36,482 nucleotides of DNA, taken from assembly GCA_905479685.1 (NCBI GenBank), contig CAJQNJ010000038.1, positions 1-36,482 on the forward strand. Direction: 5' to 3'. Shown in pieces: positions 1-36,482 of this stretch (position 1 is its first letter; every line of letters starts with the position of its first letter). The position numbers and the translations under genes were made by a program. A model generated the notes under the pieces. That model was not told the DNA's origin, made no database searches, and saw nothing but the letters and a program-made list of their open reading frames with translations. The DNA comes from an uncultured Acidimicrobiales bacterium (GTDB lineage: Bacteria > Actinomycetota > Acidimicrobiia > Acidimicrobiales > SHLQ01).

Positions 1-1020
1 ATCCAAAAGGATGTCAAGGCTCGGGTTCTCAGCCTGCCTGGTGTCGAGAAGGTCAAGATCAACTGGGATGAGCTGAACCAGGAAGAGAAGGCCGAGGTCA
101 TGAAGGTGGCCCGCTTCAACGTCAGCCAAAACGCTCCCGACACCGCCGTTCCGTCGACCACCCGTTGTGTTCTCGTCGCCAGCGGAAAAGGCGGCGTCGG
201 CAAGTCGTCGGTCACGGCGAACCTCGCATCGGCGCTCGCGATCCAGGGCTTTCGAGTCGGCGTTCTCGATGCCGATATCTGGGGATATTCCATTCCGCGT
301 CTGCTCGGTGTGGAAGGTCGCCTCGAAGGTTCGGTCGATTCCGGAAAGATCACGCCACAGATCATCTCGATGGGCGCTGGCGAACTCGAGGTGGTATCGA
401 TGGGATTCCTCGTCGACTCCGAAGACACGGCGCTCATGTGGCGCGGACTCATGCTGAATCGAGCGGTGCAACACTTTCTCCAAGATGTCGAATGGGGCGC
501 CCTCGACTACCTACTGATCGACATGCCTCCTGGCACCGGCGACGTGCAGATGGGTTTGGCCAAGATGCTCCCCCATGCCGAAATGCTCGTCGTGACCACA
601 CCTTCAAGGCTGGCGCAAACCGTTGCCGTTCGTGTCGCCAATATGGGGCGAAACAACTACCTCCGGGTTGCCGGCGTGATCGAAAACATGAGCGCATTCG
701 TCGACGAGGACGGCAAGACACACGAGGTGTTCGGTGTCGGTGGGGGCCAAGAACTGAGCGACCAGATCGACACACCGTTGGTCGCACAGATCCCACTTGA
801 TCGCTCTGTGGTCGACGGCGGCGATACCGGGCTGCCCGCCGTTCTAGGCGGCGGCGCTGCTGCTGACGCGCTCCGACGACTCGCTCATCTCGTCGCCACC
901 GAGTTGATTCCGCCGATCGACATGGCTGGGTGTTCCACGCGCATCATCGATCAGGCCCTGGCCAATCTGGAAGCGATGGATGCCGCAGAGGCAGCAGCCG
1001 GGGCAGACGCAACAACCTGA
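1..1020 (+). CDS. mrp: Mrp/ApbC-family Fe-S cluster carrier ATPase, 5'-truncated by window edge
   Basis: The reading frame is open from base 1, so the true start lies upstream; 339 residues are visible. The first ~33 residues (IQKDVKARVLSLPGVEKVKI...) look like the end of a MIP18/DUF59 domain, which commonly precedes the ATPase in bacterial Mrp. The deviant Walker A motif is GKGGVGKS, followed by DADIWGYS and DMPPGTGD, all typical of Mrp/NBP35. The family binds and transfers Fe-S clusters in the cytoplasm. The CxxC usually found after ENMS is absent here (ENMSAFVDEDGKTHEVFG); as I recall, other actinobacterial Mrp proteins also lack it. An ATG at 100 exists but would discard the conserved N-terminal domain, so it is not the start. 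The C-terminus is Ala-rich. It is convergent with the downstream fxsA gene. Confidence 0.9.
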   Translation: MQKDVKARVLSLPGVEKVKINWDELNQEEKAEVMKVARFNVSQNAPDTAVPSTTRCVLVASGKGGVGKSSVTANLASALAIQGFRVGVLDADIWGYSIPRLLGVEGRLEGSVDSGKITPQIISMGAGELEVVSMGFLVDSEDTALMWRGLMLNRAVQHFLQDVEWGALDYLLIDMPPGTGDVQMGLAKMLPHAEMLVVTTPSRLAQTVAVRVANMGRNNYLRVAGVIENMSAFVDEDGKTHEVFGVGGGQELSDQIDTPLVAQIPLDRSVVDGGDTGLPAVLGGGAAADALRRLAHLVATELIPPIDMAGCSTRIIDQALANLEAMDAAEAAAGADATT

Positions 1021-1054
1021 GCAGGTGACGCAAACGAGCCCTCGCCTCAACGCT

Positions 1055-1582
1055 TCACGTATTGGGCAACTCTGGAGGCTCGGGGGTGATGTCGGTGAGA
1101 TCCGCGTCAGCTGGCTTTGGTGCGCTGTCGGCCTCGAATACGTCGCGGCCATATCCAGGTGTCGGGCGTCCGAATCCTCCGACGCGAGGCCCTCCGAATC
1201 CTTGAGTGCGCACCTCGATACGCGACGTGAAGAAGGAGATCATCGGCGGTCGAAGCAACGCGCGAATCGGCGGGATCAGCAACGCCAGTCCAACGAAGTC
1301 CGTGATGAACCCCGGCGTCAGCATCAGTGCAGCCGCAAAGAAGATCATGGCCCCATCGGCCAACTCGTTGGTCGGAAGTTTCCCGTTGCTTGCCGCGCCT
1401 TGCACCCTGCGAATGACGCTGAGTCCCTCGCGTTTGACGAGCCATGCGCCCGCGAGACTGACGCCGATCACCAACACGATCGTCGTGAACCAGCCGAGCT
1501 CGCTGGCCACCTGCGTGATCATGAAGATTTCGACCACGGGAACAACGATGAAAGCAAAGAAGAGGTACCCAATCACATCCAT
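1055..1582 (-). CDS. fxsA: FxsA-family cytoplasmic membrane protein
   Basis: This is a membrane protein of about 175 residues. The N-terminus (MDVIGYLFFAFIVVPVVEIF) is the hydrophobic FxsA opening with the conserved Glu after the first membrane segment. It is followed by further segments around TTIVLVIGVSLAGAWLV and AALMLTPGFITDFVGLALL, the latter with the LTPGFxTDxxG signature of the family. The C-terminal tail is cytoplasmic, rich in Gly, Pro and Arg, then acidic. E. coli FxsA modulates phage T7 exclusion by F plasmid; its general role is unknown. The open frame extends upstream to 1783, but that extension lacks membrane character and runs into selA. A TACGAT box abuts the ATG at 1582 and sits 6 nt before GTG 1576, so a leaderless start at GTG 1576 is also possible. 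Confidence 0.85.
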   Translation of the reverse strand: MDVIGYLFFAFIVVPVVEIFMITQVASELGWFTTIVLVIGVSLAGAWLVKREGLSVIRRVQGAASNGKLPTNELADGAMIFFAAALMLTPGFITDFVGLALLIPPIRALLRPPMISFFTSRIEVRTQGFGGPRVGGFGRPTPGYGRDVFEADSAPKPADADLTDITPEPPELPNT

Positions 1583-1679
1583 ATCGTACGACGCGGCGGC
1601 TACGGATATTCCCTCAGCCGTCCATGGATCGCGGAAGAGCTGCGCTCGAATGCGTCCCGGAGTTCTCCCCAGGGTGTGA

Positions 1680-2993
1680 TTGTCGAGGGAGAACTGGCAG
1701 GCTTTAAGGGTGAAGGACTCGGCTGCAGATCGTCCGACGCGACCGCCGTCGGTCGACTCGCTCGCACGTTCGATCAGCGACACCGGGCTTCCTCACCCGA
1801 TGCTCGTCGATGCCGCCCGAGCCGCCATCGCTGAAGGAGCGCCAGAACGCGCACGGGCACATGCGGATCGAATGCGGCAAATGTTGTTGCAGCGGGTCAT
1901 CAACGGCACCGGAACGCTGCTTCACACGAATCTGGGGAGAGCCCCGAACGGCGTGCATCAAGATGCTGGGTTCCGTAACCTCGAACTCGATCTCGGAACC
2001 GGCGAACGAGGTTCGCGCCAGGCGCACGCCCCCAAACTTTTCGCCCAGCTCTGCGGAGCCGAGTCGGCAATCGTCGTGAACAACTGCGCGTCGGCGGTGA
2101 TGTTGATCCTCGCCGCCCTGGCAGATGATCGAGGCGTCGCGGTCTCGCGAGGAGAACTCGTCGAGATCGGCGGAGGCTTCCGAGTCCCAGACGTAATGGA
2201 ACAAAGCGGCGCGACGCTCGTCGAGGTCGGTACGACAAATCGAACGCGAGCCGCCGACTACCAGCGTCGGATCGACGACCCGGCGACCGACATCGCCCTG
2301 ATCATGCAGATTCATCAGTCGAACTACAAGATCACCGGATTCACCGAGATGCCCTCGACAGCGTCGTTGGCGACGCTCGGTGTGCCTCTCGTTGCCGACA
2401 TCGGCTCTGGGCTGCTCGACGCTGCATGCCCCTGGCTCTCCGACGGTCCGCCACCATGGCTCGCCGAAGAACCCGCGGCAAAACAGACGCTCTCCGAAGG
2501 GGCAGGACTCGTCGCATTCTCTGGCGACAAGCTGCTCGGAGGTCCCCAAGCAGGCATCATTGCGGGTGACGCGGAACTCGTCGATGCATGTGCGAGACAT
2601 CCGCTCGCCCGTGCCCTGAGACCAGGTGGCCTGGTTCTTGGAGCCCTCCAAGAGCTGGCACTCGCATATCTTCGACGCGACGGCGACGCCATCCCATTTT
2701 GGCGGATGGCCACGACGCCCATCGAATCACTCGTAGCCCGTGCCGAGTCGATCGTCGAAGCAACTGGCATCGGTGCGGTCGCTGACACGATGGCGGTTCC
2801 CGGTGGTGGCACACTGCCGACGGTCGAGATCCCTTCCATCGGAATCACCGTGGCGGGCGATCACCGCGCAACACTGCGCTCACGTCCCGTTGCGATCATG
2901 GCTCGCATCGAAGAGGACACCACGGTCATCGATCTTCGAACCATCGATCCCGAAGATGACGTCCTCCTGACCGCGGCTTTGCGAGACATATGA
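1680..2993 (+). CDS. selA: L-seryl-tRNA(Sec) selenium transferase
   Basis: A PLP enzyme that converts seryl-tRNA(Sec) to selenocysteyl-tRNA(Sec) using selenophosphate. Family features are RPPSVDSLAR near the N-terminus, INGTGTLLHTNLGRAP, the motif GTTNRTR, and the PLP-binding lysine in FSGDKLLGGPQAG. The 437-residue length is slightly below the usual ~460. The start is uncertain: TTG 1680 has an AGGG 5 nt upstream, while GTG 1710 would give a 427-residue protein beginning closer to the conserved part. The stop codon overlaps the selB start (ATGA at 2990-2993), so the two genes are translationally coupled. It is divergent from fxsA with about 100 nt between them. Confidence 0.93.
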   Translation: MSRENWQALRVKDSAADRPTRPPSVDSLARSISDTGLPHPMLVDAARAAIAEGAPERARAHADRMRQMLLQRVINGTGTLLHTNLGRAPNGVHQDAGFRNLELDLGTGERGSRQAHAPKLFAQLCGAESAIVVNNCASAVMLILAALADDRGVAVSRGELVEIGGGFRVPDVMEQSGATLVEVGTTNRTRAADYQRRIDDPATDIALIMQIHQSNYKITGFTEMPSTASLATLGVPLVADIGSGLLDAACPWLSDGPPPWLAEEPAAKQTLSEGAGLVAFSGDKLLGGPQAGIIAGDAELVDACARHPLARALRPGGLVLGALQELALAYLRRDGDAIPFWRMATTPIESLVARAESIVEATGIGAVADTMAVPGGGTLPTVEIPSIGITVAGDHRATLRSRPVAIMARIEEDTTVIDLRTIDPEDDVLLTAALRDI

Positions 2994-4708
2994 GCCACGT
3001 CGTATCAACAGCTGGCCACGTCGATCACGGAAAGTCCACCCTGGTTCGCGTCCTCACTGGCACCGACCCGGATCGTTTCGCCGAGGAAAAGGAACGAGGT
3101 CTCACGATCGACCTGGGTTTCGCGTCGACGAAGCTCCCGAGTGGCAAGGTTCTGTCGCTGGTCGACGTGCCGGGGCACGTCCGGTTCTTGAAGAACATGC
3201 TCGCTGGGGTCGGCGCGGTTGACGCGTGCCTGTTCGTCGTCGATGCAAACGAGGGATGGAAGCCACAAACAGAGGAGCACCTTCGGATTCTCGATCTGCT
3301 CGGCGTGCGGCATGGGATCGTTGCGCTCACAAAGATCGGCCTCGCCGATGATGACCTCGTTGAACTTGCGATGCTCGATGTCGAAGAGCGGGTCGTTGGA
3401 ACGTTTCTCGAAGCAGCACCGGTCATCCCCGTGGACTCGATCGACGGAACCGGGCTCGACGAACTCCGTGCTGCTCTCGATGATCTGCTCGCCACAACTC
3501 CCGATGCAATCGATCGTGGAACTCCCCGCCTGTGGGTCGACCGCGCGTTCTCCGCGAAAGGCTCGGGCACCGTGGTCACCGGAACGCTGACCGGGGGACG
3601 AATTCGGGTTGATGATGAGCTCGACCTTCTTCCCCATGGCAGATCCGTCCGGGTCCGAGCACTTCAGAGCCTCCACGCGCAGCGGACCAAAGTGGGTCCG
3701 GGAAACCGAACAGCAGTCAACCTCAGCGGCATCGGACACGACGAGGTTCGCCGTGGAGACGTCCTCGTCCGGTCGGGCGAGTGGCACGAGACGACCGTGT
3801 TCGACGGGGCGTTGACCGTCCTCGACTCATTGGACCACGACGTGTCACGTCGGGGCGCACACCTCCTGTACATGGGGGCGGGCGAGCACGCAGTTCGCAT
3901 TCGTATTCTGGGACCGGCAATTGCGCCGGGCAACACAGGCAACATCCGTGTCTACTTACCTGCGGCCCTTCCCCTTCTTCCCGGGGACCGGTTCGTCTTG
4001 CGCGAGTCGGGACGTTCGGAAACGATCGGTGGTGGAGAGGTTCTCGACGTCGATCCACGGAGCAAGGCAGCCGATGCAAGCCCTGATCGGTCTGTCGATC
4101 GCGTCATCGCGGAACGGGGTTGGGTCACTGCGGACGAACTGCTTTTGCTCACGGGAGAACATCGCGATCCAGACGTCGGGGTCTGGGTAGTCGATCCGAG
4201 CGAACTCCATCTGGCCATCGAGTCGGTTCGTTCCAGGGTGGACGACGCAGGCGCTCTTGGGCTCGACACCGCAACGCTGCGTGACCAAGAACGAGCCACG
4301 CTCGCCCTGCTGACAGACATCGTGGTTGCTGGCGGACGAGCTACCCGAGCGTCTGCAGCAGATCCGCTCCTCGAGCATCCGTACGTCGCTGCGCTGCGCT
4401 CTGCGGGTTTTGCACCGCCCGACCCCGACGGTGTCGATCGCGAGGAGCTACGCGAACTCGTACGACGAGGCGAAGTCATCGTGGAAGATGGGGTGTATTT
4501 TGCGCCGGCCGTCATCGATGACGCAGCACTACTCCTGGCCGAGATGTTGGCCGAGAAGCCAGAAGGAGTAACCGTGTCCGAGGTGCGGCAGCGAATGGGA
4601 AACACCCGCAAACATGCCATGCCACTCATTGCACGACTCGACGCGGGCGGCATGACGCGCAGGCGCGACAATCTACGAATTGCCGGTCCTCGACTACCCT
4701 CTCGTTAG
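2990..4708 (+). CDS. selB: Selenocysteine-specific elongation factor SelB
   Basis: A dedicated EF-Tu-like GTPase that delivers Sec-tRNA(Sec) to UGA codons followed by a SECIS hairpin. Visible motifs are the P-loop GHVDHGKST (residues ~9-17), RGLTIDLGF (switch I) and DVPGH (G3). Domains II and III follow, then C-terminal winged-helix repeats ending in a typical stretch ([19 protein letters not shown]). At 572 residues it is a little shorter than common SelB. The G4 motif reads TKIG rather than T/NKxD, so the Asp that reads the guanine base appears to be Gly. It starts inside the selA stop. Its 3' end overlaps the convergent WhiB-family gene by 4 nt. No selD, selC or recognisable selenoprotein gene lies in the window. 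Confidence 0.95.
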
Positions 4709-4971
4709 GCGAGGAGCGCTCGTCGCTCTTGCTCGCTCAAGCCGCCCCACACACCGTGGGGCTCGCGAATCGCGATCGCATACGACCGACATTGCTGAAG
4801 CACTGGACAGGAGAGACAGATCTCTTTTGCGCGTGCTTCGCGCGCCAACTTCTCCCGCTTGCGTTCGGTCGTGGGTGGCGGGAAAAAGACTGCGCCGAGT
4901 GGTCCTCGACATGCTGCGCGTTCCTGCCAGAGCAACTCATTCGTCTGTACTGCGTTTTGTTGTGCCGCCAA
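4705..4971 (-). CDS. WhiB-family Fe-S transcriptional regulator
   Basis: A small (88-residue) actinobacterial regulator that binds a [4Fe-4S] cluster and partners with the primary sigma factor. Four cysteines have the family arrangement: C21, then CLSC (52-55) and C61. They are followed by the turn GVWGG and a basic C-terminus ([10 protein letters not shown]). I chose TTG 4971 as start because a strong Shine-Dalgarno (GAGGAGG) lies 7 nt upstream; the ORF can be extended to an ATG at 5019, but that extension is not WhiB-like. A putative promoter lies at 4992-5021. It shares the neighbourhood with the ArsA/Get3-like ATPase gene, as whiB4 does with Rv3679-Rv3680 in Mycobacterium tuberculosis (from memory). 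Confidence 0.93.
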
Positions 4972-4991
4972 CGTGTCGCCTCCTCGAGCCG

Positions 4992-5021
4992 AACCTAGGC
5001 GCGCTGTGACGCAGAACACAA
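4992..5021 (-). promoter_or_regulatory. Putative promoter of the WhiB-family gene
   Basis: On the minus strand, TTGTGT (5021-5016) and TAGGTT (4997-4992) are separated by 18 nt. A transcript starting about 7 nt after the -10 box would carry a short leader containing the GAGGAGG ribosome binding site of TTG 4971. Read by eye only. Confidence 0.4.
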
Positions 5022-5067
5022 GGGGGGCGAAAATCGTTCAATCGCGATTCATCGAGCAGCCAACGTC

Positions 5068-6510
5068 TCAGCTGTCTGTGGCGGCCTCGGCAACACCAGA
5101 AGTTCGACCTCTTCGTTCGCGATAATCGACGGCGCCACCCTCCTCAGGAGTCACCTCGAGTAGCAAGCCGTCCACCTCGATGACGCGAGCCCGTTCGCCC
5201 ACGGCAATCGGTGTGGCCCGGTTCGTTCGAGCTCGCCAGAGCGCCTCTCGGAAGACGACGACGCCATCAGGATCAACCGCCTCGACGACGTCGCCAACTT
5301 CGCCGATCATCCATTCGCGACCGATCGTGGGAGTCGAGAAGCGCGTGCGCACCATGGCGGGCATTCCACCGAGCATCGCCAGCAGAACGCCGACGATCCC
5401 GACCGAGAGTGGCAGCCATCCAATGCTGTACTCCCCGAGCAGGAAGATGGATCCAATCACCAAGAAGACCGACCCCACCGTGCTCCAGAACGCCTGGATA
5501 CCAGACTGCACATCGATGGCAAATCCAATGAATGCGATGACCAAGAGTGCCACGGCCCACCAACGGGCATCAAGAACGGCAAGTCCATACGATCCAGCGA
5601 GCAGACTTCCCGCGCCGATCACACCGGCGACACCCACCCCTGCTGTGAACAGTTCGAACACCAAAAGACCGAGACCGATCACGAAGAGCAAATACGCGAC
5701 CGCAGGCGAGGAGAACGTGTGGAACTGCTGGTCGATGAGCGGGAGGGTCACGAATCGGGTGTCCGTCGCTGGCACTCGAATCGGTTCGTCCTCGACAAGG
5801 GGCCCGTTGGGGATTGTCTCGCCGGGCTGGTAGACGGTGAACTCGAATTCGGGAAGCTCGAGCAGGTGGATGAGCAACGTTGGAGCGTCTTGGATCGGCA
5901 GATCCCCATCATTCGACGCGAGCTGCAAAAGCTCGTCATACCCGACTATTTCACCCGAGAACCCACCCCTGAGCGGTTCGACCAAGGGACCCGACGCAGC
6001 GGCCCCCTCGAGCACTGATTCCCCGAAGTCACCGATCTGCGACCCCGGCGACATGCCGATCCGACTCGACGCGATCGCTAGCTGACCCGCTCCACCGAGC
6101 GCTCGGCCCTTGCCAGCAGGTCCGATCCAGACGGACACAGGAATCTCGAAGTTGGCGATTCTCGTGGCCAGCGCAGTGAGGGATTCGTCATCGATCGCTG
6201 CACCCTCACTCTCCATCTGGAGCACCACGGCACGGGCACCGAGATCGAGGGACCCATCGAGACTCCGGTCGATGAAGTTCACGAGAACCGGGTCGAGGAG
6301 ACCGTTGACCTCGATCACGTCGACGAAACCGTTCGGGCCAACTCCTTGGAGACTCGGTCCGTCAGAGTCCTGTGCTATTGCAGGAGCGGAGTCCTGTGCA
6401 TTCGCCGGAACAGCCGACACAATGAAGGCACTCAACACCAGTACGAGCGCACCGAGCGCACGCAGGGTCTTGGTCGGAAGGTACCGTGGAAAGCGAGTTT
6501 CAATACCCAT
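5068..6510 (-). CDS. NfeD-family membrane protein (ClpP-class protease fold, probably inactive)
   Basis: 480 residues with a signal peptide (residues ~18-40, ending VPANA/Q). A ClpP/SppA-like extracytoplasmic domain follows, with three to four membrane segments (~270-370) and a C-terminal NfeD OB-fold domain (from ~IGREWMIGEVGDVVEAV). Long NfeD proteins act with SPFH/flotillin proteins in membrane organisation. In proteolytically active members the nucleophile is the Ser of a G-ARAASAG-like motif. Here the equivalent stretch is GRALGGAGQL, with Gly in place of Ser, so proteolysis is doubtful. No SPFH gene is adjacent. ATG 6510 is supported by GAGGAG about 7 nt upstream. This start lies inside the coding region of the divergent ATPase gene (25-bp head-to-head overlap). 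Confidence 0.88.
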   Translation of the reverse strand: MGIETRFPRYLPTKTLRALGALVLVLSAFIVSAVPANAQDSAPAIAQDSDGPSLQGVGPNGFVDVIEVNGLLDPVLVNFIDRSLDGSLDLGARAVVLQMESEGAAIDDESLTALATRIANFEIPVSVWIGPAGKGRALGGAGQLAIASSRIGMSPGSQIGDFGESVLEGAAASGPLVEPLRGGFSGEIVGYDELLQLASNDGDLPIQDAPTLLIHLLELPEFEFTVYQPGETIPNGPLVEDEPIRVPATDTRFVTLPLIDQQFHTFSSPAVAYLLFVIGLGLLVFELFTAGVGVAGVIGAGSLLAGSYGLAVLDARWWAVALLVIAFIGFAIDVQSGIQAFWSTVGSVFLVIGSIFLLGEYSIGWLPLSVGIVGVLLAMLGGMPAMVRTRFSTPTIGREWMIGEVGDVVEAVDPDGVVVFREALWRARTNRATPIAVGERARVIEVDGLLLEVTPEEGGAVDYRERRGRTSGVAEAATDS

Positions 6511-8438
6511 TTCCGCTCCTCATCATTGCGGGGAAGGGTGGCGTCGGTAAGACGGTACTGACTGCGGCGCTCGGAACCGAGTCTGCGGCACATGGTCGTT
6601 CGACACTCGTGGTCGAGCTGGGAGGTCAACGGCAACTCTTGCCGATGCTCACCGATGATCTCGACGGGCTTCCGACTCCCGATTCCAATGGGGTCGTGAT
6701 GGTCGGTGACCATCTCGGCTGGGAAACCTTGTCCCCTGATCGGCTCCTCGCTGGATGGCTGTCCGGTCGGAGTATGGGCCTCATCGCCGATCGGCTGGAG
6801 AACTCCGGTGCTCTCTCCGTCATTGCCTCCTCGGTTCCGGGAATCAAGGACGTTCTTCTCCTTGGTCACCTCCGCTCGATCGTCGAGTCGAAACGGTGGG
6901 ACCGAATCATCGTGGATGGCCCAGCGTCGGGGCGCGCCCGCGAACTTCTTCGAGCTCCCCGGCAAGTTGCCGAGGCGGCAACCGAGGGGCCCATCTACGA
7001 TCAGGCGACGCGGGCACACACCTTGCTGACCGACACCGAGTCAACGGCGGTCCTGCTTGTGACGATCGCCGAAGAGACCCCGGTCAACGAAACGATCGAG
7101 ACAGCATTCGACATCGAGGACGACCCCGGTATCCGACTCGCCGGTGTGGTCGTCAACCGAGTCTTTCCTCTGTTCGAGCCACCATCGGGTTTCGAACACC
7201 ATCCGTTCGGCCCGACGTTGCGGAACCGTCACCGATCGAACGTCGCGCAGATCGAACGACTCGAGGCCGAATTGCCGGTGCCACGAATCATCACCGCTGA
7301 AAACCCACATGGAGTTGTGACGCCTGGACATGTCCATGAAGTCCTCGGCGACGCAGCGCTGGTTCCGCCGGTCGAACCGGGACTTGTAGCCGACATGCCG
7401 ACCACCGACCACACCGCGCTGGAGGCGGCGCTCGAGCGAGATGTCGTGGTCACGGTGGGTACCGGTGGTGTGGGCAAGACAACCCTTGGTGCCGCAATCG
7501 CACTTCGCGCGGCCGAACAGGGGCGATCGGTAGCGCTGGTAACCATCGACCCTGCCAAACGACTCGCCGATGCTCTCGGCCTGGACATGCTTGACGACGA
7601 CCTTCACGATGTCGACATCGAGGGGACCGGACGACTCCAGGCGACAATGCTCGATCCTGGCCGGACATTCGAGCGAGTAGTCCGAACCTACGCGGACTCG
7701 CGCGAACACGCTGACCGGATTCTGGCCTCACCCCTCGCGACGCAACTCACGGACTCGCTCTCGGGCATGACCGAATACATGGCCGTCGAACGATTGTGGG
7801 AACTCCACAACGACCCTGAGATCGACCTCGTCGTGGTCGACACGCCACCATCGTCGGACGCACTTGCCTTTCTTGATGCACCAACCCTGCTCGCGAGACT
7901 GCTCGACAATCGCATCTACAGGCTGCTGGTGCACGGCAAACGCCGTTCGGTCATCAACCGCGCTCTGGGTGGACTCGTCGGCCAACTGGTTTCGACGGTG
8001 GGCGGAACCGTCGTACGCGAAGCCGTGGAATTCTTCAGGAGCTTCGAAGGAGTTGAAGAGGGCTTCCGCGAACGAGGCGACGCCATGCACGACATGTTGC
8101 GGAGCTCGCATACGAGCTTCATTGTGGTGGCGTCACCGACGGGCTCATCGCTCGGAAACGCTCGCGAATTCATCGGTCAGCTGCGCGAAGCCGGCGTGCG
8201 TCCGAGCCTCACACTTGCGAACCGCTGCACCCCAGAAGTCGCTGGGGCTGGACGAGCCAAGGCGGCTGTTCAGATCATCGAACACCTTCGGGCGAAACGA
8301 TCGGCTGAGCGATCGAATGTCGCTGCATACGCACGAGAGACATCGATGCCGATGGTACTCGTCGATGATCTTCCGGAACCAGTGACCACACTCGACGGAA
8401 TTCGCACGTTGTCACACGCTCTGGGGCCAGCGTCGTAG
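6486..8438 (+). CDS. Fused double ArsA/Get3-like ATPase (Rv3679-Rv3680 type)
   Basis: 650 residues with two ATPase halves. The N-terminal half has P-loop AGKGGVGKT (~residues 15-23), then SGALSVIASSVPGIKDVLLLG, IIVDGPASGRARELLRAP and VTIAEETPVNE, a pattern I associate with Rv3679-like proteins. The second half has GTGGVGKTTLG (~residue 325), TIDPAKRLADALGL (switch I), VVDTPPSSDALAFLDAP (switch II) and ANRCTPE. The Rv3679-Rv3680 pair of M. tuberculosis forms a Get3-like complex from two genes; here both halves are one polypeptide. GTG 6486 is the only start that keeps the first P-loop; GGAAGG lies about 4 nt upstream. No arsenite genes are nearby, so arsenite export is unlikely. Membrane-protein targeting or stress roles are inference from family knowledge. 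Confidence 0.9.
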   Translation: MESEFQYPFPLLIIAGKGGVGKTVLTAALGTESAAHGRSTLVVELGGQRQLLPMLTDDLDGLPTPDSNGVVMVGDHLGWETLSPDRLLAGWLSGRSMGLIADRLENSGALSVIASSVPGIKDVLLLGHLRSIVESKRWDRIIVDGPASGRARELLRAPRQVAEAATEGPIYDQATRAHTLLTDTESTAVLLVTIAEETPVNETIETAFDIEDDPGIRLAGVVVNRVFPLFEPPSGFEHHPFGPTLRNRHRSNVAQIERLEAELPVPRIITAENPHGVVTPGHVHEVLGDAALVPPVEPGLVADMPTTDHTALEAALERDVVVTVGTGGVGKTTLGAAIALRAAEQGRSVALVTIDPAKRLADALGLDMLDDDLHDVDIEGTGRLQATMLDPGRTFERVVRTYADSREHADRILASPLATQLTDSLSGMTEYMAVERLWELHNDPEIDLVVVDTPPSSDALAFLDAPTLLARLLDNRIYRLLVHGKRRSVINRALGGLVGQLVSTVGGTVVREAVEFFRSFEGVEEGFRERGDAMHDMLRSSHTSFIVVASPTGSSLGNAREFIGQLREAGVRPSLTLANRCTPEVAGAGRAKAAVQIIEHLRAKRSAERSNVAAYARETSMPMVLVDDLPEPVTTLDGIRTLSHALGPAS

Positions 8439-8462
8439 ACCAGGATTCGTCAGTCGATCAGG

Positions 8463-8810
8463 TCACGCTTCGCCGAGTGCCGTGAGCGCATCTCCGAGCG
8501 ACTCGGTCACAGGCACGATTCGATCGAACCCCGTTGTGTGGAGGAGACGATTCAGGCTGGCCGTGGTGCTGACGACGGCTACGTCGCCTTCGCCTTCACG
8601 GACGCGACGGATGCCACCGATCAACGCACCGAGCCCAGCCGAGTCCATGAAGGGGACTTCTGAGAGGTCGATGATGAGCCAACGAACTCCCTCGATTCCA
8701 GCGAGCGCCTCGCGAAATTCGCCAACCGTGTACGCGTCGACCTCGCCGGTGAGCCGGCAGAGGTGATAGCCCTCTCCCTCATCTGATGACTCGACGTTGA
8801 TCTCCAGCAC
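8463..8810 (-). CDS. STAS-domain anti-sigma factor antagonist
   Basis: A 115-residue single-domain STAS protein resembling SpoIIAA/RsbV. The core has LTGEVDAYTVGEFREAL, then LIIDLSEVPFMDSAGLGAL, where the Ser of MDSAG is the usual site phosphorylated by the cognate anti-sigma kinase, and a C-terminal TTGFDRIVPV. I chose GTG 8810, with GAGGTG about 4 nt upstream; the frame extends to 9020 but the added sequence is not STAS-like and overlaps the divergent gene. Unphosphorylated proteins of this kind bind an anti-sigma factor and free the sigma factor. No anti-sigma kinase or sigma gene lies in the window. It is divergent from a receiver-only response regulator. Confidence 0.9.
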   Translation of the reverse strand: MLEINVESSDEGEGYHLCRLTGEVDAYTVGEFREALAGIEGVRWLIIDLSEVPFMDSAGLGALIGGIRRVREGEGDVAVVSTTASLNRLLHTTGFDRIVPVTESLGDALTALGEA

Positions 8811-8922
8811 GTGGCACCTCGCTTGCACCGCTAGAACAGATCGGTCGATCTGCACTCGTTCCGACCGCGAATGCAACAGACTATCGCCACTGAGCGAACA
8901 CAGCACTTGGAACTTGGGTTGA

Positions 8923-8928
8923 TACGAT
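8923..8928 (+). promoter_or_regulatory. -10-like box TACGAT, 8 nt before the receiver gene start
   Basis: TACGAT followed by 8 nt and then ATG 8937, with no Shine-Dalgarno in between. This spacing would put the transcription start at or one base from the start codon (leaderless mRNA). Confidence 0.4.
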
Positions 8929-8936
8929 CTGCCACG

Positions 8937-9302
8937 ATGACAGATGTACTCCTTGCCACCGATGCCGATTGGCTGTTCGCCGACGTCGCTGCCTCCTTGG
9001 GTGGCACCCACAACGTCCATCGCGTTCGTGAAGGCTCAGCAGTTGCGGCAGCGATCGCAGCGGTCGAGCCAGAACTCGTCATTCTCGACCTACAGATCGG
9101 CAACATGGGTGGCGTCGCGACATCGCTGCTCATCAAACAGGAGGCCAGGGCGGGACGTCTGCCCGATGTTCCGGTACTTCTTCTTCTCGACCGAGAGGCT
9201 GACGAGTTCCTTGCGACGACCTCTGATGCGGATGCATGGGTGACCAAACCGCTGAACTCTCTTGCGCTGCGCCGAGCTGCGCAACAATTACTTCCGGCCT
9301 GA
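8937..9302 (+). CDS. Stand-alone response-regulator receiver domain
   Basis: A 121-residue protein that is only a CheY-like receiver. It has an acidic N-terminal pocket (ATDADW), the phosphoacceptor Asp in LVILDLQIGNMGG, a Ser/Thr-containing beta-4 region (VPVLLLLDRE) and the conserved Lys in WVTKPLN. There is no DNA-binding or enzymatic output domain, so it probably works by protein-protein contact, for example in a phosphorelay or partner switch. ATG 8937 was preferred over the upstream extension to 8871 because the receiver fold begins there (MTDVLLATDADW). No histidine kinase is nearby. The divergent STAS gene is 126 nt away and could belong to the same circuit (inference). Confidence 0.88.
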   Translation: MTDVLLATDADWLFADVAASLGGTHNVHRVREGSAVAAAIAAVEPELVILDLQIGNMGGVATSLLIKQEARAGRLPDVPVLLLLDREADEFLATTSDADAWVTKPLNSLALRRAAQQLLPA

Positions 9303-9415
9303 GACACCGGAAAAGGCAAAGCCGATCAGCCACATCGCACTCAGCGGCCACGACCATCGCCGTGAAATCGGAGCATCACTTGCCGTAGACAACAAGCGCG
9401 GGAAGGATGAGGGCC

Positions 9416-11776
9416 ATGACTGCAGAGGTTCAACGATCAATTCTGCCCATTCCTGAAGTGAAGCACGTGGGTCTCACCACGTATGACGCGAAGGATCCAG
9501 ATACCAAGTTCCCGCCGATCCGGGATGTCCGGCCGCCCGAGGGCGCGCCCAATGTGATCGTCATCCTGATCGACGATTGCGGGTTTGGTGCGACCAGCGC
9601 GTTCGGTGGGCCAGTGAGTACCCCGACAGCGGAACGGCTCGCGAGTGGGGGCTTGAAACTCAACCGGTTCCACACCACGGCGCTGTGCTCGCCGACACGT
9701 CAGGCGTTGCTGACGGGCCGTAACCATCATTCGGTGAACATGGGCGGCATCACCGAAATGGCGACCTCGGCTCCCGGGTACACGTCGGTGCTTCCCAAAG
9801 ACAAAGCACCCTTGCCGATGACGCTCAAGCTCAACGGGTACTCAACGGCCCAGTTCGGGAAATGTCATGAAGTGCCCGTCTGGCAGACCAGTCCGATCGG
9901 ACCGTTCGACTCATGGCCCACAGGTGGCGGCGGATTCGAGTACTTCTATGGCTTCATCGGTGGTGAGGCGGACCAGTACTTCCCATCGCTCTACGAGGGC
10001 ACGATTCCGATCGAGCCCAACAAGACGCCTGACGAGGGCTACCACTTCACCGAAGACATGACCAACAAGGCAATCGGTTGGGTGCGCCAGCAGAAGGCGC
10101 TCATGGCCGACAAGCCCTTCTTCATGTATTACGCGCCTGGGGCAACGCATGCTCCCCACCACGTGCCGGACGAATGGATCGAGAAGTACAAGGGCAGGTT
10201 CGACAGCGGGTGGGATCAACTACGAGAAGAGACCTTCGAGCGCCAGAAGGCCCTCGGCGTCATCCCACAAGACGCTGTTCTCACCGACCGGCCCGACGAA
10301 ATTCCTGCCTACGACGACATGCCCGAAGAGCTCAAACCGATCCTCGCTCGTGAGATGGAGACCTACGCGGGCTTCCTCGAGCACACCGACCATCACATTG
10401 GTCGGCTGGTCGACGCGCTGCAAGATCTCGAGATTCTCGATGACACGTTGATCTATTACATCATTGGCGACAACGGGGCCTCTGCAGAAGGAACCCTGAA
10501 CGGTTGCTTCAATGAAATCGCGGTTCTCAACGGGATGGGCACGATCGAGACACCAGAGTTCCTGATGAGCAAGATCGATGACTTCGGTGGCCCGGAAGCC
10601 TCCAACCACTACGCCGTCGGCTGGGCCCACGCGATGGACACGCCGTATCAATGGACGAAGCAGGTTGCGTCGCACTGGGGTGGCACTCGCAACGGAACGA
10701 TCGTGCACTGGCCCAACGGGATCGACGCAAAAGGTGAGATTCGTTCACAGTTCTCCCACGTCATCGATGTCGCGCCGACCATTCTCGAAGCCGCGGGAAT
10801 TCCGGCACCGACGATCGTCAACAGCGTGCAGCAGGCACCTCTTGAAGGCTCCAGCATGATGTACGCGTTCGACGATTCTGATGCAGCCGAACGTCACACG
10901 ACGCAATACTTCGAGATGTTCTGCAACCGCGGTATCTACCACGAGGGTTGGACTGCTGTGACCCGGCACACCGTCCCGTGGGTCGGCCCGCTTGAACAGT
11001 CGTTCGATGAGGACGTCTGGGAGCTGTACGACACCAACACCGACTGGACCCAGTCGAATGACCTGGCAGAGAAGCATCCCGAGAAACTCGCTGAACTGCA
11101 GCGACTGTTTCTGATCGAGGCGACCAAGTACAACGTCGTGCCGCTCGATGACCGTTCGTTCGAGCGTTTCAACTCAGATCTGGCCGGTCGGCCGCAGTTG
11201 ATCAAGGGAAAGACGCAGATGCTGTTCGGCGGCATGCATCGACTTCAGGAACACGTCATCTTGAATGTTCACAACAAGTCGTATTCGCTGACCGCTGAAA
11301 TCGAGGTGCCCGAATCGGGCGCGTCCGGCGTCATTGTCTCCCTCGGTGCCGGCATCGGGGGCTGGAGCCTCTACGCACACGAAGGCAAGCTCAAGCATTG
11401 CTACAACTTCTTCGGCATCGACAAGTACTTCGCTCAGAGCGATGGGGAGATACCGGCCGGCACGCATCAGGTTCGGCTCGAGTTCAGTTACGACGGTGGC
11501 GGCCTGGCCAAGGGTGGCACTGTTTCGCTCTTCATCGACGGCCAGAAAGACGGTGAGGGCCGCGTCGACATGACGGTGCCGATGCTGTTCGGCACCGATA
11601 CCTGCGACGTGGGGAGTGATGCCGCCTCGCCGGTCTCGCCCGACTATGGGCCCAAAGACAACGCGTTCAACGGGACCGTGAACTGGGTACAGATCGACAT
11701 CGATGAGAACGCCGAGGATCTCGACCACCTGATCACGCCAGAAGAGCGCTACAAGGTTGCGATTGCGCGGCAGTAG
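9416..11776 (+). CDS. Sulfatase (arylsulfatase, AtsD-like, ~786 aa)
   Basis: A type I sulfatase hydrolysing sulfate esters. Metal-binding residues are seen in VIVILIDDCGFG. The active-site signature CSPTRQALLTGRN holds the Cys that a formylglycine-generating enzyme converts to formylglycine. Other motifs are GKCHEVP and IGDNGASAEGT. The last ~200 residues form a beta-rich C-terminal domain (VIVSLGAGIGGWSLY...). The size matches the ~790-residue mycobacterial AtsD type. No signal peptide is visible, so it is probably cytoplasmic. ATG 9416 is preferred to ATG 9407 because GGAAGGA lies 8 nt before it and would be directly against the earlier ATG. No formylglycine-generating enzyme or sulfate transporter is adjacent, and the substrate cannot be read from sequence. 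Confidence 0.93.
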   Translation: MTAEVQRSILPIPEVKHVGLTTYDAKDPDTKFPPIRDVRPPEGAPNVIVILIDDCGFGATSAFGGPVSTPTAERLASGGLKLNRFHTTALCSPTRQALLTGRNHHSVNMGGITEMATSAPGYTSVLPKDKAPLPMTLKLNGYSTAQFGKCHEVPVWQTSPIGPFDSWPTGGGGFEYFYGFIGGEADQYFPSLYEGTIPIEPNKTPDEGYHFTEDMTNKAIGWVRQQKALMADKPFFMYYAPGATHAPHHVPDEWIEKYKGRFDSGWDQLREETFERQKALGVIPQDAVLTDRPDEIPAYDDMPEELKPILAREMETYAGFLEHTDHHIGRLVDALQDLEILDDTLIYYIIGDNGASAEGTLNGCFNEIAVLNGMGTIETPEFLMSKIDDFGGPEASNHYAVGWAHAMDTPYQWTKQVASHWGGTRNGTIVHWPNGIDAKGEIRSQFSHVIDVAPTILEAAGIPAPTIVNSVQQAPLEGSSMMYAFDDSDAAERHTTQYFEMFCNRGIYHEGWTAVTRHTVPWVGPLEQSFDEDVWELYDTNTDWTQSNDLAEKHPEKLAELQRLFLIEATKYNVVPLDDRSFERFNSDLAGRPQLIKGKTQMLFGGMHRLQEHVILNVHNKSYSLTAEIEVPESGASGVIVSLGAGIGGWSLYAHEGKLKHCYNFFGIDKYFAQSDGEIPAGTHQVRLEFSYDGGGLAKGGTVSLFIDGQKDGEGRVDMTVPMLFGTDTCDVGSDAASPVSPDYGPKDNAFNGTVNWVQIDIDENAEDLDHLITPEERYKVAIARQ

Positions 11777-11925
11777 TTGCCGCCTGCAACGACCAGCTCG
11801 AGCTGAACGTGACCAGCAGCAACGCGTCGAACCGATCGAGGGGTCGGATCAGTCGGTACCGGACCAACAACGCAAAGGTGGTCAGCACCAATGAGGTACG
11901 GCTGGGCTCGATGCCATCGTGGCCG

Positions 11926-11931
11926 TATACT
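11926..11931 (+). promoter_or_regulatory. -10 box TATACT of tRNA-Pro
   Basis: TATACT lies 13 nt before the 5' end of the tRNA, the best match to TATAAT in this intergenic stretch (11777-11944, otherwise featureless). No clear -35 box is visible. Confidence 0.5.
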
Positions 11932-11944
11932 CGCCCATGCAATT

Positions 11945-12018
11945 CGGGTAGTAGCGCAGCTTGGTAGCGCGCCTCGTTCGGGACGAGGAGGTCGGAGGTT
12001 CAAATCCTCTCTACCCGA
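11945..12018 (+). tRNA. tRNA-Pro (anticodon CGG)
   Basis: A full cloverleaf can be drawn. The acceptor stem CGGGTAG pairs with CTACCCG, the D-stem is GCGC/GCGC with loop AGCTTGGTA, and the anticodon stem is CCTCG/CGAGG with loop TTCGGGA (anticodon CGG, reading CCG). The T-arm is GGAGG-TTCAAAT-CCTCT. The discriminator base is A, and CCA is not encoded (ACA follows the stem). Length is 74 nt. Confidence 0.96.
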
Positions 12019-12060
12019 CAGAAGTTTCTCCCTGACCGCGAGGCCAGCAAGTACGGGCGA

Positions 12061-12888
12061 TCAGCCTTGACCGATACCCGAGATGATCTCGAGGATCGTC
12101 GTTCCACAGACCTCTTGGGTCATGAACGATGGATCGGTGGCAGCTGAGTCGAGGTCCAAGCCGGAGCCGAGCTCCTGTTCGAGGCAGGCCACGAGCTCCT
12201 CGTCGAGGCCGAACTGGTCGAAGATCGCCTGCGCTGCGTCAGGATTGATCTCGAGGCCCTCGAGGTCAGCTGGATCGATGCCCAAGTCGGCTGGATCGAT
12301 TCCCTCAGGAAGGAGACCGTCGAGGACATCTGGCGTGTCGTCCTCGAGCACATTGTCGATTCCGCACACCTCTTTCAAGTAAGTGTCGATCCGATCGCCG
12401 GAGGCATCGAGTGCCACCGTATCGAGTGCGTCCATCTCCGCTCCCAGGGCCTCGTCGAAGAAGTTGTAGTCGTACTTCTCGAGAATGGTTCCCATCTGAC
12501 GGATGCCATCGAGCGAACTCTCGAAGTCATCGCGAATCTCAGCTGGCGCGATCGAAATCACTTCGCCATAGAGCTCTTCTGCCTCCTCGAAGAATTCTGG
12601 ACCAATCGTCAGGCTCACGTTCTCGAACGGTTCGTTCTCGTCGAACTCACGAGCCTTCTCACAGAACTCGTTGCTGTCGTCACCCGAAAAATCCTCATCG
12701 ACCTCTGTGGTGCTCGGGGCGCCAGTCGTCGAGGACTGCTCGCTGAGCTCTGACGAAGTGGTGGTCGTTTCGGCCGTTTCGGCCGTGGTGGCCGTGTCGG
12801 CCGTGGTGGTCGTGTCGGTACCGTCGCTACCGCATGCCGTTGCGATCACCATCGTCACGGTCACGAGTGCCCAGAGTCGCTTGATCAT
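12061..12888 (-). CDS. Putative acidic lipoprotein with Thr/Ser-rich linker, unknown function
   Basis: I do not recognise a family. The 275-residue protein begins MIKRLWALVTVTMVIATACGS, a signal peptide with lipobox-like ATAC, so it is probably a secreted lipoprotein. Residues ~21-65 form a low-complexity Thr/Ser/Ala linker, encoded by an imperfect DNA repeat. The rest is strongly acidic, with short direct repeats (GIDPADL twice) and four Cys outside the lipobox (FCEKAR, EVCGID, ACLEQE, EVCGTT) that could form two disulfides. The start ATG 12888 has AAGGA about 8 nt upstream. Convergent with tRNA-Pro; nothing in the context indicates a role. Confidence 0.8.
   Translation of the reverse strand: MIKRLWALVTVTMVIATACGSDGTDTTTTADTATTAETAETTTTSSELSEQSSTTGAPSTTEVDEDFSGDDSNEFCEKAREFDENEPFENVSLTIGPEFFEEAEELYGEVISIAPAEIRDDFESSLDGIRQMGTILEKYDYNFFDEALGAEMDALDTVALDASGDRIDTYLKEVCGIDNVLEDDTPDVLDGLLPEGIDPADLGIDPADLEGLEINPDAAQAIFDQFGLDEELVACLEQELGSGLDLDSAATDPSFMTQEVCGTTILEIISGIGQG
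12768..12817. repeat. Imperfect short tandem repeat encoding Thr/Ala linker
   Basis: Units of about 9 bp related to TTTCGGCCG / GTGTCGGCCG / GTGGTGGCCG repeat several times inside the lipoprotein gene and encode its Thr-Ala-rich spacer. Length variation between strains would be likely. Confidence 0.6.
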
Positions 12889-12958
12889 CTCGGAGTCCTT
12901 CCTCGGTCTTGCCTTCGAACCCTAGCTCCATCGGTTTGAGCACAATCCGCATGAAGGT

Positions 12959-14119
12959 TCATGTGTCGAGACCAACAATCTCGAGTTCCGGGCGCACTCT
13001 CAGGACCCGCAGAACCCGCAGACCTCCAAACACGACTCCCGCAACCACGATCGACCACGCCGCAACGATCAGCTGACCGAGGATCTGCGCAAAGAATTGA
13101 TTCGAGTCGAGTCCGTTGGCGATCAATGACGCCCACACCCCACCTGCTCCGAACACACCGACCACGCCGACTGGGTCATCGATCTGCCAGCGCTCAACCT
13201 GCGCGACACCGACGAACGCGATGACCCCTCCGATGGCGCCGATTGCGAGCGCTGGTGCTGGATCGACATCGAGCAACGAACCCGACACCGACACCACGCC
13301 AACCAAGAACCCACGGGACACGACTGAAGTATCAACGAAACCCACACTGCGCAGACCAAGCAATGCTGCCGAGCCTGCTCCAGCCGACCCGGCAATGACC
13401 ACGGCGAGGGATGCGGTCGCAACGTCGTCACTCCACGCTGCCGTGTTGAGTGCCGACAGACCGATCGAGCCTGCCAAGAAGACAACCGTGCCAGCGCTCA
13501 CCATCGCTGCCGACTTGCCTGGTATGGCTCGGAAATCGCCGCTCGGACCAATCCGACCCAACCGAGGCCCGATCACCATCGCTCCAACCAGTGCAAACCA
13601 GCCCGACATGGTGAACAACGTCGCCGCTGCGGAATCAACGAAGCCAGAATCGCCGATCGTGATGGAACCAAGGATCCCATCTGTTTCAAGGGACCGCCTG
13701 GTGAGGGGGACAGCGAATCCACCGGCCACGAGGCCGACGAGCACGTGGGCGACAAACGTTGCCCGTTCGGCAAGTGCTGCCATGACCAGCGCACCGAAGA
13801 GGCTGGAGATCGCAATCTGTTGGAAGATCAACGATCCCGTGGTCGCTGAATCGGCGGTCACCCGCTGTGCGAGCTCGACGTCGAGGAGAAAGAATCCATC
13901 GCTTCCATACCATTGGTTTCCTGAGGAAACCCCGAGCGCATATCCGCACACGACAACGCCGAGGACCGCGCCGATCACACCTCCGAGGTGACGCGCTGCC
14001 CCAGTACTGACCGTACGTCGGCGAGTCATTCCCTCGACGATCATGACAATGCCACCGTGCATCACTACGAGCAATGATCCGGAGACCACGGCCCACACGG
14101 TGTTCACATCATCGCCCAT
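12959..14119 (-). CDS. Degenerate Amt/Rh-family membrane protein lacking both pore histidines
   Basis: 386 residues with about 11 hydrophobic segments and an N-terminal NTVWAVVSGSLLVVMHGG that matches the Amt opening (NTAWVLVSAALVLLM...). Other Amt landmarks remain: FQQIAISSLFGALVMAALAER (compare FQ...ITPALI.GA.AER), MSGWFALVGAMVIGPR and DDPVGVVGVFGAGG (compare DDPVDAFGVHG). The two twin pore histidines of E. coli AmtB (H168, H318) align by eye with F169 and F323, so normal ammonium conduction is unlikely; a sensor or altered-substrate channel is possible. It is divergent from the membrane GGDEF/EAL gene with ~126 nt between starts. No glnK follows. Family membership is moderately certain; function is not. 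Confidence 0.75.
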   Translation of the reverse strand: MGDDVNTVWAVVSGSLLVVMHGGIVMIVEGMTRRRTVSTGAARHLGGVIGAVLGVVVCGYALGVSSGNQWYGSDGFFLLDVELAQRVTADSATTGSLIFQQIAISSLFGALVMAALAERATFVAHVLVGLVAGGFAVPLTRRSLETDGILGSITIGDSGFVDSAAATLFTMSGWFALVGAMVIGPRLGRIGPSGDFRAIPGKSAAMVSAGTVVFLAGSIGLSALNTAAWSDDVATASLAVVIAGSAGAGSAALLGLRSVGFVDTSVVSRGFLVGVVSVSGSLLDVDPAPALAIGAIGGVIAFVGVAQVERWQIDDPVGVVGVFGAGGVWASLIANGLDSNQFFAQILGQLIVAAWSIVVAGVVFGGLRVLRVLRVRPELEIVGLDT

Positions 14120-14245
14120 ACGTTGGCGATTTCACCACGTTGAGTAGCCAAGCGCCCACGCGGACTGAAATCGTGGTCAACAACGACCAGAAGCTGCCGA
14201 TTGAAATACGTGGCTTTTCGACTTCGGATCGGGGATGGATCATCG

Positions 14246-17206
14246 ATGAACCAATCGGCACGCAAGGCGCGCCGACGTCCGCTTCTGCGCAGACTCTCGA
14301 TCGGCCCGAGGCTCCTCCTTTTCATCGCTGTCCCAACCGTGGCCCTGATCAGCCTCATCGCGCTGTTGGTCTGGTCCGATGCCCAGTCCCTGCTCGAACT
14401 GCGCAGGTTTCGAGCCGTCACCGAGAACGTCACCGAGAACGTCGAAGCACGTGCGACCGTCCAGGCCGAACGTCACCAGCTCGTGGATGGTGACCCCACG
14501 ACACCAGCGACCTCTGACGAGGACCCGGGGCTCGGCTTCAATGCCGATGTGCGCTCTGCTCTTCGAGACCTCGACGCCTCTTCCGATATCGGACAGGATC
14601 TCTCTACCGCCCGCGAGCTGTCGGGGACGCGCCAGTCCCGCCAGGCTGCTCAGATCTACACCAAACTCGTCGATGCATTCAGCGCGTCGATCGAAGCCGA
14701 ACTCGCGAGCACACCATTGGGACGAGCTGAACAGCGTAAAAGTGCACTTCTTGCGCTTCTCGAAGCCGAGGAGTCCTACCTGCTCGAGGATCTGGAAGCC
14801 CGACTCGGCGACGGCGACCCGATTGTCTTGACCCGCCTCAACACGTCCGCCTCCGGCGCGCTCGGACGATTCACGAACAATGCAACTCCCGAGGGCACAC
14901 AGTCGCTCGAGGAGCTTTCGGTCTCGAGCGCATGGCGCACGCTCACCTTGCTTCGAGCCCAGTTCGTGGACGCTCCATCGAATGGCCTTGATGAGGAAAC
15001 GTGGAAACTCGCCGCAGACGTGCGACGGCTGACGCTTGCCGACCTGGTCAGCGACGAGACCACGACGTTTCGCACCTCGATCGCTCGAGCTGCCGACAAG
15101 GAACTCGGTCGACTTCTGCTACTCACTTCTATCGTCGGTGGCGTCTTGATTCTCGCAATCATGGGGGCGACAGCGCTGCGACGAAGCATCGTGGGACCAC
15201 TCTCCACACTTCGCTCGAATGCTCGTCAACTGTCGAAAGGTGAACTCACACCGATCACTGATCCGGCGGCGGACGAGATCGCCGAGGTATCGGGAGCGTT
15301 CTCGTCACTCTCCTCCACGATGGAACACATCTGGACGGACATTGATCGGGTGAGGTCATCGATTGCCGATGGTGTCTACGACAAACGAATCGACACCAGC
15401 GAACTCGAGGGCGACTGGCTTCGCCTTGCCGACACGGTGAACGCCACGTTGTCGACGAGCGAGGCACACCGCGACAGCGTCCGTGAAGAACTCGACCGTC
15501 GTGATGTCATGACGGAGATCTCCAATGCAGCGGTGCTCGCAGAGTCTGCGTCTGCACTCACCTCAGCGGTTCTCCATCACCTTCCGCGGGCACTCGCTGG
15601 ATCTCACGCCCATCTGCACGAGCACCCGAGCGGACCTCCGCACATCGATCTCGGCATCACCCTCGAACCAAGCATCTCTGCACTTGAAATACCGACGCTT
15701 GCGGACCAAGCACAACTCGTCCAGCTCCGTGATGGTCGGGGTGTGGCGAGTCTTGTCACCTTTCCCGTCGGTCCGCCCGCCGTTCTCGTGCTCGTCTTCG
15801 GCGACATCGGACCAGCCCAACCTGAACCGCTCGTCTCACTCATCGAGACCGCAGGACGCATTCTTGCCCAAGCGCACCGCCGGCAGCAGGCCGAGACGAG
15901 CGCCACCCACAGCCGCGAGCACGATCTGCTCACCGGTCTTCCGAACTCGAGCCACCTGCAGCGGTGGTTCTCCGAGCAGACCGACCCTTCGACTCTCTGG
16001 ATTGCGCTCGGCCTGCACCCGCAGCGCCTCGACGAACTCGACGGGTCGTTCGGTCGCGATGCGCGGGATCTCGTTCTACGAGAAGTCGCCAAGCAGATCG
16101 AACTGATCGTCAAGACGGAGTTGGCGGCCGCTGGAGCCAAGGGCTCGATCGCTCGAGTTGGCCAGCCAGATTTCGTCGCGTTGCTTCCAGAGGAACACTC
16201 GGCACAGTTGATCCACTCACTCGTGGAGGCATTCGCCAAGCCGCTCCAGATCAACGGCTCACACATCAGCGTCAACCTCACGGTCGGCGTCGACCAGATC
16301 GAGACTGCAGATCGCGACCTGACCCAAACGCTTGCAAATCTCTCCGCCACGATCCGCCAAGCCGATGGGCGCGATACCGAAATCGTACATTTCGAGTCGC
16401 GCTACCGCGACGAAGTCCGCCGGCGCACACAACTCATCGGCTGGCTGGAACAAGCCATCGGAAACCGCGATCTCTCGATTCACTTCCAACCTGTCGTCAA
16501 CGCCGTGACCACAGAGATCGAGGGATACGAGTGCTTGATCCGAGGAGAACTCGATGGAACGTCGGTCTCCCCGGGCGAATTCATCCCCCTGGCCGAGGAG
16601 ACCAACCTGATCATGGCGATCGGCGAGTTCGCATTGCGAGAGGCCTGCGCGGCACTTCCATTCCTGCCAGGGCAGTCTCCCTACGTTGCCGTGAACCTGT
16701 CTCCCGTGGAACTCGGCGATCCCCATCTGCTCGACCGCGTCGATTCGGTCCTCACCCAGTCCAACGTGGACCGCAGCCGAGTCGTGTTCGAGATCACCGA
16801 GGGAATCGCGGCATCACAAGCAGATATCGAAGTGCTGCATCGGTTGCGCCGGATCGGGGTCAAGATTGCGATCGACGACTTCGGCTCCGGCCAATCGAAT
16901 CTTTCGTACCTCCACTCGCTGCCAGCCCAGATTCTCAAGCTCGATCGCAGCTTGATCACGCCGATCGTCGACGACGCCGGCGCAGCAGGGATCGTGCGCA
17001 AGGCGATCGAGATGGCACACGACCTCGGCATGACCGTGGTCGGCGAAGGCGTCGAGACGAATGACGAGCTCAACGCGCTCCGGCGTGTCCGATGTGATCT
17101 GGTCCAAGGTTGGCTCACTGGCCGACCAGCGCCGCTCGACAGCTTCATCGAGATCACCGTCAATCGTCCCGTCAACCAGATCAACACGCCGAACGAGTTG
17201 CGATGA
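14246..17206 (+). CDS. Membrane HAMP-GGDEF-EAL protein, likely c-di-GMP phosphodiesterase
   Basis: 986 residues from ATG 14246 (GGGGATGGA upstream; the frame extends to TTG 14201). TM1 is ~22-42 and TM2 ~288-310. Between them lies a ~245-residue mostly helical extracytoplasmic domain, somewhat like a NIT (nitrate/nitrite-sensing) bundle (tentative). HAMP follows (~310-365), then a linker that may be GAF-like, a GGDEF domain and an EAL domain. The GGDEF signature is replaced by VGQPDF, so cyclase activity is unlikely. The EAL domain keeps its metal and catalytic residues: E of YECLIRGE, N of NLSPVEL, E of EITEG, IDDFGSG, K of LKLDRS, E of VGEGVET and Q of QGWLTGRP. It should hydrolyse c-di-GMP. 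The stop overlaps the next gene's start (ATGA), so the downstream lipoprotein is probably its partner. Confidence 0.92.
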   Translation: MNQSARKARRRPLLRRLSIGPRLLLFIAVPTVALISLIALLVWSDAQSLLELRRFRAVTENVTENVEARATVQAERHQLVDGDPTTPATSDEDPGLGFNADVRSALRDLDASSDIGQDLSTARELSGTRQSRQAAQIYTKLVDAFSASIEAELASTPLGRAEQRKSALLALLEAEESYLLEDLEARLGDGDPIVLTRLNTSASGALGRFTNNATPEGTQSLEELSVSSAWRTLTLLRAQFVDAPSNGLDEETWKLAADVRRLTLADLVSDETTTFRTSIARAADKELGRLLLLTSIVGGVLILAIMGATALRRSIVGPLSTLRSNARQLSKGELTPITDPAADEIAEVSGAFSSLSSTMEHIWTDIDRVRSSIADGVYDKRIDTSELEGDWLRLADTVNATLSTSEAHRDSVREELDRRDVMTEISNAAVLAESASALTSAVLHHLPRALAGSHAHLHEHPSGPPHIDLGITLEPSISALEIPTLADQAQLVQLRDGRGVASLVTFPVGPPAVLVLVFGDIGPAQPEPLVSLIETAGRILAQAHRRQQAETSATHSREHDLLTGLPNSSHLQRWFSEQTDPSTLWIALGLHPQRLDELDGSFGRDARDLVLREVAKQIELIVKTELAAAGAKGSIARVGQPDFVALLPEEHSAQLIHSLVEAFAKPLQINGSHISVNLTVGVDQIETADRDLTQTLANLSATIRQADGRDTEIVHFESRYRDEVRRRTQLIGWLEQAIGNRDLSIHFQPVVNAVTTEIEGYECLIRGELDGTSVSPGEFIPLAEETNLIMAIGEFALREACAALPFLPGQSPYVAVNLSPVELGDPHLLDRVDSVLTQSNVDRSRVVFEITEGIAASQADIEVLHRLRRIGVKIAIDDFGSGQSNLSYLHSLPAQILKLDRSLITPIVDDAGAAGIVRKAIEMAHDLGMTVVGEGVETNDELNALRRVRCDLVQGWLTGRPAPLDSFIEITVNRPVNQINTPNELR

Positions 17207-18549
17207 GCGGGCAGTTTGGTCGTGTTGTCCGATTCTTCGCGTCGGCCGTTGTCGTGATGATGATCACTGCGGGCTGCGGCAGCCTCACTCCGGACTCACT
17301 GGCGTACGCGAACGAGGACGCCACGGTTGCCGAGGAGTCGGTCATCCGGATCGCAACACCACGCATTCGTGGTCTCGAGCAGGCGATCGACGATTGGGAA
17401 CGTGAACATCCCACCGCTCGAGTTGAGATCGTTGTCCGGAGTATCGATGACCACCACAGATCGGTGCTTGACGATGCCGGAGCCGGCGGCGTGTTCGACG
17501 TCATCGGGTTCGAGGCCGCGTATGGACCCGACGTTCGAGAACGTTCAGAGCTCTTCCTGGATTTGGAAACCATCGACGGGGACGTCGCAGAATCCGACTA
17601 CCTCTCCTCACGCTGGCGCGAAGGTATCGGCGATGACGGGCGACTCATTGGCCTCCCGATCGACGTCGACAGCGTGGCGCTCGCCGTTCGAAGCGACATG
17701 GTTGACCCAGCACTGATCGACCGACTCGAGGCTGCGTCCACATGGTGCGAGCTGATCGCTACCGGCGACGCCTTTTCGGACGCCACCGGTTTGGCGTTCC
17801 TGCCCGACGGTGACGAGGTCTTCACCACAGTGCTCTCACAGAACCGCTTGTCCTTCATCGACGATTCAGGTGCAATGCTCCCCGACAAGGCTCCAGAGCT
17901 CGAGCGAGCATGGGACTTGACCATGCTGGCCATCGGCTCGCCGCCGTTGCACGGCACCCCCTGTGCAACCGAGACCGGTGCAGAGGGGACCGAGATCGCC
18001 CGTATCACACGCGACCTACCCGCTGGCGGGTCCCAGTGGCGCGACGAGCTGCGCGCGGACGGATTCGCAGCGGTACTTGCCCGGTATTCAGAACTGCGAG
18101 CGATCGCCGCAGCAGCACCCGACACAACAGGACGGTGGACGGTTGTCGAACTCCCAGGCACATCCGGTCCAAGCGCTGGTGGAATCCATCTCGGGATCTC
18201 GAAGGACAGCACCCACGCCGACCTCGCATTCGACCTCGTTTCGTACCTCGCCAACCCGATCATCCAAAAGCATGCGTTCGCCGATGGCTCCGGGCCGTTC
18301 CCGGCAGCCTCGGTCATCTATGGCGATCCAACGATCACCGAATACTCCGATCCGTTCTTCGGCGACGCTCCGATCGGGGAGATATTTGCCTCCACTGCAA
18401 CACGTCGACCGACCGAGTTGGCCGGACCACTACGTCGCATCGTGATCGAACTCTTCGTCAGCGCGCTCAACCGGGTCGAGGAAGGGACACAGACTCCTGA
18501 CGAAGCCTGGGACGATGCGCTGTGGAGCATCGACCAGTTCCTCGGCTGA
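17203..18549 (+). CDS. Extracellular solute-binding lipoprotein coupled to the EAL gene
   Basis: 448 residues from ATG 17203, which overlaps the previous stop. The signal peptide ends at lipobox TAGC (residues 22-25). The mature part has the outline of family 1 ABC solute-binding proteins: VIRIATPRIRGLEQAIDDWE at the start, LIGLPIDVDSVALAVRSDMV in the hinge, and WTVVELPG...GGIHLGISKDS with a C-terminal helical lobe (AFDLVSYLANP). No ABC permease or ATPase gene is adjacent. The tight coupling to a membrane GGDEF/EAL protein suggests that it senses a ligand outside the membrane and passes the signal to the EAL protein. A comparable pair is NspS-MbaA of Vibrio cholerae. The ligand is unknown. 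Confidence 0.85.
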   Translation: MSGQFGRVVRFFASAVVVMMITAGCGSLTPDSLAYANEDATVAEESVIRIATPRIRGLEQAIDDWEREHPTARVEIVVRSIDDHHRSVLDDAGAGGVFDVIGFEAAYGPDVRERSELFLDLETIDGDVAESDYLSSRWREGIGDDGRLIGLPIDVDSVALAVRSDMVDPALIDRLEAASTWCELIATGDAFSDATGLAFLPDGDEVFTTVLSQNRLSFIDDSGAMLPDKAPELERAWDLTMLAIGSPPLHGTPCATETGAEGTEIARITRDLPAGGSQWRDELRADGFAAVLARYSELRAIAAAAPDTTGRWTVVELPGTSGPSAGGIHLGISKDSTHADLAFDLVSYLANPIIQKHAFADGSGPFPAASVIYGDPTITEYSDPFFGDAPIGEIFASTATRRPTELAGPLRRIVIELFVSALNRVEEGTQTPDEAWDDALWSIDQFLG

Positions 18550-18575
18550 GTGCACGGCTCCCAGCACCCAGGAAC

Positions 18576-18581
18576 TACATT
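18576..18581 (+). promoter_or_regulatory. -10-like box TACATT, 7 nt before the Fe-S oxidoreductase start
   Basis: TACATT, 7 nt, then ATG 18589. There is no Shine-Dalgarno at proper distance, so a leaderless transcript is likely. Confidence 0.45.
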
Positions 18582-18588
18582 CAGTGCC

Positions 18589-20877
18589 ATGAAAACCTCG
18601 CGCGTCACTCCGCAGCGTCTCGTCCTCGGAATCGGCATTGCCGTCGGCCTCGTCACCGCCCTCTCGGGCCTGGCTGCCGAGTTGTTCGAATTCGAGACCG
18701 AGAGCGATGTGCACCGCACCGTCTTCGGCAACGTTCCAGATGTTCTGCGGCTTGCCTTCTACACGGTCATGCCGGTGATCATCGTCTACGGCGCGTGGGT
18801 CTTTTCATTGCGAATCAAGAACTGGCAACGTGGTGGCCCCGACAACCGCGCGACCACGACCAAGAATGCATCGAGCAGATTGAAGGACTTCCGCTCGGGT
18901 GTGTACATGCGGACACTTCTTCGCGAGCCCGCCGCTGGCGTCATGCACTCGATGATGTATTTCAGCTTCGTCGTCCTCTTGGGCGTCACGACGGTGCTCG
19001 AGATCGACCACCAGATGCCCACAGATCTGAAGTTTCTCTACGGAGGCACCTACAAGGGATACGCCATGGTCGGCGATCTCGCAGGACTGATCTTCACGAC
19101 CTCGATCGTCTGGGCGATCCTTCGCCGATACGGACCTCGCGCCATGCGCCCGTACCGAATCCGCATCAAGAGCAAACCTGAACATGCCGTCATCCTCGGA
19201 ACCTTGCTGGCCATGGCGGTGACCGGCTTCGGCGCTGAGATGTTCCGGATCGCGCTGAACGACATGCCCGAGTACGAGCAGTGGTCATTCATTGGTTACC
19301 CACTGGCCACCCTCGTCGAGAACAACGACTCGCTGGCCGGCTGGCACCAGGCCTGGTGGATTGGTCACGTCCTGACGTTTGTCGGATTCCTCATCCTCCT
19401 GCCGATCACCATGTTGCGCCACATCTTCACGTCACCGTTGAACATGTATCTCTCCGACAAGGATCGGCCGAAGGGTGCCATGAAGGCGATGCCGAATCTC
19501 ATGGAGACCGAACTGGAGTCGTTCGGTGTCTCGACCATCGAGGATTTCACCTGGAAACAACTGCTCGACACCGATTCATGCACGATGTGTGGCCGCTGCA
19601 CGAGCGTCTGTCCCGCACATTTCACGGGCAAACCTCTCGACCCACGGGAGATCGTGCTCAAGACCGGTGAAGTGATGGCCCGAACCGGTGACCCACAGGT
19701 CTCACCGCCGATCGGTGTCGACGCCGAGATCACCGTGCCGTCGAATTGGATGTTCGATCGGGTGACCTCAGAGGAACTCTGGGCCTGCACCTCGTGTCGA
19801 GCCTGCGATGACATCTGCCCCGTCAATATCGAGATCCTCGACAAGATCCTCGACATGCGCCGATATCTCTCACTGATGGAATCAGACTTTCCGACCGAGC
19901 TGGGCAACGCCTATCGCGGCATGGAAAACCAGATGAACCCATGGGCGATGAGCCAGGGGGAGCGTGCCGACTGGGTCGTCGACGACTCCGTGACCGTCCT
20001 CGCAGGGGACGAGCCACTCGAAGCCGAATACCTGTACTGGGTCGGCTGCGCGGGGTCGTTCGACGACAAGAACAAGAAGGTCAGCCAGGCTCTATCCAAG
20101 CTCATGAACCGAGCTGGCGTGTCCTATGCGATTCTCGGTCCGGCGGAGAACTGCACGGGTGACTCTGCGCGGCGAACCGGCAACGAGTACATCTTCCAAA
20201 TGTTGGCGATGCAGAACATCGAGACGCTCAACGGCATGGGTGTCAAGAAGATCATCACCCAATGCCCACACTGTTTCAACACGTTGAGCAACGAGTACCC
20301 ACAACTCGGTGGTCACTATGAGGTGATCCATCACAGCGAATTCCTCGAACAACTCATCGACGAAGGCGACCTCGACATGTCGAACGCATCCCTCGAGGAA
20401 CGGATCGTGTATCACGACGCGTGTTACCTCGGTCGACACAACGACATCTACATGGCGCCACGGAAGGTCATCGGCTCGCTTGGTGGGGTCGAGGTGCTCG
20501 AAGCTGAGCGCAACGGCACGAAGAGCATGTGCTGCGGAGCCGGTGGTGGCCGCTTCTGGATGGAGGAGACGACCGGCAAGGACGTCAACGTAGAACGCTC
20601 TGAGCAGCTCGTGGCGACCGGAGCCAGTCGAATCGCGACGGCCTGCCCCTTCTGTTACGTGATGATCGATGACGGGGTCAAGGGTCAGGGCATCGACGAG
20701 GAAGAGGTCAAGGTCGCAGATATTGCGATCCACATGCTCGAAGCGCTCGAACGCGGCGACGAGATCGCCGAACGGCGGTCTCTGGCGCCAACGATGGTCG
20801 AGTCTGCTGTCGCAATCTCCTCGAACTCGGGTGTCGACGACACCGATCCGGGCACCGACATCGCCGAGCCCAGCTGA
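18589..20877 (+). CDS. EtfD-like membrane Fe-S oxidoreductase (HdrD/GlpC-type)
   Basis: 762 residues. The N-terminal third is a membrane domain with about six segments like the nitrate reductase gamma/DsrM cytochrome b family; candidate heme histidines include those in VMHSMMYFSF and WWIGHVLTF. Next are two [4Fe-4S] motifs (CTMCGRCTSVCP and CTSCRACDDICP), then two CCG domains (CAGS...CPHCFNT and DACYLG...MCCGAGGGRFWMEE...CPFC). This is the layout of mycobacterial EtfD (Rv0338c), which passes electrons from electron-transfer flavoprotein to menaquinone in fatty-acid oxidation. No etfAB genes are in the window, so the electron donor is inference. The start ATG 18589 follows a -10-like TACATT; an upstream GTG (18550) is less likely. 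It is convergent with the MFS gene, with one base between the stops. Confidence 0.88.
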   Translation: MKTSRVTPQRLVLGIGIAVGLVTALSGLAAELFEFETESDVHRTVFGNVPDVLRLAFYTVMPVIIVYGAWVFSLRIKNWQRGGPDNRATTTKNASSRLKDFRSGVYMRTLLREPAAGVMHSMMYFSFVVLLGVTTVLEIDHQMPTDLKFLYGGTYKGYAMVGDLAGLIFTTSIVWAILRRYGPRAMRPYRIRIKSKPEHAVILGTLLAMAVTGFGAEMFRIALNDMPEYEQWSFIGYPLATLVENNDSLAGWHQAWWIGHVLTFVGFLILLPITMLRHIFTSPLNMYLSDKDRPKGAMKAMPNLMETELESFGVSTIEDFTWKQLLDTDSCTMCGRCTSVCPAHFTGKPLDPREIVLKTGEVMARTGDPQVSPPIGVDAEITVPSNWMFDRVTSEELWACTSCRACDDICPVNIEILDKILDMRRYLSLMESDFPTELGNAYRGMENQMNPWAMSQGERADWVVDDSVTVLAGDEPLEAEYLYWVGCAGSFDDKNKKVSQALSKLMNRAGVSYAILGPAENCTGDSARRTGNEYIFQMLAMQNIETLNGMGVKKIITQCPHCFNTLSNEYPQLGGHYEVIHHSEFLEQLIDEGDLDMSNASLEERIVYHDACYLGRHNDIYMAPRKVIGSLGGVEVLEAERNGTKSMCCGAGGGRFWMEETTGKDVNVERSEQLVATGASRIATACPFCYVMIDDGVKGQGIDEEEVKVADIAIHMLEALERGDEIAERRSLAPTMVESAVAISSNSGVDDTDPGTDIAEPS

Positions 20878-20878
20878 T

Positions 20879-22093
20879 TCACCACTTCCGAGGCGTGATT
20901 CCGCGGGTGGCGACAGCACTCGCTGCGAGAAACGAGAGCGCCGCGATCGTCAGCGCGACTGGAATCGTCGTCACTTCGGCCACGGCTCCAAGAGCGACTC
21001 CTCCGATCAGCTCACCGATCGACGTCGTCTGCCCCATGAGTGAATGCACGGTGGCACGAACCTCCGACGGTGCGTCTCGATTGGCCCAGCCTTCGAGGAC
21101 CGGCCACAGCGCCTCACGCACGCTGTCCTGGAGGAGATAGCCGAAGGCGATGACGACAACAACGCTGGTCACCGAGGCGATCAATCCGCCGAGCGCGGCA
21201 ACTCCGAGGAGTACGACCGCAAGTCGTGCCACACCGTGGCCGGCCTCGAGACCACGAGACGAAGCAGCGTTCACTGCGAGACCTGCAAATGCCAGGATGA
21301 GGAAGAGCATCCCAAGCACGACCAGCGAGTCATCCGAGACATCTGCGCTGTCGAGGAAGTGTTTGTATCCAAGCCGATCGAATGCTTCTGCACCAAAATC
21401 GACGAGCAGGATCACGACGACCAGCACGCGGAGCCGTGGCCGGTCTCGCACCACGGCCAGCCCGTTCCGAACGGTGTCGAAGAACCCGCGGTCGTCCTCG
21501 CTCCCCGGTGTGAAGTGGTCCTCGCGCATGTTCTGCCAGAAGTAGAACGACATGGCGATGTACACCAATCCGAGGAGCGCAGCCACGAGACGCACCGACG
21601 AGAGCGTTCCGATCACCATCGTTGCTGTGAGGACGAAGAGTGCAACGAAGATGCCGAACCGATGCTTCTGCAGGAGCAAACGTTCGATGTCATCGTCGTC
21701 GAAGGTGCCAATCCCCTTCAGCTCGTCGGTGACCCAAGCTGTGTCAGCGCCGCTGCGAAATGTCCACCCAAAACCGACGAGCACCTTAGCCGGCAAGATC
21801 ACCCAGTAGTTGGTGCTCGCAACGGACCACACGAAGGACAGACCCATGAGAACCTGGGCGATCAGGATGGACCGTTTCCTCGAGTGCAGATCGGCGACGA
21901 CACCGGTAGGCGTTTCTGAGAGTAGAACCGTCGTCTCGAGCACGACCCCCAGGGCCACGAGCTCGATGGGGCCGAGCCGGAGCTCGATGATCCAGAACAC
22001 GCTCAGCGAGAGCCAGAAGCCCCACTCGATGCCTTCGTTGAGACCAAACCCTCGCACGAAGACGCGCGCGGGATCATATGGCCTCGCGGTCAC
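20879..22093 (-). CDS. Major facilitator superfamily transporter
   Basis: 404 residues with about 12 hydrophobic segments. The loop after TM2 carries [17 protein letters not shown], a version of the MFS motif A (G-x-x-x-D-x-x-x-R-R/K), and a long cytoplasmic loop splits the two halves (around [16 protein letters not shown]). It resembles drug-efflux-like MFS proteins of actinobacteria, but the substrate cannot be read. GTG 22093 overlaps the dcd stop codon (GTGA), so it is cotranscribed and translationally coupled with dcd. Confidence 0.85.
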
Positions 22094-22653
22094 TCGAAAT
22101 TCTTCCAGTACTGACTCGGTCGCGGTCCGATCTGGCCCTGGTATTTCGATCCGATGATGCCCGAGCCGTAAGGATTATCAGCTGGGGTGGTCATCTGCAT
22201 GAAGCTCACCTGGCCAACCTTCATGCCCGGATACAGCGTGATCGGCAAGCTTGCGACATTCGAGAGCTCGAGGGTTATCTGGCCATCCCAGCCGGCGTCG
22301 ATGAAGCCGGCGGTCGAGTGAATGAGCAGACCAAGCCTGCCGAGGCTCGATTTGCCTTCCAGCCGAGCCACGAGGTCATCGGGTAGCGCAATCCGTTCGA
22401 GCGTCGAACCCAACACGAATTCGCCTGGATGCAAGATGAAGGGATCGCTGGCAGACGCCTCCACGGACTCGGTGAGATCGCTCAGGTCCTGCTTGACGTC
22501 GATGAGCCCTCGGGTGTGATTTCGAAACACGAGAAACCGATGATCGAGGCGGACATCGACAGATGATGGTTGAACCGCAGTCGCATCCAGAGGGTCGATG
22601 GCAATCGTTCCGGCATCGAGGTGCTCGCGGATGGTGCGGTCGCTCAGAATCAC
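22090..22653 (-). CDS. dcd: dCTP deaminase, probably bifunctional deaminase/dUTPase
   Basis: 187 residues. It supplies dUMP for thymidylate by deaminating dCTP and, in the bifunctional subgroup, hydrolysing dUTP in the same active site. Seen are [12 protein letters not shown], the active-site stretch [18 protein letters not shown] (the Glu of LEL is the catalytic residue) and a C-terminal [13 protein letters not shown]. As I recall, the active-site and C-terminal wording is very close to the M. tuberculosis bifunctional enzyme rather than E. coli Dcd. It starts at GTG 22653, 7 nt after a TAGCGT box, and is divergent from the thioredoxin-like gene. The MFS gene overlaps its end. Confidence 0.95.
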
Positions 22654-22660
22654 GAAGGCG

Positions 22661-22666
22661 ACGCTA
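22661..22666 (-). promoter_or_regulatory. dcd: -10-like box TAGCGT, 7 nt before dcd
   Basis: On the minus strand, TAGCGT is followed by 7 nt and the GTG start of dcd, with no ribosome binding site between. This suggests a leaderless dcd mRNA. Confidence 0.45.
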
Positions 22667-22738
22667 GCGGCCTTGTCGATGTTCTGAACAAGCGCGAAAC
22701 CTCGATGCGCAGCGATGTCGCTCCTCGCCGACGACGTT

Positions 22739-22744
22739 TACGCT
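22739..22744 (+). promoter_or_regulatory. -10-like box TACGCT, 6 nt before the thioredoxin-like gene
   Basis: TACGCT, 6 nt, then ATG 22751. It lies back-to-back with the dcd promoter in a 97-nt divergent intergenic region. Confidence 0.45.
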
Positions 22745-22750
22745 CCCAGA

Positions 22751-23404
22751 ATGGCTACACGATTGATCGCCGGACTCGTTCTCCTCGCGGGTGTGGCACT
22801 GCTCGGTGTCGTCACACTCGGAGGCGGAACCGACAATCAAGGCGACGCCACCTCAGCCTCGGGCGACTCCGCGACTGGAAACACAACCGCCCCCGACGGG
22901 AGCGCAGCGTCAACGACGGTGGCTCCGATGCTCGAAGAAGCACCAGAGAATTTCGGGTCGCGCAAGGACCTCGTCAATCTCGACGGATGGCTGAACACAG
23001 AGATCACCGACCTGTCCGACCTCGATGGCAAAGTCATCTTGGTCGAGATGTGGACGTTCGGTTGCCGAAACTGCAAGGCGCGTATTCCGCACAACCAAGA
23101 GCTCTATTCGCGCCACAGCCGAGCCGACTTCGAGATCGTGGGTGTCCATGCTCCTGAGTTCAGCTTCGAGGCCGAGATCTCCAACATCGAACAGGCAATC
23201 GCCGACCTTGGGGTCACGTGGCCAGTCGCCCTTGACACGAACAAGGAGAACTTTCGAGCATGGCAGGACGGTGGTCGTCGCTTCTGGCCGCGGACCTATC
23301 TCATCGATCAGCATGGCGACGTCCGCTACGACCACATCGGCGAGGGCAAGTACGACGAGCTCAACCAGACCATCGACTGGTTGATCACAAACCCTCCCAC
23401 ATGA
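22751..23404 (+). CDS. Membrane-anchored/secreted thioredoxin-like protein (TlpA/DipZ type)
   Basis: 217 residues from ATG 22751. It has an N-terminal hydrophobic segment (LIAGLVLLAGVALLGVV) acting as signal or anchor, a Ser/Thr/Ala-rich spacer (~residues 32-60), then a thioredoxin fold with redox-active CRNC in EMWTFGCRNCKARIP. The later FWPRTYLIDQHG carries the conserved cis-Pro region. The EMWTFGCRNC form resembles the periplasmic domain of DipZ-like proteins. The frame is open upstream to 22715, but the -10-like box just before 22751 and the anchor position favour this start. The CcdA-like gene begins 4 nt after the stop, so it is probably the electron source. Confidence 0.88.
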   Translation: MATRLIAGLVLLAGVALLGVVTLGGGTDNQGDATSASGDSATGNTTAPDGSAASTTVAPMLEEAPENFGSRKDLVNLDGWLNTEITDLSDLDGKVILVEMWTFGCRNCKARIPHNQELYSRHSRADFEIVGVHAPEFSFEAEISNIEQAIADLGVTWPVALDTNKENFRAWQDGGRRFWPRTYLIDQHGDVRYDHIGEGKYDELNQTIDWLITNPPT

Positions 23405-23408
23405 CGTG

Positions 23409-23999
23409 ATGGACCTCGTGCTCGAAGGCATCGACAGCCTTCGACTCCCCTGCAGTTGGGTGCTTGTGATCCCAGGCATCGCGATCACCGTGTTCGGTCG
23501 GCGGCGTACGCTGCTCGTCGTAGCTTCGTTCGCACTTGCCGCAACCATGGTGGCCTGGCTTCGGTTCGCCGGTTGGTGGTTTTCGGTGCCACAAGGCGCT
23601 GTTCAAGTCATCATCGGGTTGACCATCATGGTTTCTGCAGCGGTCGCGTGGCGCGCGGACGCAGGTTTGTACGACGGTCTCGTGGCGGCGATCGTGGGCG
23701 TCGCTGCAGCCTGGACATGGATCCCCTGTGTGGGGCCTCATCTGGGTGAGGTGATCAACGGCTCCCGAGACGAGCCGCTCGCACACATCGCGGGAACGGC
23801 CGCGTTCTCGAGCGGTCTGTTCCTACCGTTCATCCTCATTGCGGCACTGGGACTTGTCGCACCGCGGCTCGATCAGCGCCTCGAGAATCGCGCGATCATC
23901 ACTGTTGGCGCAGCATTGCTGGCGATCGTAGGCCTCTTGTTCGTGACGACATTGTTCGATGACATCGCGTCGGAACTTGCGCGCAGAAGCACCTTCTGA
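23409..23999 (+). CDS. CcdA/DsbD-like transmembrane thiol-disulfide transporter
   Basis: 196 residues and about six hydrophobic segments. The two cysteines sit as in CcdA: LRLPCSWVLVIPG in the first segment (compare SPCVLPLIP) and TWIPCVGPHLGEV after the third or fourth. This family carries reducing equivalents from cytoplasmic thioredoxin across the membrane to an extracytoplasmic thioredoxin-like protein. The adjacent gene upstream encodes just such a protein, giving a two-gene relay. ATG 23409 is chosen; GTG 23406 is two codons' worth of ambiguity at most. Downstream cytochrome c maturation genes are not in the window. Confidence 0.82.
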   Translation: MDLVLEGIDSLRLPCSWVLVIPGIAITVFGRRRTLLVVASFALAATMVAWLRFAGWWFSVPQGAVQVIIGLTIMVSAAVAWRADAGLYDGLVAAIVGVAAAWTWIPCVGPHLGEVINGSRDEPLAHIAGTAAFSSGLFLPFILIAALGLVAPRLDQRLENRAIITVGAALLAIVGLLFVTTLFDDIASELARRSTF

Positions 24000-24118
24000 G
24001 CAGCGTCTGGACCTCGTGGAGGGCGTTGGGTCGTTCGGCCCATTTGCCTGCGCATGTCTCAATGCAGGTGGGTGAACGCTCGACTGAACTAGGTAACGAC
24101 CGATCTGGAGTCCCCAGT

Positions 24119-24601
24119 ATGCGATTTCTCACAACGACCACTCCCGCTGGCAGGCTCGAATACTTCGCGGTGATGATCGTTCTCTACATTGGCAACTTTT
24201 TTGCATTCAACGTGTTGCTGTCACTCGACGTCGATCCCGTCACGCAGGACTTCTCGTACTCGAGAGACAGGCTCGCTGCATTTGCCTTCGCCATCGTTGG
24301 TGTCCTCGTTGTGGGTTTGATCAACGTGCTTCGACGAATGAAAGACCTTCACATGGGTGGTGGGTGGATCATCATGCACTTCATTCCACTTCTCAACATC
24401 ATCTTCCACCTCATGTTGTTGTTCTCCAACGGCATGAAGCGCGAGACGTACGCCCCGTACGGCGACGACCCGTACAGCCCGAACTCGTGGGTGGCCAAGC
24501 CAACCGCCCGTACAGGTTCGGCTCCCGCAGTGACGTTTCGGGGACAGCCTCTGCTTCTCCCTGGCGAAGAAGGTTGGAACCAGGAAAAAGGCGCTGCGTG
24601 A
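24119..24601 (+). CDS. DUF805-like small membrane protein
   Basis: 160 residues. It opens with TTPAGRLEYFAVMIVLYIGNFF (the DUF805 pattern of a short N-terminus, R-x-E/x-Y-F/W and a first membrane segment), then two more hydrophobic stretches (FAFAIVGVLVVGLINVLRRM and MHFIPLLNIIFHLMLLF). RRMKDLHMGGGW matches the family's R-R-L-H-D feature only in part. A polar C-terminal tail follows. Function of the family is unknown. ATG 24119 is supported by CTGGAG 8 nt upstream; the frame extends to 24026 but without hydrophobic character. Confidence 0.75.
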   Translation: MRFLTTTTPAGRLEYFAVMIVLYIGNFFAFNVLLSLDVDPVTQDFSYSRDRLAAFAFAIVGVLVVGLINVLRRMKDLHMGGGWIIMHFIPLLNIIFHLMLLFSNGMKRETYAPYGDDPYSPNSWVAKPTARTGSAPAVTFRGQPLLLPGEEGWNQEKGAA

Positions 24602-24638
24602 CGTCCCGGACCGGAAAGAAATGACGCTCTCCGGCTGA

Positions 24639-24644
24639 TACAAC
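24639..24644 (+). promoter_or_regulatory. -10-like box TACAAC, 6 nt before the PhoD gene
   Basis: TACAAC, 6 nt, then GTG 24651, without a ribosome binding site. It is weaker than the other boxes because the last base is C rather than T. Confidence 0.3.
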
Positions 24645-24650
24645 TACATC

Positions 24651-26357
24651 GTGACGATCTCACGCAGGACCCTTCTGGCGGCTGGACTCGGTGCCGCAAT
24701 CGCTGGCTGCACGTCATCCTCCGAAGAAGCGGGGCCGGCGAGTTCATCATCGGTCGGAACCTCCACGACCAGATCATCGGTCGGAACCTCCACGACCTCG
24801 TCGGGCGTTGCACAATCCTCGACGACGACCACGATCCCTCGGGTTGAGCCAGTTCCGTCCCCGACATATTCGGGCGACCCACCGTTTGCCCTCGGCGTTG
24901 CGTCGGGCGATCCCGACACCTCATCAGTGGTTCTATGGACTCGCCTTCGAGTCGATCCGCTCGCGCCTGGCCCGTTCGCCGAAGCTGATCTGCAGATTGC
25001 AGTCGATGTTGCACGTGACGCCGAATTCGAAGACCTGGTCTCGTCAGCACTGCACGCGGCACCGTCCTCGTTCGATCACAGCGTCCACGTACTTGCGGAC
25101 GGTCTCGATCCCGATGGATGGTATTGGTACCGCTTCCGCCTCGGAGATCACACTTCCCCGGTCGGTCGCACGCGAACAACTCCGAGCGATGGCACGACGC
25201 CCCTGAGGCTGGGCTTCTCGTCCTGTCAGAACTGGGAAAGCGGCAGCTACGCCGCACATCGGCATCTCGCTGCTGCAGACCTCGACCTGTTCATCTGGCT
25301 CGGCGACTACATCTATGAGTACGGCCCAGGAAACCAGGGCGTCGTCGATTCGGCCGGCTTGCGAGTGCATACAACCCCGGAGGTGACCGACCTCGCTGGC
25401 TACCGAGAGCGGTATGGGCTGTACAAGTCAGACCGTTCACTGCAGGCGCACCACGCAGCCCGCCCATGGATCGTGACATGGGATGATCACGAGATCGACA
25501 ACAACCATGCCGGGCTGAACACCGAGGATGGGCAGGACCCCGCCGCGTTTCTCGAGCGCCGACGCGCCGCTCACCTCGCATGGTGGGAGAACATGCCGGT
25601 TCGGCTCGACCCTCCTACGGGTGATCGTTTCGAGATCCACCGGACGATCCGCTGGGGCTCTCTTGCGCACCTACACATGCTCGATGGACGTCAGTACCGA
25701 GACGCACAACCAACCGATGGCGACCCGGTCATCCTGCCAGTGGTCGGCGACTTGGGCGTACGGACGTTGGCTGAGACCGCTCGCGATCCGAACCAATCGA
25801 TGCTCGGTACAGAGCAACGAGAATGGCTCGAGAACGAGGTCGTCTCGTCTGACCCAACGTGGAACATCTTGGGCAACCAGGTGTACATGCACGGACTCGA
25901 TGCGTTCCCCGGTGCTGCGCCGGCGACCAACACCGATACCTGGGACGGATACCACGGTGAACGTCTCGAGCTACTGACGAACCTGACGAGCAATTCTGAC
26001 AATCTGGTGATTCTGAGTGGTGACTTCCATTCATCGACAGCGGCCGATGTTCGTGCAGATCCGTTCGATCTGTCGGGTCCGATCATCGCAACGGAATTCA
26101 TGGCTCCTGCCATAAGCTCGTCGTTTCCAGAACTACTACGAGGCCTCGCGCCGCTGGTCGTCGGGTTCAACCCGCAAGTGAGACATTTCGACCCAGACAA
26201 TGGATTCATGACGTGTGAAGTCACCTCGACCACCTGGACAACCGAGCTTCACCGTCTCAACGACGTGACCGCGGAGGACTCCGACGTTGCGATCGCGGCG
26301 CGCTTCACGGTCCGTGCTGGCTCACCGGGTATCGCGACAGTCGAAGTATCGCAATGA
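24651..26357 (+). CDS. phoD: PhoD-type alkaline phosphatase/phosphodiesterase lipoprotein
   Basis: 568 residues, starting GTG. The N-terminus MTISRRTLLAAGLGAAIAGC combines twin arginines with a lipobox (AIAGC), as in Tat-exported lipoproteins. Residues ~24-60 form a Ser/Thr linker containing a 9-residue repeat. The catalytic part has an N-terminal Fn3-like domain (FALGVASGDPDTSSVVLWTR) and metallophosphatase motifs: FSSCQNW, LGDYIYEYG, VTWDDHEIDNNHA and LSGDFHSSTAADV, the residues that hold Ca/Fe in PhoD. It hydrolyses phosphate esters outside the membrane. No pho operon genes adjoin it. It is preceded by the DUF805 gene and followed by glgC. Confidence 0.93.
   Translation: MTISRRTLLAAGLGAAIAGCTSSSEEAGPASSSSVGTSTTRSSVGTSTTSSGVAQSSTTTTIPRVEPVPSPTYSGDPPFALGVASGDPDTSSVVLWTRLRVDPLAPGPFAEADLQIAVDVARDAEFEDLVSSALHAAPSSFDHSVHVLADGLDPDGWYWYRFRLGDHTSPVGRTRTTPSDGTTPLRLGFSSCQNWESGSYAAHRHLAAADLDLFIWLGDYIYEYGPGNQGVVDSAGLRVHTTPEVTDLAGYRERYGLYKSDRSLQAHHAARPWIVTWDDHEIDNNHAGLNTEDGQDPAAFLERRRAAHLAWWENMPVRLDPPTGDRFEIHRTIRWGSLAHLHMLDGRQYRDAQPTDGDPVILPVVGDLGVRTLAETARDPNQSMLGTEQREWLENEVVSSDPTWNILGNQVYMHGLDAFPGAAPATNTDTWDGYHGERLELLTNLTSNSDNLVILSGDFHSSTAADVRADPFDLSGPIIATEFMAPAISSSFPELLRGLAPLVVGFNPQVRHFDPDNGFMTCEVTSTTWTTELHRLNDVTAEDSDVAIAARFTVRAGSPGIATVEVSQ
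24746..24797 (+). repeat. 27-bp tandem duplication in the phoD linker
   Basis: A 25-bp sequence beginning ATCATCGGTCGG occurs identically at 24746-24770 and 24773-24797 (27-bp period) and encodes the repeated linker SSVGTSTTR/S. It is in frame, so length change would not disrupt the protein. Confidence 0.9.
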
Positions 26358-26401
26358 GCTGTACTCAGCCAAACCGAGATGAGCAGACACGAGAAGTGAC
26401 C

Positions 26402-26407
26402 TAAGGT
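26402..26407 (+). promoter_or_regulatory. glgC: -10-like box TAAGGT, 7 nt before glgC
   Basis: TAAGGT, 7 nt, then GTG 26415. AGG within the box could also serve as a weak ribosome binding site, so leaderless transcription is only one reading. Confidence 0.35.
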
Positions 26408-26414
26408 CGGGGTT

Positions 26415-27665
26415 GTGCTCGGAGAAGGTCGTCGCCCCAATGTCATGTCCATGGTGCTCGCAGGCGGCGAAGGAAAACGCCTCATGCCCCTCACTGCTCA
26501 GCGGGCAAAACCTGCTGTTCCCTTTGGAGGTCGGTATCGCCTGATCGACTTCGCACTGTCGAATCTCGTCAACTCGGGGTATCGCAAGATCGTGGTGCTC
26601 ACGCAGTACAAGTCACACAGCCTCGATGTGCACATCTCTCGAACCTGGAGTCTCAGCCGGGAGCTCGACAACTACGTGACCACGGTGCCTGCGCAGATGC
26701 GGCGAGGGCCAAGCTGGTTCACCGGCTCTCTCGACGCGATCTATCAAAATTTCAATCTCATCGACGACGAGCGACCGGATCACATCATCGTGTTCGGGGC
26801 CGATCACATCTATCGAATCGACGCTCGCCAAATGCTCGACGCTCACATCGCGAGTGGTCGGGGCGCGACGGTTGCCGGCATCCGAGTCCCTCGCGAGGAA
26901 TCAGACCAGTTCGGGGTCATCACGATCGGACCTGACTCCGATCGCATCCTGCGCTTCGAGGAGAAACCCGCCGACCCACCCGGTCTTCCCGACGCCCCCG
27001 ACCAGATCTTGGCGTCGATGGGCAACTACATCTTCTCGACGGAGATGCTCATGGACATGGCCGCCGATGACGCAAAGAACGAGGACTCCAAACACGACAT
27101 CGGGGGCGATCTGATTCCCGCTCTCGTGGCGCAGGGTGAAGCCGATGTCTACGACTTCACCACCAACAAGGTTCCTGGTGACACCGAGCGCAATGCGCAC
27201 TACTGGCGAGATGTCGGAACTCTGGACTCGTACTTCGAGGCGAACATGGACCTCGTACAACCAGAGCCCATCTTCAATCTGTACAACCCCTCATGGCCAA
27301 TCTTCAGTTACAGCCGTAACCTTCCCCCAGCCAAGTTCGTGACCGACTTCAGGTCCGGCACGCCCGTCGTCTTCAACTCGATGGTGAGCGCCGGGGTGAT
27401 CGTGTCGGGAGCGCGGGTCTCGAACTCTGTTCTCTCTGTCGGTAGCTTCGTCCATCACGGAGCGGACCTCGAGAACGTTGTGCTTCTCGACGATGTGGTC
27501 GTTGGGCCGAACGCCGTGCTCCGCAACTGCGTGATCGACAAGAACGTCGTCGTTCCCGACGGAGCGAAGGTCGGAGTCGACACCGAGGCGGATTCGGAGC
27601 GGTATGTCATCAGCGACGGTGGGATCGCTGTGATCGCCAAGAAGTCGATCATTCCCGGGCCGTAA
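26415..27665 (+). CDS. glgC: Glucose-1-phosphate adenylyltransferase (ADP-glucose pyrophosphorylase)
   Basis: 416 residues; makes ADP-glucose from ATP and glucose-1-phosphate, the committed step of bacterial glycogen synthesis. Motifs are [15 protein letters not shown] (nucleotide binding), [49 protein letters not shown] and a C-terminal left-handed beta-helix with hexapeptide-like repeats ([16 protein letters not shown]). GTG 26415 is used; an ATG at 26442 ([10 protein letters not shown]) is an alternative that also keeps the nucleotide-binding loop. It is convergent with glgA, with a 2-nt gap between stops, so the two pathway genes meet tail-to-tail rather than forming an operon. Confidence 0.97.
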
Positions 27666-27667
27666 CG

Positions 27668-29068
27668 TCAGCTGTCGGTGATGTCCCGGTAGAGACCCAG
27701 GTGTTGATACGACGGTCCGTCCCACGACCAGTCGAATGACATCGCGCGTTTCTGGATTGCCCGGCGGCGGCTCTTGTGCCGCCACGCCGCCACACCACGA
27801 TGAAGCGCATCGACCATCCCGGTGGTGTCGACGGTGACCGCTCTGAATCCGGTACCTTCGCCGGGCATTTCATCATCATCGATGACGGTGTCGACCAGAC
27901 CACCGACCGGCGTGACCACCGGAATCGTTCCGTATGCCATTGCCTGCATCTGCGCCAGTCCACATGGCTCGAACCGACTTGGCATGCAGAACAGATCGGC
28001 CGCGGCAAAGATCTGATGTGCGGCGGTCAGGTCGTATCCGTCGATGAAAGCAAATCGATCGGGGTATGTCGCAGCGAGGTCGCGAGCCCAAAGTGACAGC
28101 CGCTCTTCCCCGCTGCCGAGCATCACGAGCCGGGCACCCATCCGCTCGAGGTACGGAACCGTACCCAAGATGATGTCAATCCCTTTTTGCTCGACGAGAC
28201 GAGTAACCATTCCGATCAGTGGTTGGCCGTCATGCTCCCAGCCAACCCGCTCGTGGAGTGCTACGGACGTCTCGGACTTCGCATCGAGGTTCGATCGTCC
28301 GTACCGCTTGGCGATGAACGGATCGGTGAGCGGATTCCAGAGCAAGGTGTCGATCCCGTTTCGGATGCCGACGAGTGCGTCACCCTTCGCCTCGAGCACG
28401 GTGTGAAGACCACCGCTGCGTGTCGGGTCGAGCATCTCCACGGCATAGTTCGGGCTGACAGCGACTACCCGGTCAGCGAGGATGATGGCTCCAGCTGACG
28501 GGTTGAGAACACCGAAGCGGTCGAATGCTGTGGCTCGGTCGGTGTCGATCGCTCGCAACCAGCCGATGTCGGCATGTCCCTGGTAGCCAAGGGTGTGGAT
28601 CGTGTACACCGACGGGATGTCGACCCACGCGAGCGTCATCGCCGTATGCCAGTCGTTCAGGTGGACGAGATCGGGCTGTTCTTGCTCGACGATGGCCGCA
28701 ATCGCGGCCGAGAACGCGAAGAACCGGGCATCGTTGTCGTGCCATCCAACTCCAGACTCGTCGACGTATGGATGTGGGCGGGCCATGCCGGGCACCGACA
28801 CGAGGTGCACTTCTCCGAGCTCGGGAGCGATTCCGGTTCGCACGCTCCCCGGCGACGCCCACTCGGGAAGTGTCAGCTCGCTCGATCGCTCATTCTCGAG
28901 ATGTACGTCGCCGTAATCGGGCAGGACAACCACGACCTCGATATCGGGTCGCGTGCGAAGCGATCGGATCAGTCCGGCTGCAGCCTCAGCGAGACCTCCG
29001 ACGCGGGCGATCGGGGCTGCTTCGGCAGCAGCAAAGACCATCTTGAGACCTGCGCCCGTGTTCACCAT
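27668..29068 (-). CDS. glgA: Glycogen/starch synthase (GT5 family)
   Basis: 466 residues from ATG 29068; transfers glucose from ADP-glucose to the growing glucan. The N-terminus MVFAAAEAAPIARVGGL corresponds to the GT5 ADP-glucose loop, usually K-T-G-G-L, here R-V-G-G-L. Other GT5 marks are VHLNDWHTA, IRNGIDTLLWNP, IGMVTRLVEQKGID and PSRFEPCGLAQMQAMAYGTIPVV. The conserved C-terminal Glu and Gly-rich loop are present. The frame extends to 29104. I prefer ATG 29068 because a GATAGT box lies 7 nt upstream; ATG 29041 with AGGT nearby is possible. Divergent from sdaA with 53 nt between starts. Confidence 0.94.
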   Translation of the reverse strand: MVNTGAGLKMVFAAAEAAPIARVGGLAEAAAGLIRSLRTRPDIEVVVVLPDYGDVHLENERSSELTLPEWASPGSVRTGIAPELGEVHLVSVPGMARPHPYVDESGVGWHDNDARFFAFSAAIAAIVEQEQPDLVHLNDWHTAMTLAWVDIPSVYTIHTLGYQGHADIGWLRAIDTDRATAFDRFGVLNPSAGAIILADRVVAVSPNYAVEMLDPTRSGGLHTVLEAKGDALVGIRNGIDTLLWNPLTDPFIAKRYGRSNLDAKSETSVALHERVGWEHDGQPLIGMVTRLVEQKGIDIILGTVPYLERMGARLVMLGSGEERLSLWARDLAATYPDRFAFIDGYDLTAAHQIFAAADLFCMPSRFEPCGLAQMQAMAYGTIPVVTPVGGLVDTVIDDDEMPGEGTGFRAVTVDTTGMVDALHRGVAAWRHKSRRRAIQKRAMSFDWSWDGPSYQHLGLYRDITDS

Positions 29069-29075
29069 GACATGA

Positions 29076-29081
29076 ACTATC
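29076..29081 (-). promoter_or_regulatory. glgA: -10-like box GATAGT, 7 nt before glgA
   Basis: On the minus strand, GATAGT (four of six matches to TATAAT) is followed by 7 nt and ATG 29068. The divergent sdaA box lies about 30 nt away, so the two promoters are packed back-to-back. Confidence 0.4.
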
Positions 29082-29109
29082 GGCGGAACTGTCCAGCTTC
29101 GCAAGGTGA

Positions 29110-29115
29110 CATACT
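29110..29115 (+). promoter_or_regulatory. sdaA: -10-like box CATACT, 6 nt before sdaA
   Basis: CATACT, 6 nt, then ATG 29122. AAGGTGA further upstream is 15 nt or more away and too far to act as a ribosome binding site. Confidence 0.35.
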
Positions 29116-29121
29116 CAGTTC

Positions 29122-30678
29122 ATGGTCACAGCACTCGCACCAAGCATCTTCAACGACGTGATCGGACCCGTCATGCGGGGCCCGTCAAGCTCCCATTCGG
29201 CGGCTTCGGTCCGCATCGGCCTGTTGCTGCGGGATCTGTGCGGCGGCCTTCCCGATCACATCGAGATCGACTACGACAGCCAGGGGTCGCTGGCCACGAC
29301 GCACGAGAGCCAAGGGACCGATATGGGCCTGTACGGCGGCCTTCTCGGATATGCACCCGACGACGTACGCCTTCCAGACTCACCGACGCTGATCGTCGAG
29401 GCTGGGACGGTGATCGAGGTTCGAACACCTCGCCTCGACGATGCACATCCGAACACCTACCGGATTGCGGCAACCCACAATGGTGTCGAGCATCGGATCG
29501 TCGCACTCTCGACCGGCGGAGGGATGATCGAAGTCATCGAGCTCGACGGTTGGCCGGTCTCGTTGTTCGGTGATTATGCGGTGACACTTCTGACCACCAC
29601 GGGCGACAGCTCCGCGGTCGTCGAAGGGATCGACGACGCCACCGTCGACGAGATCGTGGTCTGTACTCGCAACGACGGAACGAAGCTGATCATCGTCTCA
29701 GCGCAGAAACCGCTCGACGACGCGATCGTCGACGAGTTGTCCAACATCATCGGTGTGCATCGATTGCGGTCGGTGCTTCCCGTCAGATCACGTCGAGATC
29801 TCACGGTCCCGTTTGCCCACGCGAGCGAGATGCCCGACGCCCATCTGCTCGATCAGCGACCGCTGTCGGACTGGGCACTTCAGTACGAAACCGTGCGGGG
29901 TGGGATCGACGAAACCGAGGTCCTGACACACGCTCGTCACCTCCTCGAGATCATGCGCACCGGCGTGAACACTGGGTTGGCCGGCACGACGTACGACGAC
30001 CGAATCCTCGGTTGGCAGAGCGGTGAGTTCGTGAAGCTGCAAGAGTCCGGGCGCCTACTCGATGGCGGGCTGCTCAACGACATGATCGCCTATGTCACTG
30101 CGCTCATGGAGGCCAAGAGCGCGATGGAAGTCATCGTTGCTGCACCGACGGCAGGTTCCTGCGCGACGTTTCCTGGTGCCCTCCTGGCGACGATCGATTC
30201 GATCTCGGCCTCAGCGGACGCCTCCGAGCGAGCGTTGCTCACCGGTGGCCTCATCGGTGTGTTCGTTGCCAATCGTTCGAGTTTCGCGGCAGAGGTCGGC
30301 GGCTGTCAGGCTGAGACCGGTGCGGGCGCAGCGATGGCTGCAGCCGCACTCGTCGAACTCGCCGGTGGGACAGCAGCGCAGTCGCTCTCGGCCGCAAGCC
30401 AGGCACTTCAGAACGTCTTGGGTCTGATTTGTGACCCGGTCGGGAATCGAGTCGAGGCGCCATGTCTGGGACGGAACGTGACCGGCGCCGCCAATGCGCT
30501 CAGTTGCGCCAACATGGCCCTCGCTGGGTACGACCACGTCATCCCGTTCGACGAGGTCCTCGATGCCCATCGCAATGTGAGCGAACTCATGGCCCGAGAA
30601 CTTCGCTGTACTGGCCTTGGCGGTCTCGCAGTCACACCGACCGCACAACGTATTGAGCTGAGCCTGAAGCGCACCTGA
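29122..30678 (+). CDS. sdaA: L-serine ammonia-lyase (iron-sulfur type), single chain
   Basis: 518 residues; deaminates L-serine to pyruvate and ammonia using a [4Fe-4S] cluster. The N-terminal (beta) domain opens NDVIGPVMRGPSSSHSAAS, matching the IGPSSSHT motif with an unusual MRG insertion-like spacing. An ACT-like stretch follows (~150-220). The C-terminal (alpha) domain has AAPTAGSCATFPGAL, GGCQAETGAGAAM and LICDPVGNRVEAPCLGRN, whose three cysteines (GGC, LIC, APC) ligate the cluster. Both domains are fused as in E. coli SdaA. It is divergent from glgA; the TPP riboswitch lies just after the stop. Confidence 0.94.
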   Translation: MVTALAPSIFNDVIGPVMRGPSSSHSAASVRIGLLLRDLCGGLPDHIEIDYDSQGSLATTHESQGTDMGLYGGLLGYAPDDVRLPDSPTLIVEAGTVIEVRTPRLDDAHPNTYRIAATHNGVEHRIVALSTGGGMIEVIELDGWPVSLFGDYAVTLLTTTGDSSAVVEGIDDATVDEIVVCTRNDGTKLIIVSAQKPLDDAIVDELSNIIGVHRLRSVLPVRSRRDLTVPFAHASEMPDAHLLDQRPLSDWALQYETVRGGIDETEVLTHARHLLEIMRTGVNTGLAGTTYDDRILGWQSGEFVKLQESGRLLDGGLLNDMIAYVTALMEAKSAMEVIVAAPTAGSCATFPGALLATIDSISASADASERALLTGGLIGVFVANRSSFAAEVGGCQAETGAGAAMAAAALVELAGGTAAQSLSAASQALQNVLGLICDPVGNRVEAPCLGRNVTGAANALSCANMALAGYDHVIPFDEVLDAHRNVSELMARELRCTGLGGLAVTPTAQRIELSLKRT

Positions 30679-30683
30679 TGGCG

Positions 30684-30689
30684 TAGGCT
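30684..30689 (+). promoter_or_regulatory. -10-like box TAGGCT for the thiB transcript
   Basis: TAGGCT starts 6 nt after the sdaA stop. Transcription from about 30696 would begin directly before the TPP aptamer. No clear -35 is visible. Confidence 0.4.
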
Positions 30690-30699
30690 ACGAGCAACA

Positions 30700-30799
30700 A
30701 CCAAACCACCGGGGAGCTCGGGCACATGCCGGGCTGAGAGGGCGATGCAGCATCGCCGACCCGTACGAACCTGAACTGGGTAATTCCAGCGGAGGAAAG
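30700..30799 (+). ncRNA. TPP (THI-box) riboswitch
   Basis: The conserved thi-box blocks occur in order: GGGGAGC (30711), GGCTGAGAGGG (30731), GACCCGTACGAACCTGAACT (30758) and GGGTAATTCCAGCGGAGGA (30778). Between the second and third blocks is a variable hairpin (CGATG-CAG-CATCG). The aptamer's 3' end contains GGAGGA, which is also the ribosome binding site of thiB (ATG 30802, 5-6 nt away). Ligand binding is therefore expected to block translation initiation, a common mode in high-GC actinobacteria. No terminator hairpin with a U-run is present, which fits translational control. Confidence 0.96.
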
Positions 30800-30801
30800 T
30801 G

Positions 30802-31992
30802 ATGCGTATCAAAACGACCCTGTCGATCATCGTCCGGGTAGCGCTCCTCTGTATGGCGCTTGCCGTTGCCGCTACGGCCTGCGGCGAGGACCTCCAAACC
30901 ACCGCCATCGGTGAGGGTGATGCCGAAGCGCTCGCACAGGAAAACGCATCCGATACCGCCAGCGAAGACCAAGGCGAGGAAGCGTCGACCTGCTTCGACG
31001 ACCCCGGCCTGGAGTCGATCACACCGGGTGGAGACGAGGCTGGCACCACGATCACCCTCGCCACCCACGACTCGTTCGTGCTCAGTGACGGCACACTCGC
31101 CGCCTTCACCGATGCAACGGGTATCAGCGTCGAACAGGTTGCCGTTGGCGACGCGGGTCAGCTCGTGAGCCAGTCCATCTTGACGAAGGACAACCCGACT
31201 GCCGACGTGCTCTTCGGGATCGACAATGCCTTCCTGTGCCGCGGACTGGAGGCTGACCTCTTCGTTCCATACGCCTCTCCGGCGTTGTCCGACGTCGACG
31301 ACGAGCTCGAGCTCGATCCCTACAATCGCGTCACCCCGATCAGCTTCGGAGATGTCTGCGTGAACTATTGGAGCGATGCACTTGCTGGCCCGGCACCGGC
31401 CACTCTCGACGACCTTGCCGATCCGGTGCACGCCGATCAGTTCGTCACGCAGAACCCCGAGACATCGTCACCTGGATTCGCATTCCTTCTGGCCACGATC
31501 TCCGAGTATGGCGACGATGGATGGGAGAACTACTGGGAGTCGTTGGTCGAGAACGGTGTGTCGATCACTTCGGGATGGAACGACGCGTACTATGGCGAAT
31601 TCATCGCTGGTGGCGGAGATCGTTCGATCGTGACGTCCTATGCGTCGAGCCCTCCGGCTGAATTCTTGTTCGCCGACCCGCCGGTCGATACACCTCCGAC
31701 TGCGGTCCTCGATGACAGCTGTTTCCGTCAGATCGAATTCGCGGGAGTTCTCGCTGGCACCGAACATCCAGAGGCAGCGGCTGCTCTGATCGACTTCATG
31801 TTGGGCATCACCTACCAAGAAGATGTGCCACTCAACATGTTTGTCTACCCCGCCAACGGGCGAGCAGCGTTGCCAGAGTCGTTCGTCGACTTCGGACCTC
31901 TCGTCGACGATGCGCGCACCATCGACCCTGCGGTTATCGAGACCAATCGAGATGACTGGACCGAGCGATGGAACAACATCGTTCTGGGCTGA
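30802..31992 (+). CDS. thiB: Thiamine ABC transporter substrate-binding lipoprotein
   Basis: 396 residues from ATG 30802, the start nearest to GGAGG. The signal peptide ends at a lipobox-like ATAC (Cys ~27), followed by an acidic low-complexity spacer (~28-60). The binding domain has TLATHDSFVLSDGTLAAFTD, VLFGIDNAFLCRGLEADLFV, NYWSDALAG and the late GRAALPESFVDFGPL, the pattern of ThiB/TbpA. It binds thiamine, TMP or TPP outside the membrane. Assignment is firm because a TPP riboswitch directly precedes it and a ThiP-type permease overlaps its end by 25 nt. Confidence 0.94.
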   Translation: MRIKTTLSIIVRVALLCMALAVAATACGEDLQTTAIGEGDAEALAQENASDTASEDQGEEASTCFDDPGLESITPGGDEAGTTITLATHDSFVLSDGTLAAFTDATGISVEQVAVGDAGQLVSQSILTKDNPTADVLFGIDNAFLCRGLEADLFVPYASPALSDVDDELELDPYNRVTPISFGDVCVNYWSDALAGPAPATLDDLADPVHADQFVTQNPETSSPGFAFLLATISEYGDDGWENYWESLVENGVSITSGWNDAYYGEFIAGGGDRSIVTSYASSPPAEFLFADPPVDTPPTAVLDDSCFRQIEFAGVLAGTEHPEAAAALIDFMLGITYQEDVPLNMFVYPANGRAALPESFVDFGPLVDDARTIDPAVIETNRDDWTERWNNIVLG

Positions 31993-33599
31993 CCCCCGCG
32001 AGGCTGCGGCGGGCCGGTCTCGCTGCGGGACCCATCGCGTTCCTCGGGATCTTCTTCGTCTGGCCGGTCTCAACCCTGCTGTTCCGTGGCTTGGTCGACC
32101 ACCAATCGGCGATCACGGACGTGATCAGCTCGGCGTCGATTCGAGGAGCGGCATGGTTCACCCTCTGGCAGGCGCTTGTTTCAACGCTCTTGACCTTGGT
32201 GATCGCAATGCCGTTGGCGGCCGTTGTGGCCAACGTCGAATTTCGGGGCCGGAGGCTCGTCATGGCCCTGGTGACGATCCCGTTCGTTCTCCCGACAGTC
32301 GTCGTCGCGGGAGCCTTTCTCGCCACGAGCGACCGCACTGGACTCGATAGCGGACCGTTCTCGCTCAGCAAGTCCGTCTTCGCGATCATCGTCGCCCATG
32401 TCTTCTTCAACGTTGCGGTCATCGTCCGGACGGTTGGTGGCTACTGGAGTCAATTGTCTCGCACCGACGAACAGGCCGCTCGAACGCTGGGCACATCGGC
32501 ATCGATGACGTTCCTTCGGATCACGGTGCGCCGGCTGCAACCATCCCTTCTCGCTGCAACGTCGATCGTGTTTCTCTTCAGCTTCACATCGTTCGGTGTG
32601 ATCTTGATCCTGGGCGGAGCGCGACAGCGCACGATCGAAACCGAGATCTATCGGTATGCGATCAGCCGCACCGATTTCGCCACTGCATCGGTGCTGTCGG
32701 TTGTGCAGCTCGTCGTTGTCGTCATCCTCGTTGCGCTGAACACCCGACTTCGAGCCCGGTTGCCGCGAAGCGATCGGCTGGCCGCAGATCGGCCCCAAGC
32801 GTGGCGCAATCGCTCGACGGCGTTCATCCCGATCGGGACCGTACTCATCACATTGGCGCTGCTCTGTATTCCAATCGCCGTCCTCATCGAACAATCCCTT
32901 CGAACCGGCGGAGGGTGGGGATTCGATCACTATCGTTCGCTGACCGAGCGACCACCATTCTTGACCGTCACGCCACTTCGTGCACTGATGAACTCGCTGG
33001 GCTTCGCGACTGTGGCGACCGCGATCGCAGTGTTCTTTGGTGGGTGGGCGTCGTTGGCCATCACCTACAGCTCTCGTGGTGTATCGAGATTGCTCGACGT
33101 TGGCTATCTCCTGCCACTCGGCACGTCAGCGGTCACCCTGGGGTTCGGCATTCTGATCACCTTCGATACGGGCATCGTCGATCTTCGCCAGTCCTGGATC
33201 ATCATCCCCCTCGTGCAGGCCTTGATCGGGATTCCGTTCGTGACACGGGCGGTCGTTCCGGTTCTACGGGCGATCGACCCGAACCTTCGCGATGCGGCCG
33301 CGAGTATGGGAGCTTCACCTGCCAAGATCCGACGAGACATCGATCTTCCCATCGCGCGCCGTGCACTCGTCGTGGGTGGCGGGTTCGCCTTCGCGATATC
33401 ACTCGGTGAGTTTGGCGCCACATCGTTCGTCGGTCGTCGCCCGGATCTGATGACGGTTCCGCTCGCGATCGCCCGGTTGCTCAGCCAACCCGGTCAGAGC
33501 ATCCGCGGACAGGCGATGGCTCTGAGTGTCATATTGATGGTGGTGACCGCCGTCGTACTGCTCGCAGTCGATCGAACAGACTCGGCGGCAACGATCTGA
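31968..33599 (+). CDS. thiP: Thiamine ABC transporter permease, fused two-domain ThiP
   Basis: 543 residues with about 12 membrane segments in two tandem permease domains. Each carries an EAA-type cytoplasmic loop that docks the ATPase: EQAARTLGTSASMTFLRITV (first) and DAAASMGASPAKIRRDIDL (second). Fused ThiP is the normal form. ATG 31968 lies 25 nt inside thiB, giving strong coupling. The third component, ThiQ ATPase, is not encoded after it (the next gene is an HD-domain protein). The transporter must therefore use an ATPase encoded elsewhere, or one shared with another system (inference). Confidence 0.93.
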   Translation: MEQHRSGLTPARLRRAGLAAGPIAFLGIFFVWPVSTLLFRGLVDHQSAITDVISSASIRGAAWFTLWQALVSTLLTLVIAMPLAAVVANVEFRGRRLVMALVTIPFVLPTVVVAGAFLATSDRTGLDSGPFSLSKSVFAIIVAHVFFNVAVIVRTVGGYWSQLSRTDEQAARTLGTSASMTFLRITVRRLQPSLLAATSIVFLFSFTSFGVILILGGARQRTIETEIYRYAISRTDFATASVLSVVQLVVVVILVALNTRLRARLPRSDRLAADRPQAWRNRSTAFIPIGTVLITLALLCIPIAVLIEQSLRTGGGWGFDHYRSLTERPPFLTVTPLRALMNSLGFATVATAIAVFFGGWASLAITYSSRGVSRLLDVGYLLPLGTSAVTLGFGILITFDTGIVDLRQSWIIIPLVQALIGIPFVTRAVVPVLRAIDPNLRDAAASMGASPAKIRRDIDLPIARRALVVGGGFAFAISLGEFGATSFVGRRPDLMTVPLAIARLLSQPGQSIRGQAMALSVILMVVTAVVLLAVDRTDSAATI

Positions 33600-33634
33600 C
33601 TCAGATCCCCGCGTTGACATCGCTGCGAGAGTGG

Positions 33635-34249
33635 ATGATCGTTCAGGTCATGAACCAGGTGACGTGGACACAGATGGCAGACGGGACTCGCGACGACTAC
33701 GCCGTTCTTGGTGGGTTGTACACCGAGCACACGCAGGGCGAACTCGTCGATAATCTCGTGTCTCTACTGAAGGTCATGGAGGGACCCAAGCTGGGCTACC
33801 AGATCGACCGGTACCAGCATTCCCTCCAATCGGCGTCCCGTGCACTCCGAGCCGATGAATCCCTCGACCTCGTCGTTGGCGCCCTCTTGCACGACGTCGG
33901 CGATCCGATCGCTCCTGCGAATCACAGCGCGCTTGCGGCCGCAATGCTCAAGCCGTACGTGGATGACGAGACGCACTGGGTTGTGCAACATCACGGGCTG
34001 TTCCAGGGGTACTACTACTTCCACCACATGGATGGCGACCGCAATGCCCGCGACGTGCACAAGGACAACGAGCACTACATGGCGTGCGTGAAGTTCTGTC
34101 AGAACTACGACCAGAACTGTTTCGATCCCGACTATCCGACACTGCCAATCGAAGACTTCATCCCGCTGATGCAAGAACTCTTCGCTCGCGAGTCGAAGGT
34201 TCCTGGAGTCGCCCCTGCCGGCATGACCGCCGACGTGCACATCAACTGA
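33635..34249 (+). CDS. HD-domain phosphohydrolase/oxygenase-like protein, uncharacterised
   Basis: 204 residues. The HD core is seen as HSLQSASRALRAD (first His), ALLHDVGDPIAPANHSALA (the HD pair), and a later VQHHGLFQGYYYFHHMDGDRNARD with several His and Asp that could add a second metal as in PhnZ-type di-iron oxygenases. An aromatic and Cys-containing tail follows (CVKFCQNYDQNCFDPDYP). I recall similar proteins widely in bacteria without a defined function. The start is uncertain: ATG 33635, ATG 33650 (MNQVTWTQMADGT) and TTG 33614 are all in frame. It lies 35 nt after thiP and may be transcribed with it. Confidence 0.78.
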   Translation: MIVQVMNQVTWTQMADGTRDDYAVLGGLYTEHTQGELVDNLVSLLKVMEGPKLGYQIDRYQHSLQSASRALRADESLDLVVGALLHDVGDPIAPANHSALAAAMLKPYVDDETHWVVQHHGLFQGYYYFHHMDGDRNARDVHKDNEHYMACVKFCQNYDQNCFDPDYPTLPIEDFIPLMQELFARESKVPGVAPAGMTADVHIN

Positions 34250-34276
34250 ATCCGTGCTGGTCATCGTGCCAGCTCG

Positions 34277-34282
34277 TAGGTT
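34277..34282 (+). promoter_or_regulatory. -10-like box TAGGTT, 6 nt before the Nudix gene
   Basis: TAGGTT, 6 nt, then ATG 34289. The AGG is within the box, too close and weak for a standard ribosome binding site, so a leaderless mRNA is likely. Confidence 0.4.
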
Positions 34283-34288
34283 GGCTCG

Positions 34289-34816
34289 ATGCCGTTCATG
34301 CCGACCGTCGGAACCCTCGCCTATCTGTGGGACCAGCAGACGGACCTGGTCCTGATGGTTCGTCGAGACGCTCGTCCTGATGACGATCACTTCGGGAAGG
34401 TGAACGGACTCGGCGGCAAGCTCGAGCCCGACGAAGACGTCGTGGCTGGAGTACGTCGGGAGCTCGACGAAGAAGCTGGCGTGCGGCTCGATGAGCTCAC
34501 GCTGCGCGGCACGATCACGTGGACGAACTTCGGTCCGAAACTCGAAGATTGGATGGGATTCATCTTCTTGGTGACCACGTGGACAGGCACGCCTCCAGCA
34601 TCGAACGAGGAGGGTTCGCTCGAATGGATCGAACGAACCCGGTTGCTCGCCGCGTGTGACCCCGACGAAGAGACCCGGCAGGGAGCTGGACTTCCGATGT
34701 GGGAGGGAGACCGATACTTCCTGCCGCTCGTGTTCGACGATGACCCCCGGACCTTTCACGGCACGATGCCCTACGACGGTGATCGCCCGAAGGATTGGGT
34801 CTACGAGCGGCTATGA
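34289..34816 (+). CDS. Nudix hydrolase (MutT-like)
   Basis: 175 residues. The Nudix box is complete: GGKLEPDEDVVAGVRRELDE continuing EAGVRL (G-x5-E-x7-REL-x-EE-x-G), which binds Mg and hydrolyses nucleoside diphosphate derivatives. The KVNGLGGKLEPDE form with a Trp-containing following strand (ITWTNFGPKLEDWMGFIF) is like MutT/MTH1 8-oxo-dGTP pyrophosphatases, but the substrate is not certain. The C-terminus (LPLVFDDDPRTFHGTMPYD) is also MTH1-like. Its stop overlaps the start of the following alpha/beta hydrolase gene (ATGA). Confidence 0.92.
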   Translation: MPFMPTVGTLAYLWDQQTDLVLMVRRDARPDDDHFGKVNGLGGKLEPDEDVVAGVRRELDEEAGVRLDELTLRGTITWTNFGPKLEDWMGFIFLVTTWTGTPPASNEEGSLEWIERTRLLAACDPDEETRQGAGLPMWEGDRYFLPLVFDDDPRTFHGTMPYDGDRPKDWVYERL

Positions 34817-35649
34817 GCGATCCGACATTCATCGAGGGAGCGATTGGCCCGCTCGCGCTTCATGATCTCGGCGGCGCTGGTGAAGACGTCCTGATCGTTT
34901 GCCACGCCACCGGCTTTCTTGGCCGCGTCTATCGCGCGTTTGCCGAGGAGATGACCGACCACGTTCGGGTCGTCGCAATCGACTTTCGTGCACACGGTGA
35001 TTCGGCCACCCCAACCGATGTCGAGGAGTTCAACTGGTCGGGTATGGCCGATGACCTCACCGCGGCTATCACCGCCCTCGACGCACGCACGCTGCATGGC
35101 TTCGGCCATTCGATGGGCGGCGCCGCGCTGCTCGAAACAGAGCGCCGCCAGCCAGGAACGTTCACGTCAGCGCTCGTTTTCGAACCGATCGTCCCACCAG
35201 GAATGTTCAGTGACACTGGCGAATCGCCGCTCTCACATGCCGCTCGTGGCAGGCTTCGATCGTTCCCGACTCGAGGAGATGCACTCCAGCGGTATGCCTC
35301 GAAGCCTCCACTCGGCCTGTTCCGTGCTGACGTACTCAGCGACTATGTGCAACACGGCTTTCGAGATTCCGAACACGGCGTGACGCTGAAGTGTCTGCCG
35401 GAAAGCGAATCAAATACGTTCACGATGGCCGGACGAATCCACCTCGGGCTCATGCCCGAGATCGAGCTCGACGTTCGAGTCGGTCGGAGCGGAGATGGAC
35501 AACTACCCGCCCGCCTTGCGCCAGCGGTCGCCGAAGCACTCCCCAATGGACAGCTGATCGATTTCCCCACGATCAGCCACTTCGGTCCGTTGCAGGACCC
35601 CGTGACCGTCGCTCTCGTCATGCTCGAGACGATGGAACGGGCCAGCTAG
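34813..35649 (+). CDS. Alpha/beta-fold hydrolase
   Basis: 278 residues from ATG 34813, which overlaps the Nudix stop. The fold has VLIVCHATGFLGRVYRAFAEEM (oxyanion region, with HATG for the usual HGxxG), RVVAIDFRAHGDS, the nucleophile elbow GFGHSMGGAALL (Ser) and the catalytic His in TISHFGPLQDP. The catalytic acid is probably in the MPEIELDVRVGRSGDG segment, though the exact residue is unclear. No signal peptide. Substrate unknown; esterase or lipase activity is only the family default. Its stop overlaps the stop of the convergent luciferase-like gene. Confidence 0.88.
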   Translation: MSDPTFIEGAIGPLALHDLGGAGEDVLIVCHATGFLGRVYRAFAEEMTDHVRVVAIDFRAHGDSATPTDVEEFNWSGMADDLTAAITALDARTLHGFGHSMGGAALLETERRQPGTFTSALVFEPIVPPGMFSDTGESPLSHAARGRLRSFPTRGDALQRYASKPPLGLFRADVLSDYVQHGFRDSEHGVTLKCLPESESNTFTMAGRIHLGLMPEIELDVRVGRSGDGQLPARLAPAVAEALPNGQLIDFPTISHFGPLQDPVTVALVMLETMERAS

Positions 35650-36482
35650 TTCGCCCACTCTTTGATCTGTGAGACCACAGCGAGTGGATCTTCACCTACG
35701 GGGTGAAGCGTCAAGCTGGTGACACCAGCGTCTGCGAACGCCGTGAGCCGGTCCTTGATGAAACCCTCGGTACCCACGAGGTTGGTCGCCGCCAAGAACT
35801 CGTCAGGGATCGCCGCTGCAGCCTCATCCTTCTTGCCCGCGAGGTAGAGGTCCTGCACGATCTCGGCCTCTTCTTCATACCCGTAGCGCTGGAAGAGCGT
35901 GTTGTAGAAGTTCTTCGACTTCGCACCCATTCCACCGATGTAGAGCGCTGTACTCGGCCGAGCGAAGTTGCGCATGGCGACCGCCTCTTCGTCAGTGTTG
36001 GTGATCGCTGCCATGCCACCGGCAATGATCTCGAGTTGACCGAGCGAGGTATCTCGCTTTGCCCAGCCAGCATCGAGCGATGAGCCCCAGGCGGTGCGAG
36101 CCTTCTCGGGATGAAAAAACACCGGGATCCACCCATTTGCGATCTCGGCGGTGAGCTCGACGTTCTTGGGTCCGATCGAGGCGACGGCGATCGGGATGTC
36201 GCGCCGGTAGGGCTTGCACATGAGGCGGAGGGCCTTGGCCATGCCGGTGCCCTGTCCCTCGGGGAGCGGAAGACTGAAGACCCGACCATCGTGTTCGACC
36301 TTGTCGCCCGACCAGACCTTGCGACAGATGTCGATGACGTCGCGGGTCATGGCGAGCGGCTTCGTGAAGGGCACACCGTGCCAGCCCTCGATGACCTGGG
36401 GACCGGACGAACCGAGGCCGAGGACGAAGCGGCCTTCGGACAGGGTGTCGATCGTCATCGCCGTCTGGGCGATGAGGGCGGG
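35646..36482 (-). CDS. LLM-class (luciferase-like) F420-dependent oxidoreductase, truncated by window edge
   Basis: 278 residues are visible and the frame remains open to base 36482 (PALIAQTAMTIDTLSEGRF), so the true start is beyond the window. The luciferase-like fold shows LSEGRFVLGLGSSGPQVIEG, a hallmark of F420-dependent LLM proteins, plus YRRDIPIAVASIGPKNVELT, ANGWIPVFFHPE and a C-terminal DRLTAFADAGVTSLTLHP. These enzymes use F420 or flavin to oxidise varied small molecules; the substrate is not deducible. An internal ATG at 36458 is not a plausible start because conserved sequence precedes it. Confidence 0.92.
   Translation of the reverse strand, partial: PALIAQTAMTIDTLSEGRFVLGLGSSGPQVIEGWHGVPFTKPLAMTRDVIDICRKVWSGDKVEHDGRVFSLPLPEGQGTGMAKALRLMCKPYRRDIPIAVASIGPKNVELTAEIANGWIPVFFHPEKARTAWGSSLDAGWAKRDTSLGQLEIIAGGMAAITNTDEEAVAMRNFARPSTALYIGGMGAKSKNFYNTLFQRYGYEEEAEIVQDLYLAGKKDEAAAAIPDEFLAATNLVGTEGFIKDRLTAFADAGVTSLTLHPVGEDPLAVVSQIKEWAN

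Follow-up and report, generated by a model that had tools for sequence, protein, structure and literature searches.

The roles known for Amt proteins are those of transporter, transceptor (Mep2) and ammonium-binding sensor. The Amt fold serves signalling in Ks-Amt5 (6eu6) and in 8qj3 (Sd-Amt1); the latter couples the Amt to a GGDEF domain, so Amt modules fused to c-di-GMP enzymes exist. ScrABC of Vibrio parahaemolyticus is a three-gene system in which a GGDEF-EAL protein occurs with a periplasmic binding protein and an enzyme, ScrA. In NspS-MbaA of Vibrio cholerae a solute-binding protein (SBP) is paired with a membrane GGDEF-EAL receptor, MbaA, which a passage in PMC8967002 describes as bifunctional, and a homologue system is mentioned for Sinorhizobium meliloti in PMC9993111. 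The locus described here lies in a window of 36,482 nucleotides (contig CAJQNJ010000038.1 of an uncultured Acidimicrobiales bacterium) and resembles NspS-MbaA in this pairing. However, its SBP is a lipoprotein nearest to oligosaccharide binders, a degenerate GGDEF motif makes the receptor probably a phosphodiesterase (PDE) only where MbaA is bifunctional, the two genes overlap, and an Amt-like gene diverges from them. With ScrABC it shares a three-gene setting with a binding protein and a GGDEF-EAL protein, although ScrA is an enzyme and not a membrane protein. No description of this gene arrangement was found in the open literature searched.

The receptor gene (14246 to 17206, forward strand) encodes 986 aa arranged as sensor, HAMP, GAF-like, degenerate GGDEF and EAL domains, as judged from its ORF, Pfam and an AF2 model. 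Its start was taken as the ATG at 14246; the TTG at 14201 is merely the first start codon past a stop. The solute-binding lipoprotein gene (17203 to 18549, forward strand, 448 aa, lipobox ITAGC) belongs to an ORF that opens upstream at TTG 17110, and its own ATG is at 17203. The coupling of the two genes by an ATGA stop-start overlap, reported in the preliminary description, was read directly in the sequence at 17203 to 17206 (forward strand). Across a divergent intergenic region (14120 to 14245) lies the gene for the putative Amt-family pseudo-transporter (12959 to 14119, reverse strand, 386 aa), and a gene for an Fe-S/CCG membrane oxidoreductase (18550 to 20877, forward strand) comes next downstream of the lipoprotein gene. 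Ten related genomes conserve all three ORFs of the trio, and the pairs tested gave dN/dS far below 1; these are therefore not chance ORFs. The trio genes are confirmed as real, at these positions.

The receptor matched Pfam EAL (2.7e-64; 16442 to 17128, forward strand) and GGDEF (2.5e-9; 15920 to 16336, forward strand). The EAL catalytic residues (E, R, N, E, E, D, D, K, E, Q) were all present in 11/11 genus receptors, and in the same 11 the GGDEF motif was degenerate (GQPDF in the window receptor). With a complete EAL domain and a degenerate GGDEF motif, the receptor is probably a phosphodiesterase only; its GGDEF domain is probably unable to make c-di-GMP and would be regulatory at most. The HAMP domain (15176 to 15310, forward strand, residues 311-355) was placed from Pfam HAMP in homologues, which was matched at E<=0.1 in 11/11 (best 2.6e-8); the window receptor scored 1.1e-4 and 22.8 bits, below the cut-off of 25. 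A GAF-like domain (15548 to 15874, forward strand, residues 435-543) was assigned from the AF2 model together with the GAF domains that Foldseek matched to it; Pfam GAF was not found over these residues.

The N-terminal region agreed with the earlier proposal of an extracytoplasmic helical domain (14381 to 15109, forward strand): hydrophobic segments bracket residues about 46-288 and the AF2 model is helical across them. When the N-terminal half of the receptor was searched with Foldseek, NasR (4akk) was the first match at E 3.6e-3 with a poor superposition (TM 0.34/0.48, rmsd 22.5), and there were zero matches at E<=0.001. Sequence searches with the sensor yielded no NasR alignment. Among 10 receptors scanned singly, Pfam NIT exceeded its cut-off of 24.9 in two (L089, 26.6; L090, 29.5) and the other eight fell below it, with no match for the window receptor. 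The sensor domain thus resembles NIT weakly, and the output here is EAL whereas that of NasR is ANTAR. This resemblance is what favors the sensor binding a small ligand of its own directly, nitrate for example, with the lipoprotein modulating only; as most receptors fell below the NIT cut-off, we regard this as improbable.

The lipoprotein matched Pfam SBP_bac_8 (2.6e-14, 54.1 bits) ahead of SBP_bac_1 (37.5 bits). Its top solved sequence relatives were 8bfy, a cellobiose-binding protein, and 5ixp, which is unnamed, and none of its 46 solved sequence relatives was named as a polyamine binder. Fold matches at E<=0.001 numbered 929; the 50 listed were carbohydrate-binding or unnamed/putative solute-binding proteins, again with no polyamine binder named. 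The model behind them was of only fair quality (mean pLDDT 69) and TM to the matches was about 0.3-0.46. The polyamine-like ligand raised in the preliminary description was therefore disfavoured by both sequence and fold, with the closest relatives being sugar binders or unnamed, although the better Pfam match is compatible with it: most predicted polyamine binders fall in SBP_bac_8 according to a statement in PMC9602780. By its relatives the lipoprotein is nearest to oligosaccharide binders of the CebE type (8bfy, 5ixp), which it resembles in sequence and fold, and its ligand is most likely an oligosaccharide. It differs from these binders in carrying two further invariant Cys, in lacking a permease neighbour and in having a gene that overlaps a receptor gene.

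The overlap of the EAL and SBP genes was found in 11/11 genus loci (ATGA in 4, GTGA in 5 and TGATG in 2, taking the overlapping codon as the SBP start). As proposed earlier for the window, no permease was an immediate neighbour of the lipoprotein gene in any of these 11 loci, close homologues included. Two distant homologues that were checked adjoin BPD_transp_1 permeases. The lipoprotein could instead serve an unlinked ABC importer, with the overlap merely co-regulating uptake and signalling: it belongs to ABC-type solute-binding families and the genome holds 37 BPD_transp_1 matches. The missing permease neighbour in 11/11 loci and the overlap with the receptor gene count against an importer role, which we consider quite unlikely. 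The pairing of an SBP with a receptor in the manner of NspS-MbaA, first suggested from the window alone, is the best reading of these data, and we think it fairly probable that the locus encodes such a two-part c-di-GMP receptor with PDE-only output, with or without participation of the Amt-like protein.

The Amt-like protein matched Pfam Ammonium_transp (PF00909) over its whole length (residues 8-386; 2.6e-34, 119 bits against a cut-off of 23.2) and scored 130.2 bits with the NCBIfam model TIGR00836 'amt', below the cut-off of 343.3. Amt was the sole Pfam family matched in the 386-aa protein, and no fused output domain was found. The claim that it is a degenerate transporter held up at the residue level. 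The twin His (AmtB H168, H318) was present in 0/10 genus Amt-like copies as compared to 52/52 other acidimicrobial Amts, and the Phe gate gave the same counts at both positions. At the outer Trp/Ser site Ser was found in 1/10 and Trp in 2/10 copies, the Trp column being possibly misaligned. Residues Q24, E31, N47, D50, T51 and T112 of the Ks-Amt5 high-affinity NH4+ site were missing in 10/10 copies, and T109 was retained in 4/10. Residues E118-R119, D162, G184-P185-R186, D314-D315, Q345, R374 and E380 were retained in 10/10. The gene is still under purifying selection (dN/dS of 0.09, 0.13 and 0.21 in three pairs). The protein seems to descend from an ammonium transporter whose pore chemistry was lost while the structural residues of the family were kept.

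The best solved relatives of the Amt-like protein were 8qj3, which bears the GGDEF domain, at 175 bits and Ks-Amt5 at 156 bits, as compared to 97 bits or less for AmtB entries. These scores would fit a split sensor for ammonium, akin to Ks-Amt5 or the Amt-GGDEF protein, with the EAL protein receiving its signal. However, Ks-Amt5 and 8qj3 retain the twin His, the Phe gate and the outer site, and the protein described here has neither these nor a fused output. Other acidimicrobial Amts scored higher against it than both sensors (up to 257 bits), and the tree node uniting the Amt-like proteins of the block with the sensor Amts had a support of 0.066. Given this node and the lost residues, identity as a Ks-Amt5-type sensor was disfavoured, as was direct ammonium sensing by the loss of the ammonium residues, and we judge a split sensor to be very unlikely. 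Of the nitrogen sensing proposed in the preliminary description, only the weak NIT resemblance of the receptor's sensor survives.

The trio was present in 11/11 genomes of one genus, 10 with a complete Amt gene and one with the Amt gene cut by a contig end. The wider conservation across Acidimicrobiia that the preliminary description named as a check was not seen: the trio was not found in 8 genomes from other genera of the family, and no other genome in a class sample of 296 held close relatives of all three genes. In the class and phylum searches 4-6 candidates were scored per genome, the window's genome was the sole genus member in the samples, and the phylum search covers matches at E<=1e-72 only. 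These absences are not absolute because of the 4-6 candidates scored per genome and because no further genus members were sampled. In these searches the Amt-like clade was found only alongside the EAL-SBP pair. EAL-SBP pairs with no nearby Amt gene were found at two other, distant loci, one with an ATGA overlap (L095) and one with a 9-nt gap (L094). A genome scan with A2 matched at least 590 stretches, 577 of them encoding a relative; among the best 80 of the 577, one (L104) had matches to the EAL N-terminal part, the Amt-like protein and the SBP together. Profiles were used to examine 12 regions with class SBP matches. One other receptor in the class sample had a long N-terminal match (L273 in genome G058); its GGDEF motif was intact, and the gene after its own encodes a nucleotide cyclase instead of an SBP. 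Scanning viral sequences with the EAL N-terminal part gave no relative.

The region is largely but incompletely syntenic across the genus, so co-location of the trio is weak evidence for a common function. It is possible, though somewhat doubtful, that the receptor has two parts alone and that the divergent Amt-like gene next to it is unrelated and retained through regional synteny. This would account for the two EAL-SBP pairs with no nearby Amt gene. It also agrees with a distance-tree (mirror-tree) test using partial r conditioned on the Fe-S gene, in which the Amt distances tracked the EAL sensor (0.41) and the SBP (0.32) no better than the neighbour g6486 (0.71). The EAL sensor likewise correlated with the SBP at 0.80 and more strongly, at 0.89, with g6486, so mirror-tree support for a three-part system was not specific. 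Against an unrelated neighbour, the Amt-EAL divergent spacing was 101-145 nt in 10 loci as compared to about 0.3 to 3.9 kb between the Amt gene and the STAS gene, which comes next past it in 9/10 loci reaching that far. At L090 the genes beyond the Amt gene differed and the trio was still together, and the Amt-like clade having been found only with the pair points the same way. However, the lipoprotein gene sits between the EAL and Fe-S genes in 11/11 loci with an SBP-FeS gap of 34-169 nt in ten relatives, which is equally tight, so tight spacing is not special to the trio. The Fe-S gene was matched in 19/19 family genomes, including the 8 lacking the trio, and its product is therefore probably outside the system. 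Its neighbours differ in other genera (the two loci typed have a gpmI-type gene and a regulator gene), and for this reason no clean empty site was found around it in sister genera.

The three-part system of the preliminary description thus kept its support from the trio staying together throughout the genus and lost ground to the synteny and the Amt-less pairs; because the region is mostly syntenic and covariation fails to single out the trio, it was not demonstrated. That the Amt-like protein is a third part of the receptor is a tentative proposal that we hold to be rather unlikely. We give similarly low credence to the full arrangement, a three-part receptor in which a NIT-like HAMP-GAF-EAL phosphodiesterase works with an oligosaccharide-type binding lipoprotein and with an Amt scaffold incapable of transport, the latter regulating c-di-GMP breakdown as a subunit with no ammonium role. 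We infer the ligand class, the docking of the lipoprotein, the direction of the response and any contact between Amt-like protein and receptor as follows. Held at the membrane's outer face by its anchor, the lipoprotein would bind a small ligand, an oligosaccharide most likely, and dock onto the receptor's helical sensor. The HAMP and GAF-like domains would relay the signal, which would set how fast the EAL domain degrades c-di-GMP. The Amt-like protein, kept by selection, would perhaps be a membrane accessory or regulator in the same pathway. The data suggest, short of proof, that a decayed transporter has been taken into service for signalling. If true, a conserved Amt clade stripped of its ammonium machinery and retained next to a c-di-GMP enzyme would offer a clear example in nature of a transporter converted to signalling, and one that is genetically testable. 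With the EAL-SBP pair, the range of SBP-controlled c-di-GMP receptors would come to include actinobacterial lipoproteins of the sugar-binding type and PDE-only output.

Promoter and terminator scans yielded no more than shuffled sequence. In the alignment of 10 intergenic regions two boxes, TTCACCAC (14131-14138) and GCCCAC, were each exact in 5/10, and TTCACCAC, read on the Amt strand, contains a likely ribosome-binding site, GGTGA.

The window, contig C38 of a 3.2 Mb genome in 246 contigs (G000, 85.3% complete), had been described as carrying neighboring genes for an Amt-like protein, an EAL receptor and a solute-binding (SBP) lipoprotein, and all three were present as stated. The Amt-like ORF runs leftward from 14119 to 12959 (minus strand) and the EAL ORF (14246-17206, plus strand) starts with an ATG at 14246, 126 nt from the Amt-like gene. 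ATGA coupling, also claimed in the preliminary description, was seen as the EAL gene TGA overlapping the lipoprotein ATG at 17203 (gene 17203-18549, plus strand). Pfam confirmed Ammonium_transp, EAL, GGDEF and SBP_bac_8/SBP_bac_1 on the window proteins; HAMP was under the cut-off in the window protein, yet was found at E<=0.1 in 11/11 homologues. The divergent intergenic region (14120-14160) contains the boxes TTCACCAC and GCCCAC, each exact in 5/10 genomes and near-matching in others; the Amt ribosome-binding site probably makes up part of them.

The family was searched in 19 genomes, of which 11 belong to the window's genus (its own and 10 others) and 8 to other genera. Neighborhood conservation, proposed earlier as a check across the class, held within the genus, where the trio was on a single contig in 11/11 genomes (the Amt gene of G013 was truncated at the contig end), and did not extend to the 8 other-genus genomes of the family, in which no full-length EAL relative was found. 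Of 296 genomes sampled from the class, with the window's own as the sole member of its genus, 30 matched the SBP profile, nearly all weakly; the best of them (G060, 222 bits) was adjoined by a BPD_transp_1 permease. The EAL N-terminal profile matched 118/296, mainly along a short segment around HAMP, with only G058 matching well beyond it. For the Amt profile 199 matched at E<=1e-20, the top Amt outside the genus scoring 257 bits vs 470 for the window protein, and a phylum sample (396 genomes) at E<=1e-72 returned the window Amt and three of the 250-257-bit Amts, no more. Absences outside the genus are provisional, as the class and phylum searches scored few candidates per genome.

The window genes were then compared with the loci of ten relatives. 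The Fe-S gene (18550-20877, plus strand) was next after the SBP gene in 11/11 loci, window included, and the STAS gene was next after the Amt gene in 9/10 loci reaching that far; adjacency of the trio within the genus is therefore mostly general synteny. The exception was L090, the locus of G009: STAS and g6486 had no match there, and a different long ORF borders the Amt gene. This 1602-aa ORF (L090 12993-17801), by eye NAD-glutamate-dehydrogenase-like, takes the STAS place. Spacing was 101-145 nt between the AMT and EAL genes (10 loci), with EAL and SBP overlapping in 11; the STAS-AMT gap was looser (~0.3 to 3.9 kb) and SBP-FeS spacing was also tight (34-169 nt). Between the STAS and Amt-like genes, window 9407-12888 holds a sulfatase gene, tRNA-Pro and a small lipoprotein-like ORF, and as the loci of the ten relatives showed no match to either protein, this stretch suggests an insertion.

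Mean protein distances were 1.21 for AMT, 1.45 for the EAL sensor (residues 46-288) and 1.20 for SBP, with 0.08-0.76 for the eight neighbors measured; the EAL protein outside the sensor (0.53-0.64) was within the neighbors' range. In the distance-tree test, partial r given the Fe-S gene was 0.80 for EAL sensor-SBP vs 0.89 for EAL sensor-g6486, and 0.41 for AMT-EAL sensor vs 0.71 for AMT-g6486. The trio was not set apart from g6486, and the test is no evidence for the three-part claim. Of that claim, the presence of the trio together in 11/11 genus genomes stood, while specificity in the distance-tree test did not and the adjacency was mostly synteny. We consider it unlikely that the Amt-like protein is a third part of the receptor system.

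At L094 (G017) and L095 (G002, another genus) a related SBP gene comes after a HAMP-GGDEF-EAL gene, and the 13.9 kb and 7.7 kb covered there, respectively, gave no Amt match. The EAL-SBP pair therefore has the look of the core; the Amt-like gene, if indeed it is part of the system, would have been added in a single genus. The junction was an ATGA overlap at L095, where the GGDEF motif is intact, and a 9-nt gap at L094. The L094 pair (4048-7965 of G017:C53), a second and divergent EAL-SBP pair, is flanked, judged by eye, by a sigma-factor-like and an EF-Ts-like gene. That SBPs can stimulate c-di-GMP enzymes is generally accepted (PMC9602780). The EAL protein and lipoprotein likely form a two-part SBP-controlled phosphodiesterase receptor. 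A word search of the available text of a c-di-GMP stimulus review (PMC8846402) found none of ammonium, Amt and NspS.

The sensor of the EAL protein is flanked by hydrophobic segments at ~17-50 and 286-312 and was helical in the AF2 model (11 sequences, mean pLDDT 73.5). A third hydrophobic segment (499-521) lies within strands of a domain (435-543) that is GAF-like in the model and by Foldseek. No Foldseek match of the receptor's N-terminal half reached E 0.001; the top one was NasR, a NIT-domain protein (E 3.6e-3, probability 1.00, but TM 0.34/0.48 and rmsd 22.5). Of 10 members scanned one at a time, two (genus loci L089 and L090) were above the Pfam NIT cut-off. With the GGDEF motif degenerate and the EAL catalytic residue set used for scoring complete, both in 11/11, the output is expected to be c-di-GMP breakdown only, unlike the analogue MbaA, described as bifunctional (PMC8967002).

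All 11 lipoproteins have a lipobox-like Cys and exactly two more Cys, the invariant C182 and C254, perhaps a disulfide. A profile search gave 46 solved relatives, led by 8bfy (cellobiose-binding, 166 bits) and 5ixp (unnamed, 159 bits), with no polyamine binder by name among them. Foldseek with a fair model (pLDDT 69) gave 929 matches at E<=0.001, and the 50 listed were carbohydrate-binding or unnamed/putative solute-binding proteins. Against a sugar-type reading, SBP_bac_8 beat SBP_bac_1 as the Pfam match; SBP_bac_1 members are mostly predicted sugar binders and predicted polyamine binders are mostly SBP_bac_8, but the two intermix in trees (PMC9602780), so the Pfam name alone cannot settle the ligand. 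G017 has a second SBP gene, a partial one accompanied by an Fe-S gene, on C154 (L103), perhaps through strain mixture or contamination. About 12 kb from the lipoprotein, the window encodes a separate ABC importer (30799-33599), which has an SBP_bac_6 protein of its own and a double permease.

The ten complete Amt-like copies formed one clade (support 1.0) on a long stem. The comparison set was 52 other acidimicrobial Amts (L006-L007, L017-L038, L097-L102, L244-L272), distinct, at least 330 aa and the best-matching among fetched loci rather than a random sample. The earlier view of a degenerate transporter was borne out: the twin His and Phe gate are lost in 10/10 and present in 52/52 of the comparison Amts, H326 is Phe in 10/10, the outer Ser is kept in 1/10 and the outer Trp in 2/10 (possibly misaligned), and of the Ks-Amt5 high-affinity residues Q24, E31, N47 and D50 are lost in 10/10 and T109 is kept in 4/10. 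AmtB lacking both His is reported to transport neither methylamine nor ammonia in vivo (PMC3647058); other work reports channel-like activity in twin-His variants (PMC9040831). Given the residue losses and this AmtB phenotype, neither a normal transporter nor a sensor of the Ks-Amt5 type is a likely role for the protein. Judged by its sequence it is not decaying; dN/dS for three pairs was 0.09, 0.13 and 0.21, and in the second and third pairs dS was near 1.8-1.9. E118-R119, D162, G184-P185-R186, D314-D315, Q345, R374 and E380 are invariant in 10/10, several of them at positions on the cytoplasmic face in known Amts.

Its best solved relatives were 8qj3, which carries a GGDEF domain, and Ks-Amt5 (PMC5764959). 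By score, other acidimicrobial Amts were closer than the solved sensor Amts, and the node uniting the clade with the sensor Amts had negligible support (0.066). The Ks-Amt5 NH4+ site residues are said to be absent from assimilatory Amts (PMC5764959). Among the 52 compared, Q24, E31, D50 and T109 were each in 49 and N47 in 52; possession of this site may be characteristic of an Amt subfamily and not of sensors. Elsewhere in the window, selA- and selB-like genes (1680-4708) hint that this actinobacterium has a selenocysteine system.
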